DNA of 64,000 bases from a virus. Below are positions 1 through 64,000 of this stretch, piece by piece; the stretch's first letter is position 1, and every line of letters starts with the position of its first letter. The notes below the pieces were generated by a model, which saw nothing but the letters and a program-made list of their open reading frames with translations, did no database searches and was not told where the DNA came from. The position numbers were made by a program, and so were the translations under genes. Location of the stretch: positions 19,915 to 83,914 of IMG/VR virus record IMGVR_UViG_3300050021_000500. The stretch is one strand, 5' to 3'.

Positions 1-19
1 GAACGGTTTATCTCCGTTC
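1..19 (-). terminator. possible terminator stem after parB-like gene
   Basis: A 6-bp perfect inverted repeat (GAACGG / CCGTTC, 7-nt loop) lies just past the stop codon of the ParB-like gene, on its downstream side. Any T-run would fall outside the window, so only the stem can be seen. Confidence 0.3.
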
Positions 20-22
20 GTC

Positions 23-556
23 TTACGATATCAACGCACGGCATGAAACCCCTTCGTCAACAAGAATTTCGTATTTATCGGGAATCTTGCCGCCCTTCGG
101 CGCATCCTCCGGGGCTTCCCAACCCTCGGCCGCGAACATCGTGCCCAATTCGTCCGAATCGAAACCCGTCAGTTTCAGATCCATGCCCAGAGCCTTGCTT
201 TCGAACAATTCCAGCCCGAGCAGCTCGAAATCGAAACTGGTTTCCTCGTGCACCCGGTTGTCCATCAGCCGGTATGCCTTCACCTGCCCCGGCGTCAGGT
301 CTGCCGCCACGTGCACCGGCACTTCGGCCATGCCCAGTTTCTTCGCGGCCATCAGGCGCGTGTGGCCCACGACGATCACGTCCTGGGCGTCGACCACGAT
401 GGGCTGCTGCCAGCCGAATTCCTTTAGGGATGCGGCGACCTTGTCGACCGCGGAGGCGGAGAGCTTGCGGGCGTTCCGCGCGTACGGGACGGGCCGGTCA
501 ATCGGCCACATCTCGATCTGCATGGCGCCGGGGAGCGCGGGAGGGGATGACTTCAT
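23..556 (-). CDS. ParB/Srx-fold nuclease-domain protein
   Basis: 177 residues. Residues about 12-95 match the N-terminal ParB/Sulfiredoxin fold: an opening that fixes 'I..P.pYaRNaR', then the box VVGHTRLMAAKKLGM that resembles the CTP/nucleotide-binding GxxRxxAAxxLG motif of ParB. There is no helix-turn-helix DNA-binding half as in chromosomal ParB. Stand-alone domains like this are common in phages, often near terminase or a DNA methyltransferase, and may act as nucleases or specificity factors. The ATG is coupled to the preceding gene by an ATGA overlap. A partitioning role is not supported because no ParA is visible. Confidence 0.85.
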   Translation of the reverse strand: MKSSPPALPGAMQIEMWPIDRPVPYARNARKLSASAVDKVAASLKEFGWQQPIVVDAQDVIVVGHTRLMAAKKLGMAEVPVHVAADLTPGQVKAYRLMDNRVHEETSFDFELLGLELFESKALGMDLKLTGFDSDELGTMFAAEGWEAPEDAPKGGKIPDKYEILVDEGVSCRALIS

Positions 557-768
557 AAGGTGGGGCTCTTTTTTAATGCAGTGCCAAAAGCCGGGGAAGG
601 GCCGGCGGCCGGGAAACAGCGCCCGGTGGAATCAATGGGGCCGGTGAACTCAGCGGCGCCTTTCAGCCCGTTCATTCTGTTGGTTTTAGCTGCCATAGCC
701 GTGTCTAAACCAATTGGTTGCGACACACCCGAAACCGGCTCCGCTGTCCTATTGTTTGCAACGCGCAT
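553..768 (-). CDS. hypothetical protein, translationally coupled to ParB-like gene
   Basis: 71 residues, rich in Gly, Pro and Thr, with no recognised domain. It is supported by an AGAAGG ribosome-binding site six bases before ATG and by a 4-nt ATGA overlap with the ParB-like gene, the arrangement used throughout this genome. Composition is not strongly coding-like, so it could be a leader or partly spurious. Confidence 0.45.
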   Translation of the reverse strand: MRVANNRTAEPVSGVSQPIGLDTAMAAKTNRMNGLKGAAEFTGPIDSTGRCFPAAGPSPAFGTALKKSPTL

Positions 769-807
769 ATTGCCTTCTGAAAAGACGGTTTTGACACAGG
801 CTCGCGC

Positions 808-1374
808 CTATGCCGCCACGGCCCGCCGGACGGTTGCGAAATTGACGCCCAACTCCGCGGCAATCTTCCGCCAGCTCATTCCCTGCTTGCGGAGCTCCTT
901 GGCGCGGTCGCGCCGGAACACCTTCGCTGGCCGGCCGCAGTGCTTGCCCTGCCGCTTAGCCTCTGCCAGGCCGGCGTTCACCCGCTCCACGATGATGTTG
1001 CGCTCCAGTTCGGCCAGGAGCGCCAGGAGCCCGAGCATGAATTTGGCGAACGGGTTCTCATTGCCCGAGTCGACGCCTTCCGTGATCGAGATCAGCCGCA
1101 CTCTCCAGGAGGAGAGTTGCAGGGTAGTCGAAACGAAGTCCTTCATCGACCGCGCAAAGCGATCAATGCGCCACACCAGCACCACATCCATCTTGCCGGC
1201 CTGTGCGTCCTTGAGCATCGACTCGAAGACGGGCCGCTTCTTGACGCTCGACGCCTTCTCAACGTACTCGACCGTTTCCCATTCCTGCCGGCCAGCATAT
1301 TTGCGGAGATCGGTCAACTGCATTTCGCAGTGCTGATCTTTGGTCGACACCCGAGCGTAGATGGCCGCCTTCAT
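808..1374 (-). CDS. serine recombinase (resolvase/invertase type)
   Basis: 188 residues. The N-terminus YARVSTKDQ carries the catalytic serine (Ser9 of this protein). The catalytic core contains WRIDRFARS and the long E-helix ('LAELERNIIVERVNAGL'). Residues about 145-188 (GRPAKVFRRDRAKELRKQG, then MSWRKIAAELGV) are a Hin/resolvase-type helix-turn-helix. Size matches small invertases/resolvases, not large phage integrases. It could act on inverted or direct sites in the phage; its sites are not identified. Its start overlaps the stop of the next gene upstream (1371-1676) by ATGA. Confidence 0.93.
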   Translation of the reverse strand: MKAAIYARVSTKDQHCEMQLTDLRKYAGRQEWETVEYVEKASSVKKRPVFESMLKDAQAGKMDVVLVWRIDRFARSMKDFVSTTLQLSSWRVRLISITEGVDSGNENPFAKFMLGLLALLAELERNIIVERVNAGLAEAKRQGKHCGRPAKVFRRDRAKELRKQGMSWRKIAAELGVNFATVRRAVAA

Positions 1375-1676
1375 TGTTCCCGCACTTCCGCAATGAGCTT
1401 TTCCAACGGCACGTTCACCGGCCGGGCGCCGCCGCGCGCGCTATGTGCCAGAAGGCCGGCGGTCTTGCGAGCGCACCGCGCGGCCGCGGCGTGGATATCC
1501 AACAGCATCGGATGGGCGTAATGCAAGAGACCCACGTCGGCCAGCAGTTCTGCGGTGCCGTTGAGGATGATGGTCAATTCGTCGTTGACGTCATGCGCCG
1601 CCGCGGCTGCTACCGAACAGGCTCTCTCAGCATGGGTTCTGCGCTCGACGTTGGACATCCGAGACATGGCAAACAT
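1371..1676 (-). CDS. orphan HisKA-like dimerisation/phosphoacceptor module
   Basis: 101 residues. Residues about 25-75 resemble the dimerisation and histidine phosphotransfer helices of sensor kinases: AAHDVNDELTIILNGTAELL compares with the family pattern AHDFNNLLTxILGxAELL, including the His-Asp pair and the Asn. A second helix with 'A..CARKTAGLLAHSARG' follows. There is no ATP-binding (HATPase) domain or sensor. If the fold is right, it could be a phosphotransfer decoy or a dimerisation element that targets a host kinase. It is coupled to the serine recombinase gene by ATGA. Confidence is limited because this is motif reading only. Confidence 0.6.
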   Translation of the reverse strand: MFAMSRMSNVERRTHAERACSVAAAAAHDVNDELTIILNGTAELLADVGLLHYAHPMLLDIHAAAARCARKTAGLLAHSARGGARPVNVPLEKLIAEVREQ

Positions 1677-1778
1677 AGAACTATTTCAACAAACGGAAAG
1701 GCGGAGTGCGCTCCCACCGCGTCGACGGGGTAGGAGCGCCCATAGAGGAAGACTCCGCTCTCTGCTGCAAAGATCGTT

Positions 1779-2303
1779 TTACTTCAGCAGGCGCCGCAAT
1801 TGCTTCAACGCCTGCGCCCTGCTTTGACCAATCGATTCGACCGAACGCCCCATAGCGGCCGCCAGATCCTTGTAGGTCCGGTCTTCGAAATACAGACCTA
1901 TCAGAACCCGGGTCCGCAATGGGCTTAATCTGCACATGGCCGATCTCAGCCGGTACCCCGCTTCGTTGCGAAGATATTGGGCCTCCGGCGACGGCTCGGG
2001 ACTTGCGTGATTCCGTAGGACGCGCGTGGTTCGGAAGGCGATCCCCGTGGCATCCCCGGCTTTGATCGCGCGGCGATGCGACCGGGTGGCCGGGTCCTCG
2101 CGGCGCCACCAATCCGCGACCGCCCCCGCCGCACGATAGCCAAGGAAGGTATGCGATCTTGTACCTCGGCTCGGGTCGAATCGCGCCATCGCTACAAGCA
2201 CGGCGAGCGCCGCTTCCTGCTCCGCATCTTCTCGTAGATAACCGGGCACCCGCCGTACAGCATAAGTGATCCTCTTCGTGATTTCCGCAGGGATCGATTC
2301 CAC
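1779..2303 (-). CDS. sigma-70 family RNA polymerase sigma factor
   Basis: 174 residues, GTG start. Residues about 25-75 (edaEQEAALAVLVAMARFDPSRG, then tflGYRAAGAVADWWRRED) match sigma region 2, which binds the -10 element and core polymerase. Residues about 125-172 (LSPLRTRVLIGLYFEDRTYKDLAAAMGRS) match region 4 with its helix-turn-helix, ending in a basic helix. Regions 1 and 3 are missing, as in small alternative sigma factors. It probably redirects host RNA polymerase to phage promoters, perhaps the late virion genes; no matching promoter set was identified. It sits immediately beside a small membrane-protein gene. Confidence 0.88.
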   Translation of the reverse strand: MESIPAEITKRITYAVRRVPGYLREDAEQEAALAVLVAMARFDPSRGTRSHTFLGYRAAGAVADWWRREDPATRSHRRAIKAGDATGIAFRTTRVLRNHASPEPSPEAQYLRNEAGYRLRSAMCRLSPLRTRVLIGLYFEDRTYKDLAAAMGRSVESIGQSRAQALKQLRRLLK

Positions 2304-2305
2304 TT

Positions 2306-2548
2306 CTATTTCCGGGAGGTGCGCACTTTTTTTTGTTCGAGGGCTGCCAGCCGCAATTCCAGATTCTCTTTACTCACGTATTTGCCGTTCACCAGGCTAA
2401 AAAACTGAATCTGCGCGGCGGCCAGTGCCACGTGAAATTCATTGCGCAATGCTTCCAATTGGGTCTTGAGCCCGAAGCCGATGAGGGCCAGGATAATGGT
2501 CGTCAGAATGGCAAAAATCGCGGAGATATACGGAACAATGTTTGGCAT
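2306..2548 (-). CDS. small membrane protein
   Basis: 80 residues. One clear transmembrane helix near residues 7-28 (IFAILTTIILALIGFGL) is followed by a charged, probably helical tail. AAGGAG lies 8 bases before ATG. It sits right after the sigma gene start on the same strand. Function unknown; a holin is possible from size but nothing else supports that. Confidence 0.65.
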   Translation of the reverse strand: MPNIVPYISAIFAILTTIILALIGFGLKTQLEALRNEFHVALAAAQIQFFSLVNGKYVSKENLELRLAALEQKKVRTSRK

Positions 2549-2652
2549 GGCTATACTCCTTGTTCTTGTTGGATTTCTTTGGTACTCCGCGCAAAACTCA
2601 GCGGTTAAAGGGTTCGAGGTTTGGTGGCTTCAGGGTGCGCGCTCGTGATGCG

Positions 2653-2697
2653 CCGCCTGGCCCAACCGTCGCCGTGGGACGGCGCTGGCCCGGCTCT
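2653..2697 (-). repeat. cassette A left-arm hairpin
   Basis: Read on the minus strand: AGAGCC, stem 1 (GGGCCA / TGGGCC), GC, stem 2 (GCCGT / ACGGC), GACGGT, then GGCGGCG. Belongs to the left-arm subtype (stem 1 of GGCCCA type). Confidence 0.8.
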
Positions 2698-2718
2698 GAA
2701 GTCAGCTACCGGAGAGCC

Positions 2719-3024
2719 TTATTTGTTCTCGATGCGCTGTGCGATAGTGGCGGCAAAACCGCAGAGGCATGCCAGCCGCAAACCCAGGGCGGCGATTTTT
2801 TCTTCGATGGTGCTGAGTTCAGTTAGTTCGGGATCACCGGCTCTTGGCCCGAAGAGATTCGCGTGAATGGCGCACAGATGGCGTTCGAGTTCGCCGCTCC
2901 ACTTCAATGCCTCATCGGTCCTGGTGGTGAGACTGGCTTCTTTGAGCGGAGCCCGTGGGCCTTCCGCTGCGATCCGCGTCACCTGGGCAGGGGCGCGATT
3001 CGTGTTTTGCTGGTTGGGTCGCAT
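2719..3024 (-). CDS. hypothetical protein, cassette A cargo
   Basis: 101 residues, no recognised domain. Charged N-terminal half; a helix around residues 40-60 has a His and Cys (LERHLCAIHANLFG); the C-terminal half is Leu/Ala-rich with CLCGFAAT. It is the only gene between the two hairpin arms, and its start codon is 18 bases from the right arm edge. No good ribosome-binding site is seen, so expression may depend on readthrough from upstream. Confidence 0.55.
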   Translation of the reverse strand: MRPNQQNTNRAPAQVTRIAAEGPRAPLKEASLTTRTDEALKWSGELERHLCAIHANLFGPRAGDPELTELSTIEEKIAALGLRLACLCGFAATIAQRIENK

Positions 3025-3039
3025 AAATCTGTTTTGACT

Positions 3040-3291
3040 TCAGAGCCGCTTCAGCGGCCGTAGGCCGACGGTTGAAGCGGCGGCGTGGAGCGAGCGCCTC
3101 GCACAAAAGGGCAGGACCCCGATAGCTTTAACCGGAGCGGAATTCAGGCCGTCTATTGGATCGCTCCATGCTTCATACACGCGATCTGAACCGACAGCGG
3201 AGGTTTCGAACTTCTCGCGCTTTACGGGACCATAGGCGCGAATGAAGCCGAGCGGGCGCCGCAACTCTCTGCCGTCGGGGCCAAGGATCAT
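3040..3291 (-). CDS. hypothetical protein with C-terminus encoded by cassette A arm
   Basis: 83 residues. The first about 52 residues (from MILGPDGRELRRPLGF) are ordinary coding sequence. The last about 30 residues fall inside the right arm of cassette A, where the reading frame passes through the hairpin (VGLRPLKRL). The gene therefore appears to have had its 3' end replaced when the cassette arrived. Its start overlaps the NusG-like gene stop by 4 nt, so the two are cotranscribed. Function unknown. Confidence 0.6.
   Translation of the reverse strand: MILGPDGRELRRPLGFIRAYGPVKREKFETSAVGSDRVYEAWSDPIDGLNSAPVKAIGVLPFCARRSLHAAASTVGLRPLKRL
3042..3083 (+). repeat. cassette A right-arm hairpin
   Basis: AGAGCC, stem 1 (GCCGCTTCA / TGAAGCGGC, 9 of 9 paired), GC, stem 2 (GGCC / GGCC), GACGGT, then GGCGGCGTGGAGCGAGC. 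Right-arm subtype. Confidence 0.85.
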
Positions 3292-3788
3292 GCGACCTTC
3301 CGCTCAATCACTTGGATATCTTCAATTGCAACCCGAGTGCGAATTGACCGCTGGAACATCGTGACCGAAACCACCACAAGGGCCTCGCCTTTCATTTCGA
3401 TTACGTACCCTTCGAGGCCGACAAGCGGCCCACACCTGATTCTGATTTGTTCGCCGGCAGCCACATACGGGCAGGCGGTGACATCCGCTGTTGCGAATAG
3501 GGTCATGGTGCGAATCGCGTCGACCTCGGAGGTTGGGATGATCACCGGAGAATGGGCGCATCCCAAAATTGAGATAACCTGGGGAATTCGAATGACCGGG
3601 GTGCGCTCGGCCAGGTCGAAATTGGCGAACACGTACCCAGGAAAGAATTTGCGGGTGATGTCACGGCGCTTATCGCGCGACTTCGCCATCACGTGAGGGA
3701 AGAAGCTGTCGATGCGGGCCTCGGAGAGCCGGTCGACGACCTGGCCTTCGGTGTTGGAAGCGACGTGCAAGGCATACCACGGCAGCAT
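3288..3788 (-). CDS. NusG/RfaH/UpxY-family transcription antitermination factor
   Basis: 166 residues. The N-terminal NGN domain opens WYALHVASNTEGQVVDRLSEARIDSFFP and contains RKFFPGYVFANFDL, the conserved 'PGYvF' core. The C-terminal KOW domain is at about 115-160 (ropes around GPLVGLEGYVIE). NusG paralogues bind elongating RNA polymerase and let it read through terminators, usually on specific operons. As phage-encoded copies are uncommon, it is a good candidate for antitermination of the long early or late operons here, working with the nearby sigma factor. Length is typical for the UpxY group. Confidence 0.9.
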   Translation of the reverse strand: MLPWYALHVASNTEGQVVDRLSEARIDSFFPHVMAKSRDKRRDITRKFFPGYVFANFDLAERTPVIRIPQVISILGCAHSPVIIPTSEVDAIRTMTLFATADVTACPYVAAGEQIRIRCGPLVGLEGYVIEMKGEALVVVSVTMFQRSIRTRVAIEDIQVIERKVA

Positions 3789-3853
3789 CGAGACACACTC
3801 CGCGCCCTTACTTACTTTTTGGGGCTGCTAAAACCGGTCTAACGCCGGGCTGT

Positions 3854-4282
3854 TTACGCCGCTACGGGCGTCTGTAGAAGGCCGCCGGAGACGTCGCGCG
3901 AGCCGGTACGCTCGCTGGTGACGAAGCCGGTCTGTTTGTCCGCGGGGATCTCCGCGTCGAGCAGCTTGAATGGAATCGTGAGTTTCGAGAGCAGGCCATC
4001 GAGACCCATGGCTTTGCGTAGCAGCGCAAGCGCTTTGGGCCTGTTGGTTATTTCGCGCCGGAATTCGCGCGCCGTGAGATCGAGATAGTAGAGGCGCCCG
4101 GTGAGCCGTATCGGCAGGTTGGCCGGGCGGGTCTCACACTGCTGCTGGAGTTTGGCTTTGAGCTTCGCCAGTTCGTCCCGCTCGGGCTTCTGCTCGCGCT
4201 CTCTGGCCAAGAGGTAGGCACACCGATCGATGTCGCAAGCGGAGGGGGAATCGATAGCCGGAGCAGTTTTGGTAGCCATCAA
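3854..4282 (-). CDS. hypothetical phage protein
   Basis: 142 residues. The N-terminal third is charged and helical (AREREQKPERDELAKLKAKL), followed by a mixed domain with RLTGRLYYLDLTAREFRREI. The mixed domain recalls small phage proteins adjacent to recombination genes, but I cannot name the family. It is the first gene of a leftward unit and diverges from the LuxR-type gene, with a shared TATAAT-type element between them. Confidence 0.6.
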   Translation of the reverse strand: MMATKTAPAIDSPSACDIDRCAYLLAREREQKPERDELAKLKAKLQQQCETRPANLPIRLTGRLYYLDLTAREFRREITNRPKALALLRKAMGLDGLLSKLTIPFKLLDAEIPADKQTGFVTSERTGSRDVSGGLLQTPVAA

Positions 4283-4353
4283 AATCCATGGTGCCCTGGA
4301 TCCTTGGGCTTGCCAAGACTGAATTCCGTGCCAAATTAAACAAAAGCGGATAT

Positions 4354-4361
4354 ATTATAAT
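4354..4361. promoter_or_regulatory. bidirectional -10 element between divergent genes
   Basis: The octamer ATTATAAT gives a perfect TATAAT on each strand in the AT-rich 108-bp gap between the leftward gene (starts 4282) and the rightward HTH gene (starts 4391). No convincing -35 is seen in either direction, which suggests activator dependence. Confidence 0.45.
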
Positions 4362-4390
4362 CAGGTACTTAGGTATGTTTTGACCGTGAC

Positions 4391-4777
4391 ATGGTTTTTA
4401 ATCGCACAGAACGCCTAGTCTGCCGCGCACTGACAAACGGTCACAGCGCTACGGAAATTGCCGAGGATTTGGAAATGGCGGTTTCGAGCGTCGGCCGGCA
4501 CATGCGTAGTGCAATCCGCAAGGCGGCGTTGCACAGCCGATACGAACTCCTCGTGTTTTTGTTCCAATCGCCGGCCTCGCTGTCCAAGGGCGGCCGTTTC
4601 ATGCCGGGGCTCCACAATTCAGCGACTTGCGCGTGCCCCTGCTGCTGCTATATGAGGGCCACAAGCCTGTCCCCGGATGTGCCAACCGCGCGAGAACTCG
4701 TAACTCAGTTGAGGGATCCGATGGACTGGAAAGATCTACCACCAGCGGCTCCCCCACCGTCCGCCTCTCCAGACTAA
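4391..4777 (+). CDS. LuxR/GerE-type helix-turn-helix protein
   Basis: 128 residues. Residues about 3-55 are a GerE-type HTH: 'TERLVCRALTNGHSATEIAEDL' then 'SSVGRHMRSAIRKA', close to the LuxR pattern of an E..V..L..G....IA..L..S..TV..H...I..K. The HTH is at the N-terminus with no receiver or autoinducer domain. The tail is Cys-rich (CACPCCCY) and then Pro-rich and disordered. Probably a phage regulator of the divergent gene pair. No clear ribosome-binding site is present; start chosen as the first ATG upstream of the HTH. Confidence 0.75.
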   Translation: MVFNRTERLVCRALTNGHSATEIAEDLEMAVSSVGRHMRSAIRKAALHSRYELLVFLFQSPASLSKGGRFMPGLHNSATCACPCCCYMRATSLSPDVPTARELVTQLRDPMDWKDLPPAAPPPSASPD

Positions 4778-4810
4778 CTCGTATTAGACTGAGGTAAGGA
4801 GAATCAACTT

Positions 4811-5212
4811 ATGGGCAGACTTGCCTTAGAACTACCAACACAGACACCAACCTTCCTGGTTGAGCGCTTCGAAAACGGATATTACCGCATTGGCGGGGTA
4901 TCCCTCCAGCAGATCCAGATCAACCTCAACGAGATGATGCAGACCGCGAGTGCCGCGCCCTCCGTGACGGGTGCGCCGCTGCCGGCTCTGAGACGCCAGC
5001 GACGCAAAACAATCACCGCAACTTTCACGCCCGCGCGCAAGCCACGCACGTTGAGCGCCGCCGGCAGGAAGAGGATCGCCGCTGCGCAAAAGGCGCGCTG
5101 GGCGAAGAAACGGGAAGCAGAAGCAATCGCAGGCGAGACTGCGCCGGTACCGACAGCGCAGAAACGGCACCGCGCCAAGCGGCAGCCGAAGACGATGACG
5201 GCCGCCGGATAA
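4811..5212 (+). CDS. basic DNA-binding-like protein with AT-hook-type tail
   Basis: 133 residues, AAGGAG ten bases before ATG. The first 50 residues are a compact mixed region (FLVERFENGYYRIGGVSLQQ). The rest is Lys/Arg/Ala-rich, including RTLSAAGRKRIAAAQKARWAKK, a motif seen in small basic bacterial proteins that bind DNA non-specifically. Likely nucleoid-type or regulatory; not identified further. It follows the LuxR-type gene by 33 bases and is probably cotranscribed. Confidence 0.7.
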   Translation: MGRLALELPTQTPTFLVERFENGYYRIGGVSLQQIQINLNEMMQTASAAPSVTGAPLPALRRQRRKTITATFTPARKPRTLSAAGRKRIAAAQKARWAKKREAEAIAGETAPVPTAQKRHRAKRQPKTMTAAG

Positions 5213-5251
5213 CAAAACAAAAAACGGCGCCGTCCCGGACGAGGCGGCGCC
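5213..5251 (-). terminator. intrinsic terminator of the leftward small-gene operon
   Basis: On the minus strand a GGCGCCG / CGGCGCC stem (5226-5251) is followed by a run of T (TTTTTTGTTTTG). It lies 28 bases beyond the last leftward gene (5279-5614) and between convergent transcripts. On the plus strand the same stem lacks a T-run. Confidence 0.8.
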
Positions 5252-5278
5252 ATAAGCCTGTTCAGCCAAAGGAGTGTT

Positions 5279-5614
5279 CTACGATTCCAAGGTTACCACC
5301 CCGGCCCCGTCACGCGCCCGCGTCGGTGCTACCTGCTGCATCTCGTAGTCACAGTAGTAATCGTACGGCGGCCGGTAGTCCGGGTCATCCTCCATCGCCT
5401 CCTGGACGTCATCCGGCGGGTCTTTGGGCACCTCGATGGCGCGGTGCGTCACCTGGCCGGCGTAGGTGATGTGCATATCGGTAACACTGGCTGACCACCC
5501 GTCGCAGTCTAAATAGGCTTCAATGACCTCGGCAGCAGCTTCCAACGCGGACTCCAGGGTCGGACAATCGACGTTGTCTCCCGCCGGATCTACAACAGTC
5601 CACGTATCGCTCAT
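5279..5614 (-). CDS. hypothetical acidic protein
   Basis: 111 residues from MSDTWTVVD, start coupled by ATGA to the zinc-finger gene. Acidic, with a Pro/Tyr/Asp-rich segment (DPDYRPPYDYYCDYE) near the C-terminus. Last gene of the operon before the terminator. Strong negative charge would fit a DNA mimic, but this is a guess. Confidence 0.65.
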   Translation of the reverse strand: MSDTWTVVDPAGDNVDCPTLESALEAAAEVIEAYLDCDGWSASVTDMHITYAGQVTHRAIEVPKDPPDDVQEAMEDDPDYRPPYDYYCDYEMQQVAPTRARDGAGVVTLES

Positions 5615-5943
5615 CGCAGGACCTCCGCCACCGCACACCGAATGCAGTGTCGCGTCTCCGGTACCGCCTTTAACCGATTCTCCCTGATCGCCTTGCCACA
5701 TTCGATGCACTCGCCGTACGTCCCGTTATTTAGCCGCGCCAGAGCTTCCTCGACCATCGCCAGGCCCACTCCGGCGCACTCAATCTCTTTAGCGGTGTTA
5801 TCTCGCGCGTAGAGGTTAACCGCGCTCTCCTGCGATTCTGCCGTTCGTTCTACTTCGATGTGACCGCGCAAGTGGGCTAAGTGATTGAGCGCCTCGCCGC
5901 GCTTGGCTTCGAGACGGGATCGGGGGCTCGTATTATCTGGCAT
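5611..5943 (-). CDS. TraR/DksA-family zinc-finger protein
   Basis: 110 residues. The C-terminus holds the C4 finger CIECGKAIRENRLKAVPETR followed by HCIRC, the exact C-x2-C-x17-C-x2-C spacing of DksA/TraR. The N-terminal region is a helical hairpin of about 70 residues, as in DksA, which enters the RNA polymerase secondary channel. It likely alters host transcription. Start taken at MPDNTSPRS because AGGAG precedes it; the open frame runs further upstream without support. Confidence 0.87.
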   Translation of the reverse strand: MPDNTSPRSRLEAKRGEALNHLAHLRGHIEVERTAESQESAVNLYARDNTAKEIECAGVGLAMVEEALARLNNGTYGECIECGKAIRENRLKAVPETRHCIRCAVAEVLR

Positions 5944-6283
5944 CGGATTCTCCTCGGGCTTTTGCCATCGCCGGTGCGAAAGCAAATACGTGATGGGTCT
6001 TGCCCTCTTCGTCAATGACGGGTTGAGGGTTGAGCCGAAAGAGGCCGCCTCCGGCATAGTTGCAGGGGCCGGTGCCTTCTCCGAACGCCTGACGGCCGCC
6101 GGTCCACCGCCCGACGCATGAGAAGGCAGCTTCTCCTTCGGTGGCACCAGCGGCTTTCCAGTCGGACACCGAAGCAACGTGGTGGCAGACCGGACAGGCG
6201 AAGCGCCAGTTCAGCGGATCTGGGCCGAAGCGCCTTATGGCTTCGGTCCGCCATTCGACTACGGTCATCGGATCAAGCGGCAT
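5933..6283 (-). CDS. zinc-binding phage protein (VVxWRxEA / CPVC family)
   Basis: 116 residues. MTVVEWRTEAIRRFG, then FACPVCHHVASVSDWKAAGA, AFSCVGR and GPCNYAGGGLFRLNP: this pattern recurs in small phage and prophage proteins and has two Cys pairs likely to bind zinc. Function is unknown. Start at MPLDPM with AGGAG before it. Start-site sequence is nearly identical to that of the gene at 5611-5943 (a 21-base repeat including the ribosome-binding site). Confidence 0.75.
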   Translation of the reverse strand: MPLDPMTVVEWRTEAIRRFGPDPLNWRFACPVCHHVASVSDWKAAGATEGEAAFSCVGRWTGGRQAFGEGTGPCNYAGGGLFRLNPQPVIDEEGKTHHVFAFAPAMAKARGESDAR

Positions 6284-6638
6284 CGGATTCTCCTCGTGCT
6301 TTCTTCGCGGCGGCCCGCAGCATGTCCCAGTCCGGAGGGGCACCATCGCCATCCACCATGTTGAGCGCAGCCATGACGGCGGCGTACAGATCCTGAGCCG
6401 CAACAATGAGGTGGGCGTCAGCCGGGTTGACGATGCCGCCTTCCGGGTAGTTGTAGTCCCGGTCGCAGGAGACTTCCACTACGTCAATTTCATCGGTCTC
6501 GCCATGAGTTCCGCTCGGGTAGGAGTATGGTATCTTGCCACCCGCCGCTATCCCGTAGTGAGTCGGCGCATCGAGCGCATCCCGATGCTCGGTGATGCGC
6601 CACGGTCCAGGTGTCCACTTCGGTGTCCTATTTGGCAT
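6273..6638 (-). CDS. small phage protein with WTPGPW motif
   Basis: 121 residues. The N-terminal WTPGPWRI signature and the C-terminal ADAHLIVAAQDLYAAVMAAL segment match a widespread family of small phage proteins of unknown role that usually sit in early operons. Start at MPNRTP, with AAGGAG seven bases before the ATG. Overlaps both neighbours by about 11 bases. Confidence 0.8.
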   Translation of the reverse strand: MPNRTPKWTPGPWRITEHRDALDAPTHYGIAAGGKIPYSYPSGTHGETDEIDVVEVSCDRDYNYPEGGIVNPADAHLIVAAQDLYAAVMAALNMVDGDGAPPDWDMLRAAAKKARGESDAA

Positions 6639-7278
6639 CAGTTTGTTCTCCTTGAATCGGTTCGTACCGGAACATGATGGTGTCGTAGGTGGCCTCAAGG
6701 TGAATTGGCTTTCCTGTCGTATTCAACCAGGAAGCGATTTTCAGATTGAGCATATTATCCGAATCGAGCAAGATGTTGATCTGCTTATCGTAGGGCAACC
6801 TGGTTTTCGGCTCCTTCTCCACCACGGCATCCTGCAGGTAGAGCAGGCATCCGCTGGCGCAGTAGTCGCATTCTTGAGTACCCCCCATGGAAGTCGTCTG
6901 GAATCCCATGAGCACGCCCGCGCCGCTTTCCAATGGCGTCGGCGGGTCACCCGGCAAGCTCTTGATCCAGGCCACCAGGTCACCCCGCAGCGCGAGGATG
7001 CGAACCCGATAGCCCGCCGGCGGGTAGAACGGGATTGGCAGCATGGCGGAGTCGGCATGGCCCCAGATGCAAGGGCCGACGCTGCAGGATACGTTCGCCA
7101 TCCGGGTATCCACCGGGCCGTAGAGATCCCGCGGGAAGTTTCCCGATGCGGTGTGTGTGTCGGCTCCTTGCGCCGAAGCTACCCGGGCGAGTAGCGCAAA
7201 GCCGATCACCAGAACAAGCCCCGGCCATCCTCCAGCCAGTGCTTTCAATGTAAGACAGATTTCTCGCTTGAGCATCAC
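6628..7278 (-). CDS. exported protein of unknown function
   Basis: 216 residues. N-terminal hydrophobic segment LVLVIGFALLARVASAQGAD is a signal peptide with a probable A-x-A-Q cleavage site. The mature part has two Cys pairs (CSVGPC and CDYCASGC), suggesting disulphides outside the cytoplasm. The first 30 residues are almost the same as the 37-residue membrane peptide at 7845-7958, so the signal region appears duplicated or exchanged. A role in superinfection exclusion is possible but unproven. Confidence 0.72.
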   Translation of the reverse strand: MMLKREICLTLKALAGGWPGLVLVIGFALLARVASAQGADTHTASGNFPRDLYGPVDTRMANVSCSVGPCIWGHADSAMLPIPFYPPAGYRVRILALRGDLVAWIKSLPGDPPTPLESGAGVLMGFQTTSMGGTQECDYCASGCLLYLQDAVVEKEPKTRLPYDKQINILLDSDNMLNLKIASWLNTTGKPIHLEATYDTIMFRYEPIQGEQTDAK

Positions 7279-7841
7279 CGGGGCTCCTCCAGGATCATGC
7301 GTTCTCCTTGGCGCATGCGCCGGCTCTCAGTTTTGAGCGCCTGCATTCGTTTGTACATCCGGTTCGGTTTTTTCCACTGCCGGCTGTCCTCCTCGGTAAA
7401 CATCACGTCCAATTCGTCCCAGGCATCTACAAACGGCTTCCACCAGGGATACCTATCGCTGACGAGTGAGAGCTGGCTTCGCCACTCCGGGATCAGCACC
7501 AGGAGCGCGCGGCAGCGGCTGAAGTCGTCCGGGTCGTGCGGTATATCGGGATTCTGTATTCGGTGACCCACAAGAAGCGTGGCCCATATCGTCTCGCTAC
7601 TCACCCCCACATCTCCGCGCCTCTTCCACCACGCAGCTCGAATCTCGATGGATTTGGTGAGCGGCGGAGCGTCACCAAACGCGCCGCCAAAGCCGAGGCG
7701 ACAAGCTCCGGCGCCGCACTTCGGACAATGAACCGCATTGACGGAAGCAATCCAGACCTCAATGGGCGATTCAGCCACCGTCTCCGCTTCGAAGACGCGC
7801 TTGCAAACCATGCAGGTCAAACGTTGAACTTGTATTTTCAA
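7275..7841 (-). CDS. zinc-ribbon phage protein
   Basis: 188 residues with a TTG start behind GGGAGG. Residues 10-46 hold CMVC and CPKC, a zinc ribbon. The middle (SSETIWATLLVGHRI...PDDFSRCRALL..IPEWRS) matches small phage proteins often found near WTPGPW proteins. The C-terminal tail is basic. No enzymatic motif is seen. Confidence 0.78.
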   Translation of the reverse strand: MKIQVQRLTCMVCKRVFEAETVAESPIEVWIASVNAVHCPKCGAGACRLGFGGAFGDAPPLTKSIEIRAAWWKRRGDVGVSSETIWATLLVGHRIQNPDIPHDPDDFSRCRALLVLIPEWRSQLSLVSDRYPWWKPFVDAWDELDVMFTEEDSRQWKKPNRMYKRMQALKTESRRMRQGERMILEEPR

Positions 7842-7844
7842 TGG

Positions 7845-7958
7845 TTACCTCCCATTTACAAACCAGGTGACCAGCGCGAAGCCGATCACCAGAACAAGCC
7901 CCGGCCATGCTCCGGCCAGAGCCTCCAATGTAAGGCGGATCTCTCGCTTGAGCATCAT
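7845..7958 (-). CDS. 37-residue membrane peptide
   Basis: MMLKREIRLTLEALAG opening, one transmembrane helix (PGLVLVIGFALVTWFV), short basic end. Its start overlaps the stop of the next gene upstream and its stop is followed at once by the ribosome-binding site of the zinc-ribbon gene. It is a near-copy of the signal segment of the exported protein at 6628-7278, without the mature domain. Confidence 0.7.
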   Translation of the reverse strand: MMLKREIRLTLEALAGAWPGLVLVIGFALVTWFVNGR

Positions 7959-8170
7959 CGCGCCTCCTCGGACAATTGCGCCCGCCGCGCCTTGCGGCCC
8001 CGGTCAAATTCGCGCAGGCCAGTCGCCAGGATCGTCGCCTCGCGCGCCAGGGTCTCCAGCGCCCAGACGGCGAAACCGACGCAGCCCCGGAACCCGGCAG
8101 CGCGGGACAGGGTGATGGCGCGGGCGAGCGGGATGCAGCCGGCGAACAGGATGATGGTCAGGGTCGTCAT
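7955..8170 (-). CDS. small membrane protein
   Basis: 71 residues. N-terminal hydrophobic helix (TLTIILFAGCIPLARAITL), second weaker helix, charged end (RGRKARRAQLSEEAR). ATGA overlaps on both sides. Function unknown. Confidence 0.6.
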   Translation of the reverse strand: MTTLTIILFAGCIPLARAITLSRAAGFRGCVGFAVWALETLAREATILATGLREFDRGRKARRAQLSEEAR

Positions 8171-8370
8171 GCAGCACCTCGCAGGAATTGGAGCGCGATC
8201 ATGTAGGCTCCTTCGTATCCATCGCGCAGGTGTTTATACAGCGCGTTTTGCATGACCACGGGCAACCGCTCGTAACACTCCACGCAGAAGGCTTGTTTCT
8301 GGAATTTATGGGCGCCGCACTGGCAGACCTCGCCGCTCAATTCGCGCATGAGAACGCCGGCACGGGTCAT
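8167..8370 (-). CDS. small zinc-finger protein (paralogue 1)
   Basis: 67 residues from MTRAGVL. CQCG...FCVECYERLP is a compact C4 finger; the C-terminus reads HLRDGYEGAYMIALQFL. Same family as 9178-9387 in this operon (about half identical by eye). Start chosen where the ATGA coupling falls. Confidence 0.75.
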   Translation of the reverse strand: MTRAGVLMRELSGEVCQCGAHKFQKQAFCVECYERLPVVMQNALYKHLRDGYEGAYMIALQFLRGAA

Positions 8371-8756
8371 AATGCCTCCAAGGAAGTCCGCACGGAGTTC
8401 CGGCCGCGCCGAGTCTGGGCGTCGGACCATTCCGTGAATAACGCTTCGATGACGATGGCGAAATCGATGATGTACTTCGCCTGGAACTTCGCAGGGCCAA
8501 TCCGATGCAACTCCATGTGCTCGTCGTGTGTGAGAGGGATGCAGGTGAACCCACTGGACTTTTGCGAGAGTCCGTGGGGCCCGGTGTGCGCAGCTTCGAT
8601 GTAGCGGGTCGATCCGGACACGACCGAAGCCTGCTGGCGGATCCAGGCGCGGTAGCCTTCGGCCCGATCCGGCCCCCGGCGGGGCTTGCGGCGCCGGCGA
8701 GGGTTGAGCGTCTTGCTGCCGAAAATGGTATAGGAGAGCCAGCGTCCGAGGTTCAT
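8367..8756 (-). CDS. HNH-like protein (DUF968-type ending)
   Basis: 129 residues from MNLGRWLSYTIFG. The core HTGPHGLSQKSSGFTCIPL then HDEHMELHRIGPAKFQAKY resembles the metal-binding half of HNH-type proteins used in phage recombination (Cys/His spaced around a beta-hairpin and helix). Likely a nuclease or structure-specific endonuclease. Coupled to both neighbours. Confidence 0.6.
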   Translation of the reverse strand: MNLGRWLSYTIFGSKTLNPRRRRKPRRGPDRAEGYRAWIRQQASVVSGSTRYIEAAHTGPHGLSQKSSGFTCIPLTHDEHMELHRIGPAKFQAKYIIDFAIVIEALFTEWSDAQTRRGRNSVRTSLEAL

Positions 8757-9181
8757 AGGGCACGCTCCCATTCCCAAAGTCCCAGCGCGCCCGTGGCGGG
8801 AATCGGCTCGGGCAGTTGCTCCACGTCTTCGAGAATCCATGCAAAACGACCTGGCGAATAGTCCCCGAAGGCGCGCTCTCTGGCATCGAGTCGTTCTTCG
8901 AATGCGAGCGATGTCAGGGTACACGCGACAAGGCGGCATGTTGCCAAAATGCAGCCAAGAGGATAGGCGGCGTAAATCTTGCCGATCGGCGTGGCGAAGA
9001 TTCGCGCGGCATCGTAGCAAACTGGCTCCAAAGTAAACTCGCGCGCCCACCTTGGAAACCCCTTCGCCGCATGGATAGCCAGCGGACCACGGTAGGATGT
9101 GCGCCATGAGCGTGTCTCAATCTTCTTGGCCGAAATCGCGATCAAGGTCGCGTAGGGCTGGGTGAGGGTAAGGGCCTTCAT
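8753..9181 (-). CDS. ASCH-domain protein
   Basis: 142 residues. Begins MKALTLTQPYATLI, with KKIETRSWRTSYRGPLAIHAAKG: the W-x-T-x-Y-R-G-x-L-x-I-H-A core of the ASCH fold, related to PUA and thought to bind RNA. It ends with the usual GxLGLWEW. Phage ASCH proteins are frequent in early regions; one group may read modified bases. Start at MKAL is set by the ATGA overlap. Confidence 0.9.
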   Translation of the reverse strand: MKALTLTQPYATLIAISAKKIETRSWRTSYRGPLAIHAAKGFPRWAREFTLEPVCYDAARIFATPIGKIYAAYPLGCILATCRLVACTLTSLAFEERLDARERAFGDYSPGRFAWILEDVEQLPEPIPATGALGLWEWERAL

Positions 9182-9387
9182 ACCGGCCTCCGTAGAAACT
9201 GGAGCGCCGCGGTGTAGGCTTGCTCGTAGCCATCCCCGAGGTGCTTCCATAGGGGTAGCTGCAGGGCGCGCGGCAGGCGTTCGTAGCACGTGCGGCAAAA
9301 AGTCTGACCCTTCGACTTTTCCCCGCCACATTGGCAAACTTCGCCGCGCAGTTCGCGCAGGATGGGGACGTTGATAGGGCTGCTCAT
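9178..9387 (-). CDS. small zinc-finger protein (paralogue 2)
   Basis: 69 residues from MSSPINVP. CQCGGEKSKGQTFCRTCYERLP then HLGDGYEQAYTAALQFL matches 8167-8370, so the two are duplicates flanking the HNH-like and ASCH genes. Confidence 0.75.
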   Translation of the reverse strand: MSSPINVPILRELRGEVCQCGGEKSKGQTFCRTCYERLPRALQLPLWKHLGDGYEQAYTAALQFLRRPV

Positions 9388-10172
9388 TCTGCAACCTTCC
9401 CGCCGAATTCCTGAGTGCACGCGCGCCAGAACGCGCAGTACTTGCGAGAGCACAAATTAGAATTACGGTTTGGCAGAAACATGCCCGCGCGGATTGCCTG
9501 CTGCACGAGGGGGTACATCTTAGTCGTCTGGTCCACGTCGGCCTGGGACACCGTGAAGTCCTGGGATATCAGGGCCGGCACTTTGGTCTTGGTCAGCGTA
9601 TCGACCTGCACTTTGCCGCTGGCACCCGGCGTGATCTGCACATATGTCGACGTCTGAAACCGATAGTCCGGGCTGATCTCGGACGGCTTGCGCGCGGCCG
9701 TTTTGAAGTCCCGGATGCGCCCGTTGACCTCCAACAGATCCACATAACCCTGCACCAGCACGCCGCCGATGCGACCGGACACGGGGAGTTCGACCGCCGC
9801 CGGCTCGATCTCCGGGCAGGTTTCATCCAGGTACTTCAGCACAAGTGCTTCGCCTTGCGCTTTGAGATCCGCGGGGATTTCATCGTCACGGAATTCGGCC
9901 TCGGCCGATTTTTCCGCCCACGCCTGGCGATAGATTGCAATTACGCCAGTGGCCGGCAGGTCCCGCTTGGTTTCGATCTTCTGTTCCAGGTTGGCACCGA
10001 TTGCGGCGTGGACGGCCGATCCCAGCGTCAGCGCTCCCGTGGGCGGATCCGGTAACTTCGCAATTTTCCGGAAGTACCACTTGGCGCCGCAACCCAAAAA
10101 TTGATTAGCGCTGCTGGGGGACAGGATGTCCCCCGGAGCGTCGTAGAGAATCGCCGTGCGGGCGGCGCTCAC
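9384..10172 (-). CDS. Cas4/RecB-like PD-(D/E)XK nuclease
   Basis: 262 residues with a GTG start overlapping the upstream stop (GTGA). SANQFLGCGAKWYF opening (first Cys), LGSAVHAAIG (His of motif I), GYVDLLEVNGRIRDFKTA (the D...D-x-K catalytic motifs), and CSRKYCAFWRAC near the end. Together the four Cys fit the iron-sulphur cluster layout of Cas4/AddB-type nucleases. Probably processes DNA ends for phage recombination; it is paired with the unknown gene at 10169-10897, which may be its DNA-binding partner. Confidence 0.82.
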   Translation of the reverse strand: MSAARTAILYDAPGDILSPSSANQFLGCGAKWYFRKIAKLPDPPTGALTLGSAVHAAIGANLEQKIETKRDLPATGVIAIYRQAWAEKSAEAEFRDDEIPADLKAQGEALVLKYLDETCPEIEPAAVELPVSGRIGGVLVQGYVDLLEVNGRIRDFKTAARKPSEISPDYRFQTSTYVQITPGASGKVQVDTLTKTKVPALISQDFTVSQADVDQTTKMYPLVQQAIRAGMFLPNRNSNLCSRKYCAFWRACTQEFGGKVAE

Positions 10173-10897
10173 CTCGCACCGCCGCGCTGCCAGCAGGACA
10201 GAAAACCGTCGCGGGCCGCCTGAATCAACAGGGTAGAGACGGCGTCCTGCTTGGCCGCATCGCTCCATTGCTCGCCGGCCGCCTTCAGCGCGTCGACCAC
10301 AACCTGGAGCAACTCGCGGAAGGCCACGTCGTAGGGAATCTTCACCGGCGGTGCCGGGATGCCTGCGGTGAGGTACGGCTTGGGAGCGCCGTTGCTGCCG
10401 TTGGGTGGCGGCGCGCCGTTGCCGTTACCGTTTGTGGATTTGATACCATCGCCGTATGCGTTGTTGTTAGGAGCGGCACGCACGATAGCCGCTTCGACCG
10501 GGGCGGGCGCTGATACGCTCGCTCCGGCCCTTGCCTTACGCGCCAGTATCCCCGCGCGGACTTCGGCTTCGATGTCGCTTTCCGGGATGCCGGCCAGTGC
10601 GGCGGGAGAAGGCGCGGTAGCGGTGTTGACCTCGCCAGTCTGCGGTCTCCAGATATCCCATTGCACGGGATCACCCTTTTTGCCAGTCCAGCGCTTGCAG
10701 ATTGCGATGGTTTCATTTCTGTGCGGCTCCAATAGATTCAACTTGGCCGACACATCCAGGTTGAGGTACATGCAGCGACCATCTGCCAGCGAGTAAAACA
10801 TCTGATCGCCAAAACGACCGGTCTGGTCGAGCTTGCCTTCGGGGAATTTGAGGGCAATAGTTTCGATCACGTTGGGCTGAAATAACACCTTATTCAT
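10169..10897 (-). CDS. hypothetical protein, recombination partner candidate
   Basis: 242 residues. N-terminal compact domain of about 95 residues (FPEGKLDQTGRFGDQMFYSL, then YLNLDVSAKLNLLEPH, ICKRWTG), a low-complexity Asn/Gly/Pro linker (residues about 130-180), and a helical C-terminus. A folded domain plus linker is like some phage single-strand-binding or annealing accessory proteins, but no family signature is certain. Directly coupled to the Cas4-like nuclease gene. Confidence 0.65.
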   Translation of the reverse strand: MNKVLFQPNVIETIALKFPEGKLDQTGRFGDQMFYSLADGRCMYLNLDVSAKLNLLEPHRNETIAICKRWTGKKGDPVQWDIWRPQTGEVNTATAPSPAALAGIPESDIEAEVRAGILARKARAGASVSAPAPVEAAIVRAAPNNNAYGDGIKSTNGNGNGAPPPNGSNGAPKPYLTAGIPAPPVKIPYDVAFRELLQVVVDALKAAGEQWSDAAKQDAVSTLLIQAARDGFLSCWQRGGAR

Positions 10898-11032
10898 ACG
10901 TTCCTTTCTGGCGGTTTAGAGCCCGCCACGGCTTTGTAAAATCTGTAGGCGAAAACGGGGCGCCGCGAACGGGGCCGCAGGGGCGCCGCAGTGCGATGGG
11001 GGAAGGAACCCGCGGCCTGACATTCACCCCTC

Positions 11033-11215
11033 CTATACCTTCGTTTTGTAAATCCAAACTTTTTCGTGCTTCCGTCCCGGTTTCCCCAGGAGTCCTCTAC
11101 GCTGTGCCTCCAGGGCCACGGGGCAAATCCACTCCTTCCCCTCACCCGGCTTGGTGCCGACCGGCCGCAACAGGGTGTTGCAGACCGGGCAGCGGGGCTG
11201 AGGGGGTTCCGGCAT
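11033..11215 (-). CDS. zinc-ribbon peptide
   Basis: 60 residues. RCPVCNTLLRPVG then CP, with a basic C-terminal half (RKHEKVWIYKTK). The 135 bases between it and the next gene downstream show no ORF or strong hairpin. Confidence 0.65.
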   Translation of the reverse strand: MPEPPQPRCPVCNTLLRPVGTKPGEGKEWICPVALEAQRRGLLGKPGRKHEKVWIYKTKV

Positions 11216-11271
11216 TTACGCTTCCATCCTTCGTTTGTCGTGCGTGCTGTAGCCGCGCTCGTTGCACGGGG

Positions 11272-11472
11272 TCACCGACAGGATGGCCGCCGGCATGATC
11301 CGTTCTTCTTCGTCGTTAAGGTATGCTGCGTGTTCTCACGGGAGAAGCCATTGGCCTGCAACCGCTTGACAGTCTCGTCAAGAGAAGCAACCACCTCCAT
11401 GACGTACGAATCGAAGACGGGGGCCGCGTCGCCCCTCCGACGCAAGTATTGGATTCTCACAAACTGTGGCAT
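11272..11472 (-). CDS. hypothetical protein
   Basis: 66 residues, basic. 'VRIQYLRRRGDAAPVFDSYVMEVV' gives a beta-rich start. No recognised domain. Same strand and spacing as its neighbours. Confidence 0.5.
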   Translation of the reverse strand: MPQFVRIQYLRRRGDAAPVFDSYVMEVVASLDETVKRLQANGFSRENTQHTLTTKKNGSCRRPSCR

Positions 11473-11475
11473 GGC

Positions 11476-11841
11476 CTACGCTTCCATCCTGCGTTTGAGA
11501 TTTTGCAAAGTCGCCTTTGCAGCTTTTACGTGGTGCAGGTTGATCTGGTCGTCGCTGGGCAGCGAGTAGCGGTCCACCACCTCCAGTTCCGCAATCGCGT
11601 CTGAGAGCCCTTCCATGTGCAACTTCGCTTCGCGGTCCTGGTCCGCCGCCCAGCTCAATTCGTCGGGCTCGTAATCGTCGGCGCTGTCGTTGATGGTCTT
11701 CACCGCGGAGCGCATCTCCTGGTACAGCGCTGGCACGAAGCGGTCCAGGTCGAGGTGCTCCTCTCTGAGCGATTCCACCACCTGGGCGGCCATGGTCGAA
11801 TAGAACTTGTCGAGTCGCATAACGATATTCCCTCGCAGCAT
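11476..11841 (-). CDS. hypothetical acidic helical protein
   Basis: 121 residues (114 if the second ATG at 11820 is used; both have a Shine-Dalgarno-like purine run). Rich in Glu/Asp and Leu, mostly helical, ending in a basic helix (AAKATLQNLKRRMEA). Start codon directly follows the upstream stop. Function unknown. Confidence 0.6.
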   Translation of the reverse strand: MLRGNIVMRLDKFYSTMAAQVVESLREEHLDLDRFVPALYQEMRSAVKTINDSADDYEPDELSWAADQDREAKLHMEGLSDAIAELEVVDRYSLPSDDQINLHHVKAAKATLQNLKRRMEA

Positions 11842-12315
11842 CTACGCCACCTCACTTTGCCGCCGTCTAAGATCTCTGTTGTCCGCTTCCAGTTTGTTGA
11901 CTTGAAGTACGAGACTGCGGACCTGATCCTCCAAGTCCATAATTCGCTCGCTTTTCAGCAATTCGGCGTGCGCATCTACGATCTTCTTTCGCAATTCGAT
12001 ACAGCCTGTTTCGAACAGCGCACCATGAATGACTGGGTGCTCCTTTCCCCTGCCCGTATACCAGCGTTCATCGCACGACAGGTAGCCGCGCATCATCTCG
12101 TCGTTACCGGCCAGTAGAGCTTCAACCGCATTCGTGGCCATGCGCTCGACGTGAGAAGCGAGATTATACGCCAGCGAGCCTTTGATGCCGTATTCGATGG
12201 ATTCGGTAAGGGTATCCGCGATGCTTCGGGCCTGCTTATTGGCCGCCGCGAGCGCTTCATCCGAGAATCCGGCCTGTAGGACCTCTTCGAGTTTCGATCT
12301 GAGTAGTTTCATCAT
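11842..12315 (-). CDS. hypothetical coiled-coil protein
   Basis: 157 residues from MMKLLRS with AAGGGA before it. Long helical protein; the C-terminal 45 residues (LEDQVRSLVLQVNKLEADNR) form a heptad-repeat coiled coil, so it likely oligomerises. An internal segment (SCDERWYTGRGKEHPVIHGALFETGC) has Cys and His that could bind metal. Confidence 0.65.
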   Translation of the reverse strand: MMKLLRSKLEEVLQAGFSDEALAAANKQARSIADTLTESIEYGIKGSLAYNLASHVERMATNAVEALLAGNDEMMRGYLSCDERWYTGRGKEHPVIHGALFETGCIELRKKIVDAHAELLKSERIMDLEDQVRSLVLQVNKLEADNRDLRRRQSEVA

Positions 12316-12326
12316 CGTCCCTTCTT

Positions 12327-12533
12327 TTAAAATGGGCATTCTTGAGCCACAACGGGCTCGTACTGTTCGTAGCGCTCTGCCGGCGTCACCGCGCGAAGGG
12401 CTACATTCCACCAACTCTCAGGGTCGTGCAACTCGCAGCCGCGGGCGTCGAACAGATCGACGTCCGTCTGCGTGCAGGTGCATCGCGGCTCCTGGTCTTC
12501 CATCTCGATGAGGCGGCGGCCCAAGCGGTTCAC
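12327..12533 (-). CDS. hypothetical small protein
   Basis: 68 residues with a GTG start overlapping the upstream stop (GTGA). CTCTQTDVDLFDARGCELHDPESWW gives a possible zinc site. An internal ATG at residue 11 is an alternative start. Confidence 0.55.
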   Translation of the reverse strand: MNRLGRRLIEMEDQEPRCTCTQTDVDLFDARGCELHDPESWWNVALRAVTPAERYEQYEPVVAQECPF

Positions 12534-12814
12534 CTTGCCTCCTCGAGGCGGATCATCAAATCCGCCACTGCGGAAGCCTTCGTCGGGCCGTATCCGTACG
12601 GCCCATATTCTTCGTGGCCGTCAATCACCGCCGCCCAATCGAACTGGCATGTGGGGATAGGCGGACGTACGTAGTCCACGGAGATCAGCAGATTACCTTC
12701 GCCGTTACAGGCGCGGCACTTCGGATCGGCCTCCAGGCGCGTCTGCGTATTCGGGCTGGGCCGGATACCTTGCGGCTGTTCGCTCAGGCAGATGCAGCGT
12801 TCGCTGATTGTCAT
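12530..12814 (-). CDS. small phage protein with zinc motif
   Basis: 94 residues from MTISER, start set by ATGA coupling. CRAC near residue 35 and the ending CQFDWAAVIDGHEEYGPYG then GPTKASAVADLMIRLEE, which matches the 'GYG.T...AI.DL...LE' ending of many small phage proteins. Function unknown. Confidence 0.7.
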   Translation of the reverse strand: MTISERCICLSEQPQGIRPSPNTQTRLEADPKCRACNGEGNLLISVDYVRPPIPTCQFDWAAVIDGHEEYGPYGYGPTKASAVADLMIRLEEAR

Positions 12815-13035
12815 AAACTCCTCCGTCCTTTCCGTGCTTGCCGCTTCTCCTTGCGCTGTTCCTCGATCACCCGCTTCACGGCCAGCCAGAGGCAGGCGTC
12901 GTAGCTGATGGTGTAGCGCTGCCGGGTGCCCTTCGGCCGCACCTCGAGGTGTCTCGGGTGCAGGGTGACAATCAGAGGCTTGCCGCGGTCCATGCAGGTT
13001 GATTCGCGGGTCACTGGTTTGGTGAGTAGGGTCAT
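12811..13035 (-). CDS. small phage protein
   Basis: 74 residues. The beta-rich core PLIVTLHPRHLEVRPKGTRQ and the helix SYDACLWLAVKRV are typical of a short phage/prophage family of unknown role; the tail is very basic (RKEKRQARKGRRS). Coupled on both sides. Confidence 0.7.
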   Translation of the reverse strand: MTLLTKPVTRESTCMDRGKPLIVTLHPRHLEVRPKGTRQRYTISYDACLWLAVKRVIEEQRKEKRQARKGRRSL

Positions 13036-13304
13036 GGGCGCCCGTCCGTTTCGTCGATCGCCTTGCGGAGATCTGTCCAGCCATCCGGTAGCCCGAGCGA
13101 CTCCGATACTTCCTCCGGAGCCTGCATAAGCCGATTGTGCAGGTCATCCAGCCGGCGCGTGTCCTCATTGCCTGCATCGCGGGCGCGCTCGTAGCGGATT
13201 ACAAGCCCTTCCATGAAAGGAGCCAGGTCCCCCTGGCTCGGCTTCCAACCACGATCTAAAGCGAAACCCAACATACGTTGAGCAAATACATCATTCTTTG
13301 TCAT
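13032..13304 (-). CDS. hypothetical helical protein
   Basis: 90 residues from MTKNDVFAQ. Helical, charged, no known domain. Start selected by ATGA overlap with the next gene's stop; the longer open frame lacks a ribosome-binding site. Confidence 0.6.
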   Translation of the reverse strand: MTKNDVFAQRMLGFALDRGWKPSQGDLAPFMEGLVIRYERARDAGNEDTRRLDDLHNRLMQAPEEVSESLGLPDGWTDLRKAIDETDGRP

Positions 13305-13420
13305 GGCCGCACCGCCGATCCGCTCCACGGCAAGGGCGTGCCGCACAACCAAGCGAAAACGAACGCCAACAGAATGCCCAGCAGAATCCCTACAATTGCG
13401 GAGCTCGCTCTATTCAGCAT
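13301..13420 (-). CDS. 39-residue membrane peptide
   Basis: MLNRASSAIVGILLGILLAFVF-type single transmembrane helix followed by a short polar end. Coupled both ways (TGATG upstream, ATGA downstream), so it is very likely translated although short. Function unknown. Confidence 0.65.
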   Translation of the reverse strand: MLNRASSAIVGILLGILLAFVFAWLCGTPLPWSGSAVRP

Positions 13421-13788
13421 CACGCCACCTCTTGCATAAATGCCGCTGCTTCTTCCAGCGTGCAGCCGGCCTCGGCCAGCATGACATACCGCCGGATGAC
13501 CGGTTCCGGCGCCATCTCGATCCCGGCGGCGCAGATTGCGCAGCACTTCAACGGACGGTCGGCGCCATCGGGGATCAGGATCAGGTGCGCCAGGCAGAAG
13601 CGGTGGCCGCATCCATCGCAGTGGAAGCCGAAGTGTTCCAAGCAGACGGACAAGCAGAGCCAGGTGTCGCAACTCGGATCGGCGCACTTTACGGAGGGGA
13701 TGGACGCGCGGCCGTCTTCGTCGCGGTCCAGGTGGTGGAAGGTGGTTTGGCAGGTATTGCAGGTTTCGGTAGTGGCGGCGTACTGCAT
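13420..13788 (-). CDS. Cys/His-rich zinc protein, first gene of leftward operon
   Basis: 122 residues with about 14 Cys. CNTCQTTFHHLD, CADPSCDTWLCLSVCLEHFGF, CDGCGHRFCLAHL and CCAIC form several zinc knuckles like B-box/RING-type fingers. As the promoter-proximal gene of a 24-gene operon it would be made first after infection. Could bind protein or nucleic acid; no family named. Confidence 0.75.
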   Translation of the reverse strand: MQYAATTETCNTCQTTFHHLDRDEDGRASIPSVKCADPSCDTWLCLSVCLEHFGFHCDGCGHRFCLAHLILIPDGADRPLKCCAICAAGIEMAPEPVIRRYVMLAEAGCTLEEAAAFMQEVA

Positions 13789-13838
13789 ATAGGAACCTCC
13801 GTTCCCGGGTCACAACTCTCTTCTTTCCCTGCGAGGAA

Positions 13839-13892
13839 GCCCCCGCGGGGGGTAGGGTTGGCAGGTGCGTCTCGTACACCCGTCCAACCCTA
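13839..13892 (-). other. leader inverted repeats of the leftward operon
   Basis: Between promoter and first gene lie two palindromes: TAGGGTTGG / CCAACCCTA (arms near 13853 and 13884) and CCCCCGCGGGGG. They would fold in the 5' leader. Without a T-run they are not simple terminators and may be antiterminator or regulatory stems. Confidence 0.4.
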
Positions 13893-13896
13893 AAAA

Positions 13897-13985
13897 CATA
13901 TTATCATTGTCAATATGTTGTGTCAAGGGAAATCTACTGGCTTTCTCAATATATTTTATGGTAGAGTGAATATGTTACGATTGCG
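13897..13985. promoter_or_regulatory. candidate operator cluster in divergent control region
   Basis: CATATT and AATATG half-sites form a 21-bp palindrome (13897-13917) lying over the -10 and spacer of the leftward promoter. Further copies of AATATG/CAATAT occur toward the rightward gene at 13989. Repeated half-sites across a divergent promoter are the layout of a repressor operator; the repressor itself is not identified. Confidence 0.5.
13898..13926 (-). promoter_or_regulatory. near-consensus sigma-70 promoter of leftward operon
   Basis: Minus strand: TTGACA (13921-13926), exactly 17 bases, TAATAT (13898-13903). It faces the 13788 start codon about 110 bases away. This is the strongest promoter seen in the window and would need tight repression in a lysogen. 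Confidence 0.85.
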
Positions 13986-13988
13986 AAC

Positions 13989-14165
13989 ATGCCGATAGAC
14001 CCAAAAATGGTTTGCGACTGCCTACGATGCGGACACGGCTGGATCAAGCGGATAAAGCGTAGGCCGTTCAGTTGTCCGAAGTGCAAGCAGCCGAAGTGGG
14101 ACACCCCATCGCCTGGCGTTGGGCGCCCTAAGGCGGCGAAAGCGAAGGCAAAGGCGGGCAGGTAA
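13989..14165 (+). CDS. small zinc-ribbon protein
   Basis: 58 residues, first rightward gene after the control region. CDCLRCGHGW then CPKCKQPKWDTP is a zinc ribbon (C-x-C-x2-C-like plus C-x2-C) followed by a Lys/Ala-rich tail. Similar small C4 proteins are common in plasmids and phages. Confidence 0.75.
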   Translation: MPIDPKMVCDCLRCGHGWIKRIKRRPFSCPKCKQPKWDTPSPGVGRPKAAKAKAKAGR

Positions 14166-14175
14166 AAGCCGGGTC

Positions 14176-14199
14176 GGGGAAAGGGTAGACTCCTTCCCC
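14176..14199 (+). terminator. weak stem after zinc-ribbon gene
   Basis: GGGGAA-A-GG / CCTTCCCC stem with a 7-nt loop lies 11 bases after the stop at 14165. There is no T-run, so it may only be an attenuator before 14231. Confidence 0.3.
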
Positions 14200-14230
14200 A
14201 CGGCCCTAAATCAAACACGAGGAGACTCTC

Positions 14231-14851
14231 ATGGATGATCTGAAAACGACGGTAGCACGAAACGAAACGCCAGGCCGGCAGGAATTGGCCAAGGCAACCG
14301 TGACCGACGCCATCAAAAAAGACCTGCGGGATAATCCCCCTGGCCGCCTCTACGATCCCGGCGCCCGCGCTTTCAACCTGATGCAGGAATTGGACCCCTC
14401 AACTCAGGCACACGTACTTTTGGGAGTGATCGCCGGCATGTACCAACAGCAGGGGGATCAGGTCGTCAGGAAGAAGATGGAGTCCGAACCCCGGCAGGGA
14501 TGGCTGGCCATGTCGGAGTACGCGCACGTTCCGCAGGTGCTCAAGGTTAAGGCTGGGTTCGTGTCCACGGATGATGCCTCGCCGGAACAATACACCGAAT
14601 CTCTGGAAGGGGCGGAAGCGCGGCTTCGGGCGTGGCTGCTACCGCGAGTTTCGGCGGACAACCTGCGGCTCCAAAGGCAGAAGATCCGCGAGATGAAGAA
14701 GGCCCGGCGCGGCGCGGCACTTCAGTACGCTGGCGCGCCGGAAATGAGCATCGGGCAGGCCATGGCGCTGCACTTGGCGAACTTGGAAAGCCCGAGAGCC
14801 AAGCACTACCGTGCAATCGCCTCGAAGGGCGGAAAGGCGAAAAACCGGTGA
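14231..14851 (+). CDS. hypothetical protein
   Basis: 206 residues, GAGGAG upstream. Helical; no catalytic motif. Contains TQAHVLLGVIAGMYQQQGDQ and a basic region (RLQRQKIREMKKARRGAA), ending GGKAKNR. The basic stretches suggest nucleic-acid contact. First large gene of the rightward unit. Confidence 0.65.
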   Translation: MDDLKTTVARNETPGRQELAKATVTDAIKKDLRDNPPGRLYDPGARAFNLMQELDPSTQAHVLLGVIAGMYQQQGDQVVRKKMESEPRQGWLAMSEYAHVPQVLKVKAGFVSTDDASPEQYTESLEGAEARLRAWLLPRVSADNLRLQRQKIREMKKARRGAALQYAGAPEMSIGQAMALHLANLESPRAKHYRAIASKGGKAKNR

Positions 14852-14979
14852 ACGAAGAATCAACAACTTACTGGCACTACACGATGTGGCTGCGCAACCA
14901 CGAAACGGGACCGTGGGGCCAAACGAATAATCAAGAAGATCCCGGAACAGAAAAAGCCCGCATTGTGTTGCGGGGCTGA
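14848..14979 (+). CDS. 43-residue peptide
   Basis: GTG start overlapping the previous stop (GTGA). Aromatic-rich (TTYWHYTMWLRNHETGPWGQ). Small, conserved coupling argues that it is translated. Confidence 0.5.
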   Translation: MNEESTTYWHYTMWLRNHETGPWGQTNNQEDPGTEKARIVLRG

Positions 14980-15009
14980 CACACCTCAGGAAAAAGTAGA
15001 AGGAGAACA

Positions 15010-15405
15010 ATGCGAACACGAAACGTCCTCGCCGCCTTAATGGGGCTGATACTCACGGCTGTCATTGCCACCGCTCAGATCCAAGCCAGTCCGGCGCCGG
15101 TGGCACCGAAGCACCATCACAAGGCGCTCGGCACATTGCTATTTGTCGGCGGCGTCGGCTTGGTGGCTCTGGGCGCTATCGCTTTATCGCGGCCCTGCCC
15201 CGCTGTGGACCGCTCTCAGCAAATATCCCTGCAAACCGGGAGCCTGGCAGGCGCGGGCTCCTGTGGATCCTCGTGGTTTCAGAAGGACAAAACGGCCATC
15301 GGCGCTTCGGGAATCGGGGCTGGAGCGGTCTTGGTGGTGGCCGGCATCGCCGTCATGCGTAAATCGGAGAAACCCGAAGTCTCTACGGCAGGTGTAATCA
15401 AATAG
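15010..15405 (+). CDS. exported/membrane protein
   Basis: 131 residues, AAGGAG eight bases before ATG. Signal-like N-terminus (VLAALMGLILTAVIATAQIQA), then two hydrophobic helices (LLFVGGVGLVALGAIAL and GASGIGAGAVLVVAGIAVM) separated by a polar loop with Cys. Could be an inner-membrane protein of lysogenic conversion; unidentified. Confidence 0.7.
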   Translation: MRTRNVLAALMGLILTAVIATAQIQASPAPVAPKHHHKALGTLLFVGGVGLVALGAIALSRPCPAVDRSQQISLQTGSLAGAGSCGSSWFQKDKTAIGASGIGAGAVLVVAGIAVMRKSEKPEVSTAGVIK

Positions 15406-15408
15406 GCG

Positions 15409-15591
15409 GTGATCATGAGTTGGGAAGCATGGGGCAGCGATGAATCGGTCGATATCGACCAACTCTACAACCGGGGTTGGGAGTCGGATTCGGACTGCGA
15501 CAAATGGTGGAAGGCTGGAGAGCCAGAGACTGTATACACGATGGCTGAAGCTATCCAAGCCTACGAGGATTGGCTCTATGCCGAAGACTGA
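15409..15591 (+). CDS. small acidic protein
   Basis: 58-60 residues (GTG at 15409 or ATG at 15415). Acidic and Trp-rich (SWEAWGSDESVDIDQLYNRG), ending YEDWLYAED. Acidic aromatic composition is like DNA-mimic or inhibitor proteins, but no family is recognised. Confidence 0.55.
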   Translation: MIMSWEAWGSDESVDIDQLYNRGWESDSDCDKWWKAGEPETVYTMAEAIQAYEDWLYAED

Positions 15592-15644
15592 GCGGCGGCG
15601 AATTCCGTGGACTCAACCACAGCGTGTGGCGGCGGTTTAAAGCT

Positions 15645-16259
15645 ATGCGCGCCGCCGTCTATGCCCGCGTCTCCACCACCGATCAAACGTGCGCGCTCCA
15701 ACTCGCCGAGCTGCGAACTTACGTGCAGGCCCGCGGTTGGGATCTCGCCGGTGAGTACGTCGACACCGGCTGGTCTGGTGCCAAAGCATCCCGGCCGGAA
15801 TTGGACCGGCTCATGCGGGACGCGCGCAAGCGCAGCGTGGACTGCGTCCTGGTCTGGAAACTTGACCGGTGGGCGCGCTCCGTCTCCCACCTGGTGAGCA
15901 GCCTCGAGGAGTTGAAAGGCCTCGGCGTGCGTTGGATTGCCGCGACGCAGAATCTGGATACCGACGAGTCCAACCCTGTGGGCCGGCTCATGACGCACCT
16001 CTTGGGAGCGGTGGCGGAGTTCGAGCGGGAGATGATTCGCGAGCGCACCTTAGCGGGGCTGGCCTACGCGCGGTCCAAGGGTCGTGTGGGGGGCCGGCCG
16101 GCAAAAGTCTTCGACCGCCAGCGTGCCCGGGATATGCGCAGCCAGAATCCACCGGTGAGCTGGCGCACTATCGCCCGCGAGTTGGGGATACCTCAGTCCT
16201 CGATCCGGCAGGCGCTCGGGGGTGTGCGTAAAACCCCTCCGCAAAAACCGCGAAAGTGA
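15645..16259 (+). CDS. second serine recombinase (resolvase/invertase type)
   Basis: 204 residues. MRAAVYARVSTTDQTCALQ carries the nucleophile Ser; WKLDRWARSVSHL and the E-helix (EFEREMIRERTLAGL) complete the catalytic domain; GRPAKVFDRQRARDM then SWRTIARELGIPQSSI is the HTH. It is clearly related to the 808-1374 protein but diverged. The start is taken at MRAAVY because family members begin there. Its 3' end overlaps the convergent methylase gene by 67 bases. Confidence 0.92.
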   Translation: MRAAVYARVSTTDQTCALQLAELRTYVQARGWDLAGEYVDTGWSGAKASRPELDRLMRDARKRSVDCVLVWKLDRWARSVSHLVSSLEELKGLGVRWIAATQNLDTDESNPVGRLMTHLLGAVAEFEREMIRERTLAGLAYARSKGRVGGRPAKVFDRQRARDMRSQNPPVSWRTIARELGIPQSSIRQALGGVRKTPPQKPRK

Positions 16260-17362
16260 GCGCCAGTTAAAGCCTGACGTTTGGCCGGTTGCGGGGTGCG
16301 GTCCTTACCGTTTGTCGCACACCTGGAAACTCCGGCATCCGCGATCGCTGCGAGAAGCGCTCGTTTCTTCAGTGGCGGCATGCGTTCGAGCTTTCCGGCC
16401 CAGCTTGCGATCTGCCGCTTGAGGTCCTGGCGCTGGCGCGTGTTCTCGCCCAAAAATTGGTAATCGTGCAACTCCACGGGTTCGGCAAAGTTGAACCAGA
16501 GCCATTCGGTTGCCATCCCGCCCCGCGTCATCGCCTCGAAGTGGATGCAGTTCCACCGTTTCAGCCTGAAGGTGTACATCTCAGACCAATACCCCGAAAT
16601 CATCACCCGGCACGGCAATTCCAGAATGGTGGCCAACAACTCCGCGTGCTGCTCGTCGCTCATTTCGTGGCGGTAGAGTCGCCCACCGGAACGCGTTTCC
16701 ATCAAGTAGGGTGGATCGCAATAGATTAGGTCGGTAGGCTGGAACGGGTACGACGCCAGGAAGGTGAGGCCGTCGCCGCGGAGGAACCGAAAGCTCGATC
16801 GACCAGCGGCGGATCCACAATCGGCGAGACTGCCGCCGGAGTACTCCGGTACCGGAGCGGCGATTGCGCCGCCGACGGCAGCCGTCCTTGATCGGCCAGC
16901 GGTGAACCTACCGCCGGAGGCCTTCAGCGGCGGATATGCCGCCTGGTGATGGGCACCGCTTCCTGGAACTGACGGCGGACCAACCGCTCCCGGATACAGC
17001 GGCAAACCTGCCGCGCCCACCAGGTCGCGCCAAGCTGCTCCCCCCGGCTTTTCCGCCGTTCCTCGAGCCCCGGCGCTTTCGCCGCTCAGGTCCTTGACGG
17101 CGTTTTCGCCCGTATGCGATCGCCACGACGCGATTACCTCCGCATCCAGGTCCACGCCGATGTTGTACGCCGCCGGCCGCTTTAGCCGCATTACCGCACC
17201 CCCGCCGAGGAACGGTTCGCAGTAAACCGGATGCGGCGGCATAAGATTGATCAGCCGGTGATAGACCCCCGGTCCGGATTTTCCACCTGGATAGCCCATG
17301 GGATCCAGAATCGGCGAAAACGCCGCTGATGTCAAGTAGGCAGGTTCCCGCACACCGCTCAC
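16193..17362 (-). CDS. Dam-type adenine-N6 DNA methyltransferase (class D12)
   Basis: 389 residues (GTG start; MGYPGGKSG at 17299 is an alternative). YPGGKSGPG and CEPFLGGGAVM are the SAM-binding motif X/I pair; DLIYCDPPYLME is catalytic motif IV (DPPY); SGYWSEMY follows as usual. Between motifs I and IV (residues about 90-185) the sequence is Gly/Ala/Pro-rich and unlike the target-recognition domain of Dam, so specificity is uncertain or the region is degenerate. The C-terminal about 60 residues are also atypical. Probably protects phage DNA from restriction. Confidence 0.85.
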   Translation of the reverse strand: MSGVREPAYLTSAAFSPILDPMGYPGGKSGPGVYHRLINLMPPHPVYCEPFLGGGAVMRLKRPAAYNIGVDLDAEVIASWRSHTGENAVKDLSGESAGARGTAEKPGGAAWRDLVGAAGLPLYPGAVGPPSVPGSGAHHQAAYPPLKASGGRFTAGRSRTAAVGGAIAAPVPEYSGGSLADCGSAAGRSSFRFLRGDGLTFLASYPFQPTDLIYCDPPYLMETRSGGRLYRHEMSDEQHAELLATILELPCRVMISGYWSEMYTFRLKRWNCIHFEAMTRGGMATEWLWFNFAEPVELHDYQFLGENTRQRQDLKRQIASWAGKLERMPPLKKRALLAAIADAGVSRCATNGKDRTPQPAKRQALTGAHFRGFCGGVLRTPPSACRIED

Positions 17363-17371
17363 GCCGCCCTG

Positions 17372-18586
17372 CTATTGCACCGGGTGGATCGTCGGCACGG
17401 TTTCCAATTCATCCTCCACATTGACCGCCATCGGCGGCAACCACTTCAGCACCAGTTTGCGATCCGGCGCCAGCATCCCCACCTTGGCCTTCGGGCCAGT
17501 CCAGAACGAATGCCAGTGCGCGCGCCGGATATGGGCCCGCGGACTGGCATGAGTGCCGTCGCCTGGTTTCCTCTGCTCCTGTTCGCGGGCATGGCGGATA
17601 GCGGCGCCCAGGCGGAAGCCGACATCCCACGCCGCGGGCTTCTCGGCCGGGAACATCCGCATGCCGTCCTTGGTCTTCGTCAGCGTCGGCTTCGAGGGCC
17701 GCAAGCGTCCGGTGTCCCGCTGGCACATCTCGGCGTTGGTCGAGCAGAGGTAGAGGACCAGGCTGATGAGCGGGGCGAGATCGGCCGCGCCATATTGCAT
17801 CTCGTGGGCGATGCGGTCCGTCTCCTCGTTGATGGGCGAGTACTTTTCCCGATAGGCGCGATAATCCGCCTCCATGTCGGCAAGCGCCTCTGGGAGCGAC
17901 CCGCGCAAGGTCAGGGGGATGATTTTCAGCGCGGATCCTGCGATATCCAGGCCCAGGCGCAAATGATGCTCGCCCTTGTTGACGTAATCCAGATGCGCGA
18001 AAAATCCGTCGATAGGCTCGCCCGTCGATGAAAGCCTGCGGGCCGGCGTCTCAATGTATACGCACCACTCCGGAATCTGGTGCAACGCTTCCACCGGGAG
18101 TTGGCCGTCGATTGGCGTCTCCCACAGCGCCTCAAAAATGGTCGGGTCATAACGGTAGATGCCCTGCGTCGTCCGCCATGCGCCGAAAAGTGCAAGCCCG
18201 TGGACGTGGCCGGCGAGGGAAGGGCTGAGTGGGGTGAGCCTCGGGACGGCTCCCGTGGCGCTTTGCTGAACCTGCATGTAGGCGCCCAGCACCGACACGG
18301 GAAGAAAGCACCAGGACGGCCAATCGCTGATACGATTCCGCCGCATCGCATCCAGTGCGCGCCAGGTGTTCGGAGACACCCTAGAATAATCGGCGACCAT
18401 CCGGCAAAGTCGCTCGGCGGTTTCGTCCCGTTTGGGCGGCTTGGGCACCTCGGGTGCGACCGGCCCCGCCTGGAGCGCTTTCCGCTCCGCGCGCATCTTC
18501 GTGCAGGCCGGGCAGAGGCCTCCGATCCACTGCCCGGCTATCGGCTCCATCAGTTTGCAATCAATGCAGCCGTGGCGCTTCACCAT
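17372..18586 (-). CDS. AcrVA2-like anti-CRISPR family protein (tentative)
   Basis: 404 residues from MVKRHG (an open frame extends to 18634). N-terminal finger CIDCKLMEP...GLCPAC. The middle has GIYRYDPTIFEALW, LHQIPEWCVYIETPA and GFFAHLDYVN; the end has AHWHSFWTGP and RKLVLKWLPPMAVNV. I associate this series of motifs with AcrVA2 and its many phage/plasmid homologues. AcrVA2 of Moraxella blocks Cas12a by acting on its mRNA/translation; whether distant homologues share this is unknown. Start chosen by the 7-base overlap with the peptide gene upstream. Confidence 0.6.
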   Translation of the reverse strand: MVKRHGCIDCKLMEPIAGQWIGGLCPACTKMRAERKALQAGPVAPEVPKPPKRDETAERLCRMVADYSRVSPNTWRALDAMRRNRISDWPSWCFLPVSVLGAYMQVQQSATGAVPRLTPLSPSLAGHVHGLALFGAWRTTQGIYRYDPTIFEALWETPIDGQLPVEALHQIPEWCVYIETPARRLSSTGEPIDGFFAHLDYVNKGEHHLRLGLDIAGSALKIIPLTLRGSLPEALADMEADYRAYREKYSPINEETDRIAHEMQYGAADLAPLISLVLYLCSTNAEMCQRDTGRLRPSKPTLTKTKDGMRMFPAEKPAAWDVGFRLGAAIRHAREQEQRKPGDGTHASPRAHIRRAHWHSFWTGPKAKVGMLAPDRKLVLKWLPPMAVNVEDELETVPTIHPVQ

Positions 18587-18738
18587 CCACCGCCTTCCCA
18601 ATCGCTCCAGAAGCCGGGCACCTGGGGGACGCACGCCATCTTGCGCCGTTGCGCCAGATCGCGCAGCCGGACGGCTTGCGCCTCCACGATGAGCGCAAGC
18701 CGAAATGCGAAGTACCAGAAGAAGTAGGACCGCCGCAT
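18580..18738 (-). CDS. 52-residue peptide upstream of AcrVA2-like gene
   Basis: N-terminus aromatic/hydrophobic (SYFFWYFAFRLALIVEA), then basic, ending EGGGW. Stop overlaps the ATG of the AcrVA2-like gene, so the two are coupled. It may be a membrane-associated partner. Confidence 0.6.
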   Translation of the reverse strand: MRRSYFFWYFAFRLALIVEAQAVRLRDLAQRRKMACVPQVPGFWSDWEGGGW

Positions 18739-18740
18739 AA

Positions 18741-19841
18741 TCAGACCTTGATCCGCCGGGTAAACTGGAACGGCCCTGAGGGGATCGTCACCAGCGCGTG
18801 GTACTCGGTCGGGCCGGGTTGGTCTTCGGGATCCATGACCCCATCCTCATCCCGCGTGCAATTGAGAACCTTGCGGAATTCGACGGTGGACCCATCCGGC
18901 AACATCAGACGTGGGTTAGGGAGATTTACTTCCGGGTCCGGAGGGGCCTGCATGTGCTTCCATCGCGCGTATACGGCGGGCGGGATGCAATCGACGCCAG
19001 AGTCACCGCACGGGCAATCGTTATCCTGGCAGACCACGGAATCCGGGCACTCCGCCGGCAGCCCGGCGGCATCCAGCGCGGCGTTGGCCATGCGGCTGAT
19101 GACGGTCTTGCGGCAGAGGAGATCCTCGGCGTACTGCTGCTGGAGTAGCGCGTCACCGGAGGCGGCGACGAATGCGGCGATGGCGTCGGTCTTGGCTTGC
19201 TCCAGAGCAGCGTCAGCCGCGTCCTTGCGCGCTTTCTCTTCGGCGCACTTCCGGGCATAGATCGCGCTCTTCTCTTTTTCGGCCGCCAGAAACTCCGCGA
19301 AGCGGCGCGACGCTTCGGCGACATAAGCTGTCGCCATATCATCCGTCCGGTCGCTGATGTCGGTATAGGCGACGTGGCGGCGATCATACTCGGAGGTGAC
19401 CGGCTTGTCCGACGCCAGGAATTCCCGGATCGCGGCATCGGTCTTATCCACCTTGGCCTGTTCCGCCGCGGCCAATTTCGAGATGCCGCTCTTGACCAGC
19501 GCCAGGATGTCGGCTTGTGCATCCGGGATCAGGGGGATATCCAAGCCGTAATGGCTCCCCGAGGCTCCCTTGTACCACTGCCGGCCTTCCTCGCAGCCAG
19601 CCGCCAGAAGCGCTTTGTACTGCGGGACGGTCACGTTGATGACTTGCGCGTCTTCCTTCCGCGTGGCAGCGGGGCAGAGGTTGAGGTACGGCATGCCGTC
19701 GTCGGTGACCTGCATGAGCGCGAGGTCCTCAGTGGGCACCTCTACACTAATGGATTGTTTGCGCGCTACCGGCTGGCCAGTGGCCGCCATCTGCGCTCTC
19801 TGTGCCTGCTCGGTGAGCAGATAAGTGATCGTTGCTTGCAT
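18741..19841 (-). CDS. hypothetical protein with coiled coil and Cys cluster
   Basis: 366 residues. N-terminal mixed region with CPAATRKEDAQVINVTVPQ; a long Ala/Glu/Lys helix (residues about 120-250) that may be a coiled coil; a Cys cluster CPDSVVCQDNDCPCGDSGVDC near 265-285; beta-rich end. No known family. Being cotranscribed with the AcrVA2-like gene it may belong to the same early counter-defence group. Confidence 0.7.
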   Translation of the reverse strand: MQATITYLLTEQAQRAQMAATGQPVARKQSISVEVPTEDLALMQVTDDGMPYLNLCPAATRKEDAQVINVTVPQYKALLAAGCEEGRQWYKGASGSHYGLDIPLIPDAQADILALVKSGISKLAAAEQAKVDKTDAAIREFLASDKPVTSEYDRRHVAYTDISDRTDDMATAYVAEASRRFAEFLAAEKEKSAIYARKCAEEKARKDAADAALEQAKTDAIAAFVAASGDALLQQQYAEDLLCRKTVISRMANAALDAAGLPAECPDSVVCQDNDCPCGDSGVDCIPPAVYARWKHMQAPPDPEVNLPNPRLMLPDGSTVEFRKVLNCTRDEDGVMDPEDQPGPTEYHALVTIPSGPFQFTRRIKV

Positions 19842-19913
19842 GGTGTTGCTCCTTTGGGCTGTGCCCGACGCCTCACGGCGTTTCGTCCCCGGCCCAGGGG
19901 GACTCGTCAGGGG

Positions 19914-20180
19914 CTATGCGGCACAGGCGAGCGCGATCCAATCCGCTCCGACCTGCACGCGCCTGGTGCTCGCGTGGTACCACGTCGGCCAGCGATAGGC
20001 CGAGGGGTGCCGTACGATGGTCTTGCCGCTCGGGGTCGTCCAGTAGTAGGACTCGCCGGCCGTGCGCGGTGCGAGCGCGATGCCGGGGATAACCTCGATG
20101 TGGATGTTGGCTTGGGGCTGGTTTGCCGAGCGCAGGATCGCGCGGCGAATGGTGGGGGTAATCGTCGAATTATTGGTCAC
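19914..20180 (-). CDS. hypothetical protein
   Basis: 88 residues, first gene after the promoter at 20255. Beta-rich with many aromatic residues (SYYWTTPSGKTIVRHPSAYRW). No family recognised. Confidence 0.6.
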   Translation of the reverse strand: MTNNSTITPTIRRAILRSANQPQANIHIEVIPGIALAPRTAGESYYWTTPSGKTIVRHPSAYRWPTWYHASTRRVQVGADWIALACAA

Positions 20181-20254
20181 TGTGTGACTCCTTTTTGCGG
20201 CCGATGGCCGCGGGGTGCTTCTGGCCGGGTGTCCCGGTCCCTTATTGCATTTTC

Positions 20255-20284
20255 AGAATATCAGCTTCCGGCACACTTTGTCAA
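20255..20284 (-). promoter_or_regulatory. promoter for leftward 20.2-16.2 kb genes
   Basis: Minus strand TTGACA (20279-20284), 18 bases, TATTCT (20255-20260), facing the gene that starts at 20180. Lies in an AT-rich divergent gap with the plus-strand HTH gene. Confidence 0.75.
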
Positions 20285-20332
20285 GCACAAAATTAATAAT
20301 TATTTTTGCCTCTCCTGGCCTATACTGGGGGC

Positions 20333-20650
20333 ATGGCCAGGCCATCCACCCTCACCCCCGCGCAGCTCGCCAAAATCCACGCCATGGGCCGGCGCGGCGT
20401 CCTCCAGCGGGATATCGCGCAGGCGGTCGGGCTGACGGCCCCGCGCATCTCCCAGATCCTGGCCGGCACCGGGAAACGGGCCAAGCGCGGCGGTGCGGCG
20501 GCGGTCGAGCGTGATCGGGCCATCCGGCTCGCGGCGGCGATAGTTCCAGTCCGCGACCTGGCGGACCAGCACCACCTCACCCGAGCCCGGATCTACCAGA
20601 TCCTCGCCCCTCACGCCGCCGCAGCCAGGCGCCCCGCCATCCGGTCGTAG
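20333..20650 (+). CDS. small HTH regulator
   Basis: 105 residues from MARPSTLTPAQLAKI. GVLQRDIAQAVGLTAPRISQIL is a resolvase/Xre-like helix-turn-helix, and a second weaker one (VRDLADQHHLTRARIYQIL) follows, so the protein may bind two half-sites. TATACT ends 6 bases before ATG, predicting a leaderless mRNA. It is divergent from the 20180 gene and may regulate it. Its 3' end overlaps a convergent gene by 40 bases. Confidence 0.75.
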   Translation: MARPSTLTPAQLAKIHAMGRRGVLQRDIAQAVGLTAPRISQILAGTGKRAKRGGAAAVERDRAIRLAAAIVPVRDLADQHHLTRARIYQILAPHAAAARRPAIRS

Positions 20651-21124
20651 ACGGCGCAGAGTACGGCCTTCCTCACTGCCGGCGGCTCCGGCGCCAGCGC
20701 CGACTCGATGGCCGCCAGGACCTGTTCGCTGACTTCCCGGCCGCGGTTGTAAGGCCCGAATAGCCGGCTCACGCAAAATCAAGGCCCACTCGGAACCCAC
20801 AGCCAGCGCCCGCGCGATCTCCCGCCAGTCTCTGGCCACCCGGTCGTAGCGCCACAGAATCCAGAGATTCTCCCGCTCCCGGTTGCGTTGGCGCCAAGTG
20901 CCTTGCGGGCCGGCAAACTCCAGCGCGGCGGGATGCTCTCGGAGTTCGGCGGCTAGAATCTGGCCGCCCGGCTGAAATAGGGCGCCGTGGAAGCCCGCCG
21001 CGCTCCAGGCGTCTGGTTCGACCTGGGTGAGCATTCGGACGTGGGTGAATTGCCGCCGGTTCTCAGGGCACGTATTCGGTAATCGGATCATTTTGTCGAT
21101 TTCGGTGATATTGTTGTTTTGCAT
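20611..21124 (-). pseudogene. frameshifted hypothetical gene
   Basis: Starts MQNNNITEIDKM behind AGGTGG. About 120 residues (through ENLWILWRYDRVARDWREI and ILREPAIRAL) read well in one frame; the sensible ending (REVSEQVLAAIESALAPEPP, then VYDRMAGRL) is in another frame that begins near 20740-20755. Either one base has been gained/lost, or two genes overlap: a GTG at 20772 would give a separate 53-residue product (MSRLFGPYNRG). The continuing first frame beyond 20740 is Gly/Arg noise and is not believed. Confidence 0.55.
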
Positions 21125-21296
21125 GATCGCCACCTCATTGGCGTCCTGCTGGGGTCCGTGCTGTTGATAGCAGCGCGGGCCCCGCTTCGTTTTCGATATT
21201 CCACCCAAACAGGCATTCGGTCAAGCGGGTAGTGTACCGGGTGGGGTGTACCAGGTACGTACTCCCGGTGCTGGGTTGGTTTTAAAAGAAACGAAC

Positions 21297-21381
21297 AAAA
21301 AGAGGGAAGGGATCTTCTCTCATCATCTTCGGGGTTGGATTGGAAATGATAATGATGAGAGAAGAGCGCCCCCTCTTTCTT
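21297..21381 (+). ncRNA. long hairpin in gene-free stretch
   Basis: The 343 bases from 21209 to 21551 hold no convincing gene. This part forms a 13-bp perfect stem (CTTCTCTCATCAT at 21314 with ATGATGAGAGAAG ending 21364) enclosed by an outer AAGAGGG / CCCTCTT pairing and followed by a pyrimidine-rich tract. It may be a structured RNA or a strong terminator for the minus or plus transcripts. No homology to a known RNA is apparent. Confidence 0.45.
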
Positions 21382-21460
21382 CTTATTACTTCTTCTTCTG
21401 TCCGACGCGCGCGTTCCTTATATATAGGGCCGGAGAAAGCGTTCTGTACAATTTGAAATC

Positions 21461-21510
21461 GGACTTCGTACGAAGTGGAAAAGGGTCTGTACGAAGTCCC
21501 TTATTTTTTC
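21461..21510 (+). terminator. intrinsic terminator, plus strand
   Basis: 11-bp perfect inverted repeat GGACTTCGTAC / GTACGAAGTCC with a 17-nt loop, then TTATTTTTTC. The left half also contains a self-palindrome (ACTTCGTACGAAGT), so two alternative stems are possible. It would end any transcript coming from the structured region upstream and insulate the 21552 gene. Confidence 0.75.
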
Positions 21511-21512
21511 TC

Positions 21513-21542
21513 TTGACGATTAGCATCAATCGGACGTACTAT
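21513..21542 (+). promoter_or_regulatory. promoter with -10 element 9 bases before start codon
   Basis: TTGACG (21513-21518), 18 bases, TACTAT (21537-21542); the ATG at 21552 follows 9 bases later, so the transcript should start at or next to the AUG (leaderless). Directly downstream of the terminator. Confidence 0.65.
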
Positions 21543-21551
21543 ACCGATTGG

Positions 21552-21737
21552 ATGTCTACCCCCACCAAACACCCAAAACGCCGCTGGAGGAAAGTTCCCC
21601 TGGCGGAGCGCCGGCGCCTGATGGCGGAGCTGAATCAGATCCGTACCGATCGCGCCACAGCGCGCAAATTGGCCGAAGCCCTAGAGCGCGTGCGAGCGGC
21701 GGGGTATGAAGTGAAACAGGAAGGGGCGGCGAGTTGA
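21552..21737 (+). CDS. small basic protein
   Basis: 61 residues. Very basic N-terminus (TKHPKRRWRKVPLAERRRL), then a helix (RTDRATARKLAEALERVRAA). Probably leaderless, given the promoter position. May be a DNA-binding regulator. Confidence 0.65.
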   Translation: MSTPTKHPKRRWRKVPLAERRRLMAELNQIRTDRATARKLAEALERVRAAGYEVKQEGAAS

Positions 21738-21777
21738 GAACTTCGAAATCTGCTTCCGATAACAAACGGACTTTCGG

Positions 21778-22068
21778 ATGTCGGATGCGGATGACGAATA
21801 TTATGTCAACTTTTGGCGCAATATCCGTTACCAGAAGCATTGGCCGCGCGAGACCGCCTCCCAATGCTTTCTCGTCGCTGCTTCTATCTTGGCGGAACGG
21901 AGCAGCAATAAGCCAACGCGCTGGAGAGACGACGCGACCTACCTTGATTGTGCCGTAGAACCCCTCCAAGCGCAAACCTTTTCTAATGGTCCTGAAAGGA
22001 GTTTGCATTCCCATGAGTTCCAAGAGATCCATTGCGCCTGTACGCCCCCGCTACAGCGTCCGCACTGA
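21778..22068 (+). CDS. uncertain ORF
   Basis: 96 codons; starts MSDADDEYYVNFWRN with a plausible first 60 residues, but no ribosome-binding site and its end overlaps the better supported gene at 22013. It may be a real gene with a displaced stop, or noise. Confidence 0.3.
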   Translation: MSDADDEYYVNFWRNIRYQKHWPRETASQCFLVAASILAERSSNKPTRWRDDATYLDCAVEPLQAQTFSNGPERSLHSHEFQEIHCACTPPLQRPH

Positions 22069-22261
22069 CGGCCCCGCGGGTATCGAAGAAATCGGCATCG
22101 GCACCGACCTGAACGCGGAGATCGCGTTCGCCCGAAGGCATCACGGCGCCACCCGGCAGAAAACCTGGATCTGGGACATCCGCACGGGTATGACGGTGCA
22201 TCGGATCGAGCGCGGTGAGGCCACACAGCAGTTTTTCCCAGCGCGAGGAGCCACCATATGA
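22013..22261 (+). CDS. hypothetical protein
   Basis: 82 residues from MSSKRSIAPVRPRYSV, with AAAGGAG eleven bases before ATG. Mixed composition, RRHHGATRQKTWIWDI core. No known family. Confidence 0.6.
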   Translation: MSSKRSIAPVRPRYSVRTDGPAGIEEIGIGTDLNAEIAFARRHHGATRQKTWIWDIRTGMTVHRIERGEATQQFFPARGATI

Positions 22262-22311
22262 CGACGTTGGCGGTGGAAAACTTAAATATTGGAAACAAAG
22301 CACTTATTTTT

Positions 22312-22337
22312 AAAAGCGTATCTGTACAGACGCTTTT
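22312..22337 (+). terminator. hairpin before replication-type gene
   Basis: AAAAGCG / CGCTTTT with an inner CTG-TA-CAG stem, ending in four T. It sits 12 bases before the 22350 start codon, so it may also hide the ribosome-binding site, which is weak. Confidence 0.45.
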
Positions 22338-22349
22338 GGGGCCAAGTAA

Positions 22350-23654
22350 ATGAGCGAATTCACGACCCACAAAGAGCTGATGTTGGCTATGGGGTCCACC
22401 AGCGGGACCTACGATCCCACGGCTCCGGAGTGGTATATGCGGCTCATGACCAGCCGCGATCCGGTGGAGCAGGTGATGGGATGGCTCCAATACCGAACGA
22501 TTAGGTACCCGATCCACACCCCGTATGCTTCGGACGAATTGGGACGGGTGCTGACGCTGAAAGATGTCGCAGCATTCTTTAAGTGGACGACGCGGCATAC
22601 CCAGAGGGTCTGGGCGCGCATCGAGGCGAAACACTACGCCCGAAAGACCGAAGGCAAACTCTGGCTACGGGCCGATTTCAAGGTCAAGTACCCGATCCTC
22701 ACTGAAGACGCGCCCACCGCGAATGTCGTCTCAATCAACCCTACCGAATCCTACCTGGACTCCCTGGCGCCGTACCTGCGCGAGCAGGTGGCCCAACTCC
22801 CGGCCGGCCGCATCGCGGAGCTGGCAGCCCGTTGGACGGCATGGGACCATGCCCGCAAGGATGTGGAGGCGGACGCTATGCAGGCCGCCCGCGAGAAGAT
22901 GAAGCCCTACGAGACAGCGCTCTACGGCGAGTACAAGGTCACCGTAAAGAGCCTTCCGGAACGTCAAGAGAGGCGCGCCAAAACGGCCCACGTCAAGGTG
23001 CAGATCGACCTTTTCGACTTCTCGCCACTCCCTCAGAATTCAGCAGTCCAAGATTCGGCGGCCCTAAATCCACTCGGCGCAGAGCAGGTCTATACCTCCT
23101 CGGCTCCCGCTCCCCGCCGTAGGACCGTCGATACCCCTCCAGTGGCCCCAAATCCAAATACTCAGGAGCGAGTTACCAAGGCACCCAAAGCACCCAAAAC
23201 CTCCAATAAACGAACTCCTGAGCATGGGGCCACTGAGAAATCTTCCACCATGGGGCGGAGCACCGGCGGAAGCTCGCCTCAGGCGGGAATCTCGAAGGTC
23301 CGGGAGGAAGCGGCGGCCGACTTCCACGACGTGCTGGCTATTCGATTCCACGATGTGGGCGCTGGCATACCGAGCAGAAAGCATACCGATCCCCTTTTTG
23401 ACGCCCTGGGATCGGCCACCGGAGATTTTCTGGACTGGCTTTCGCCGCTTGAATTACAGAGCCGCAAGCCGCGGCACGGCGGAGTGCTCCCGTCGCTGCT
23501 CGAAGAGTTCCAGAAACTGGCGACCATGGGGCCCCGCAGGCCGCTAGCCATGGCCGCTCAGGCAGAGACGCAGCCGAGGGCACGCAAGCTCGGTTTCGCG
23601 GAGGGAGTCATGGCCGAGGCGGAGAGACGCCTCAAAAAATACGGGAGGATCTGA
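22350..23654 (+). CDS. replication-initiator-like protein with winged HTH
   Basis: 434 residues. Residues about 65-110 (RVLTLKDVAAFFKWTTRHTQ then IEAKHYARKTEGKLWLRADF) form a MarR/DnaD-like winged helix. A helical middle is followed by a long Pro/Ser/Thr/Lys-rich linker (residues about 235-320) and a C-terminal helical region with GPRRPLAMAAQAETQ. A DNA-binding head, flexible linker and C-terminal tail followed by a possible loader gene is the plan of phage O-type initiators. Family not proven. A segment of its own coding sequence could hold the origin, but no iterons were seen. Confidence 0.6.
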   Translation: MSEFTTHKELMLAMGSTSGTYDPTAPEWYMRLMTSRDPVEQVMGWLQYRTIRYPIHTPYASDELGRVLTLKDVAAFFKWTTRHTQRVWARIEAKHYARKTEGKLWLRADFKVKYPILTEDAPTANVVSINPTESYLDSLAPYLREQVAQLPAGRIAELAARWTAWDHARKDVEADAMQAAREKMKPYETALYGEYKVTVKSLPERQERRAKTAHVKVQIDLFDFSPLPQNSAVQDSAALNPLGAEQVYTSSAPAPRRRTVDTPPVAPNPNTQERVTKAPKAPKTSNKRTPEHGATEKSSTMGRSTGGSSPQAGISKVREEAAADFHDVLAIRFHDVGAGIPSRKHTDPLFDALGSATGDFLDWLSPLELQSRKPRHGGVLPSLLEEFQKLATMGPRRPLAMAAQAETQPRARKLGFAEGVMAEAERRLKKYGRI

Positions 23655-24202
23655 TGCTCGATACGCCGCGGGTCTTGGAACTGCTCGGAGGTCTCACGTT
23701 GCTAAACTTCTTCCCCTCCGACGTAGGTTCCCGGTTGGAACTCGCAAAGTTGGTCGGGCGCATGGCGGCCTCGGAAGATCAGGTCGAATGGTTGGTCCAT
23801 CGGACCTTGGGCCTGTGCAATGAGTGGCCGGGTCCGTTGGTACTCCGGCAGATTTTCTGCGCCAGGTTTCGGCCACAGGACGGGATCGAAGCCGGAAGTA
23901 CGGCGGCATTCCCGGATGGTCCGCCACCGGAGAGAAGGATTGAGGCTCCATCCTATGCCCAGTTGCCGCCCGGGCGTAAAGTGAGTGCCGATCCTGAATT
24001 GGATCGCTTGGTCTGCGAACTGGCGAGGGGAAAAGATCTCAACGCGGTCGTGCGGATAGAGCGAAAGCCGTTCACTGATGCGGATATGGAGGAATTGCGG
24101 CGGCGCCGGCGGGAATGGCTGCAAGAGGAGCGCCGCCGCGACCCGATCGTGAACCCGTTGACCGAGGCGGATATCCTAACTGCCGGGGGGAGACCTCGAT
24201 GA
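23654..24202 (+). CDS. hypothetical protein, partner of 22350 gene
   Basis: 182 residues starting 1 base into the previous stop. First 90 residues: helical, with LVHRTLGLCNEWPGPLVLRQIFCARFRPQDGI, a recognisable phage sequence block of unknown function that often follows an initiator-like gene. Last 50 residues are charged helices (ADMEELRRRRREWLQEERRR). Helicase-loader role is plausible only by position. Confidence 0.65.
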   Translation: MLDTPRVLELLGGLTLLNFFPSDVGSRLELAKLVGRMAASEDQVEWLVHRTLGLCNEWPGPLVLRQIFCARFRPQDGIEAGSTAAFPDGPPPERRIEAPSYAQLPPGRKVSADPELDRLVCELARGKDLNAVVRIERKPFTDADMEELRRRRREWLQEERRRDPIVNPLTEADILTAGGRPR

Positions 24203-24405
24203 TTGAGCCCCTTCGCCCCACCGAAAGGTACATTGAGCGCCGGGTTGAGTTCCACGAATCGGGCGCCGAGTTTTACCGCCAACATCAGCAGAGCGTGCTT
24301 GAGGCCTGGTCGCGGCAGATGGCCGCAGACTGGCGCCGGAAGTTGCCCCAAGAACCGCGGCCAGCACATGACGGTAAGATGCTTGCCGCCGGGGAGGCTG
24401 CCTGA
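24199..24405 (+). CDS. small helical protein
   Basis: 68 residues. Charged helix, ends HDGKMLAAGEAA. This C-terminal tail recurs in the gene at 27338-27601, see the repeated junction modules in the findings. Coupled by ATGA at both ends. Confidence 0.6.
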   Translation: MIEPLRPTERYIERRVEFHESGAEFYRQHQQSVLEAWSRQMAADWRRKLPQEPRPAHDGKMLAAGEAA

Positions 24406-24464
24406 TGCCCCGCCCAGCCAAATGCATCACGATTCTTCGGGCGGGGAAACCGGGGAAACGATGA
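24405..24464 (+). CDS. 19-residue peptide ORF
   Basis: MPRPAKCITILRAGKPGKR, coupled to both neighbours by stop/start overlaps. Basic. May be a coupling leader for the next gene rather than a functional protein. Confidence 0.4.
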   Translation: MPRPAKCITILRAGKPGKR

Positions 24465-25135
24465 GCGTCCAAGTGTTCTTTGCATTTTCCAGTGGCCTGT
24501 CACGGCCATTGCGCTGCCCGAAGGGCACGTTCGTAAGCATCCTGGCTGCGGTGGCCGAGACGGAACGACGGCTCGGGATCGAGCCCGGAAAGGAGGGCTG
24601 GCACTGGAGTCCGCGCGATAAGGCTCTGGCGGCAATAGAGGATGACAAGTACCTCTGCCAGACCATCGAGCAACATAACGCGTGGGTACGCCGGCTCTAC
24701 GAACAGTTCGGCGAATGGGGACGCAAGCCGATAAAGGGCGGTGACTGTATCACGCCCGAGCAAGCACAGTCGTTCTGGCACGCCCTGGTGGAACTGTTTG
24801 TCCCAACTGATCGATGGACGGGCGACTACTATCGCACCCGCATGGACAGCCTCTACAACGTCATGCGGGGGCGAGAGTCGGAAGGTATGTCGTTCGACGA
24901 GAAGCCGTTGGCCCCAAAGCAAGCGGGCAACGTGATCCGATTGTTTGAGCAATACCTCGATCCCGATGATTTGCGGCTAGACGTGCCCGTGGGCCACGAC
25001 GCTCTGTACAGTTCGAGTGACGGAGGCTATGACTGGTGCTCCACCCACGGTCCGATCCACAGCGACGACCTGCCAGCGCACAGCCGGAAACGCTGCGAAC
25101 TCGGCAAGGAGCTGAGAGAGGAGTACCGTTCATGA
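24461..25135 (+). CDS. hypothetical protein
   Basis: 224 residues from MSVQVFFAF. Helical with several aromatic pairs (WTGDYYRTRMDSLYNVMRG) and a possible metal site near the end (WCSTHGPIH..H..KRC). No known family; start set by ATGA overlap with the peptide ORF. Confidence 0.65.
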   Translation: MSVQVFFAFSSGLSRPLRCPKGTFVSILAAVAETERRLGIEPGKEGWHWSPRDKALAAIEDDKYLCQTIEQHNAWVRRLYEQFGEWGRKPIKGGDCITPEQAQSFWHALVELFVPTDRWTGDYYRTRMDSLYNVMRGRESEGMSFDEKPLAPKQAGNVIRLFEQYLDPDDLRLDVPVGHDALYSSSDGGYDWCSTHGPIHSDDLPAHSRKRCELGKELREEYRS

Positions 25136-25413
25136 AATATCGGAGTAAAACGAAACGCCCGTCACCGAAAGAGCAGGAGCAAGCCTGCGAGATCTGGAAC
25201 CTAAAGTATCCAATCGGCACGCCAGTGACCGTGGAAATGGATTCTGGCGAGATCCGCGCCACTACGACGCGCTCTGTCGCCTGGATGTTGGGGGCCGAGC
25301 CATCACGCAAGGACCCCGGCCACTCGGCGGTGGTTCTGATGGATGGAATCTCGGGATGCTATCTGGTGTCACGCGTGAGAGCCAAGGTCAACGCCGCCGG
25401 GGAGGTTGCCTGA
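25132..25413 (+). CDS. hypothetical protein
   Basis: 93 residues. Beta-rich core (GTPVTVEMDSGEIRATTT, GHSAVVLMDGISGCYLVSRV) like a small barrel, basic N-terminus. Found in many phages as a short early protein; role unknown. Confidence 0.65.
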   Translation: MKYRSKTKRPSPKEQEQACEIWNLKYPIGTPVTVEMDSGEIRATTTRSVAWMLGAEPSRKDPGHSAVVLMDGISGCYLVSRVRAKVNAAGEVA

Positions 25414-25625
25414 TGCCCCGCCGATCTACCTCCGGGGAAGAAGAGCCGCGCTGGATGCGGCCGAGCATGGATTTCCACTTTCGCGGACGATGCTTGCGTG
25501 TGTTCTGGCGCGGGGTGAAAGGGGTTCGGCACCCACTGCCGTATGCGTGGCACAAATGGGGCTTCTACGCTTTTGGGGTGGCGCTGATCGGGTTCATGTA
25601 CTGGCCAACGACGGAGGCAAACTGA
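25413..25625 (+). CDS. small membrane protein
   Basis: 70 residues. Starts MPRRSTSGEEEP, ends with a transmembrane helix (FYAFGVALIGFMYW). Its first seven residues and ribosome-binding site are repeated at the next gene's start. Confidence 0.6.
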   Translation: MPRRSTSGEEEPRWMRPSMDFHFRGRCLRVFWRGVKGVRHPLPYAWHKWGFYAFGVALIGFMYWPTTEAN

Positions 25626-25924
25626 TGCCACGCCGATCTACCTCCGATGCTCCGGTCATCCGTCAACATGGCCAGAGCAACGCCGAGAAGTACGTCATCG
25701 CCTTACGCAATGCGCAGGCGCTGTGGAGCAACCTGTCCGCCGAGGAGCGGAAGGAAGCCGAAGAGGGATTGCGGTGGGCTGAAGTCTTCGGCCAGATTTA
25801 CACTGGCCCGAAGTTGCGCGGCCGGCCGCCGGGCAGTAAGAATCGGCTGGCCGAGGTTCCGATTCCCGAAGAGTTGGCCACGAATAACGCGGCGGCGCCG
25901 ATGTTTGAGGAGCGCGAACCGTGA
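25625..25924 (+). CDS. hypothetical protein with AT-hook-like motif
   Basis: 99 residues. Same MPRRSTS opening as the previous gene. Helical middle (ALRNAQALWSNLSAEERKEA), then GRPPGSKNRL, an AT-hook-like basic turn. May bind DNA. Confidence 0.6.
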   Translation: MPRRSTSDAPVIRQHGQSNAEKYVIALRNAQALWSNLSAEERKEAEEGLRWAEVFGQIYTGPKLRGRPPGSKNRLAEVPIPEELATNNAAAPMFEEREP

Positions 25925-26613
25925 ACGGCAACGCGTGGACCGCGGACGAATTGAGAATTGTGCGGGAGCTATATCCGACTCGCACTACGCGCGCGCTCGG
26001 GGAAAGACTGCGGCGGTCCGTGCGCAGCGTCTACAACGCCGCATACAACCTCGGTCTGCGCAAGTCAAAGGAATTCCTGCAGAGCGAGGAATCAGGCTTG
26101 CTGCGCAAAGGACAGACGCGGCCCGAGAGCGTTGCCACCCAATTCAAGAAGGGGCAAGCCCCTGCGAACAAAGGCGTGCGACGCCCGGGATGGTCCACCG
26201 GGCGGATGAAAGAGACGCAGTTCAAAAAAGGCTGCAGAACTGGGATAGCTCAGAAAAACTGGAAGCCAATCGGCACGGTCCTTCTCGACGGCGATGGGTA
26301 TCCCCGGATCAAAGTGCGCGAGGCGGTACACGGAGTTGAGCCCACCGGATTCGGCAATCAGAAATGCTGGCCCTTTCTCAGCCGGCGCACCTGGGAAGAA
26401 AGCAACGGACCGATACCGCCCGGGCACGTAATCGTCTTCCGTGATGGCCAGCGCGACAACTGCGCAATAGGGAATCTGGAGTGCATCTCACGGGCCGACC
26501 TGGCACGCCGGAACTCGATGTGGGGCCGCTTGCCACAGGAGCTAGCGGAAGTTATCCAGTTGAATGGGGCATTGAAGCGAAAGCTGAGGAGACTGACCGA
26601 TGGCAAGGAATAG
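25921..26613 (+). CDS. HNH homing-type endonuclease with N-terminal SANT/HTH
   Basis: 230 residues. 'WTADELRIVRELYP...RALGERLRRSVRSVYNAAYNLGL' is a Myb/SANT-like DNA-binding helix set. The HNH core is GPIPPGHVIVFRDGQRDNC then NLECISRADLARRN (His, Asp-Asn and Asn in order). Between them lie basic repeats (QFKKGQAPANKGV, QFKKGCRTG), NUMOD-like DNA-contact segments. Homing endonucleases of this design sit free-standing among phage genes and spread to related phages. Confidence 0.85.
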   Translation: MNGNAWTADELRIVRELYPTRTTRALGERLRRSVRSVYNAAYNLGLRKSKEFLQSEESGLLRKGQTRPESVATQFKKGQAPANKGVRRPGWSTGRMKETQFKKGCRTGIAQKNWKPIGTVLLDGDGYPRIKVREAVHGVEPTGFGNQKCWPFLSRRTWEESNGPIPPGHVIVFRDGQRDNCAIGNLECISRADLARRNSMWGRLPQELAEVIQLNGALKRKLRRLTDGKE

Positions 26614-26860
26614 GATGTCGGACCTACGTAATCATCTGTTCGAAACGCTGGAAGCGCTCAAGGACGCCGATGCGCCAATGGACCTGGCGCGAGCAAAGGC
26701 GATCAGCGACGTCGCACAGACCATCATCAACTCGGCCAAGGTCGAAGTGGATCTGGTCAAACAAATTGGTGCGCCGCAGGGTATTGAATTCTTCGGCCAC
26801 CCGATGGAAGTTTCGGCGCCTCACGGCCCACGGATGATCGCAAGGGGCGGTGCCTCATGA
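26600..26860 (+). CDS. conserved small phage protein
   Basis: 86 residues. MSDLRNHLFETLEALKDADAP and AKAISDVAQTIINSAKVEVD are hallmarks of a small helical phage family found near HNH genes. Function unknown. Overlaps the HNH gene by 14 bases. Confidence 0.75.
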   Translation: MARNRMSDLRNHLFETLEALKDADAPMDLARAKAISDVAQTIINSAKVEVDLVKQIGAPQGIEFFGHPMEVSAPHGPRMIARGGAS

Positions 26861-27087
26861 GCACTCCCCGACTGAACTACCGGACACCGGGACCTGCCGC
26901 CACCTGCCAGTGCGGCGCCTGCAAATGCTGCAATGCCCGCCAATCCAATCGCCGGTGCTATCTCACGCACAAAGCGATAATCGTGCCAAAAAACAGCGAG
27001 ACCAAACGGAGACGGAACTGCCTTAGCCCCAAAGTCTCTGATGCGGAACTCGACCGCAGAGCCCTTGCTATGGGAGGCTGCGGATGA
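26857..27087 (+). CDS. Cys-rich small protein
   Basis: 76 residues. CQCGACKCCNARQSNRRC is a dense Cys knuckle likely to bind zinc; basic tail. The start overlaps by ATGA. Confidence 0.6.
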   Translation: MSTPRLNYRTPGPAATCQCGACKCCNARQSNRRCYLTHKAIIVPKNSETKRRRNCLSPKVSDAELDRRALAMGGCG

Positions 27088-27341
27088 ATTCAACCGGCAG
27101 AAAGCGATCAACGGAGACGCAACTTCGAGAGGTGAAGCACGACTTGAAACTAGTGAGAGCCTCGATTGCCCAACTTCGACAGGAGGTTGAACAGCGCCGC
27201 CGGATCGGCGCTCAGATGGCAAACTTCTGTTTCAACCTGGGCCAGGAGAACACAAGCCTCCCAAGCGATTGGTCGCGCGCCAAGGCCACCATGCGCGACA
27301 TGCAGGCCAACTGGGACGCGATCAAGATGCAACCCTCATGA
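27084..27341 (+). CDS. small coiled-coil protein
   Basis: 85 residues. Heptad-like helix over residues 10-45 (REVKHDLKLVRASIAQLRQEV), no other feature. Coupled. Confidence 0.6.
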   Translation: MNSTGRKRSTETQLREVKHDLKLVRASIAQLRQEVEQRRRIGAQMANFCFNLGQENTSLPSDWSRAKATMRDMQANWDAIKMQPS

Positions 27342-27601
27342 CCATCCGCGAACTGGCCATCCGCCGCGTCCAGCAGTGCGGTATGAGCGCACGAGAGGCT
27401 GCGCTGATGCTTGAAGGCTTCGCCCGTGGGCCAGGCCGCGACATCAAGTTTAACGATTGTGTGCAATCGCTATCGGAGACGCTGGCCCAGCGCATCGATC
27501 AGGCTGCCATCGGCTACCGGATGCGCAATGGGATACCCCAACCACCTGTCGAAACAGCACCTCACGATGGCAAGATGCTGGCTACCGGAGAGACGACATG
27601 A
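27338..27601 (+). CDS. hypothetical protein
   Basis: 87 residues. Helical; SAREAALMLEGFARGPGRDI region; ends with the HDGKMLATGETT tail shared with 24199-24405. Coupled by ATGA both ways. Confidence 0.6.
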   Translation: MTIRELAIRRVQQCGMSAREAALMLEGFARGPGRDIKFNDCVQSLSETLAQRIDQAAIGYRMRNGIPQPPVETAPHDGKMLATGETT

Positions 27602-27930
27602 CGGAGAGAATGCCGGACGTATTTATTGGCGTTATAGACGATGTGAAACATGCAATCGCGTTCGCCCGGATGATCCAGCCGGCCTACCAGCGACAGCAAT
27701 GGAAATGGATTGCCGGCGGATTTAAGCGGGTTCCGACCGTCGCCGATATTGCCGAGACGATTGAGTTACTCGCTCGCGGAGTAGCCGATGGAGAAGCATT
27801 CGCTTCCACCGGAGGATTGACGGTGCGACGCGGAAATCGCCTCTATGTCAGTCCAGTGCTGAAGCCGGACAAACTGGTCTTCAGGCAGCGTGCGCAGAGG
27901 CTGTTGGCCAATGGGGAGACAACATCATGA
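27598..27930 (+). CDS. hypothetical protein
   Basis: 110 residues. VPTVADIAETIELLARGVA helix and a beta hairpin (TGGLTVRRGNRLYVSP), ending LLANGETTS, another version of the shared tail. Stop overlaps the start of the cassette B ORF. Confidence 0.6.
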   Translation: MTERMPDVFIGVIDDVKHAIAFARMIQPAYQRQQWKWIAGGFKRVPTVADIAETIELLARGVADGEAFASTGGLTVRRGNRLYVSPVLKPDKLVFRQRAQRLLANGETTS

Positions 27931-28760
27931 CGGAGAAAATGTCGAAGGGTTCCGCGCGGAAGGGCGAGTTGCCCGCCCTCCCGCCAGCCCAACCGTCGCC
28001 CGCAAAGCCGGGCGCTGGGCCGGCTCTAGAGAATACCGTCCTGATCCTGCGTACATGCAGTGCCGACATGCTGAGCCACGGCGGCTTTCGGTGGCCGGAG
28101 AGCGGCCCAGTGGAGGTACCTGACTGGAATCCAAAGCATGTATGCGGCGGTGGCTTGCACGGTCTGCTGTGGGGTGAGGGCTCCGTCTCGTACCTCAATT
28201 TGGATGAGTTGGCCAAGTGGATCGTGTTCCGCGCCCAGATGGCCGATTTGGCGCATGGCACCGGCGAACTGATCGACAAGTGTAAGGCCCGCGCGGGAAC
28301 GGTGGAATACTGCGGATGTCGCGACGGGGCAATCAGCTACCTCATGGCCAATGGTGCCGCAGGAAAAGCGGTTGTCTTCGGCACGGCGACGGCGGGCGAC
28401 AGCGGCACGGCGACGGCGGGCTACAGCGGCGTGATTACCATCCTGTACTGGAATGACAAGCGCTATAAGGCTCGCATCGCGCAGGTCAAGGACGAAGACG
28501 GATACGGCGAGCTGGAGCCCAACACGCCGTATAGGCTGAACGTTCAAGGGAACTTTACCAGAGCCGATGCTGCGCCGCGCTCTGGCGGCGACGGTAGCAT
28601 CGGCGGCGTGGAGCGAGCGGGGACGGGCACGGTAGAACAGCCACGGAGCCTTTCTCCGTTGAATCCTACCGGGGATATTTTTATGATTGCTGACATCATC
28701 TTTGCATCTGGTTGGCTGGTAGTTGGACTGGCTCTAATTTTCAGGAGACGCCTGCGATGA
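27927..28760 (+). CDS. cassette B cargo protein (repeat-bearing)
   Basis: 277 codons as read. Residues about 1-33 come from the left arm and about 210-245 from the right arm. The cargo part (about 34-209) has CGGGLHGLLWGEGSVSYLNL, CRDGAISYLMANGAAGKAVV and the tandem GTATAGDSG / GTATAGYSG, then ITILYWNDKRYKARIAQV; it resembles phage proteins with short surface repeats. The last 25 codons (from ATG at 28683) encode a lone transmembrane helix that may have been a separate gene before the cassette entered. Function unknown. Confidence 0.65.
   Translation: MTEKMSKGSARKGELPALPPAQPSPAKPGAGPALENTVLILRTCSADMLSHGGFRWPESGPVEVPDWNPKHVCGGGLHGLLWGEGSVSYLNLDELAKWIVFRAQMADLAHGTGELIDKCKARAGTVEYCGCRDGAISYLMANGAAGKAVVFGTATAGDSGTATAGYSGVITILYWNDKRYKARIAQVKDEDGYGELEPNTPYRLNVQGNFTRADAAPRSGGDGSIGGVERAGTGTVEQPRSLSPLNPTGDIFMIADIIFASGWLVVGLALIFRRRLR
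27982..28027 (-). repeat. cassette B left-arm hairpin
   Basis: Minus strand: AGAGCC, stem 1 GCCGGCCCA / TGGGCTGGC (one G-T), GC, stem 2 GCCCG / CGGGC, GACGGT. Left-arm subtype. Confidence 0.85.
28560..28606 (+). repeat. cassette B right-arm hairpin
   Basis: AGAGCC, stem 1 GCCGATGCT / AGCATCGGC (9 of 9), GC, stem 2 GCCGC / GCGGC, GACGGT, then GGCGGCGTGGAGCGAGCGG. Right-arm subtype. Confidence 0.88.
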
Positions 28761-28960
28761 TTCTGAACGAAAACACCGCCTCGCATCCCTTCTACCAGCC
28801 GAACGTCCGCGTTCGCACGCCGAAGCAAGTACGGCCCCACTCTACGGTGGCCACCGGGGACTGTCCGGGTAATCCCGAAGGAAGATTCGAATGGATGCGC
28901 CGTCGGCAGAAGTGGAAGCGAGAACAGAAGAGGCTGAGGAGAATATCCAATGCAGTTTGA
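28757..28960 (+). CDS. small basic protein
   Basis: 67 residues. C-terminal half very basic (RFEWMRRRQKWKREQKRLRR). Start overlaps the preceding stop by ATGA. Unknown. Confidence 0.55.
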   Translation: MILNENTASHPFYQPNVRVRTPKQVRPHSTVATGDCPGNPEGRFEWMRRRQKWKREQKRLRRISNAV

Positions 28961-29411
28961 ATTTGAAGGCGAACTTTACCGGATCGCGTTCCACCACCCG
29001 GTCCCCACGGATTTGTACTACCACGCAGGCCACGAGGCGCAGCTCGTGCGCGACTCCACGAACCAAAAGCCAGGGCACGGGCCGATGCGAATATTCTGCG
29101 CGGAGTGCGAAGCGCGTACTCATCACGAGGTGCAACTCTTCCCCGCCCCGAAAAACAGGGGCGTCGAGTGCGGGATCTACATGGCCCATTTCGGCGAAAA
29201 CTCGAAGCCGGAATGGAAACTCATAACTCGCGGCGTTGCCAGGCTGAACCGGAAAGCCAAGGACCAGTACACGCGCGAGGGGGGGCGTGTGGCCGCGCTC
29301 AATAATGCGCTCTCTCGCAGCCACTGGGAAGCTGGGGAGTTCTGCGCCGCGGTGGTGACGGCATACAACAGGCGCAAGGATTACCGGGCGCAGGCTGGGG
29401 TGACCCTGTGA
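28950..29411 (+). CDS. hypothetical zinc protein
   Basis: 153 residues. CAECEARTHHEVQLFPAP suggests a metal site; C-terminal helix WEAGEFCAAVVTAYNRRKDY. The N-terminal 30 residues are beta-rich. Present as an early gene; role unknown. Confidence 0.65.
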   Translation: MQFEFEGELYRIAFHHPVPTDLYYHAGHEAQLVRDSTNQKPGHGPMRIFCAECEARTHHEVQLFPAPKNRGVECGIYMAHFGENSKPEWKLITRGVARLNRKAKDQYTREGGRVAALNNALSRSHWEAGEFCAAVVTAYNRRKDYRAQAGVTL

Positions 29412-29971
29412 CACCTATCCAGTACGCGATCGCTAAAGTGAACAAGCAACGCGCCAGAAAGGGGCTGGGACCGGTTCCCAACACCATAGAAAAACCCGCG
29501 CTCCCGCTAAATGCAGACGCCCCGGCGCCGTCGACGGAGGCCACGCGACCGAGCAAGTCGCGGGCATCCGTAAATTCCTACGATATGCACCTTTCTGACA
29601 AGCGGGCGAAGAGGACAGTGCCTCCCCTCTACGATGCAGTTGAGCCGAAACCCAAAAGCGAGAGGAAGCCTTGGGGCGGCGCCGCAATGTCGAAAGACGA
29701 GGAGAACAGGCTGCGCGCGGTTCTCGCGGCAGACCGCTTGATCGAAACCCGCAATTTTATAAATTCCGCCCAATACGAAGCGCAGCTCGTGCAGGAAGCC
29801 GAAGACGAAGCCCGGCGGCGCCGGATTGCGCGGTGCGAAGAAGAGATCCAGCGCCTGGAGGCGTTGCCCGCCAATATCAAAGACCGGGCGTACCTGGTCG
29901 CTATGGGCACCGAAGACTGGCGAGCGGAGAAAGTGCTGGAAGAGTACGGGCCACGAGAGGTCACCCAATGA
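29408..29971 (+). CDS. hypothetical charged protein
   Basis: 187 residues, GTG start coupled by GTGA. Long disordered N-terminal half (Pro/Ala/Ser/Lys), then a helical Glu/Arg-rich half (EAQLVQEAEDEARRRRIARCEEE). No family. Confidence 0.6.
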   Translation: MTPIQYAIAKVNKQRARKGLGPVPNTIEKPALPLNADAPAPSTEATRPSKSRASVNSYDMHLSDKRAKRTVPPLYDAVEPKPKSERKPWGGAAMSKDEENRLRAVLAADRLIETRNFINSAQYEAQLVQEAEDEARRRRIARCEEEIQRLEALPANIKDRAYLVAMGTEDWRAEKVLEEYGPREVTQ

Positions 29972-30372
29972 CGCACGCCGATGCAGCGCGCGCGTATGCC
30001 GCAGCCTACGCCAAAGCCAGCGACGCCCAGTTGATGAATCCGCCCGATGCGATTCGCGCGCATGCCCTGGGCATCTCGATTCCAGAAACATCGCCATTAT
30101 CGACCGTGGAGTATACGTGTCCGGTGGTACCGGACAGCCGGACATCCGGCGACAGCCGGTCCTACAACCATGACGGATGCGTCACGAGATGGTTGCAGGA
30201 ACGGGATGCCCGGGAGCGGGCCGAACGGGCAGCGTCCGACTGGCGCGAGGCCGCCAACGACTGGTGCAACCGGGCTGAGAGGGCGCGAAAAAGAGTTCGC
30301 GCTCTGACCTGGGTGACTTGCCTGGCTATCTTTGCGGCGGGTCTGGCATGGTGGATCAATGCCCATCCGTAA
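29968..30372 (+). CDS. membrane-anchored small protein
   Basis: 134 residues. Helical, Ala-rich start; C-terminal transmembrane anchor (VTCLAIFAAGLAWWINAHP) preceded by a basic helix (RAERARKRVRAL): a tail-anchored layout. Unknown. Confidence 0.6.
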   Translation: MTHADAARAYAAAYAKASDAQLMNPPDAIRAHALGISIPETSPLSTVEYTCPVVPDSRTSGDSRSYNHDGCVTRWLQERDARERAERAASDWREAANDWCNRAERARKRVRALTWVTCLAIFAAGLAWWINAHP

Positions 30373-30940
30373 GGAGTTTCGGAAGTTCTACCGCGGTGCC
30401 GCCTGGAGGGATGCGCGGCACCGCATCCTCGCCCGGGCCGGTGGGAAGTTCAATCTCTCGGGCAACTACCTGGGATCAGCCAGGTGCGAGGCCTGCGGGA
30501 AGCCAGATAGGACGAGGGTTGAAACGTTCAGCGATCACGCCATGGGCTTCCTGGGGCACCGCGGCCTACCGGTGATGTTCTGGCGCACCGCAGGATCACC
30601 CTGGCGCGATTGGGATGGCGTGGACGACGGCCAGGACCACCGTAATCACCCGCATCTTGTGCCCGAAGGAGATGGTTGCCTCGTCGCGAATACCGATTTG
30701 CGCGCTTTCTGGGTGGCTGAAAGGAAAGCCATGAAGTCCCGCGTCTGGTTTCTCTCTACTCCTCACGCCACGGGCGCCTGTGCGACTTGTACGGCGCCCG
30801 CCAGGGGCTTCGACTCCCAGGCAGTGACCCGATGCTGTGGGGAGTGCGAGAAGGGCTGTCAGTGCGGCTTCCAGGCCCGACAGCGGGAGATTGTACGTGA
30901 GATGCCAATTCAGCACAAGGCGAGGAGGGCTACGGCATGA
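30359..30940 (+). CDS. degenerate HNH-type protein
   Basis: 193 residues from MPIRKEFRKFY. ARHRILARAGGKFNLSG and CEACGKPDRT open like phage HNH proteins, and HPHLVPEGDGCLVANTDLRAF aligns with the usual 'AHLDH.P.....NLRALC' box. But the expected second Cys pair (C-x2-C) is replaced by WVAERKA, and the C-terminus is an unrelated Cys-rich stretch (CATC, CCGECEKGCQCGFQ). Probably inactive or repurposed. Confidence 0.55.
   Translation: MPIRKEFRKFYRGAAWRDARHRILARAGGKFNLSGNYLGSARCEACGKPDRTRVETFSDHAMGFLGHRGLPVMFWRTAGSPWRDWDGVDDGQDHRNHPHLVPEGDGCLVANTDLRAFWVAERKAMKSRVWFLSTPHATGACATCTAPARGFDSQAVTRCCGECEKGCQCGFQARQREIVREMPIQHKARRATA
30883..30923 (+). repeat. 41-bp direct repeat, copy 1
   Basis: Starts GCGGGAGATTGT and ends CAAGGCGA, encoding EIVREMPIQHKA; 39 of 41 bases match copy 2 at 31181. 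The two copies bracket the 30937-31167 gene. Confidence 0.85.
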
Positions 30941-31167
30941 AGTCCGAAATCGAGAAACTATCCGCGCTGGTGGAGCGCCAGCGGCAGACCATTGCGCGCC
31001 TGTCGGCTCCCGGCATCGAGCGGGCGCCCTGGTTTTACGCGCCCTGCTCCAACTGCGGAGCCATCGAAGGCATGGGGCTGACGACGCCAGAAATCGATGG
31101 GGCGCGAAAGCCCGGATACAGCTCGCTCTGGTGCATCCGGGTGTTTTGGTGTTGGTCAAGTTGCTAA
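30937..31167 (+). CDS. hypothetical zinc-motif protein between direct repeats
   Basis: 76 residues. N-terminal helix (KSEIEKLSALVERQRQTIARL) then PCSNCGAIEGM and a Trp/Cys-rich end (WCIRVFWCWSSC). Lies exactly between two 41-bp direct repeats, so it may be an insertion or duplication unit. Confidence 0.55.
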   Translation: MKSEIEKLSALVERQRQTIARLSAPGIERAPWFYAPCSNCGAIEGMGLTTPEIDGARKPGYSSLWCIRVFWCWSSC

Positions 31168-31180
31168 ACCGCTGTAAGCC

Positions 31181-31221
31181 GCGGGAGATTGTTCGCGAGA
31201 TGCCAATTCAGCACAAGGCGA
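31181..31221 (+). repeat. 41-bp direct repeat, copy 2
   Basis: Second copy of the 30883 repeat, with two mismatches. It is followed by the next gene's ribosome-binding site. Confidence 0.85.
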
Positions 31222-31237
31222 TGCCGGAGGTAAAGCG

Positions 31238-32116
31238 ATGACGACAGAAGAAGCTGTACAAGCGATCACGGTGGCGCTGGATCGCCGGTGCTGCCATCAG
31301 TGCCACGGCGCGGGGACGGTTAGCGTGATGGGTGGGCAGGTGTTCGAGACGGATTCGGATGAAGAGGCCCAACTGGCGTACCAAACTGTGGCTTGCCCGA
31401 CATGCATCAAGGTCCGAGCCGACGCTCTCGCCGCGCTGGAGGAGATGCGGAAGGACTCGGAGCAAACGGCAGAAGAGCCGACGCATATCTACCACGCTTG
31501 TGGCTATATCGATGAGGGCGGTCCTGGATTCCCTTGCACAAATTCTGTTGAGCTTGGGAAACATTGTGAAGGCCATACAGATCCGGCAGAGCAGAAGACC
31601 GCTAATGCCGACGCTGCCATCGAACAGGCCGAGGATGAGCATATACGACGATTTGGCGGCGAATGGGGAGATGAGCATACGGAAGATCGTAAGGCTTGGG
31701 CGGCACAGAGGGCTGGGGCCGCTTGCCAGTGCCCGGCGCGGATAGCGATCCGGTTATTTCTATCCGGGCTCGCGCCAGCCTCCCTTGGTAGACAGATGTA
31801 TTTTTTGAAAGATCGGACGGAACTTGAATCCGCCCTCTCCGCCCGCTGCCCATGCTGCGCGGAGCGGGATGAAGCGATCCACACGCGCAGCCTGGCTCAA
31901 GCGGCGAGCACGCGGGATCTGGAGGCGAAGCGGGCAGTGGAAGAAAAATTACGGCTTGCGCTGGACATAAATGACCTCCTGCGGGCGCGGGTGCCGTTGG
32001 AGCCTGGCGCGAACACAAATACGGCGCCGGTAAATCCGCTATTGGTGGGGACTAATGCGCCGAAAGCGTTAAAGCCGCAGGGCCTGGCGGGCATTGAGAG
32101 CGGAGGGAAAAGCTGA
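31238..32116 (+). CDS. hypothetical protein with several Cys pairs
   Basis: 292 residues. CCHQCHGAGTV and CPTC form a DnaJ-like zinc knuckle near the start; CGYIDEGGPGFPC and CPCC follow later. The rest is acidic and helical. Unknown; its stop touches the start of the cassette C ORF. Confidence 0.65.
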   Translation: MTTEEAVQAITVALDRRCCHQCHGAGTVSVMGGQVFETDSDEEAQLAYQTVACPTCIKVRADALAALEEMRKDSEQTAEEPTHIYHACGYIDEGGPGFPCTNSVELGKHCEGHTDPAEQKTANADAAIEQAEDEHIRRFGGEWGDEHTEDRKAWAAQRAGAACQCPARIAIRLFLSGLAPASLGRQMYFLKDRTELESALSARCPCCAERDEAIHTRSLAQAASTRDLEAKRAVEEKLRLALDINDLLRARVPLEPGANTNTAPVNPLLVGTNAPKALKPQGLAGIESGGKS

Positions 32117-32805
32117 TGCCTGAGAAGTTGCTGAAGCCCCCCGCGCTGAGGAGCGACCCGCTCGCGATCCCGCCGGCCCAGCCGTCGTCCGCAAAGCCGG
32201 GCGCTGGACCGACTCTGAGCCATGAGGAGTTGCGGAAACGTGCAGTCCAGTGGTTGACCAATACCAAGCGCTGTGGCGTCGTCTTGTCGGAGATCGTTAC
32301 AGGTTGCTCCGAGATCCCCGACGCCATCGGGTGGCGCGGCCACACCTCCTACATTGTGGAATGCAAAACAAGCCGTTCCGACTTCCGTGCGAATAAAACC
32401 AAAATTCACGCGCGCTGTAACCGTGGCGTCGGACAGTTCCGCTACATCATGGTGCCGAGATGCCTGACGGATCAGGTATTGAAATCAGAAGCGCCGGTAC
32501 GGCCTGAAGACCTGGAAGGTTCGGACTACGGATTACTCTGGTGCTCGGCAGAATCCGGCACGGTTCGAGTGATGAAGGAAGCGACCGTGCGCGAACAATG
32601 CCAGGATGACGAGATCACGATGCTAGTGTCGGCATTGCGGCGCGTGCGCGCAAGAGAGTTCTTAATTCTTGTCCAAGAAACGCAGCAGGACTCCAGAGCC
32701 GATGCTGCGCCGCGTTCCGGCGGCGACGGTAGCATCGGCGGCGTGGAGAGAGCGCCCCGAACCACAGAGCAACCCGCCCCAGCACCTTCTCAGGAGAACG
32801 CTTAA
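32116..32805 (+). CDS. PD-(D/E)XK nuclease-like protein (MmcB-like), cassette C cargo
   Basis: 229 residues. Arm-encoded ends (IPPAQPSSAKPGAG at the start; ADAAPRSGGDGSIGGVERA at the end) flank a core of about 155 residues. The core has LSEIVTGCSEIPDAIGW (acidic motif), HTSYIVECKTSRSDFRANK (E-x-K catalytic motif) and GVGQFRYIMVPR, the layout of small VRR/MmcB-type nuclease-fold proteins. In phages these may resolve branched DNA or cut host DNA. The arms are not part of the nuclease fold. Confidence 0.72.
   Translation: MPEKLLKPPALRSDPLAIPPAQPSSAKPGAGPTLSHEELRKRAVQWLTNTKRCGVVLSEIVTGCSEIPDAIGWRGHTSYIVECKTSRSDFRANKTKIHARCNRGVGQFRYIMVPRCLTDQVLKSEAPVRPEDLEGSDYGLLWCSAESGTVRVMKEATVREQCQDDEITMLVSALRRVRAREFLILVQETQQDSRADAAPRSGGDGSIGGVERAPRTTEQPAPAPSQENA
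32170..32215 (-). repeat. cassette C left-arm hairpin
   Basis: Minus strand: AGAGTC, stem 1 GTCGGTCCA / TGGGCCGGC (all nine pair, two as G-T), stem 2 GCCCG / CGGAC, GACGGC. Left-arm subtype. Confidence 0.82.
32695..32741 (+). repeat. cassette C right-arm hairpin
   Basis: Stem 1 GCCGATGCT / AGCATCGGC, stem 2 GCCGC / GCGGC, GACGGT. Near-identical to the cassette B right arm; right-arm subtype. Confidence 0.88.
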
Positions 32806-33057
32806 ATGCACTGTGAACACATGAACTTGCCCGGCGGTGGTTCCGTCATCGTCTGTGGGCCGAAGAAGGCAACGAAGAAATGCTCGGTATGTGGAAGGGG
32901 AAGCCGGGAGTATCGGCTCTGCGACTTCCCAATGCAGGCTGGGAAAACTTGCGACCGGATCTTGTGCCCAGCATGCGCAACGCACCAGAAACCGAATCTT
33001 GATTACTGTCCTCAGCACGCGGCGCTGTTGACGCCGGAAGGGAGACTGAAGCTGTGA
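32806..33057 (+). CDS. zinc-finger small protein
   Basis: 83 residues. KCSVCGRGSREYRLCDFPM, CDRILCPACATH and YCPQHA give a double zinc knuckle, a familiar small phage layout. Unknown function. Confidence 0.72.
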   Translation: MHCEHMNLPGGGSVIVCGPKKATKKCSVCGRGSREYRLCDFPMQAGKTCDRILCPACATHQKPNLDYCPQHAALLTPEGRLKL

Positions 33058-33257
33058 CGGATGTTGAATTCTTCGAGCAGATTGCCAACCAGGCGGAGAC
33101 CGTGCGCCAAGAGGTGCGGGCGCGGAACGTCCCCGGTGATGCGAGTATCGGCGTGGAGATGCTGTGCTACTACCTCCGCGAGGTGCACAATAAGGCGCTG
33201 ATGGCAGCCCGGCGGATCGAGGAAGTAGCGGCGGTGGCCAAGGCTGCGGGGGATTGA
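33054..33257 (+). CDS. hypothetical helical protein
   Basis: 67 residues. Helices with EQIANQAETVRQEVRARNV. Coupled both sides. Unknown. Confidence 0.6.
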   Translation: MTDVEFFEQIANQAETVRQEVRARNVPGDASIGVEMLCYYLREVHNKALMAARRIEEVAAVAKAAGD

Positions 33258-33643
33258 AACAGATGAGCAAGATTCCTGAGAAACCGGTGAGCGAGTATGT
33301 CCCTTCTCCAGGCCGTGCCGACGCTCCTGGAAGCGGGCGAACCCGCCTGATCGGAGCCCTGGTCCCAACTTTCCAGGTCGAGTGCGGTATGTGCGAACGC
33401 CACTCAATCGGCACGATCGCGGACGGTGTGGACTACGCGGCAAATAGTAAACGAGTGGCCGGACGGATACTGCGCCGCGCGGGCTGGGGCCGGTCCTCCG
33501 TCTGGGGGTGGATTTGCCCCAGGTGCGTGAAGGTCGGTTGCGCCAGCCGACAGCCTGGATTCGAGCCGCACTCGATCAAGAAAAGCGAACCACGCTCCCC
33601 CAACTGTTCACTAATGCCGGAGACTATACCGTGCCTAGGCTGA
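33254..33643 (+). CDS. hypothetical protein
   Basis: 129 residues if the coupled TTG is used (126 from ATG at 33263, which has a GGGGGA site). CGMCERHS and CPRCVKVGC suggest metal binding; WICPRC lies in the middle. Overlaps the next gene by 13 bases. Confidence 0.6.
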   Translation: MKQMSKIPEKPVSEYVPSPGRADAPGSGRTRLIGALVPTFQVECGMCERHSIGTIADGVDYAANSKRVAGRILRRAGWGRSSVWGWICPRCVKVGCASRQPGFEPHSIKKSEPRSPNCSLMPETIPCLG

Positions 33644-34347
33644 AATCCTGGATTTCGCGGGTTCCTTATATTCTGGAACAACTTAACTCGGTTACCCCGA
33701 CCGTCTATACCAGGCGGGAAGTGGAGCAACTGTTCACTATCCGAAAGGTGAAAGCCATCGATTTGATGCGCGTTGCCGGCGCGAGGATTGAGCACGGAAT
33801 GGAGGCGGAAGTCACCCGCGAGAACCTCAAATTCTACGTCGAGCACTGCCCGGAGGCGATCTCCTATTACGCCGAGCAGGCCCGCCGAAAGCGGATGGCG
33901 AGGGATCTGCTGGAGAAGGAATCGGCGCGGGACGCTATTGTCCGGTTCAGCCAGATGATTGCCAGCCGGCTGAAGCCCGCAGACCAACGCATCGAGTTCG
34001 ACAGCAAGAAACTGGCCGAGTGCCTTTCGATTGGCCCGGGGATTCTGACGCTCCGGTTTAGCGATTCCCACGACTTGGCCTACAAGATGGCTCTGCTGGC
34101 CATGGCAGGGCATAACGACGGCGAGACGCTCTGGGGAAAATGCGACCCACCGCGGGGAGTGCCCTTCGCCGGCGAACCGAAGTACACCCTGCTCAACCAT
34201 CCGTTCACCACGCACCCGACGTACACCGGCAAGGGATGCGCCATGTGCGGGAGGCCTGAAGCGGTTCATGTGGACATGACAGGCGCGCTCCGCTTGGCCA
34301 CCCCGGAAGAAAGAGCACGGATTATGTCAGAGGAGTTGGTGGCATGA
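33631..34347 (+). CDS. helix-turn-helix/zinc protein
   Basis: 238 residues with a GTG start behind GGAG. VYTRREVEQLFTIRKVKAIDLM is a winged/excisionase-like HTH; a long helical part follows (FYVEHCPEAISYYAEQARRKR); the end has HPTYTGKGCAMCGRPEAVHV, a zinc hook. The HTH and domain order resemble proteins common in Acidobacteriota. A regulator or recombination factor. Confidence 0.65.
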   Translation: MPRLKSWISRVPYILEQLNSVTPTVYTRREVEQLFTIRKVKAIDLMRVAGARIEHGMEAEVTRENLKFYVEHCPEAISYYAEQARRKRMARDLLEKESARDAIVRFSQMIASRLKPADQRIEFDSKKLAECLSIGPGILTLRFSDSHDLAYKMALLAMAGHNDGETLWGKCDPPRGVPFAGEPKYTLLNHPFTTHPTYTGKGCAMCGRPEAVHVDMTGALRLATPEERARIMSEELVA

Positions 34348-35375
34348 GGGCACCGCTCTGCGTCGAACTGTTTGCTGGCCGATTTGGTTGGGGCCGCGGC
34401 TTTGTGTCTGAAGGCTTCCGAGTGGTCGGATTCGACATCGTTCACGAACCCTATCACGGTGAGGTTCCAAACGGCTGCCAACTCGTGCTTCAGGATGTGC
34501 TCACCCTCCATGGCTCACAGTTTAGGGACGCAACGTGCATCGTGGCTTCGCCGCCCTGCCAACGCTTCAGCTATATGGCGATGCCCTGGACGCGAGCGAA
34601 AGCACAAGCCGCTGAGATCCGCGCGGATAAAAGCGGCGCCGCGATGGCAGAATTGACTGCCTTGTTCGACTCTTGCTTCCGTATCCAGCACGAAGCCAGC
34701 GAAGCGGCTGGCCGCCATATCCCGCTGGTGGTAGAAAACGTGAAAGGTGCCCAACCTTGGGTTGGGAGGGCGAGGGCTCACTTTGGAAGCTACTATTTAT
34801 TCGGCGATGTGGAATCGGTTAGCGGCGCCATCGTGGCATCGGTTCCCCGGTTCGGGCAAGTGCTGCGCGTCAAGCGGTCGCAGAAATTCAACCCGGACGG
34901 ATCGCAGCATGGTCAAGGCTCATGGTTTGCCATTGCCGACTCCAAGAATAGGGGCGCGCAGAAACGTGATGGCCGCGACTCCCACGCCTTTGAAAACGGG
35001 CTCGAGTCATCACCGAGTTTCAACGGCGCGGAACATGAAACGCGGCACGTGAAAGTGCCGGGCATGAATTGGAGCGGGTCGGATCAGCCAGGATATAAGG
35101 CTGTATGTTTCCGAGATGAAGGCGCGCGGCAACGAAAGAACGACGGTGGCTCCTGGTTCGCAGTGGCGCACAATACCAAAAGCGGCACAGGGCAGAATCC
35201 GGTGAACGGACTGAAAACGGTCGGCCACGTGAACAAGCGAGATGGATTCGACCACACGCGACGCCTGACGAACCAGAGGGAATCGGACGCCGTGAAGCAG
35301 CATCTATCCGGGCCGGAGTGGGCGCGGCATCCGTATCCTCCAAATCAGACAGCCGCAAAGCGGCCTCGGCCATGA
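34344..35375 (+). CDS. C5-cytosine DNA methyltransferase
   Basis: 343 residues. ELFAGRFGWGRGF (motif I, F-x-G-x-G), ATCIVASPPCQRFSYMAMPW (motif IV with catalytic Cys), LVVENVKGAQPWVG (motif VI, ENV). After motif VI the usual recognition domain is replaced by two similar blocks (GSWFAIADSKNRGAQ and GSWFAVAHNTKSGTG) and a basic tail (NQTAAKRPRP). Target unknown. Likely protects phage DNA. Confidence 0.85.
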   Translation: MRAPLCVELFAGRFGWGRGFVSEGFRVVGFDIVHEPYHGEVPNGCQLVLQDVLTLHGSQFRDATCIVASPPCQRFSYMAMPWTRAKAQAAEIRADKSGAAMAELTALFDSCFRIQHEASEAAGRHIPLVVENVKGAQPWVGRARAHFGSYYLFGDVESVSGAIVASVPRFGQVLRVKRSQKFNPDGSQHGQGSWFAIADSKNRGAQKRDGRDSHAFENGLESSPSFNGAEHETRHVKVPGMNWSGSDQPGYKAVCFRDEGARQRKNDGGSWFAVAHNTKSGTGQNPVNGLKTVGHVNKRDGFDHTRRLTNQRESDAVKQHLSGPEWARHPYPPNQTAAKRPRP

Positions 35376-35461
35376 TCGCGGAGATTCCCTTCGACCTGGC
35401 GCGATACATCGCGCGATGTTTCAAGCCCGCAACAGCGGGTAGATCGGAGACCACTGCATGA
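35372..35461 (+). CDS. 29-residue peptide ORF
   Basis: MIAEIPFDLARYIARCF opening; stop/start overlaps with both neighbours (ATGA twice). Could be a real small protein or a coupling leader. Confidence 0.45.
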   Translation: MIAEIPFDLARYIARCFKPATAGRSETTA

Positions 35462-35775
35462 CGCCCCAACAATTTGCCGACCGCATGAACCGGATGACGG
35501 GTGAGGAGATCGCCCAAGCGATGGAATCGCTGCCTACAGACGCGCTGGAGTGGGGTGTGAAGTTCGAGGCACTGGGCAACATGCCTGAAAAGCTGCCGAA
35601 GGGTTCCACGCTGAAACGTGACCCGTGCGTGATCCCGCCAGCCCAACCGTCGCCAGCAGAGCCCGGCGCTGGGCCGGCTCGGAAATACTGTAACTGCATC
35701 CACGGCACCGATGCCGGCCGGTACTGCGTGATCCGGCACGCTCCGTACTGCGCGCTCCATGGGGAGCACGCTTGA
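35458..35775 (+). CDS. chimeric gene disrupted by cassette D
   Basis: 105 residues. The first 42 residues (QQFADRMNRMTGEEIAQA...) look like an ordinary small helical phage protein. From residue 42 the sequence is the cassette arm (MPEKLPKGSTL, IPPAQPSPAEPGAG) and then a Cys-rich end (YCNCIHGT..YCVIRHAPYC) from the cassette interior. The native 3' part is no longer recognisable. Confidence 0.6.
   Translation: MTPQQFADRMNRMTGEEIAQAMESLPTDALEWGVKFEALGNMPEKLPKGSTLKRDPCVIPPAQPSPAEPGAGPARKYCNCIHGTDAGRYCVIRHAPYCALHGEHA
35636..35681 (-). repeat. cassette D left-arm hairpin
   Basis: Minus strand: stem 1 GCCGGCCCA / TGGGCTGGC, stem 2 GCC / GGC with a larger loop, GACGGT. Left-arm subtype. Confidence 0.83.
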
Positions 35776-37166
35776 GCTATCGGATCATCTGCGGTGACGC
35801 GCTGACAGTGCTGAAGACGATGCCCGAGGAAAGCGTGCAGTGCTGTGTGACGAGTCCGCCGTACTGGGGCCTCCGCGATTACGGCGTGGTCGGGCAACTT
35901 GGCTTGGAGCCCACCATCGAACTGTACATCGCCCATATCGTCGAGGTGTTCCGTGAAGTGCGGCGGGTGCTCAAGAACGATGCGACGCTCTGGCTGAACA
36001 TGGGGGATTCCTACTGCTCCGATGCCGGCGCCGATAGAAAACCCACCACGCTTGCCGGAGCCCGTGTCCCTTCTGGATGGACAAATAGAGCGCAGCCACA
36101 TCGGGTTCATGCACTCCGTAAGGGCAAAGATAAAGACCCGAAGCGCGGGGCGTCCGCCGACAGCGCCGTGATTTCTGCGGTAACCGGCCTAAAACCGAAA
36201 GACCTCTGCATGATCCCGGCGCGCGTCGCGTTGGCGCTGCAAGCGGATGGCTGGTGGCTCCGCTCAGAGATTGTGTGGCACAAGCCCAACCCGATGCCTG
36301 AGAGCATCCGGGATCGTCCGACCAAAAGCCACGAGATGCTCTACCTACTGTCGAAGAGCGAGAGGTACTTCTACGACGCGGACGCCATCAAGGAGCCGAC
36401 TACGGGCAGCGCCCACGATAGAGCGCGTAAGAACCGCGCCGCCGATGGGCAGAAGACGCTGCCGACAGCGGAACGAAACGGGGTGCGACCGGCATTTGAG
36501 CGCCTCGGACGCGAAGGCCTGAACAGTCGCATGCACCAAGACCGCGACGCCAATCATTCGAGCGAGCGGAAGGTCCGCGCGCCCGGCGTGAACCCGAAGG
36601 CGCAGAAGTGGCCCAACGCATGGAGTGCTGAAGACGGCCGCCACGATGGAATCGGCAACGGTCGTTTCCGCCCGAGCGGCAACAAAGAGCGCAAACTCGC
36701 GGGCCCGGCGAATGGACGCCTGGAGACGCACATGGGCAGCGGCGTGCCCTGGCCGCCGCAGATTCGTCCCAAGCAGAACGAATCATTTTCGGCAGCGGTA
36801 GTGCGAACAGTGGAGCGGCGCAACCGGCGCACCGTCTGGACCATCGCAACGAAGCCATTCAGCGGCGCCCACTTCGCCACCTTCCCACCGAAGCTGATCG
36901 AGCCCTGCATCCTGGCAGGCTCCCGGCCCGGTGACGTGGTGCTGGATCCGTTTGGGGGCGCGATGACCACGGCCCTGGTGGCGCAAGAGCATGGCAGGGA
37001 TTCAGTGATGATCGAATTGAAGCCCGAGTACGTGAAGATGGGCGACGCGCGACTCGCTGACGCCAGAGCCGGTTCAGCGCCGGTCCTCCGGCGACGGTTT
37101 GAACCCGGCGGTGTGGAGCAAGCGGACACGGGCGCGGCGAAGAAACCACGGAGCCTTTTTCAGTAA
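35772..37166 (+). CDS. N4-cytosine/N6-adenine DNA methyltransferase (beta class), cassette D cargo
   Basis: 464 residues, TTG start overlapping the previous stop. VTSPPYWGLRDYG is catalytic motif IV near the N-terminus; SEIVWHKPNPMPES is the usual mid-block; VVLDPFGGAMTTALVA is motif I near the C-terminus. The IV-then-I order is the beta class. Residues about 210-330 are a long basic Asn/Arg/Gly insertion, probably the recognition region. The last about 30 residues (VLRRRFEPGGVEQADTG) are the hairpin arm. Likely modifies phage or host DNA; no matching restriction enzyme is next to it. Confidence 0.88.
   Translation: MSYRIICGDALTVLKTMPEESVQCCVTSPPYWGLRDYGVVGQLGLEPTIELYIAHIVEVFREVRRVLKNDATLWLNMGDSYCSDAGADRKPTTLAGARVPSGWTNRAQPHRVHALRKGKDKDPKRGASADSAVISAVTGLKPKDLCMIPARVALALQADGWWLRSEIVWHKPNPMPESIRDRPTKSHEMLYLLSKSERYFYDADAIKEPTTGSAHDRARKNRAADGQKTLPTAERNGVRPAFERLGREGLNSRMHQDRDANHSSERKVRAPGVNPKAQKWPNAWSAEDGRHDGIGNGRFRPSGNKERKLAGPANGRLETHMGSGVPWPPQIRPKQNESFSAAVVRTVERRNRRTVWTIATKPFSGAHFATFPPKLIEPCILAGSRPGDVVLDPFGGAMTTALVAQEHGRDSVMIELKPEYVKMGDARLADARAGSAPVLRRRFEPGGVEQADTGAAKKPRSLFQ
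37066..37112 (+). repeat. cassette D right-arm hairpin
   Basis: Stem 1 GCCGGTTCA / TGAAC-CCGGC (one bulge), stem 2 GCCGG / CCGGC, GACGGT. Right-arm subtype. Confidence 0.82.
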
Positions 37167-37214
37167 ATGGCCGCGCGCCCAGCGGGGAATGGGCGGAAGG
37201 AAGGATGACAAATC

Positions 37215-37439
37215 ATGAAAACGCGATGCAAGTTTCAGGTTGAAAAGGTCACGAAGTACAGTGGAGACTTTGAGCAAATCACGCTCAACGCCGTATATGG
37301 GGGATCGGCCGAAAATGTGAGCTTTGCTCAAGCCACGCCAACGGGGAAACTGGAAATCACGGTCAATAACCCGGCGGTAGTTGGGCAGATCACACCAGGG
37401 CAGTACTATTATCTGGATCTGATTCCAGCGGAAGCATAG
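37215..37439 (+). CDS. conserved small phage protein
   Basis: 74 residues. The beta-rich pattern KCKFQVEKV... FAQATPTGKLEITVNNP..VGQITPGQYYYLDL matches a widespread single-domain phage protein of unknown role. AAGGAAGGA ahead of ATG. Confidence 0.8.
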   Translation: MKTRCKFQVEKVTKYSGDFEQITLNAVYGGSAENVSFAQATPTGKLEITVNNPAVVGQITPGQYYYLDLIPAEA

Positions 37440-37466
37440 CGGGCCCCGAATCTTTCAACGTTGAGT

Positions 37467-37488
37467 CCAAAGAACAGAGATTCTTTGG
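37467..37488. other. 8-bp hairpin between genes
   Basis: CCAAAGAA / TTCTTTGG, 6-nt loop, in a 120-base gap that holds no gene. No T-run follows on either strand, so it is not a standard terminator. Confidence 0.35.
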
Positions 37489-37560
37489 GCAAATAAATCG
37501 AATTCAGCCGCATCGCCTTGGCGGACAATAAAGGCAGCAATCGGTGAAGGAGAACAGACA

Positions 37561-37983
37561 ATGATTCAAATGCAGAACCAGACGATGAAGGTAATCAATG
37601 GGCAGGGGGTAACGACCATAACGGTTCCCGTGTGGGACAACCCAAGCTGCCAGATCCTGCTCGGCACACTGAACAAACAATCGGACGCCGAAGCGGCGAA
37701 CAACGCGGCGCTGGCGGAGTACACGCGCGAGGCCGTGAAGTACCAGACCGCGGCGGATGACGGGCGGCTGGAAACGACGGTACCGGCGCTGGTGTGGCCG
37801 GTGAAACCGAAGATGCAGATGGTGGGCGATCCGTACCTCTTGAACGGCGTGCTGATGCCCGGGGTGGCGACGGAGATCGACTTCTATCCGCCGCTGGTGG
37901 ATTTTGTGGCGCCGAAGACGGTCGGTACGTCGGGGCCCAAGACCGCAACGGATTTCGCCGCATCGGGTCAGGTGACCAGGTAG
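37561..37983 (+). CDS. hypothetical protein
   Basis: 140 residues, AAGGAG 9 bases before ATG. Beta-rich start (MKVINGQGVTTITVPVWDN), Ala-rich helix, then SGPKTATDFAASGQVTR. Unknown; among the last rightward genes before the terminator. Confidence 0.65.
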   Translation: MIQMQNQTMKVINGQGVTTITVPVWDNPSCQILLGTLNKQSDAEAANNAALAEYTREAVKYQTAADDGRLETTVPALVWPVKPKMQMVGDPYLLNGVLMPGVATEIDFYPPLVDFVAPKTVGTSGPKTATDFAASGQVTR

Positions 37984-38051
37984 GAAAAAGAAAAGACGTG
38001 ACGAACGGGCAGAGCGGCATGTAGAGTAAAAGTAAAGGAGAATCAAGCTCT

Positions 38052-38138
38052 ATGAAATCGACGACCACAAAGACGAAGGCGCCCGCCAAGGGCAACAAGG
38101 TAGCCGGGAAAATTCCAGCGAAACGGAAGGCGAAGTAG
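38052..38138 (+). CDS. 28-residue Lys-rich peptide
   Basis: MKSTTTKTKAPAKGNKVAGK-type, very basic, preceded by AAAGGAG. May bind nucleic acid (histone-like tail) or be a small stabiliser. Last gene of the rightward unit. Confidence 0.5.
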   Translation: MKSTTTKTKAPAKGNKVAGKIPAKRKAK

Positions 38139-38155
38139 CATCCCGGCAAACACAA

Positions 38156-38186
38156 ATGGCCCGCACTCGGGAAGAGCGCGGGCCAT
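38156..38186. terminator. bidirectional terminator stem between convergent units
   Basis: ATGGCCCGC / GCGGGCCAT, 9 bp with 13-nt loop, lying between the rightward early genes and the leftward virion genes. T content downstream is moderate on either side (TTTGTGTTTG on the minus strand). Confidence 0.6.
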
Positions 38187-38220
38187 AGCTGCGTTTGTCA
38201 GGCTGAAAATACGGAGAGGT

Positions 38221-38685
38221 TCAACGCTGGGGTTGGGGTGCGCGGCGGTCGAGATCGAGGAGCGCCCCGGCCATGTGGTTGACGACGCGTTCTTCTTCCG
38301 CACGGTAGGACTCCGTGCGCTGCAACCCCGGAAGCATCCGCATCATTTCCAGGTGGATCAATTCATGGACCACGGTGACCTCGATGTCGCGCAGTATTGC
38401 GTCCAACGGTAGACGGTAGTCCGCGGGGTCGAGGACCTGAATCGCCGCGCTTTTCCTGGCTCGGTCCCAGCCGATGTGGCCCAGGGTTTTCGGCTTCATC
38501 TCTCCGGCGCGCGCCACCGCCACGGAGATGTCCCAGTCTTCGAGGTGCAGCCGCTTCTGCCATACCCAAACCTTTTCGGCGGCGAAGCTTTGGGCCATCA
38601 CGGAGCGCTCAACCGGCTGGACAGATTGCGCGCGCACACTGCCCAGTAGAATCAGGGCCAGTACGGCATGCGCTGGGATGGTCAC
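38221..38685 (-). CDS. exported zinc metalloprotease-like protein
   Basis: 154 residues with a GTG start coupled by GTGA. Signal peptide (AHAVLALILLGSVRAQS). The C-terminal half has VTVVHELIHLEMM, the HExxH zinc site, followed by EERVVNHMAGALL as a possible third ligand helix. Secreted small metalloproteases next to a cell-wall hydrolase may help release or entry. Family not named. Confidence 0.72.
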   Translation of the reverse strand: MTIPAHAVLALILLGSVRAQSVQPVERSVMAQSFAAEKVWVWQKRLHLEDWDISVAVARAGEMKPKTLGHIGWDRARKSAAIQVLDPADYRLPLDAILRDIEVTVVHELIHLEMMRMLPGLQRTESYRAEEERVVNHMAGALLDLDRRAPQPQR

Positions 38686-38909
38686 AGCAATTTGCCGGCG
38701 AACAGATCCTTGAACCACTGGGCTCCCTTGCCAAGGGCTGCGTTCCAGGCTGTGGAACTGGCCCGCCAGGCTGCGCAGGCTGCTTGACCTTCCGGGGTGC
38801 ACAGGAAAGTGCAGAGGGATTCTGCCGCTTTGCAGATAGCTTGGATATCCGCGCTCACTGGATCGGATACGGAAACATTTACGGTTGGGTTTACAGATGG
38901 AGTTGCCAT
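38682..38909 (-). CDS. hypothetical protein
   Basis: 75 residues from MATPSVNP. First 20 residues Val/Asn/Pro-rich, then helices with four Cys (AICKAAESLCTFLCTPEGQAAC). Position between the metalloprotease and the NlpC-type gene suggests a lysis accessory role. Confidence 0.6.
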   Translation of the reverse strand: MATPSVNPTVNVSVSDPVSADIQAICKAAESLCTFLCTPEGQAACAAWRASSTAWNAALGKGAQWFKDLFAGKLL

Positions 38910-38943
38910 AAAAAGCAGATTCCTAGTGGAAAAGGGTTCGCGG

Positions 38944-39564
38944 TTATACCGTGTTGAAGCGGGACAGTTTGGGATTGCCAAGCAGCGGAGCCGAGTTTTC
39001 GTAGATGCCCATCTCGACCAAATCCTGGGGGGTGCACTTCGTCCAATTCACCCCACAGAGCAGGCCGCACCGGGTGAGCGTCGAGCACACGAAGGCCGAG
39101 CACACCATGGCATCCAACTTCTCGCCCTGCGCCACACGTGCGCCGATGACCGGGATGTCCCGCAGCAGGAACTCGAACAGGCCGTCCACGTCATAGGCTA
39201 CATGACCGTCGCAGGCCCCCAGCCACGCGTAGAACTTCTCCCAGTCGATACGCCCGCGGCTTGCCTGCGACAGGCGTAGACCGGCCGCCTGGCCCCCCGG
39301 CGCGTACTCAGTGGAGATGACCGTGCCGAGCGGATTGGTTTGGACTCCATTGCGGTCGCCCTTCTCCAGGATGAAGGGCCGGGTGGATTCGGAGATCAGC
39401 ACGTCGCTGCCCTGGTGAACGGATTGCCGCACGATGGCGCAATGGCTCGGCCCGGCACCGAATAATTCAATCAACAGGGGTAGCGGTTTCCGGCCCCAGA
39501 ACATCACCAGATCACCGGGGCGCAACTGCGCGCGGACGGCATTGTATTGCGCAAGATTGTTCAT
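38944..39564 (-). CDS. permuted NlpC/P60 (YiiX-like) papain-fold hydrolase
   Basis: 206 residues. LRPGDLVMFWG opens the fold, GPSHCAIVRQ carries the His, and DAMVCSAFVC carries the candidate nucleophile Cys. The His-before-Cys order is that of circularly permuted NlpC/P60 proteins, which cut peptidoglycan peptides or other amides. There is no signal peptide, so export would need a holin. Likely the phage endolysin or a virion hydrolase. Confidence 0.75.
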   Translation of the reverse strand: MNNLAQYNAVRAQLRPGDLVMFWGRKPLPLLIELFGAGPSHCAIVRQSVHQGSDVLISESTRPFILEKGDRNGVQTNPLGTVISTEYAPGGQAAGLRLSQASRGRIDWEKFYAWLGACDGHVAYDVDGLFEFLLRDIPVIGARVAQGEKLDAMVCSAFVCSTLTRCGLLCGVNWTKCTPQDLVEMGIYENSAPLLGNPKLSRFNTV

Positions 39565-39743
39565 AACGCTGTTTGCTCCACTTGGGATGTCCCGGTTTGT
39601 CGAGGCGGATCATCGGCGCCCCGGGCCGGTTTCGATGGTGCGCGGCGCTTCTTGGGACTTTTCAGCCCGGGTAGGTCCCAGCCCGGCAGTTCATAGATGG
39701 GCGGCTCCTCATCGTCCAATTCGAAGAACGGTTGTCGGCGCAT
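39561..39743 (-). CDS. hypothetical small protein
   Basis: 60 residues from MRRQPFFEL. Acidic start (FELDDEEPPIYELPGW), then Lys/Arg/Pro-rich and disordered. Coupled to the hydrolase gene by ATGA. Confidence 0.55.
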   Translation of the reverse strand: MRRQPFFELDDEEPPIYELPGWDLPGLKSPKKRRAPSKPARGADDPPRQTGTSQVEQTAL

Positions 39744-39769
39744 GGGGGAACCTCCAGGAAAAGCAGGAT

Positions 39770-39958
39770 TCACAAATCGGCGTAGCCCACCATCGGCTTG
39801 TCGTCGAGCAACTCGAGCCTGACGAAATGCGAGCAGGCTCCCAGAATGCGGATCTTGCCTGCTACCACGCGGATGAGGGGCTCGATACCGCAATCTTCGA
39901 TAGGGCAGGCCGGATGGGAAAGCGGCACGTAAAGGATGTTCAGATTCAGATGGGACAC
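39770..39958 (-). CDS. hypothetical small protein
   Basis: 62 residues, GTG start, weak ribosome-binding site. Hydrophobic beta-like segments (IRILGACSHFVRLELL) and two or three Cys. Moderate support only. Confidence 0.45.
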   Translation of the reverse strand: MSHLNLNILYVPLSHPACPIEDCGIEPLIRVVAGKIRILGACSHFVRLELLDDKPMVGYADL

Positions 39959-40009
39959 GAGGTTGAAAGAAAGCGAGGATGGAGCGAACGTCTTTGGGGA
40001 TTGTTTAAC

Positions 40010-40339
40010 TTACTGCGCCGTGGGCTTCTCCGGCGTGGCCTTCGGGGAGCAGGTAGGCTCGCCATCGGGGCCGGCTACCAACTGCTGATCGCCGCACGCT
40101 TTCGCCAGTTCTGCCTGGATTGAATCCATTGCAGACTTCGCTTTTTGCGCCTGCATGCTGGCGCTGATCCACTCTGCCTGTGCCCTCCAGAATCGTGCGC
40201 GCTGCTCTGGCGTGATCGGTGTGATCCTGGCGAGCCTTGTGGCGAGAGCTTCGGCGGGGATGGGCGGCTTAGTGGCGGGAGGCGCAGTTTGGGCAAAAGC
40301 CAATCCGGCCAGCGCCATGATGATGAGAATCGTTTTCAT
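40010..40339 (-). CDS. exported helical protein (lysis accessory candidate)
   Basis: 109 residues. Signal peptide ILIIMALAGLAFAQTAPP; the mature part is helical (AQAEWISASMQAQKAKSAMDS) and ends with two Cys in a Pro-rich tail. Its size and layout could fit a periplasmic spanin-like or cell-wall protein. Confidence 0.6.
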   Translation of the reverse strand: MKTILIIMALAGLAFAQTAPPATKPPIPAEALATRLARITPITPEQRARFWRAQAEWISASMQAQKAKSAMDSIQAELAKACGDQQLVAGPDGEPTCSPKATPEKPTAQ

Positions 40340-40362
40340 ATTTACTGAAGCTCCTGTGTTCC

Positions 40363-40392
40363 TTGACTTTTTGGTACGTACGCACGTAGTAT
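40363..40392 (+). promoter_or_regulatory. promoter of plus-strand gene pair, leaderless geometry
   Basis: TTGACT (40363-40368), 18 bases, TAGTAT (40387-40392); GTG start at 40399, 6 bases later. Same geometry as the promoters at 21513 and 62218. Confidence 0.7.
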
Positions 40393-40398
40393 CAGAAT

Positions 40399-40548
40399 GT
40401 GGACGCGAAAATCACCCTACTGGCCGATGCGGAAACCTGGAGACGCTTCCGCGTTGCCTGCCTGGAACGCGGGATAGTAGCCGGGCGCGCGTTTGAGAAA
40501 TTCATGAAACAGCAACTCGCCCAACAGGCGAAGGAGAAAAACAGATGA
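40399..40548 (+). CDS. small CopG/RHH-like protein
   Basis: 49 residues, GTG start. A beta-strand (DAKITLLAD) followed by two helices (ETWRRFRVACLERGI, GRAFEKFMKQQLAQQ) is the ribbon-helix-helix layout. Plus-strand gene within the minus-strand virion module, so an independently expressed cargo gene. Probably represses its own leaderless promoter. Confidence 0.6.
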   Translation: MDAKITLLADAETWRRFRVACLERGIVAGRAFEKFMKQQLAQQAKEKNR

Positions 40549-40721
40549 TACCGTTTCTCGGACTTCCGGGAGTTCCCGCAATTGAGGTGATGTACTGGAC
40601 ACTCGTGCAGCAGGTTGACAAGATTCTGCTGCTCGTCGCTGGCACGCCGGCCGCTGCGTACCTGGAACAGTTGCGCGAGACATTCCTTACCATCTTGCGC
40701 GCTTACGGATGGTCGGTGTAA
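40545..40721 (+). CDS. partner of RHH-like gene
   Basis: 58 residues, ATGA-coupled to the RHH-like gene. Hydrophobic/helical (VQQVDKILLLVAGTPAAAYL). The pairing recalls toxin-antitoxin units, but no toxin family is recognised. Confidence 0.5.
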   Translation: MIPFLGLPGVPAIEVMYWTLVQQVDKILLLVAGTPAAAYLEQLRETFLTILRAYGWSV

Positions 40722-40742
40722 GGGGGGAGCCGGGCGGGTTCT

Positions 40743-43073
40743 TTACTGAACGCAAAAGTAATGCACTGGCCCGGACCCAGAATCAGTGATTATTAAATTA
40801 GTGGTGCTGGTAGATACCAGCACACTTGTGGCTGCTGAGGTTTGGCTGAAAACACAAACTGGCGCGGTCGCGTAAGCGGTTGCGAATGTGATCGTGACCG
40901 ATACCGGAATAGACCCGCTACAAGTGAAAGACCCCCGCACGTCACTACTCGCCGAACTCAGGGTACACCCGCTCCCTGTGATTGACATACCGGTAGGGTT
41001 GTCACTGCCACTGAGATGCCCGGCGCCGAAGGCCATTCCACTTCCAGCTGCGATTCCCCCAGTAGTTGTGATGCTAGTTGGATCTATGATGGTTAGGTTC
41101 GCTCCGTCAAATAGTTCTATCTCCCGGAACACGCTGAACGCGAAACGGTGGGTAAGATCCCCTAGGCCAACTGTGTTGTCGGTATACGGTTGCCATTCAG
41201 TCGATCCAAACGTAACCATTCCAGAGTTAAGGGAATTGACAGTTTCCGTTCCTTTCACGTACAGCGTATCAATCGTATTTATTCCCGTAAATGTATTGTT
41301 GGCGGATAGCGAGGCCCCGCACCCGGTCGTTGACACCACGCCGCTGGTGGCCTGCAAGCATCCCGTGAGGGAGCCAATACTCAATGCAGTAACGGCGGCA
41401 ACTCCGCTATTTAGCACCAGCGTATTAGCAACCGCCCCAGACCGCACGGACTGAAATACTCCCGACGCCCCGCCATAAAAGCCCTGAGAGAAATCCCCGC
41501 CTGACGATCCAACCAACTCTACAGGCGTTGAACCGGGTCCCAGCTCCAGGTAACTCCCATACCCGGAAGGAGATGACAGCCAACTCTGCAAATTGCTCCC
41601 CGCGACCCCCGTCACGGTTAGACTCGTCAATGCTCCCCCGACCGTCTTCCATGACCACGCGCCCGAACCGTTGGTCTGAAGCACCTGCCCGTTCGTGCCG
41701 TCCGCGTCGGGAAGGACGAAAGTGACGGAACTGGAGATGGCGTCCGGGGCTTTCAGCGAGATCGAATCCGTCCCATTGCTGGATCCCTCGCGGAATTGCA
41801 GACTGGCAGCGGTGGAAGTGCTGTATGGGCCGATGACGACGTGCCCCCCTTGGGTGTGCAGCCTCCCCGCCGGTGAATTGGTTCCAATACCGACCAGCCC
41901 ATCGTTGGTGATCCGCATTTTTTCGGTCGGCGTTCCTGATGGCCCACTAGAATTAGTGGTCGTGAGAAATGCCAGGCTGCCACCCTGAGCGGCGGAATCT
42001 ATCCCCCGTATGGCCGCCATCCCGTAATCCCCTGCATTCCAGTAGCTGTTTTTGAAAAGGACTCCGCCGCCATAATAGGCGGTTCTGCCGCCCGAAACCA
42101 CTAAAGCATCGGCTGCTCCAGCGTCGCCTGTATTTATTACCGTGCCGCTTGATCCGACAACCATGCTGTCCTGCACACCCAACGACCCATTAGGAGTCGT
42201 CTGAAACAAGATCTGGGCACCGTGCGCGGATCCTGTCCAGTTTTCCGTGGTCTGAATCTTCACCGCGGCCTGCCCATCGGACCAGCCAAGGGTATATTCG
42301 CCATGGTCTACGCTGCTGCCGTCATAGCCTCGCCCGTCAAGGATAAACAGATTGTCGCCTGATTGCACGGCGGCGGGCGAACCGACCGTGCCCCGCGCGA
42401 CGATCCCAGTCAGCACCGCCTCTGGATAATTCGATCCGCTGAAATGCTGAAATCGGCTGAGATTAGAGACGGAACCATACCCGGTATAACCCACGCCAGA
42501 GGCGCTCTCGCGACGTGTCCAGAGCACCCAGTCCGACTGCCCGAAATCGTCGTTTGAATTGACGGAAAGCGTTCCACCGCTAGCTGGTGGACCAATTGCT
42601 ACCACCGGGCCAGCGCCGATAGTGATGGAGGCCACCCCTCCTTGCCCCGGCGAATACCCGCCGCCGATTTTGAGCTTACTGGAATCTGCATCATCGACAC
42701 CGAAATAGTAGTTATGCGTGGACGTGTGGTCCATGACTTCGAACGATGCCTGATACCCCTGTACTTGTACTTGATTTGCACTACTCGCAGTGCTCCCTAC
42801 CCCCACAGTAAGCGCCCGGGTGAGTCCAGACGTGCCGATGGAAACCTTTCCAGTCGCCCGATAGATGTCACTGCCGCTGGTCGTCCACTGTGCCGCCCCT
42901 GCCGCGCACGTCCCGAAGTCTGTGGTGCCGAGTTCGCAGATCACATTACCGGGAAACGTCGCCGGAGCCTTGATGGTCATGCAGTGCTTACTGCTCTGCT
43001 GGTCACATAGTTGGAGCGCGTTTGACTGCGCGAACAGCGGAAGGCAAAGGAGAAAAGTTGTTATGAGTTTCAT
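40743..43073 (-). CDS. large fibre-like protein with signal peptide
   Basis: 776 residues from MKLITTFLLCLPLFAQS (signal peptide). The body has many short Gly/Ser/Thr-rich repeats typical of phage fibres, e.g. TGKVSIGTSGLTRALTVGVG and RITNDGLVGIGTNSPAGRLH, and ends in a Cys-bearing domain (CVFSQTSAA...HYFCVQ). The GIGT repeats recall fibre-tip domains. A signal peptide on a virion-like protein is unusual: it may be exported and anchored to the host instead. Start taken right after the upstream stop. Confidence 0.7.
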   Translation of the reverse strand: MKLITTFLLCLPLFAQSNALQLCDQQSSKHCMTIKAPATFPGNVICELGTTDFGTCAAGAAQWTTSGSDIYRATGKVSIGTSGLTRALTVGVGSTASSANQVQVQGYQASFEVMDHTSTHNYYFGVDDADSSKLKIGGGYSPGQGGVASITIGAGPVVAIGPPASGGTLSVNSNDDFGQSDWVLWTRRESASGVGYTGYGSVSNLSRFQHFSGSNYPEAVLTGIVARGTVGSPAAVQSGDNLFILDGRGYDGSSVDHGEYTLGWSDGQAAVKIQTTENWTGSAHGAQILFQTTPNGSLGVQDSMVVGSSGTVINTGDAGAADALVVSGGRTAYYGGGVLFKNSYWNAGDYGMAAIRGIDSAAQGGSLAFLTTTNSSGPSGTPTEKMRITNDGLVGIGTNSPAGRLHTQGGHVVIGPYSTSTAASLQFREGSSNGTDSISLKAPDAISSSVTFVLPDADGTNGQVLQTNGSGAWSWKTVGGALTSLTVTGVAGSNLQSWLSSPSGYGSYLELGPGSTPVELVGSSGGDFSQGFYGGASGVFQSVRSGAVANTLVLNSGVAAVTALSIGSLTGCLQATSGVVSTTGCGASLSANNTFTGINTIDTLYVKGTETVNSLNSGMVTFGSTEWQPYTDNTVGLGDLTHRFAFSVFREIELFDGANLTIIDPTSITTTGGIAAGSGMAFGAGHLSGSDNPTGMSITGSGCTLSSASSDVRGSFTCSGSIPVSVTITFATAYATAPVCVFSQTSAATSVLVSTSTTNLIITDSGSGPVHYFCVQ

Positions 43074-43078
43074 AGTCT

Positions 43079-46000
43079 TCACATTGCTAACGTAGCGTGA
43101 TCGAATTCCCAATTTCCGCCGAAGCCGACGAAACTGATGATGGAGGTAGAGTTCGCGGCGGAGTTGGTCGCCGCATCAACCAGCGGTCCAAACAACACGC
43201 CAGTGCCCCAGGTCACCGCCCACCCTCCGGTGCCATCCTGTTTGATGCGGGCCTTCCAGATCCACCCATCGGAAGGCGTGCCAGGGGAACTGATGGTCGT
43301 AGCAGCCGTGAGCGTCTGGTTGGTAGTGAGGACAACGGCTGGAGTTGCCGATGACGGCAACGGGCCAAATAAAACCCTATCGTAGGCGGCAGCAGACCAA
43401 GCGCCGGTTTGCAGAACCGACTTCCCGTTTGCCGGCACCCAGTCTGCCGTCGAGGTGGCGTTTCGGTTCATCACATAGAACCGGTACTGCATGTAAACGT
43501 AGGTGGTCCCGGTATTGTAATCGAACTCCAACGGGTCAGTGGACCGTGCCATGCCCGCGCTCACGGTATCGCCTATAGGATCGTTGGGACCGTAGAACAC
43601 TACCTCAGTACCACCCATGTTAGATGGCGCGGGCGTCCCACTTGCGTCGGTGCATTGCACCGTGATGCGGGTAAATGATGCGTTCACATCCGTGGGGTCG
43701 GTCCATGTGACTCCAGGAATGCGAACAAAATGCGAACCATCTGCCCGCGTCACATCATAAGGATTTGGACCGCTTACGCCAGCAGCAATAGTCGCCGTGG
43801 TAACGCACGTCGCAGAGGGAAGCCCAAGTCCGCCCACGCTGAACGCCGAAGATGCCGTAGCACCCAACCCCACCAAATCAGACGCAGAGTACAGCCGGTT
43901 TGGATCTCCCAGGATGGCTCCGGTCATGCAGTACGCGTACCAATTGGTCGTTGTCGCCGGGACAAGCCGCATGAAAGGGAAAGACTGGCTGGCACCCACC
44001 ATGACGTTCCACCCGACGCCCTGATACTTGGTTGGGTCGGTAGCCAGGGGGAGCCAGAAGGTGACGTTCTGCGGAACCTGGTTTCCATTGAGCGTGGGCG
44101 CAATGTTGATCTGCGTGGAGAGCAGACGCGTGATCGGGTCGGCTACGCGATTGGTGGGATAGTCGGCGGCGGCGACGGCGGTCACTGCCGACGCCTCAAC
44201 CGTTACGGTCGCTGTATAAGGCGAGGCAGTGGGCGCCCCGTACTCATTCAGGCAGGTAAACCGCAGCGTCCAGCCGACAGCCGTTCTCCCCTGCGGAAAC
44301 TGTATCGTCCCGCCGTCGTAGCTGGCATACGTCGCACCGAACGAGGAGCGCGGGACAGACACTATGGGGGTCCAGCTTGTGCCCCCCGTGATCTGCGCGT
44401 CGATCTGAATCGACGCAAGGTGGGAGTAGTTGGGATCAGATGTCGGCAGCGTAATCGCGTTCACCCCAACGAAGCCAAACGACGAATCATTGCCGTTCAT
44501 CCCGTAGGCCGCGGTCGCTGTAGCCGCGGTGACGTTGGGCGCCGCTGCATTGGTCAGGATGGCAGGGCCAAAAAGCAGGCGTAAATATGCGGCACCGCCC
44601 CAAGCGGTGGTCTCCAGGACTGATTTACCGGCAGACGGGTTCCAGTCCGCAGTATTCGTAGCGTTGCGGTTCATGTAGTAGAACCGGTACTGCATGTAGG
44701 TGTACGTTGAGCCGACAGGGTTATAGTCGAACTCCAAAATGTCAGTCGCACGCGCCGCCCCAGGGCTTACCACGTCCCCGAGCGCGTCCAGCGGGCCATA
44801 GAACGGCACTTCCGTTCCGCCCTGTCCGGAAGGAGCCGGGCTGCCACCCGAGTCCACACACTGCACGGTGATTCGCATGAAGGAAGCGTTCGGGTCCGTG
44901 GTGTCGGTCCAGGTGACGCCGGGGATGCGAACATAGTGCGAACCGTCTGGGCGCATTTGGTCGTAGGGGTTTGCTCCTCCGACCCCGGCGGCGATAGCGG
45001 CGGTGGTGACCGCATTTGCGGCCGGCAGGCCCAAGCCCGATATCGAAATACCGGATGAAACCACGGAGCCGGGGTAAAGTGTGGCCAAATTGGCCGACGT
45101 GACCGCGACAGACGGTGAGCCGACAGCACCGGAGCAGGCGGCAATCTTCCACGTCTGCGCGGGGCCGGGGACAAGCCGGGCAAATTGGATCTGCTGACCA
45201 ACCGTGTCCATGCGCGCCCATCCGCACCACGTGTACGTCGCTCCATTGTCGGTGCTGAGAAGATAGGTGACGTTCTGCGGTACCTGGCCACCGTTGAGGA
45301 TTGGGATGAACCCTACCGTCAAGCTGAGGAGTCGCGTCGCGGCATTCACCGGATCGATATATCGCGTCCCGACTTCCACCGCCGATGTGAAACCGCTGAC
45401 AGCGGATGCCTCTACCGTGACGCTCACGGTGATTGGGGAATCGGTTGGTGAGCCTGCCGCATTCAGCGCGGTGAACCGGACCGTCCAGGAAGAGGACGCC
45501 CGCGTCTGCGGAAACTCAAATACTGGGCCAGTATAGTCCACGTAACTGCCGCCAAACGATGCCTGCGGAATAGTTACGACATTTGTCCATCCCGTCGCCC
45601 CATTCAATTGCGCATCCACCTGCACCGCTGCCAGATAGGAGTAGTGAGGGTCCGCTGTGGGAAGGATGATGCGCCCGGCGAAACCGAAAGACGAATCGTT
45701 TGCCCACATGCCGTAAGAGGCCGCTGCGGTTGTGCCCGAGACGGTAATATTCGGTGCGGCAGCCAGAACGGCAGGGCCGAACGAAAGTCGCAAATAGGCC
45801 GCACTGCTCCAGGCCGTCGTTTGCAGCACGGACTTCCCGGAGACGGACCAATCGGCTGTGGAGGTGGCATTCCGGTTCATGACGTAGAACCGGTACTGCA
45901 TGTACGTGTAGGTAGAACCGACGGGGTTGTAGTCGAATTCCAACGGGTTGGTGGCGCGCGCCATGCCCGCGCTCACGGTATCGCCGATGGGATCGTTGGG

Positions 46001-47053
46001 GCCGAAGAACGGAACCTCGGTACCGCCTTGGTCTGCCGGCGCGGCAACTCCCGAGGAGTCCACGCATTGCACCGTGATCCGCGTGAACGAAGCGTTCGGG
46101 TCCGTGGGATCCGTCCAGGTGACTCCAGGGATGCGGACAAAATGCGAACCATCGGCGCGAATCACGTCGTAGGGATTCGCGCCGCCCACTCCGGCCGCGA
46201 TGGCCGCTGTGGTGACGCACGAAGCGGAGGGTAGCCCCAGCCCCGCAACGGTTCCGCCGGCGCCCGATCCAGTGATGCTCCCGCCCACGGCACCCAGCGC
46301 GGTCAACTCCGCCGCGGTATAGAGATGGTTGGGATCGCCGACAAGCGCCCCCGTCGCGCAGTAAACCGACCATGCCGTGTCGGCAGCGGGTACCAGGCGG
46401 ACAGCGGAGAACGTCTGCCCCACCGTCGTCATCTTGTCCCAGCCGACGCCTTGGTACTTGGTTGGATCCGTGGCCAACGGGAAGAACGAGGTCACGTTCT
46501 GCGGGACCTGCCCACCATTCAGCACCGGCACGTAGGTAATCAACGTGGAGACCAGCCGGGTGATAGGATCGGCAGTGCGGGTGCCCGTGTCCGTGCCTGC
46601 GACGCTCGTCACGGCAGACGCTTGCACCGTCACGCTCACGGTGACCGGCGAGGCGGTCGCGGAGCCGAGTTCATTCACCGCGAGAAACTGCAATTCCCAA
46701 TAAGCGATGGCGCGGGTCTGCTCAAATTCTCCGCTGCCAATGTCCGAACCGGATGAATAGGTCACCGTACTCAGGCCGAATGACGCGCGCGGCACTGTCA
46801 CCACCGGAGCCCACCCGGTAGTCCCCACGATCCGTGCATTGATCTGGATGGAGTCCAGGTGCGCGTAATCCGGGTCGGTAGTCGGGAGTGTGATCGTTCC
46901 CGCAAGTCCGAACACGCTGTCGTTCGCCCACATGCCGTAGGTGGCCGCGGCGGTGGCGCTGGTGATGTTGGGGGCGGCAGGGCCGGCCGGAGGCGTACTC
47001 CCTCCGCTGACGCCGGCGATTCCCCCTCCCGCGAGTTGGATCCAGGTTGGCAT
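43079..47053 (-). CDS. tail fibre/adhesin with three tandem about 405-residue modules
   Basis: 1324 residues. Three tandem modules (about 30-430, 433-838, 841-1237) each begin with a block like TYGMWANDSVFGLAGTITLP, then TGW.PVVTVPRASFG, a FN3-like strand set, RIPGVTWTDPTD, FTRITVQC, and close with YTYMQYRFYVMNRNAT and SVLQTTAW..AAYLRL.FGP. A C-terminal beta domain (about 1240-1324, DGWIWKARIKQDG) follows. The repeats suggest expansion of a receptor-binding stalk by internal duplication. No chaperone or enzyme domain is seen. Confidence 0.8.
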   Translation of the reverse strand: MPTWIQLAGGGIAGVSGGSTPPAGPAAPNITSATAAATYGMWANDSVFGLAGTITLPTTDPDYAHLDSIQINARIVGTTGWAPVVTVPRASFGLSTVTYSSGSDIGSGEFEQTRAIAYWELQFLAVNELGSATASPVTVSVTVQASAVTSVAGTDTGTRTADPITRLVSTLITYVPVLNGGQVPQNVTSFFPLATDPTKYQGVGWDKMTTVGQTFSAVRLVPAADTAWSVYCATGALVGDPNHLYTAAELTALGAVGGSITGSGAGGTVAGLGLPSASCVTTAAIAAGVGGANPYDVIRADGSHFVRIPGVTWTDPTDPNASFTRITVQCVDSSGVAAPADQGGTEVPFFGPNDPIGDTVSAGMARATNPLEFDYNPVGSTYTYMQYRFYVMNRNATSTADWSVSGKSVLQTTAWSSAAYLRLSFGPAVLAAAPNITVSGTTAAASYGMWANDSSFGFAGRIILPTADPHYSYLAAVQVDAQLNGATGWTNVVTIPQASFGGSYVDYTGPVFEFPQTRASSSWTVRFTALNAAGSPTDSPITVSVTVEASAVSGFTSAVEVGTRYIDPVNAATRLLSLTVGFIPILNGGQVPQNVTYLLSTDNGATYTWCGWARMDTVGQQIQFARLVPGPAQTWKIAACSGAVGSPSVAVTSANLATLYPGSVVSSGISISGLGLPAANAVTTAAIAAGVGGANPYDQMRPDGSHYVRIPGVTWTDTTDPNASFMRITVQCVDSGGSPAPSGQGGTEVPFYGPLDALGDVVSPGAARATDILEFDYNPVGSTYTYMQYRFYYMNRNATNTADWNPSAGKSVLETTAWGGAAYLRLLFGPAILTNAAAPNVTAATATAAYGMNGNDSSFGFVGVNAITLPTSDPNYSHLASIQIDAQITGGTSWTPIVSVPRSSFGATYASYDGGTIQFPQGRTAVGWTLRFTCLNEYGAPTASPYTATVTVEASAVTAVAAADYPTNRVADPITRLLSTQINIAPTLNGNQVPQNVTFWLPLATDPTKYQGVGWNVMVGASQSFPFMRLVPATTTNWYAYCMTGAILGDPNRLYSASDLVGLGATASSAFSVGGLGLPSATCVTTATIAAGVSGPNPYDVTRADGSHFVRIPGVTWTDPTDVNASFTRITVQCTDASGTPAPSNMGGTEVVFYGPNDPIGDTVSAGMARSTDPLEFDYNTGTTYVYMQYRFYVMNRNATSTADWVPANGKSVLQTGAWSAAAYDRVLFGPLPSSATPAVVLTTNQTLTAATTISSPGTPSDGWIWKARIKQDGTGGWAVTWGTGVLFGPLVDAATNSAANSTSIISFVGFGGNWEFDHATLAM

Positions 47054-47140
47054 TTAATTGGGTATTCAGTTGGCGATGAAGATTGAAACGGTTAAAGGCT
47101 TCGAGGCTTGTGGGCCTGAGTGCGGAGGGCTCGTGATCCT

Positions 47141-47187
47141 GCCGCCGGGGCCAACCGTCGCCGCAGGACGGCGCTGGCCCGGCTCTA
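47141..47187 (-). repeat. cassette E left-arm hairpin
   Basis: Minus strand: stem 1 GCCGGGCCA / TGGCCCCGGC (one bulge), stem 2 GCCG / CGGC, GACGGT. Left-arm subtype, close to cassette A. Confidence 0.8.
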
Positions 47188-47210
47188 AAGGTGTAAACTG
47201 GGATTGTTAT

Positions 47211-47283
47211 TGCGGATTGGCGCAGAGGCAGCGCGGGAGGCTCATAACCTTCAGGTCATCGGTTCGACCGATATCCGCTACCA
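47211..47283 (+). tRNA. tRNA-Met (CAT), unusual 5-nt T-loop
   Basis: Acceptor stem of six pairs (GCGGAT / ATCCGC) plus a T-T mismatch at 1-72, D-stem GCGC / GCGC, anticodon stem GGAGG / CCTTC, loop CTCATAA with anticodon CAT, T-stem ATCGG / CCGAT with loop TTCGA (5 instead of 7 bases), encoded CCA. The mismatch at 1-72 recalls initiator tRNA. CAT could also be a lysidine-type Ile tRNA. Inside cassette E. Confidence 0.8.
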
Positions 47284-47540
47284 AGATCCCACCCACACGA
47301 TGAGGGGGGAGTGGAAAGCCCAACGTAGTCAGGGAATTCAGGAATCGACGGGCATGGTTAGTAGCGGGGCCGGTTGTGAGTGAATACCCCGCGAAACAAA
47401 CCTGAAGCCATCGCAGTAAACCGGCCGATCCGGGTAGATGGTGACAGCGGTTGACCGTAATGAACTCAACGGCCTGTAGGTCCTAAGTTGGGATACTGCT
47501 CTCCCCGCCCCTCCGATCTCCCGCACCCGCATTTGACCTC

Positions 47541-47586
47541 AGAGCCGCTTCAGCGGGCCGTCTTCGGCCTGACGGTTGAAGCGGCG
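47541..47586 (+). repeat. cassette E right-arm hairpin
   Basis: Stem 1 GCCGCTTCA / TGAAGCGGC (9 of 9), stem 2 GGCCG / CGGCC, TGACGGT, then GGCGGGAACCC. Right-arm subtype, stem 1 equal to cassette A. Confidence 0.85.
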
Positions 47587-47639
47587 GGAACCCAAAGCGG
47601 GCCGCCCTTTCAGCGCGTCTCCCGCCAACTTCTCAGGGC

Positions 47640-50600
47640 TTATCCCTGTGCTGCCGCCCTGGCATACCAGACACCCAATTCTTTTGAATTGTCAGGCAGG
47701 AGGAACGTTGCTGTCCCATCCTGGAAGGTGTCCGCTGCTGCTGCTTCGATGTCCACGTAATTGATAGAGGTGTCCACTTTAGCGATGCCGAACAGTTGGT
47801 TGGGCACTCTGGTAATCGGCAGCAACCAGACGATGAGAGCGCCCGGTAGAGTGATTGCCGTGGTATCCGCATGCGGGGCCGCGGTGGTTCCCGCGACGCC
47901 ACGCTCGACCGTCCAGTTCGCGGTGCCCCCGCCGGACATGATCCGCATCCACTCGCTTTCGATCTGCACCACTGTGCCGGTTTTGGAATTGACGCCGCTG
48001 GCCACCGTGATCGCAGTCACGACGCCGTCGATGCCGCCAGATAGGGCATCGGGGCTCGGCTGGGTTACCCCGGAGGCGTCGCAGAGAATTGTTCCATCGG
48101 TCGGTAGTTGGTAGTCGCTCGTGAGGAGCAGTCGTGTGCCCTGCGCCCCGTAGATGTAGATTTCCCGATAGGGGCAGAATGCTTCGATAGATTCCAGGCT
48201 GGCGGGGGATTCGGCGAAGGCGCGAACCAGGATGGTCCTCTGCTGCCAGTTGGCCACGTTAATTGTGCTTGAGAGCACCGCGGTGTAATCGGAATTGAGC
48301 GCGGTGGAACTCGGTACGCCCTGGTCCAACCAATCGGCATCCTCAACGATGAAACGCGAACTCGCGTCGGGGATGGTGTCCCATGTGCCCTCGATGGTCA
48401 GCACCGTAGGCGTATTGCTTTGAATGCGCCGATGTTGGCCCTTACCGGTGCCGGCGAAGAGGCGGACAATGCGCCCCGGTTCGTCGCCCACGCGCATGCC
48501 GTGGGTAATCATGACCGCGGCTCCCCCGCCGGTGTAGGAGCCTGAAGTCGTAGTGCTGTCCAGGGTAAAATGCCGGTTATCAATCACGGTCACGGTATGC
48601 AGGCCGTTGGCCGCGGTGTTGCCCATGACCCCGGCGAGTTGTACTTCGTCTCCGGTTTTATAAATATTCGGCGTCGCCGTGGTGATCTCAATGGGCGATC
48701 CGGCGGCATCGGTCACTGGGACGGGAGGGTCGTATTGATCGACCGAATTGACAAAGTTCGCGTCTCCGATGGTGTTGGCGGAGAATGTGTCCGGCCGGGC
48801 GCGCATGACGAGGACGTCGCCGGCCTTGAAGCCAAGCGCCAAAGGATCCGGCGTAACCGTCAGCGTATCGGTTGTGTTCGCCGTCACCCGGAAATCCGCG
48901 ATAGGCAAGGGGTCCGAAGAATTCAACTGGCCGAGAATCGAGCAATCGTAGCCGATCCATTGGGAAGCGGTCCAGCCGATCCCAGCCACCTGAAACGCGC
49001 CGGTGCTCACGTCGCTCAATGCGACGCCAAAGACGCCGGCATGCTGTACCAGTTTGGTGCGAAAAATCAGATTTGAGAATTGCGCGTCGGGTGGCCCCCA
49101 CGAGAGCGTTTTCAGCGTGGTGATGGTGATTGAGGCCGGAGCGCTTCCGAAGTCGGTTTCATCGCCCTGATAGCCCAGGTGCTGCTCATCTGTCCCGGCG
49201 AACACCAGATATCCGGCGCCCCCATCGGCCCAGAACAAAGGCCCGGAGCCGATGGTGTTGGTAGCCGTGACCGAGAGGATGTTGATGTGGATCAGGTGCG
49301 AGAGTTGGGTAATTTGCCCGTTGGAATCTTTGGCCGCGATCGCAATCAGATATTCCTGGCGGCCGTCTATGGTTCCCCCTGTCGACGCGGTGACGCCTTG
49401 GATCTGGGTGAGGGGGGGGGCCGTCGCGGCGGAAAAGCTGTTGACCGGCTGGCGTCCGCTCACGGTGACTTGCGCGATCGGCGAGCCATCCGCCCCGCCG
49501 AGGTACTGCTGGCTGATGGCGAAGCCGTAGTCCGTCGGGGAGTAAACCGAATCGCTTGCGATGGGCTGCTCGGCGCCGGGGTGCCAAGGGTACGGCAGAC
49601 GGTTTGTGGTGCGCTGGCCGGGATCTTGCCAGAAAGTGGCGGGCGTCTGTCCGTAGGAGTCGGTGTACCAGATGTCTTCATGCCACTGAAGGGTCAAGGT
49701 ACAACGTTCGTAGTCCGTCTCCGGACTGATCTGAATCACCCGGGCCAGAACGCCGTCAATCGGGCTGCCTCCTGAAATGAGATGGGCGTAGGGATTCAGC
49801 GCCATCGCCTGGTAGCGCACGAGGACGATGTGCCCCACCCGCAGATGCTCGATGCGGTGGTTGGTGGGAATCTCAAAATACCGCGTCCCCCGCGAGTCCG
49901 TGCCTTCGTTGCCGTGCAGGTTCTCCGCCATGCGCTGGTTCGAAATGCGGATGCCTTGATCGAAATTCGAAATGCCGATTACCTGGAAGTTGTCGGCCAC
50001 TTCCTGGCCGCCCAGATAGCCTCCGGCCCGGGCTACGTCCGGCGCGTCCACCATGGAGAGCGAATCGTCGGCATAGCTGTTATCGGCGTCCTGGAAGGGG
50101 AAAGTAATCCGGTTCGCCGTGCTGGCCGTGGGCTGAGCGTAAATCCGAATCTGCGGAACGCCCTTTCCGTCCTGCTCGATCACGTTTTCGTCGATCAGGT
50201 ATGCGACGTACCCGACCGCCGCGTCGCCGTTGGCGCGGATGGAGTTGATGGCATCGTTGAAGTTCGAGCCCGCTACCGCCGTGGGCTGCTGGTCGGCCAG
50301 GGTCTGCCGGATGAAGAGCTGCAGTAGGCCAGTGTCCGAGTTGGGGACCAACTGGCCGTTGAAGCTGTTCTCCATGCCCTGCAGGACTTCGGCGGCGCTC
50401 CTGCGTTGACGTAGCGCAAACTCCGTCTGGAAGCGGTTGTGCACCGCGCTGGCGCCTGTCAAATCGGTATAAGTGACGCCGCCCTTGGCATGCTGGGAGA
50501 CGGCATAGAAGCTGTCAATATCGAGTTCGCCGAATTGCCAGTTGGCCCAGGTCAGCACATCCATGGCGTTCCAGGCCGGATCGCGCGAGGGAACGCGAGC

Positions 50601-52211
50601 GTGGAGATTGCTCGTTGGAGTCCATGGCGAATCCCCTGGCTGGAAATCGTGGAGCGCCCGGTAGCGGATATAGCCGCCGGTTCCAGACCCGCTCAACGCA
50701 GAGCTGGCCAAGGTAACCGTGCCGGGAGGGCCCGTGGTGGCCCCGGCCAATTGCCAATTCAGGTTCACCGCAGACCAGGAGTTGCCGACGATCTGAATGG
50801 TATAGGGCGGAGCTCCGGCGATGTCGTAGTTGGCTACCCCCCCAGGCAGGGTCACCACGACCTTCGTCCCGTCGCCCACCGCACTGTCGATGAGCGCGTA
50901 GTGCCAGATGGCCGGACCTTTACAGAGGACGCGTACGGAGGGGATGCTGCTCGATTGCGCCAGTTCGTTATACACCACGATCTCGATCACCGCCGACGAG
51001 CCGTAGGGATCGCCGCGCGGGATTCCCGCCGAATCGTTGTATCCGGCGTCCTGGGTAGGACTGCCATTGCGCGAGCCGGTATGCGATCCCAGGGGGGTGC
51101 CGATGAAGTTCCAGCGGAAGAGCTCGTTCGCGGCGGTCACCCAGACCGTGTTGCCGAGGAAAGTGATCTGATGCGCTATCCCCAGTTGCGGTACGATGAC
51201 CCCGTTACACACCACTTCGAGTATCCCGTCCGGCCCGACGTCCCCCAGGGAGACGACGCATTCCATGCGCGTCGCATTCCCGTCCCCCAGGACATTGACG
51301 ACCAGCGGCTCGACCCATTGCTCGCCATACAACTGGGGAAAACTCTCGTTATAGATGCTGGTGTTCAGCGCAGAGAAGACCGTAATCTGTTTGCTCTGGG
51401 TGTAGCTGGTGGCTTGATTCTCACGGGAGGGCGGAATCCATTGCACACCCCCGAAGCGGCCGGTTTGGCGATTCGCCGAGTCCTTGAGATACATGCCGCG
51501 GGCGACGCAGTCGTCCTTGGTGTAGGCACAATCCGTGTAAGTCCCGTTGCCACGTTGACAAGTTCCGCCAATCTCCGGATCGATTCCAGCCTGGTCCGGG
51601 TTGTAGCCGCATTCCCAGTACTGCGATGCCGGGTTGGTGGCGCCATCCAGACGCTGCGCGGCAGTGGCTGGGAAAATCCACGGGCAGCGGGGCTGGCAAT
51701 GAACGGCCGGCAGAAAGACCTTGGCGGTATTGTGCGCGCTCGTAGCGGCGACCGTGAGGAGTTGCCCGCCGTGTTCCATAATCGGCGCGTCGCAGATGCC
51801 GCGGAACTTCATCGGCGCGTCGGAGGTGAAGACGTAGCTTCCGTTCGATGGGTCGATATCGAAGAGCACGATCTGTACCGTCAAGATCGCGCCCTTGAAA
51901 CCCGGCGCCGGCGCCTGCTCGTAGCTGGTCCACAAAAATTGATCGGAGTTGTCGAGGTGGAGGGCGAATGAGGGGATCCGGTCCAGGCCGGACTCGGATC
52001 GGGATTGCAAAGCGCCGATGTCCTGCTTGTCAACGCGCGCCATCCAGTCATGAGACTGGAACTGGTAGCCGCCTTCGGTGAGGTTCAGGGGATGGGTCGA
52101 GAAGCGGGCGTAGGAGCCGTCAACGAATTGCAGCGTTGCCAACAGCAGGGGCTGATAGCCCTGGGGCGAGGCGTCTTTGTTGGCGATGACGGTACCGGAG
52201 AGGAGAGGCAT
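47640..52211 (-). CDS. large tail tip/hub protein
   Basis: 1523 residues. The N-terminal half has DUF2163-like features (FVDGSYARFSTHPLNLTEGG, 'DWMARVDKQDIGALQSRSESG') and a Cys-rich patch (WECGYNPDQ...CAYTKDDCVARGMYL) like other phage tail tip proteins that bind metal. The middle has repeated tail-tip-like domains (SFYAVSQHAKGGVTYTDLTG; LQLFIRQTLADQQPTAV), and the end has beta domains with Thr/Ser repeats. Position after the tape measure and DUF2460 gene fits the tip/hub (J-like) protein. C-terminal codons abut cassette E. Confidence 0.78.
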   Translation of the reverse strand: MPLLSGTVIANKDASPQGYQPLLLATLQFVDGSYARFSTHPLNLTEGGYQFQSHDWMARVDKQDIGALQSRSESGLDRIPSFALHLDNSDQFLWTSYEQAPAPGFKGAILTVQIVLFDIDPSNGSYVFTSDAPMKFRGICDAPIMEHGGQLLTVAATSAHNTAKVFLPAVHCQPRCPWIFPATAAQRLDGATNPASQYWECGYNPDQAGIDPEIGGTCQRGNGTYTDCAYTKDDCVARGMYLKDSANRQTGRFGGVQWIPPSRENQATSYTQSKQITVFSALNTSIYNESFPQLYGEQWVEPLVVNVLGDGNATRMECVVSLGDVGPDGILEVVCNGVIVPQLGIAHQITFLGNTVWVTAANELFRWNFIGTPLGSHTGSRNGSPTQDAGYNDSAGIPRGDPYGSSAVIEIVVYNELAQSSSIPSVRVLCKGPAIWHYALIDSAVGDGTKVVVTLPGGVANYDIAGAPPYTIQIVGNSWSAVNLNWQLAGATTGPPGTVTLASSALSGSGTGGYIRYRALHDFQPGDSPWTPTSNLHARVPSRDPAWNAMDVLTWANWQFGELDIDSFYAVSQHAKGGVTYTDLTGASAVHNRFQTEFALRQRRSAAEVLQGMENSFNGQLVPNSDTGLLQLFIRQTLADQQPTAVAGSNFNDAINSIRANGDAAVGYVAYLIDENVIEQDGKGVPQIRIYAQPTASTANRITFPFQDADNSYADDSLSMVDAPDVARAGGYLGGQEVADNFQVIGISNFDQGIRISNQRMAENLHGNEGTDSRGTRYFEIPTNHRIEHLRVGHIVLVRYQAMALNPYAHLISGGSPIDGVLARVIQISPETDYERCTLTLQWHEDIWYTDSYGQTPATFWQDPGQRTTNRLPYPWHPGAEQPIASDSVYSPTDYGFAISQQYLGGADGSPIAQVTVSGRQPVNSFSAATAPPLTQIQGVTASTGGTIDGRQEYLIAIAAKDSNGQITQLSHLIHINILSVTATNTIGSGPLFWADGGAGYLVFAGTDEQHLGYQGDETDFGSAPASITITTLKTLSWGPPDAQFSNLIFRTKLVQHAGVFGVALSDVSTGAFQVAGIGWTASQWIGYDCSILGQLNSSDPLPIADFRVTANTTDTLTVTPDPLALGFKAGDVLVMRARPDTFSANTIGDANFVNSVDQYDPPVPVTDAAGSPIEITTATPNIYKTGDEVQLAGVMGNTAANGLHTVTVIDNRHFTLDSTTTSGSYTGGGAAVMITHGMRVGDEPGRIVRLFAGTGKGQHRRIQSNTPTVLTIEGTWDTIPDASSRFIVEDADWLDQGVPSSTALNSDYTAVLSSTINVANWQQRTILVRAFAESPASLESIEAFCPYREIYIYGAQGTRLLLTSDYQLPTDGTILCDASGVTQPSPDALSGGIDGVVTAITVASGVNSKTGTVVQIESEWMRIMSGGGTANWTVERGVAGTTAAPHADTTAITLPGALIVWLLPITRVPNQLFGIAKVDTSINYVDIEAAAADTFQDGTATFLLPDNSKELGVWYARAAAQG

Positions 52212-52243
52212 GGACGTGAGTTATACGCTACGATGAAGGGTCG

Positions 52244-52321
52244 GTGGGTTCGAATCCCACCCGTGTTTGCGGTGCACGGAGACCCGGCTGGTAGCCGGAC
52301 AGTGGGTTTGACAGATCCCAC
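52244..52321 (+). other. array of four hairpins upstream of plus-strand gene pair
   Basis: In 78 bases: GTGGG(7)CCCAC, CCGTG(9)CACGG, CCGGCT(3)AGCCGG, GTGGG(10)CCCAC. First and last stems share arms, so alternative pairing is possible. The first stem-loop looks like a tRNA T-arm (TTCGAAT loop) but no tRNA can be built. Lies in the gap before 52342 and is probably its structured 5' leader. Confidence 0.5.
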
Positions 52322-52341
52322 AGCCGCAATTGAAAACCTTT

Positions 52342-52503
52342 ATGAAGGTATCGGAGCTGATCGGAATACTGCAAACGTTCCCGGCAGAGGCTGAGGTAGG
52401 GGTGTTTGCCGCGTTTGACGACAACGGCCCATGCACGTGGGAGACGCCGGTGGTTTACCGGTGCGACGATGACGGTTCCGTTCGCATCGATCCCGGGGAA
52501 TGA
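52342..52503 (+). CDS. small conserved phage protein
   Basis: 53 residues. MKVSELIGILQTFPAEAEVGV fits a common phage microprotein of the pattern KVSELIxxLQxxPxDAEV, ending in an acidic patch. Function unknown. Plus-strand gene inside the minus-strand virion module. Confidence 0.75.
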   Translation: MKVSELIGILQTFPAEAEVGVFAAFDDNGPCTWETPVVYRCDDDGSVRIDPGE

Positions 52504-52721
52504 ATGTTATGGCGAAGGCCACCCAAACAATTCTCGCCAAAACTGAGCGGTGTTTTTGGTGTGAGACCAATCCCGATGAAACCGCGATTGGCCACGAAGG
52601 CCCCCATGCTACCTGGTGTCCATATTTTCGAGAGTCGCAGCGTGGCGGAGTTTCGCCCCGCCCGCAAAGCCTTCTCAGTGCACCTCGTTCGTTTCCACCA
52701 GTCGGACCGATAGCGAACTGA
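52500..52721 (+). CDS. small zinc-motif protein
   Basis: 73 residues (ATG overlapping the upstream stop; second ATG at 52509 possible). TERCFWCETNPDETAIGHEG then HATWCPYF gives a zinc knuckle. The 3' 47 bases overlap the convergent tail gene. Confidence 0.6.
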   Translation: MNVMAKATQTILAKTERCFWCETNPDETAIGHEGPHATWCPYFRESQRGGVSPRPQSLLSAPRSFPPVGPIAN

Positions 52722-53652
52722 CCCCGATTGATTCGTGATGTATCTCCAGTGAATCGGAATCGAAGCGCACGTCGGAATACGTCACGGCATTGTCTGGGTC
52801 TGTGAATGAGAACGACTGAAATCTTCCCCAGCAGCCCATGAAGAAGTTCTCCAGCGTGGCCAGGTCCGCGTCGGTTAGTACGGCGTAATCCAGTTGCCAA
52901 CCGTGCAGGGCATTGCCCGGGAAGCCAGCGAGGCCGCCGCCGATCCACGCCCAGGAATAGCGTGGCCCGAACACGTTGTCGTTGCGCAGCACCGCATACC
53001 GCTCGATCCGCGTGTACGGCAATTGCGCATTCAGCCCGATGGCCAGATTCGGGTAACTCGATCCTGCCGTGGGCAGCGTGAACGTCCGGTTGGCCGTCTG
53101 CCGCGCCGTGAGCGTAAAGTTGTAGAGCTTCGGCTCGCGCTCCGTCATGGGCAGCGTGTCCTGCTCGAGCGCCATGTTGCGGTAGAGGCGTCCGACCCTG
53201 ATCGGATTGCCGGCAGTGTAGGAAAGCGCGTCCGCCACCGTGGCGCTCGATCCTGCCTGACTGAGTATCGTACTGAGATAGGGACTGCCGCCTCCGCCCG
53301 CGCCTTCGATCACCACGTCCTTGCCGACGTCGAGCGCGGTGAAAGAGTTGGTGGCCGACGTCAGCGTGGTCCCGGAGATCACGCCGTCGATCAGGGCGCG
53401 GCCCAACACGAAATCCCAGGTGCTGTCGTAGGAGCCTTTTTGCGAATCGAAAAAGGTGACGATGGCCGCGGTCTCGGCGGCGGTCATGCTGCTGTACGCC
53501 AGGCTGAGGCGCGTGAGCGGCGCCCGGCGCTTCCATCGCTGCTCGCTGAAATTCAGGTGCTGCGAAATCCCAGTCAAGAATTCGACGGTTCTGAGCACCG
53601 GATATTGCGCGCACGCTCTTCCGCCCCTTGTTAATGGTAGTAATCCAGCCAT
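52675..53652 (-). CDS. DUF2460-like tail protein
   Basis: 325 residues. C-terminal box RFQSFSFTDPDNAVTYSDVR then SVRLVE, together with 'FDSQKGSYDSTWDFVLG' early on, matches the phage tail protein group TIGR02217/DUF2460. Such proteins join the distal tail tube and hub. Encoded directly after the tape measure. Confidence 0.8.
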   Translation of the reverse strand: MAGLLPLTRGGRACAQYPVLRTVEFLTGISQHLNFSEQRWKRRAPLTRLSLAYSSMTAAETAAIVTFFDSQKGSYDSTWDFVLGRALIDGVISGTTLTSATNSFTALDVGKDVVIEGAGGGGSPYLSTILSQAGSSATVADALSYTAGNPIRVGRLYRNMALEQDTLPMTEREPKLYNFTLTARQTANRTFTLPTAGSSYPNLAIGLNAQLPYTRIERYAVLRNDNVFGPRYSWAWIGGGLAGFPGNALHGWQLDYAVLTDADLATLENFFMGCWGRFQSFSFTDPDNAVTYSDVRFDSDSLEIHHESIGVSSLSVRLVETNEVH

Positions 53653-53653
53653 G

Positions 53654-56600
53654 CTAAACCACGCTCGCCTTGCGCATCGAATTCAAAACCACCTGGTTGC
53701 CGGAAAAATCGTTGGCGATGGTCTGTGAGATCGCGACGCCATGCTGGCTCAAGAAATCATTCACGCCCTTCGAATCGATCGCGCTGACGTTGAACGTCAC
53801 GTTTCCCCCAGCGCCGGGCGACATCGGATTCGAAGGCGTCGAGGGATAGGGCTGCTGCACCATCGGCGGCCCGAATTGGGAGGTTACTCCGCCAGGCACC
53901 ATCGTATTGTGCTGGTAGTCGGCATACGGTTCTTGAACCTGGGGATAGGGGCCGAGATTTGACCCCCTGACGTCGCCATTCATACTGTAATCCGAGTACC
54001 CCCCGTTGGCCCCCATACTCACGTTCAACGGCGTAGGCGCGAAGAATTGCGAGGTCTTCAGCTTGTTCTGGATGTCCGTCTCGCGCTGTTGCGGACCCGC
54101 CGTCAGCAAGCTGCTCAACATACTGAGGCCCATACCCGCGCCCGCCACGATGGGTGCCGCCGGACCTGCAAGCCCCGCCATCATGGCGATGGCGCCGCCG
54201 GCCGACGCCAGGGAGCCGAGAGCGCTCATTGTTCCCTTGGCCCCGCCACGGCTGAACCCCTGGTAGGCCCCGAGGATTCCCCCTGCGGCGGCCCCGGCGA
54301 TGCCTATTCCCTTCCCCAAGGTCAAACCCGATCCGCTGGTGCCCTCTCCGCTATCGCCGCCACTTTGCTGGCCATCCGTAGGCAGGCCCCAGGTTTCCCC
54401 TCCTCCGGCGGATCCGGTTTCACCCGAGCCGGTGCTGCTGCCGTCGCCGGCGGATCCGGTTTCACCCGAGCCGGTGCTGCTGCCGTCGCCGGCGGATCCG
54501 GTTTCACCCGAGCCGGTGCTGCTGCCGTCGCCGGCGGATCCGGTTTCACCCGAGCCGGTGCTGCTGCCGTCGCCGGCCATCCCCGCCGGGCCGCGCTGCC
54601 ACAGGCCGGAGGAGTTTTGCGAGAGACCCGCCGTTGAGTCGCCGCCGCCGATAGTCTCACCGCCCGTCGTCCCGCTGCTCGGGTTCAGCCATACCCCGTT
54701 CATGCCGGCCAGACCGGCGAAGGTGTTGAACCCTCCGAGGATGCCCGAAGCCGACCCACCGCCGCCCGAAGGCGACGTGGCCCAATCCTGGACTTGCTTC
54801 AACAGGTCGGTCAGGTTGTTCAATGCCGCCGTGTTGTCGCTGGTTTTTTGGGTGTTGTCTGCCACCTTGAGGGTGTTGTCGGTCATGCCCGCTTTGGCCG
54901 GATCCGGGCCGAGGGGTGTGCCCGTGAGGACCTTCCCGAGCGTGGTGCCCGCCTTGGAGCGCAGGCCTCTGGTGGCCTTTTGAATCTCCGGCCACACCAT
55001 GCCCGCGACGTTGCCCACTATGGTGTCTTCGATCTTGTTGACCTGGCCCTTCAGGAAGCCCCCGACCCCGCCGGACTTCGCTGCGTTGAATAGGCCCACC
55101 GCGAACGATTCGAAGGCCTCCTTCTGTTTCAGCGCCAGGTTGAGCAAGGCGTTCTCGCGTTCCACCTGCGCGTCGAAGACCTTTTGTTTGAGATCGGCGT
55201 CCGCTATGTCGCGGGCCGCTTGTTTGTCTTTTTCGGTCTCGCGCAATGCAGCGATCTTCAGTTCCGCCTGATATTCCAGCGCCGCCTGATTGATCCGGAG
55301 ACTATATGCGTCGGCAACGTCCGTGCCCTCGCTCTCGCCCGCCAGACGGTTGCGCACCCCGACTTGGCCCAGTTGTTTCCGCCCCATGTCGCGCAGGTTC
55401 TTGAGCGAATCCTCATCCACTTTCAGCGCGGAGGCGCGCACGTCCTTGGCGGTTTTAACGAAATCCTTGGCTATCGTTTCCGCCGCCTTATCGGCGTTTT
55501 TATAGACTTCTTCCCATTCCTTGCCTGCTTCCTTGGCAATCTTGTCACCGATGGTGAGGGACCGCTTTTCGAGTTTGTCCAGTTCCGCGGCGTACTGTTT
55601 CGCCGATTCACCGACGTAGGTCACGAACGCCGCGCGCTCCTGAAGATCGTAGGACGCATTGACCTTGCCGGCGTTGGCTTGGGGTTTGCGTAATTCGTCG
55701 GCGCGCTCGCTGGCGATTTTGACGCGGGACTGGTCGTACTTTTTCTGCGGGGAATCTTCTCCCGCGGCGAAAGACGCATTGTAAAGTTCCTGGGAGCGCC
55801 TGGTTAATTCGATTTCCCGCTTCTGCGCGGCGGACAACTGGCCGATGGCTTTTTCCTGTTCTTTCAGAAGTTTGATTTTGGCGTCGAGCTGCTGAAGGTC
55901 CTTCAGTCCGCTGGCGCGCTTGGCATCCGTATCGGCTGCGAGATAGTGGGCCTCGGTGCTTTCTCTCGTCGCCTGGAGTTCCTTCAGATCCGCCTGCATC
56001 CGCGTTTTGGGGTCTTCTCCCGCCATGTTGTAGGCGCGGAGTTTCTGGCTATTGGCATCGCGCAGCGCTTGCTCGGGGGCGATCGCTCCGGGGAGTTTGG
56101 GTGCCCCAGGCGCTGGTGCCGCCGTACCAAACCGCTCCCACAGATCCCGTATCTGGTCAAAGGCTTCAGCGCCGCCGCCGATTACCCCCGCGCCAGCGCC
56201 AATACCTTCCAGCCCCTTGCGCGCCTGACTCTTCTCTGCTGTCTTGCCAATGATAAATTCGATCACTCCTATGGCGGGAATTGCCAGCTTTTGTTTCAGC
56301 GCATCCCACTGGAACCCCAGAAGCACCAGTTCTTCCTTGTACTTCTCGGCCTTGCCGATGGCCTCCTCGGTCATCACCACGCCGCTTGCTTTGGCGCGGG
56401 CCTCCAATTCCTGGAAGTGGGCAAATAGCGGTTCCATCTCCAGGCCACTGCGCCCGAACAGCGTGATCGTCATGCGGTCGCGCTCCATGACGTCGCCCAC
56501 CGCGGCTAACTTCTGGAAAAGAGCGGGCAGTAGTTCGCCCATGGGCTTGAAGGCGGCGTCGGCCCCCATGCCGAGTTCCGCCAAAACCTGCTTTTGCTTC

Positions 56601-57277
56601 TTGCCTTCGTCCGAATTCTCGCTCATACCACGCGAGAGCGTACGCATTGCCGTTGTGAGCGTGCCCGCATTGACCCCGGCCATCTCCGCCGCACGGCCGT
56701 ATAACTGCGTCTCGGTGGTCGTCATTCCCGTGCGCGATGCCAGACGGGAGATCTCCTGAGCATACGCCGCAGTCTGGTTGGCATTTTTCAGCAGCCATCC
56801 GCCGGCCAGGGCGAGCCCGGCCCCCACACCTACTGCCGCCACTCCGATAGCGCCATATTGCAGCGCGAAGCTCTCCGCCGCATTCCCCGCCGCCTGTAAG
56901 GGGTTCTGGATGAAGTTCTTGATTGAGGCGCCTAACTGCTGGTTGCTCTGATCGTGCTGGGCGTTGATTTTGAGCGCCTGCTCCTGCGCAGCCTGGATCT
57001 TCCGCCAACCCAACTCTTCCACTTCGAAGGCGCGTTTCTGCTGGGCCCGATATCGCTCCCGGTCCTGTTCGCTCTTGGCTTCCGACTTGGCGTAGTCTTC
57101 GCTGGCCTGGTGCGCCCGCTGCATCGGGTTGACCATGGCGGCTTGCCGCTGGTTCAGTTGCTCCTGAGCGGTTGCCAGTTCCTTGGTGCGCTGGACCTGC
57201 TGCTCCGTGAGCGCAACTACCTTGCCTACGTTTTCCAGCCCGGTTTGTACGGCATTGAACTCTAATTCGAAACTCAA
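53654..57277 (-). CDS. tape measure protein
   Basis: 1207 residues. N-terminal heptad region (about 1-110), a hydrophobic segment (IGVAAVGVGAGLALAGGWLL near 150-170), a long charged helical region with many Lys/Glu/Gln (to about 760), a disordered Gly/Ser/Thr stretch with a 14-residue repeat (about 900-957), and hydrophobic segments near 980-1080 (GIAGAAAGGILGAYQG..). It sets tail length; at about 1.5 angstrom per residue the tail would be roughly 180 nm. Position and length fit well. Confidence 0.9.
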   Translation of the reverse strand: MSFELEFNAVQTGLENVGKVVALTEQQVQRTKELATAQEQLNQRQAAMVNPMQRAHQASEDYAKSEAKSEQDRERYRAQQKRAFEVEELGWRKIQAAQEQALKINAQHDQSNQQLGASIKNFIQNPLQAAGNAAESFALQYGAIGVAAVGVGAGLALAGGWLLKNANQTAAYAQEISRLASRTGMTTTETQLYGRAAEMAGVNAGTLTTAMRTLSRGMSENSDEGKKQKQVLAELGMGADAAFKPMGELLPALFQKLAAVGDVMERDRMTITLFGRSGLEMEPLFAHFQELEARAKASGVVMTEEAIGKAEKYKEELVLLGFQWDALKQKLAIPAIGVIEFIIGKTAEKSQARKGLEGIGAGAGVIGGGAEAFDQIRDLWERFGTAAPAPGAPKLPGAIAPEQALRDANSQKLRAYNMAGEDPKTRMQADLKELQATRESTEAHYLAADTDAKRASGLKDLQQLDAKIKLLKEQEKAIGQLSAAQKREIELTRRSQELYNASFAAGEDSPQKKYDQSRVKIASERADELRKPQANAGKVNASYDLQERAAFVTYVGESAKQYAAELDKLEKRSLTIGDKIAKEAGKEWEEVYKNADKAAETIAKDFVKTAKDVRASALKVDEDSLKNLRDMGRKQLGQVGVRNRLAGESEGTDVADAYSLRINQAALEYQAELKIAALRETEKDKQAARDIADADLKQKVFDAQVERENALLNLALKQKEAFESFAVGLFNAAKSGGVGGFLKGQVNKIEDTIVGNVAGMVWPEIQKATRGLRSKAGTTLGKVLTGTPLGPDPAKAGMTDNTLKVADNTQKTSDNTAALNNLTDLLKQVQDWATSPSGGGGSASGILGGFNTFAGLAGMNGVWLNPSSGTTGGETIGGGDSTAGLSQNSSGLWQRGPAGMAGDGSSTGSGETGSAGDGSSTGSGETGSAGDGSSTGSGETGSAGDGSSTGSGETGSAGGGETWGLPTDGQQSGGDSGEGTSGSGLTLGKGIGIAGAAAGGILGAYQGFSRGGAKGTMSALGSLASAGGAIAMMAGLAGPAAPIVAGAGMGLSMLSSLLTAGPQQRETDIQNKLKTSQFFAPTPLNVSMGANGGYSDYSMNGDVRGSNLGPYPQVQEPYADYQHNTMVPGGVTSQFGPPMVQQPYPSTPSNPMSPGAGGNVTFNVSAIDSKGVNDFLSQHGVAISQTIANDFSGNQVVLNSMRKASVV
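54407..54577 (-). repeat. 42-bp tandem repeat in tape measure gene
   Basis: Four near-perfect 42-bp units in frame, encoding GDGSSTGSGETGSA repeatedly. Copy number probably varies between relatives and would tune tail length or flexibility. Confidence 0.9.
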
Positions 57278-57290
57278 AATGTGACCCCTG

Positions 57291-58148
57291 TCAAACGGAA
57301 GCCGTCCGAAGAGTTTTTAACCATTCGCTCGGGTGTTGGGCGTGTTTTTTCAGATTGCATGGCGCGCACAATAGTTGAATGTTGCCGATGTCATTTGACC
57401 CGCCGCGAGATACCGGCATAATATGATCAGCGTGAAACCCGTCCGCAAGATCGGCAGCGCAAGCAACACATTTGCCGCCCTGCTTTGCATAAAGCTCCCT
57501 GATATCGATTTTTGTATGATGCCCGCCATTGCCGTTAATCCGCGCCTGCCTATTACGATTTCTCACGCGTGCGGTTTCATTGAATGCAGCCCTATTTTCG
57601 GCAATCCATCGTTTGCCTGAAGCTTTGCATTGTTCCTTGTTGCGTGCGTACCATTCGTTGGCCCATCGTCTCCACTTCTCCGGATCGTTTTTGCGGCGCT
57701 CGGCCTGCCTCTCTTTTGTCCAATACGGTGCGGTAGACTTCTTGGCTTGGTAATAAGCTTTCTCGTATGTTGTCAGGTAATCAGGATGATCTCGTCTCCA
57801 CTGTTCACCCTGCGCCTTTATGTGTTGTTTGTTCGCCTGATAATATTCCCGGTGATAAGCCTTCAGGTCTTCACGATGATTGGTGGCGTAGCGTTGTTTG
57901 GCCGCCGCCAGTTGCTGCTTGTTGGCGACAGCCCAGTCCCTGTTCAATGCCTGGATCTTCTCGCGATGTTTCTCGTAATAGCGCTTGCGCTTCGCGACCA
58001 CATCCTCTTTATTGGCCAGACACCACGTACGATGGCGTAACGCGACGCAAGATTTACACGTGGAGTTCTCAAACAGGGTTGCAGGCCCGGCGAAGCCACA
58101 TTTCGAGCAACATTTGGTAGGATTGGATTGCATCTGGTGGCCCTCCAT
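57291..58148 (-). CDS. HNH endonuclease with repeat-rich DNA-contact region
   Basis: 285 residues, GGAGG before ATG. N-terminal finger CCSKCG...CKSC; residues 50-210 are repeats built on an N/K-K-x-x-Y pattern (NKQQLAAAKQRYATNHREDL, KAYHREYYQANKQHI) as in homing endonucleases; C-terminal HNH: KCVACAADLADGFHADHIMP, NDIGNIQLLCAPCNLKKH. It sits between the tape measure and chaperone genes, an insertion typical of free-standing homing genes. Confidence 0.88.
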   Translation of the reverse strand: MEGHQMQSNPTKCCSKCGFAGPATLFENSTCKSCVALRHRTWCLANKEDVVAKRKRYYEKHREKIQALNRDWAVANKQQLAAAKQRYATNHREDLKAYHREYYQANKQHIKAQGEQWRRDHPDYLTTYEKAYYQAKKSTAPYWTKERQAERRKNDPEKWRRWANEWYARNKEQCKASGKRWIAENRAAFNETARVRNRNRQARINGNGGHHTKIDIRELYAKQGGKCVACAADLADGFHADHIMPVSRGGSNDIGNIQLLCAPCNLKKHAQHPSEWLKTLRTASV

Positions 58149-58321
58149 TGGCCTCCGGAGCTTGGGACCATGCTGCTTCTAACAGTGTGGCCCCTCTTCT
58201 ATTTTCAGCGATTGCTGTCTGATTTGCAATGGAAATCAGCGAGTTAGAGAATCAACCTGCACCACCGATGTTGCACGACGCAGTGCCCATTGTTGTGGAA
58301 ACGCGGTGCTTACCAAACCGG

Positions 58322-58534
58322 TTAGGCGGCGGCCTCTGGGGTCGGGTGATGCTCGCCGCGCGTCATAACCTTGCAGGTGGCGCAATATTCCAGGGGCTTC
58401 GGGGTCTGCTGCTCTTCGTGCCGCGCGCGGAGCGCCGGGAGGAAGCGAGTTTCTTGATGGGCTGGAAGGCGTTTCACGCGCGAACCGCGGTCGGCATACC
58501 ACGCTTCCAGGAGTTGGCGGTCTTCGACGGTCAT
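58322..58534 (-). CDS. small zinc-motif protein in tail module
   Basis: 70 residues. Charged helix, then CATCKVMTRGEHH. Coupled by ATGA to the chaperone frameshift product. Possible tail-assembly accessory. The 173 bases downstream (58149-58321) show no gene. Confidence 0.6.
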   Translation of the reverse strand: MTVEDRQLLEAWYADRGSRVKRLPAHQETRFLPALRARHEEQQTPKPLEYCATCKVMTRGEHHPTPEAAA

Positions 58535-59492
58535 GTCAATTTCCCAACAGCCTTCTGTCTGGCAACCTCACTGCGGATTTTCTGGTCCTGAATCAAGCGG
58601 GCGGCGTCATAAAGCCACCCAGGCGATTGGCTCAAATCCATGATGGTCCCTGTCTCTTCCCTGACCTTGGCCGCGGCTACGAAGATCTGCACTAGCTCAA
58701 AGTTGCGCGGGGTAATCAGGCAGACCGGGCATTCATTGGACTCGACCCCATCGACCCAATAGTTCACCGGGAGCATCTGCTTGGCCGATTGCGAGTAGGC
58801 TTTGGTCTCTCCGCCCGCGCGCCAGACGACGGGCCGCTTCGGGTCTACGTCGCCGGGGAAGTGGCGGGGGCAGTTTCGCTTTTCGTGGAATCCACCGGCG
58901 GGGCTTCGACAGACGGCGCAATCGAATTCGCTTTCTGCCCATCCGCCTTCTGCCCAGAAGTGGTAGGCGATGGCGAGTTTTTTGAGTCGGCACCCGACAG
59001 ATAGGCTTCGGCCCATACGGCGGCGAAGACCTCGGCAAAGAGCTCGCGCGGCCCGAATTCGATCAACTGGTCCGTCGTGAGAGGTTGCCCCTCGACCGTG
59101 ACGCCCTCGATGGACAGGAGGGCGGCTTTGACCCAGGGCGATTCGATCTGCCGGTCGGCAATGCGCGAGGCTTCCTCCAGTCGCTCCCGATTGAGAGCGT
59201 GTGGTTTGGCCGCCAACTCTTTGCGCACCAGGTCGATCCCGTCAAGGATCGGCTTCGCCTCATCGGCCTTGGCCGCGAGGAGCTTCTCGTGCAAGTCGCG
59301 CAGCCGGTCGTATTCGGCCTTGTCGAGTTCATAGAGCGGCGCCAGGTCGCGTTGCGTCTCGCGCTGTTTGGCACGGAGATCGGCTGTTGCCAACTCAACC
59401 TCCGTGCGTTTGAGGATGCCCATGCGCCGGACGCTGAACGTCACGCCGGCGAAGGCTTTGGATTCGTGCGAAGTGCTGATTGAGAAGTTCAT
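58531..59492 (-). CDS. tail assembly chaperone GT (frameshift fusion)
   Basis: Predicted product of about 320 residues: the first 172 residues are shared with the short chaperone (58845-59492), then the ribosome slips -1 at AAAAAAC and reads LAIAYHFWAEGGWAESEFDC onward to the stop at 58531. The added part has two Cys pairs (FDCAVCRSPAGGFHEK.C; NECPVCL). As in lambda G/GT, the minor long product would bridge the tape measure and the tail tube. Reading the second frame alone from 59016 has no ribosome-binding site. Confidence 0.82.
58845..59492 (-). CDS. tail assembly chaperone G
   Basis: 215 residues from MNFSISTSHES. Helical Glu/Lys-rich middle (KRTEVELATADLRAKQRETQ), then an Ala/Ser/Thr/Pro-rich end after the slip site that is made only without frameshifting. 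Located between the tail tube and tape measure genes, where chaperone G lies in siphophages. Confidence 0.82.
   Translation of the reverse strand: MNFSISTSHESKAFAGVTFSVRRMGILKRTEVELATADLRAKQRETQRDLAPLYELDKAEYDRLRDLHEKLLAAKADEAKPILDGIDLVRKELAAKPHALNRERLEEASRIADRQIESPWVKAALLSIEGVTVEGQPLTTDQLIEFGPRELFAEVFAAVWAEAYLSGADSKNSPSPTTSGQKADGQKANSIAPSVEAPPVDSTKSETAPATSPAT
58977..58983 (-). promoter_or_regulatory. -1 ribosomal frameshift site (A AAA AAC)
   Basis: In the chaperone frame the codons are TCA AAA AAC, a perfect X XXY YYZ heptamer. Downstream the mRNA can fold: CTTCT / AGAAG inside an outer GCCATC-CC / GG-GATGGC pairing with bulges. Confidence 0.85.
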
Positions 59493-59497
59493 AGAAG

Positions 59498-60514
59498 TTA
59501 TGCGAAGACGAGGCTCAGATCGTCGATGTTGCCCACGGCGCTTGCGTGAGCGAAACTCTCGCCGAAGTTGCACATCACGTGGTCCGTTTCATCCGCGTAT
59601 TCCGGCTGCGCGAACTGGAAGTCCTTCATCACGAACCGCACGATGTAGCCTGCCAGGTTGCCGCAGTCGATTGAGATATTGAACGGCGTGCCGGCCTTGG
59701 TCTTCTGTTTGATGTCGATCAACTCGGCCGAGTCGTTATCGACCACGCCCAACGTGATCGATACCTTGCGCTCGCCGCCTACCGCGAAACTGGGCAGCCC
59801 GTCGTCGTAGGTATCGTTGAGCGGCCGGGAGCCGGTCACCACGCGGACTGTGAAGTTCTTGAGCACTGCCGTGGTGTGGTCGAACGCGTGGCTGTCCATC
59901 GTAACCGCACCGAAGAAGCCCGGGATGACGGCGCCGGTGGTGGTGGTCGTGCTGGGTTCCGCGGGATAGGCGGAGAGTCCGCCTTTCGCCGCGGCTGCTT
60001 CGCTGGCGAAGTAGTCGGAGTCCAACTTGTAGACCCCGAGGCCGGTACAGGTCAGGTTGAAAATGTCGGTGTTGAAATTGAAGGTCACGTCTGCCGGGAT
60101 GCAGCCATAGACCATCTGCTGCGTTCCGCCCGAGAGCCCGTGTTGATAATCGAACAGGGTGAAGGGCTTGAACCCGGTGTCGGAGAAGTTGTAGGTCCCC
60201 GAGGAGCCCGCGAGGCCGGTGATGCCTTCGATAAGTGCCCAGGCGTCGGGCTGTCCGCCGGCGGTGCCCGAGGGGATGAGGGGGAAATCGCGCAGTTCGA
60301 ACGCGCCCCTCCAGCGTCCCAGGATGCCGGGCTGGGTCGAGCGGGTGCCGGTCTTCCAGGGCACGGCGACGATATCGCGGCCTCCGGTCAGTTTGGTTCT
60401 GCCTACGGCGCGCAGCAATTGCGCGGAGGTGCCGTCGGCCGCAGTCCGCAACGCGGTCTGCTGTTGGATAAATACCTTTTCAAAACGGGGGGAATTCTGA
60501 GTCACGGTCGGCAT
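59498..60514 (-). CDS. major tail tube protein (probable)
   Basis: 338 residues from MPTVTQNSPRF. Beta-rich, with TYNFSDTGFKPFTLFDYQHG, DVTFNFNTDIFNLTCTG and TFAVGGERKVSITLGVV: successive beta strands and a Ser/Thr loop as in tail tube proteins. It lies directly upstream of the chaperone pair, the usual place. Longer than minimal tube proteins (about 250), so it may have an extra surface domain. Confidence 0.78.
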   Translation of the reverse strand: MPTVTQNSPRFEKVFIQQQTALRTAADGTSAQLLRAVGRTKLTGGRDIVAVPWKTGTRSTQPGILGRWRGAFELRDFPLIPSGTAGGQPDAWALIEGITGLAGSSGTYNFSDTGFKPFTLFDYQHGLSGGTQQMVYGCIPADVTFNFNTDIFNLTCTGLGVYKLDSDYFASEAAAAKGGLSAYPAEPSTTTTTGAVIPGFFGAVTMDSHAFDHTTAVLKNFTVRVVTGSRPLNDTYDDGLPSFAVGGERKVSITLGVVDNDSAELIDIKQKTKAGTPFNISIDCGNLAGYIVRFVMKDFQFAQPEYADETDHVMCNFGESFAHASAVGNIDDLSLVFA

Positions 60515-60581
60515 GGGCTGCCTCCTATCAAAAGTTGGAATGGTGCCGAGAAAGGGAGCGGCGTCGGCAGCCGCGGGAAAC

Positions 60582-61136
60582 TTAAACGAATGCCTCAAAC
60601 CTACATGGACACGTTAACGTCTGCCGCCAGTTGCGGCCGCCCATCATGATCGGGCTGCGGGTGACTTCGATGTTGCGGTTGTAGGTCCACCCCGGCGCCA
60701 CCATGGCTCCGTTGGCGTTCAGCGTGGTGTAGATCGCATCTTCGAAGGCATCGGCCCAACTGGCAAAGTCCGGGATGACCTCGGCCGCTTCCCAACTTAG
60801 ATGGATTTCGACGATGGCGAAGATCGGCCCGTTGAACGTCCCGAATTTAAACCGCGGATCGCTCACCGATTTCACAGTATCGATCGTCACCATGGGATAG
60901 CGGAAGGCCGAGGACTGCTCGATGAACTCCGGGCTCACCCGGCCAAAGAGAAAGTTCTGGCTCGTGCCGTCCGTTTGCCAATTGATGCCCTGCCAGAAGA
61001 TCACGGACGGATCGAGCCCGTAGTTTCCCAGGGCTTCGTTCACGGCGCCATTGAACCCGCCGAGAAGCGTGGAGCCCGGCGCCCCGGACAGTTGGGTCAG
61101 AAGCGCCTGGCGGATCATGCGTGAGACGGCCGGCAT
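60582..61136 (-). CDS. tail terminator-like protein
   Basis: 184 residues. Mixed alpha/beta (FEDAIYTTLNANGAMVAPG, NRNIEVTRSPIMMGGRNWRQ). Its place between neck proteins and the tail tube gene fits a minor tail/terminator protein (gpU type). Assignment is by position. Confidence 0.65.
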   Translation of the reverse strand: MPAVSRMIRQALLTQLSGAPGSTLLGGFNGAVNEALGNYGLDPSVIFWQGINWQTDGTSQNFLFGRVSPEFIEQSSAFRYPMVTIDTVKSVSDPRFKFGTFNGPIFAIVEIHLSWEAAEVIPDFASWADAFEDAIYTTLNANGAMVAPGWTYNRNIEVTRSPIMMGGRNWRQTLTCPCRFEAFV

Positions 61137-61139
61137 GGG

Positions 61140-61520
61140 TTAAACCTGGACGATGAGGTATTCGATATCCACCGACGCCGTGTTGGCCTTGACCGCCGGC
61201 GCGGTGACCGTGCTGGTGAAGCGGCCTTGCGCTGTCTCGCCCGGCAGGATCTTCAGCATCGGCGTGCCACTGACCGCAGGCAGGACCTCCACGTAGTTGC
61301 CGCCTACGGGGTCGTTGTTCTTGATAGCGAACGCACCCGGCGCCGTTACGGCGCCGAGGTTGATCGCGACTCCGCCAGTGGCCGTGGTCATGGTCTGGGA
61401 AGCGCGCATGAAGTCTTTGCCGGCGACGTCGCCGCGGACGTTCTGAATTTGCAGGTTCTGAGCGGCAATATTGCCTTTCGAAAATTGCAGGGAGGTGCTG
61501 AAGGTGAGTTCGTTGGCCAT
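61140..61520 (-). CDS. small virion protein
   Basis: 126 residues, beta-rich (ELTFSTSLQFSKGNIAAQNL; FTSTVTAPAVKANTASVDIE). Possibly a decoration or neck protein. Stop is 4 bases before the start of the downstream terminator-like gene. Confidence 0.6.
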   Translation of the reverse strand: MANELTFSTSLQFSKGNIAAQNLQIQNVRGDVAGKDFMRASQTMTTATGGVAINLGAVTAPGAFAIKNNDPVGGNYVEVLPAVSGTPMLKILPGETAQGRFTSTVTAPAVKANTASVDIEYLIVQV

Positions 61521-61545
61521 GGTGGTGATGCTCCTGATTGGTGGG

Positions 61546-62226
61546 TTATTTGGTGACTGTGGCTGCCCTGGCGAGCATGCGGTTCGCCATGGCGGTGGTC
61601 ATGATTTGCAGGTCTTCCGGACTGGCATCGAAGAAATGCCGGCGGGGTAAGTGCTTGGCCCCTTCGTTGTGGCCCCTGGCGCGCTCCGCCTCTTCGCCGT
61701 AGAAGCCCACGTGCATTTGCGAACAGGGCTCGTGCTGGGAGAACGCGTCCATCTCCCCGATGCCCGCCACCAGGTCCGCCGACATATCCAATTCGCTGCC
61801 GCCGGCCTTGACGATCATGGCGTTCATCATGTGCGGATGCTGAACCATGCCGAAGAGGTCTACGTTCGATCTGCCGTGCGCGGCCTTGGCGGCGGCGTAG
61901 GAGTCGTAGCGGATGCCGAGCGGCGTGCGCTTGCCGCTTTTGCCGGTTTTGGCGTAGCGACCGGCGGTCTGGCTAGCCCGCTGCTCGCGTGTACGACCGC
62001 TGTGGCCGTCCGGGTAGAAATAGTAGACGTGGCTGGATTCATATGGCGCGAAGGGCGCCCCGTTGACATCCACACCGTTCTGCGTGCGCTGCACGATGCG
62101 CGAACGCAGGATCTGGCCGGCCAGCAGGATGTCGCCCTGCGTCGGCACGAACGCCAGTTGCAGGTTGTGGACTGCGGTGATCGGGTCCTGGCCGCCGGGG
62201 CCGAGGAAGGTTGCCAGTTGCGCCAT
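61546..62226 (-). CDS. virion morphogenesis protein (neck/tail completion type)
   Basis: 226 residues from MAQLATFLGPG; the open frame further upstream is not real. Contains RIVQRTQNGVDVNGAPFAPY, then RRHFFDASPEDLQIMTTAMA, typical of the phage virion morphogenesis (HK97 gp10/Mu gpG) group. Start is 28 bases from the divergent plus-strand gene. Confidence 0.75.
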   Translation of the reverse strand: MAQLATFLGPGGQDPITAVHNLQLAFVPTQGDILLAGQILRSRIVQRTQNGVDVNGAPFAPYESSHVYYFYPDGHSGRTREQRASQTAGRYAKTGKSGKRTPLGIRYDSYAAAKAAHGRSNVDLFGMVQHPHMMNAMIVKAGGSELDMSADLVAGIGEMDAFSQHEPCSQMHVGFYGEEAERARGHNEGAKHLPRRHFFDASPEDLQIMTTAMANRMLARAATVTK

Positions 62227-62247
62227 AATGTATATCGGTAGTAATAT
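62218..62247 (+). promoter_or_regulatory. promoter of plus-strand RHH gene, leaderless geometry
   Basis: TTGCGC (62218-62223), 18 bases, TAATAT (62242-62247), GTG start 7 bases later at 62255. Overlaps the start of the minus-strand gene at 62226. Confidence 0.6.
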
Positions 62248-62254
62248 CGGAGTA

Positions 62255-62506
62255 GTGAAGGAAACCAAAAGCGAATGTTTGCTGATTCGGCTATCGCGCG
62301 ATGACCGGAAGGCTTTAGAGCGGCTCTCCGCACGGTGGGGCACGACTCTAGCCGAGGCTGCGCGCCGCTCCATCAGAGAAGTGCAGGACATCCAGTTCTT
62401 GGCGAAGGACCGCAAGGCACTGGAGCGTTTGGCCGCGCGTTGGAATACGACTCCAGCCGAAGCCGCGCGCCGCAGTATTCGGGAGGCGGATGAAGCAGCC
62501 CGATAA
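62255..62506 (+). CDS. tandemly duplicated ribbon-helix-helix-like protein
   Basis: 83 residues, GTG start. Two near-identical 35-residue units: 'RDDRKALERLSARWGTTLAEAARRSIRE' and 'KDRKALERLAARWNTTPAEAARRSIRE'. Each resembles the two helices of CopG/Arc proteins; the first is preceded by a strand (ECLLIRLS), while the second lacks one. A single-chain pseudo-dimer is likely. Probable repressor of its own promoter. Confidence 0.7.
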   Translation: MKETKSECLLIRLSRDDRKALERLSARWGTTLAEAARRSIREVQDIQFLAKDRKALERLAARWNTTPAEAARRSIREADEAAR

Positions 62507-62684
62507 GCTCACGCCGGCGCCGCCCGAGGTCGAGGCGCACCACCGGGTCACAATCAGCCTCATGGGCAAACGGTACGCCATCGACTTCACAGCGACCGCC
62601 CAGGAACTCACCAGCAACGTGGTCGAGATCAGGCCGCCTTCGCCGCCACGGCTGGTTCTTTTGCCGCCGTCTCAAAAGACGTAG
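62490..62684 (+). CDS. partner protein of duplicated RHH gene
   Basis: 64 residues, overlapping the RHH gene by 17 bases and the convergent MuF-like gene by 56. KRYAIDFTATAQELTSNVVE in the middle, Pro-rich end. Unknown. Confidence 0.5.
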   Translation: MKQPDKLTPAPPEVEAHHRVTISLMGKRYAIDFTATAQELTSNVVEIRPPSPPRLVLLPPSQKT

Positions 62685-63486
62685 TGTCCAAAATTACGCT
62701 GTGCCGGCAGTTGAATCCCCCACAACTGATGAAGGGCTGAGGGATTTGGCCGTTAGGGTAGCTGTTGAATTGTTCTCGCGTGAGCCCTTTTTCTTCGGTG
62801 CGCGCCAGCATGTCCTCGCACCAAGGCCTCGTGAGGGCATCGTCTGGTCCGGCAAGTTTGTACTTCAACTCCTGCTTCGGCTCGCTCGCCTCGATCACCT
62901 GGAATGATCGATCCGCCGCCGTCCTATAGAACATCGTCATGGCGGAATCGGCTAATCCCACCGCGCGCGGCACGCTCACGGCCAGTTTCTCGGCCAGCGT
63001 CTGCGCCAATTGCCCGAACTCCAGGCCACCCACTGAGAGCATGCTCCGCTGCATGACCGAGCCAGCCACGCCTTCCACCACGGCGTTCAAGGCGTCGGCC
63101 GCGGAGAGTTGGAACGTCCATAGCACCGGATCCGCGCTGAGGTTGGCGATGGGTAGCCCGCCCTGCACCTGGTCGCTCAGAAGCTCCAGGATCTCGTTCA
63201 GGTACGGAAGCTGCCCGGGGAACTCGCCCACGAAGGCCGTCACCAGCCTCTGATAGCCCGCCTGGTCCATGGCATCCAGAAATAGCTGGTTCAGCTTGCG
63301 CAGCGTCCGGTAGTTCGCCGGCGTCTGCTCGATCACTCCATCTGTGATGCTCAATTTCTTCTGCAAGTCGGCCAGAACTCTGGCCTGCGCCTTGGTCACA
63401 ATCTCCTGAAGGTGAGTTTCGAAGGTGTGGACAAGACTGTCAACGTATCGGCTGTGGGCGTTATGGATTTCCTGGAGGGAGGACAT
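62629..63486 (-). CDS. MuF-like minor head protein
   Basis: 285 residues. Helical N-terminal part (LRKLNQLFLDAMDQAGYQRL), then a C-terminal MuF signature: LAGPDDALTRPWCEDMLART, then GQIPQPFISCGGFNCRHSVI, the Cys/His set of phage Mu gpF/SPP1 gp7 relatives. These proteins attach near the portal and may enter the host. Fits the head-proximal end of the virion module. Confidence 0.85.
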   Translation of the reverse strand: MSSLQEIHNAHSRYVDSLVHTFETHLQEIVTKAQARVLADLQKKLSITDGVIEQTPANYRTLRKLNQLFLDAMDQAGYQRLVTAFVGEFPGQLPYLNEILELLSDQVQGGLPIANLSADPVLWTFQLSAADALNAVVEGVAGSVMQRSMLSVGGLEFGQLAQTLAEKLAVSVPRAVGLADSAMTMFYRTAADRSFQVIEASEPKQELKYKLAGPDDALTRPWCEDMLARTEEKGLTREQFNSYPNGQIPQPFISCGGFNCRHSVILDTTSFETAAKEPAVAAKAA

Positions 63487-63492
63487 CTGGGT

Positions 63493-64000
63493 TTAGTGAA
63501 CTGCTGCCTCTATGGCGACCCCGGACGCGCCATTCTGCACAAATGACCCGCCGGCATCGTAGTACTTCACCTGGTAAAAAGCGACGTGCATCGGCAGCAC
63601 GGGCAGCGTGATCGTGCAGGACGAGGAGCATGGCGCCCGCGTGTAGGTGTCCGTGGTCTCGAACCAGAACGGCGCGGCATCGGTGACCGTACTTGCCACC
63701 GCGACGCAGGCCTCTCGGCGCGACGAGCAGTAGTGCTGTGCCACCGTCCCCTGCTCAAGGTAGCCGAATTCCACCGTGGCTGTCGCGATTCCCAGCCCGG
63801 TCGGCGGGGTGATCGGGATAGACGCGCGCACGAAGGTTGAGCGGTCCACGGAATCGCCAGCCGTGAACGGTGGGAGCTTGGCCATCAGGACTTGCGAAGG
63901 CGGGAAGTGTGCGGTGTCGCCGTAAGCAAACAATAAGTTAGAACCATCCGCTAGGGGCTTGGCAGTTGGATAGTCATTCGTCTTCCGCAGACTAGTTAGC
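63493..64000 (-). CDS. partial head-associated protein (5' end beyond window)
   Basis: The frame is open to the right edge of the window (LTSLRKTNDYPTAKPLADGS...), so the true start is outside; a TTG at 63933 is not a real start. At least 169 residues, beta-rich with FGYLEQGTVAQHYC, CSSRREAC and PCSSSC and an FN3-like end (HVAFYQVKYYDAGGSF). Probably a virion surface or decoration protein. Confidence 0.6.
   Translation of the reverse strand, partial: LTSLRKTNDYPTAKPLADGSNLLFAYGDTAHFPPSQVLMAKLPPFTAGDSVDRSTFVRASIPITPPTGLGIATATVEFGYLEQGTVAQHYCSSRREACVAVASTVTDAAPFWFETTDTYTRAPCSSSCTITLPVLPMHVAFYQVKYYDAGGSFVQNGASGVAIEAAVH

Follow-up and report, generated by a model that had tools for sequence, protein, structure and literature searches.

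The question raised by this locus is how a single phage gene came to be fitted, almost to the base, between two others, and whether its product had any part in placing it there. We analyzed a stretch of 64,000 nucleotides (hereafter the window), which corresponds to positions 19915–83914 of an 83.9-kb virus contig (G000), a phage with a T4-type terminase (Terminase_6N). An initial annotation had recognized at 32119–32794 a single-gene unit whose perfect 9-bp inverted ends nearly coincide with the ends of its ORF. This observation is confirmed; it is correct, and larger than stated. The unit, which we call unit C, measures 676 bp from tip to tip (plus strand). The left tip, CCTGAGAAG (32119–32127, plus strand), is matched by its exact reverse complement, CTTCTCAGG (32786–32794, plus strand), and homology between the two ends ceases just outside the tips. 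These sit 3 and 11 bases inside an ORF of 229 aa (32116–32805, plus strand) that encodes an MmcB-like PD-(D/E)XK protein (PHROG 631), and the ATG immediately outside the left tip is the start of this ORF. The stop codon of the left neighbor overlaps that start codon (TGATG), the next gene begins at 32806, and an AGGAG that overlaps the outer edge of the right tip is a possible ribosome-binding site for this next gene. The annotation had named, among what would refute its reading, a housekeeping place shared by every relative; the gene does not have one, as its neighbors are different in L007/G005 (IMGVR_UViG_3300050020_000227). The larger feature that had been missed is a covarying hairpin just inward of each tip. 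Unit C contains two inverted copies of this ~47-nt hairpin, 42–44 bases inward of the tips, with compensatory base changes. Under our covariance model of the element, R1, the left copy (32160–32218, minus strand) scores 66.8 bits (E = 2.8e-18) and departs from the consensus by a single point change (CGACGGC for CGACGGT), and the right copy (32693–32751, plus strand) scores 76.3 bits (E = 2.2e-21).

We aligned 15 copies of the element to describe its structure, in which an outer stem of 9 bp is followed by an internal loop, conserved as GC on one side and as GACGGT opposite it, and then by an inner stem that varies. Across the alignment 93% of the cells are paired, with 21 two-sided compensatory cells versus a mean of 5 after shuffling, and the signal is abolished when pairing partners are slid as a control. 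Model R1 finds 13 elements in G000, 8 in G002, 1 in G004 and 2 in L007/G005, none of them below 43.9 bits; the next best score, counting these records and another two viral ones, is 16.3. A tip-like motif is present 41–46 nt outside the hairpin in 22/22 elements of G000, G002 and G004; in control stretches, such a motif falls within 2 nt of that position in only 1.4% (stricter score) or 4.9% (looser score) of cases. The spacer between tip and hairpin is not conserved. In 19 of the 22 elements the hairpin strand folds more stably; the bias is similar in control segments, and we therefore draw no conclusion on a strand preference of folding. A search for a known RNA family in Rfam returned tRNA alone.

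The 13 elements of G000 are organized as six pairs, each with a minus copy followed by a plus copy, and one solo element (P = 0.0016 for random orientation). The pairs delimit six units with the same two-part ends and different cargoes, in the order F, D, A, C, B, E. Unit A (27930–28659, plus strand; hairpins at 27971–28029, minus, and 28558–28616, plus; tips ACGGAGAAA/TTTCTCCGT) carries a DUF7666-like protein (Pfam E = 4.7e-4, below the curated cut-off). Unit B (35584–37164, plus strand; hairpins at 35625–35683, minus, and 37063–37121, plus) carries an N6/N4 DNA methylase (ORF 35772–37166). Unit D (2602–3134, listed without strand; hairpins at 2643–2699, minus, and 3040–3093, plus; tips CGGTTAAAG/CTTTAACCG) has a cargo to which no identity was assigned. 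The cargo of unit E (47089–47637, plus strand; hairpins at 47132–47188, minus, and 47539–47597, plus) is a tRNA-Met (47211–47283), and unit F, which lies outside the window (contig positions 5318–7380, 2.06 kb), carries at least one HTH_37 regulator among several short ORFs. No transposase was found among the unit cargoes scanned. The two tips match at 9/9 positions in units A, C and D, at 7/9 in B and F, and at 4/9 in E, whose tips are thus mismatched. Taking the six units of G000 with two units of G002, tips pair better within units than when permuted (61 versus a mean of 47 of 72 positions, P = 0.013, 8 units), as they do for the six G000 units alone (P = 0.03).

The eight elements of G002 include two pairs and four solo copies, and the one element of G004 is also solo. 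A solo hairpin element, without partner in its contig, was observed at contig positions 15959–16022 of L059. G002 and G004 are unrelated to G000. The carriers of the end element are not a single phage lineage, because G002 has a GpA-type terminase (along with a tyrosine integrase) where G000 has the T4 type, and because DNA similarity between the two is limited to the end elements. Known phages and plasmids gave no DNA match. The viral collection was screened by exact patterns only, so more divergent carriers may exist; two further viral scans using the end patterns produced no new carriers. We also considered whether the elements derive from REPs encoded by the host. When 84,980 species genomes were scanned with an exact pattern, six matches were listed, from unrelated phyla and with poor pairing, and R1 gave at most 30 bits on these six genomes (32.7 for one pattern match itself) versus 44–78 bits for real elements. 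This is a weak negative, because the pattern was exact and the candidates were limited to the matches listed.

Two comparisons between phages bear on whether these units move. The region 32162–32743 (plus strand), bounded by both hairpins of unit C, is identical at 581/582 positions in L007, where the surrounding sequence has nothing in common with the window. In L007 both hairpins are retained and the tips are lost, and the gene begins and ends with codons made of different bases that lie beyond the shared core. This copy stands between direct repeats of 8 bp, ATTATGAC, at 7–11 nt from the core (~1% by chance); at the tips of the six G000 units there is no clear or consistent target duplication. 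The second comparison involves L112 (IMGVR_UViG_3300048785_000090), a sister phage that is 83–92% identical to the late genes of G000 and lacks unit F. Identity on the two sides of the site is 89–91%, the empty junction can be aligned to the flanks of F, once these are joined, so that only about 10–20 junction bases differ and the match reaches to within about 12–20 bases of the tips, and the empty site lacks any hairpin element. The difference may reflect a gain in G000 or a loss in L112, the comparison being unrooted. The near-identical core in L007 and the empty site for F in L112 each show mobility on comparative grounds. No empty site for unit C itself was found, and no relatives were found at the site of unit E. 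L112 also contains an 886-bp insertion (2703–3588) between genes that are adjacent at G000 contig position 11756; it is absent from G000, lacks hairpin ends and by eye resembles an HNH endonuclease gene.

We suggest, with a probability of about 60%, that unit C is a member of a family of non-autonomous phage cassettes, insertion-cassette-like, which would be moved in trans via their structured ends. We favor this reading because paired inverted two-part ends enclose different genes, and because whole units are present, absent or transferred between phages. The main rival is homologous shuffling: the hairpins would be repeats that mark or regulate the ends of genes, and ordinary homologous recombination between hairpins that both phages already had would swap the cassettes, as proposed for T4-type promoter-stem-loop cassettes. 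Several of our observations fit such exchange, including the retention of hairpins but not tips in L007 and the solo elements in G000, G002 and G004, and gene-end repeats are known from phage genomes (PMC3203893; Arbiol et al. 2010, cited in PMC3950731). Block exchange moreover is common in these phages: in the gene to the left of unit C, a 287-bp block without hairpins (31583–31869) is 95% identical in L082 (5373–5653) while the remainder of the gene differs, a mosaic exchange at sub-gene scale. L082 has 4.09 kb in common with L007, the two being overlapping contigs. Exchange from hairpin to hairpin could explain L007 but not L112, because the L112 site has no element to recombine with, and yet the whole unit is there in G000. 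Boundary repeats would likewise not be expected to stand in inverted pairs, with tips particular to each unit and at a fixed spacing, and the ends of unit C show no promoter or terminator signal beyond chance (a scan for promoters of the sigma-70-like type found none in 31900–33000). We consider homologous shuffling as the sole explanation possible but clearly the less probable one.

All carrier contigs are metagenomic, and assembly can go wrong at repeats of ~50 nt, so that chimeric joins might resemble mobile cassettes. This seems highly improbable. G001, another assembly of the same virus, is 100% identical to G000 over 45.6 kb, units D and F included, and G003, a separate record of this virus, is 99.8% identical over 9.3 kb that include the right end of F. 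Covariation and tip matching, furthermore, are sequence properties of single elements.

The initial annotation had also identified the cargo of unit C as a PD-(D/E)XK protein, by the core IVECKTSRSDF, and had proposed that this nuclease could assist the spread of the unit as homing genes do. The first of these claims holds. The core is present in the ORF, which is assigned to phrog_631 (E = 4e-22), and both a profile search (E = 1e-4) and the predicted structure (E = 7e-7; mean pLDDT 79.6) give SPO1766 (PDB 3dnx) as best match, the family of which we take to be MmcB-like. In an alignment with free-standing phage homologs the protein matches their EIPDAIGW and ExK motifs; the whole of the former is invariant, as are the E and K of the latter. 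A PD-(D/E)XK fold is thus supported. Among known phages the protein matched 151 records, mostly Vibrio phages, all at <60% identity. What sets it apart from the MmcB-like family is that the ORF of unit C is fused in frame with tails from the ends of the unit. Among the relatives, found in 52 viral loci, are free-standing genes that start M-THEEL where the cassette reads TLSHEEL, at the point where the left end stops; the cassette ORF thus has tails (34 residues N-terminal and ~37 residues C-terminal) that the unit ends encode. By this comparison, the ends of the unit stand in for the start and stop codons of the cargo gene.

The proposal that the protein drives the spread fared less well. It would require cleavage of the empty site by the PD-(D/E)XK protein, after which repair would copy the cassette in, and the nuclease fold and motif, together with the fit of one gene between two others, are what one would expect of such a unit. 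However, the five other units of G000 have the same ends without any nuclease recognized by Pfam or PHROGs, the gene family is common and free-standing in phages, without these ends in the relatives scanned, and the closest solved relative is the MmcB-like SPO1766 and not a homing endonuclease. Homing is therefore very unlikely.

We compared the units with known systems of mobile or repeated structured elements. They resemble mobile insertion cassettes (MIC231-like; we follow the definition used in PMC1196294) in that inverted ends enclose passenger genes but no transposase, and in a mobility inferred in trans. Unlike the ends of MICs, which derive from IS231, those described here combine a tip with a conserved hairpin ~43 bp inward, and the units are found in phages; no parent IS or autonomous copy was found in the viral records, or in cellular genomes as screened by exact pattern alone. 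Like REPINs of the REP-RAYT system and CGTC-tagged REPs, they are non-autonomous and have short structured palindromes paired in inverted orientation, in some cases inside ORFs (PMC3116915, PMC3733652). The phage elements lack the GTAG or CGTC foot, however, their stems being mostly flanked by AGA(G) and (GGC)GG; the units span 0.5–2 kb, enclose genes where REPINs have a short spacer, and have an additional, distant tip. No RAYT was found, and the exact-pattern scan of cellular genomes gave no convincing copies. We rejected identity with REPINs on the absence of the foot and of a RAYT in the six viral records scanned. For T4-type promoter-stem-loop (PeSL) cassettes, in which an early promoter is coupled to the stem-loop, PMC3950731 describes stem-loops that recur at gene boundaries and are tied to gene shuffling in phages. 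As far as that description goes, our elements are similar in these respects and differ in that they have no detected promoter of the sigma-70-like type, form inverted pairs with matched tips, and are lacking at the empty site. In the open-licence literature searched we found no description of this end element.

Integrons deserve separate mention, since phage integrons and attC clusters with DNA methylase genes have been reported (PMC9892861), and their cassettes share with our units the folded, recombination-site-like hairpins and the varied cargo, methylases included. If the units were cassettes of this type, with attC-like folded sites, they would be moved by an integron integrase. The RYYYAAC box occurs in none of the elements, though, and GTTRRRY in only 6/24; attC arrays have one site per cassette, all in the same orientation, whereas each unit here has two inverted ends. 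In the absence of attC boxes we rejected identity with integron cassettes, and movement of this kind is most improbable.

Returning to a cassette moved in trans, a recombinase or transposase supplied by the phage or the host would recognize the paired ends, each made up of the outermost, unit-specific 9-bp tip and the conserved hairpin ~43 bp inward. This enzyme would excise or copy the unit and then insert it at gene junctions. There, an ORF without start and stop of its own could be expressed, with the start codon taken from the left end and both the stop codon and a ribosome-binding site from the right end. The PD-(D/E)XK protein would be a passenger, useful to phages in other ways, for example in DNA repair or in attack on DNA. 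Pfam scans of part of the genes revealed two serine resolvases (G000) and a tyrosine integrase (G002); nothing connects them with the ends, and they are only candidates for the enzyme. Against this mechanism, we found no autonomous copy or transposase; the Y1 transposase (PF01797) is absent from six viral records in a search whose control did respond. The want of a consistent target duplication at the tips, the lost tips in L007, the mismatched tips of unit E, the existence of solo ends, and the exchange of small blocks free of hairpins also speak against it, and both routes, movement in trans and homologous exchange, may operate. More speculatively, a dedicated recombinase might read tip and folded hairpin and capture single genes from start to stop across unrelated phages, as bacterial integrons do; we regard this as a tentative and rather unlikely extension.

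The window contains other repeats. A 41-nt direct repeat, 95% identical (30883–30923 and 31181–31221), flanks a small ORF (30937–31167) as if the latter were another insertion or duplication. A ~34-nt repeat (GGAGGTTGCCTGATGCCCCGCC...), which resembles start-associated sequences, is found at three gene starts (24393–24426, 25401–25434 and 25613–25646). Internal repeats with a period of ~1206 bp (43439–46573) lie inside an ORF of 1324 aa (43079–47053), probably a tail or fiber protein, and 42-bp tandem repeats (54363–54614) lie within ORF 53654–57277.

How phages gain single accessory genes (morons) with clean boundaries is mostly unexplained. The units described here have ends that can be defined and cargoes of several kinds, and they come with one empty site and with one recent transfer between phages that otherwise differ. 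Covariance model R1 and the exact coordinates of the ends make the cassette question testable, and the missing enzyme can be searched for. The units look like a phage route for swapping single genes, in which the nuclease would be a passenger and not the driver.
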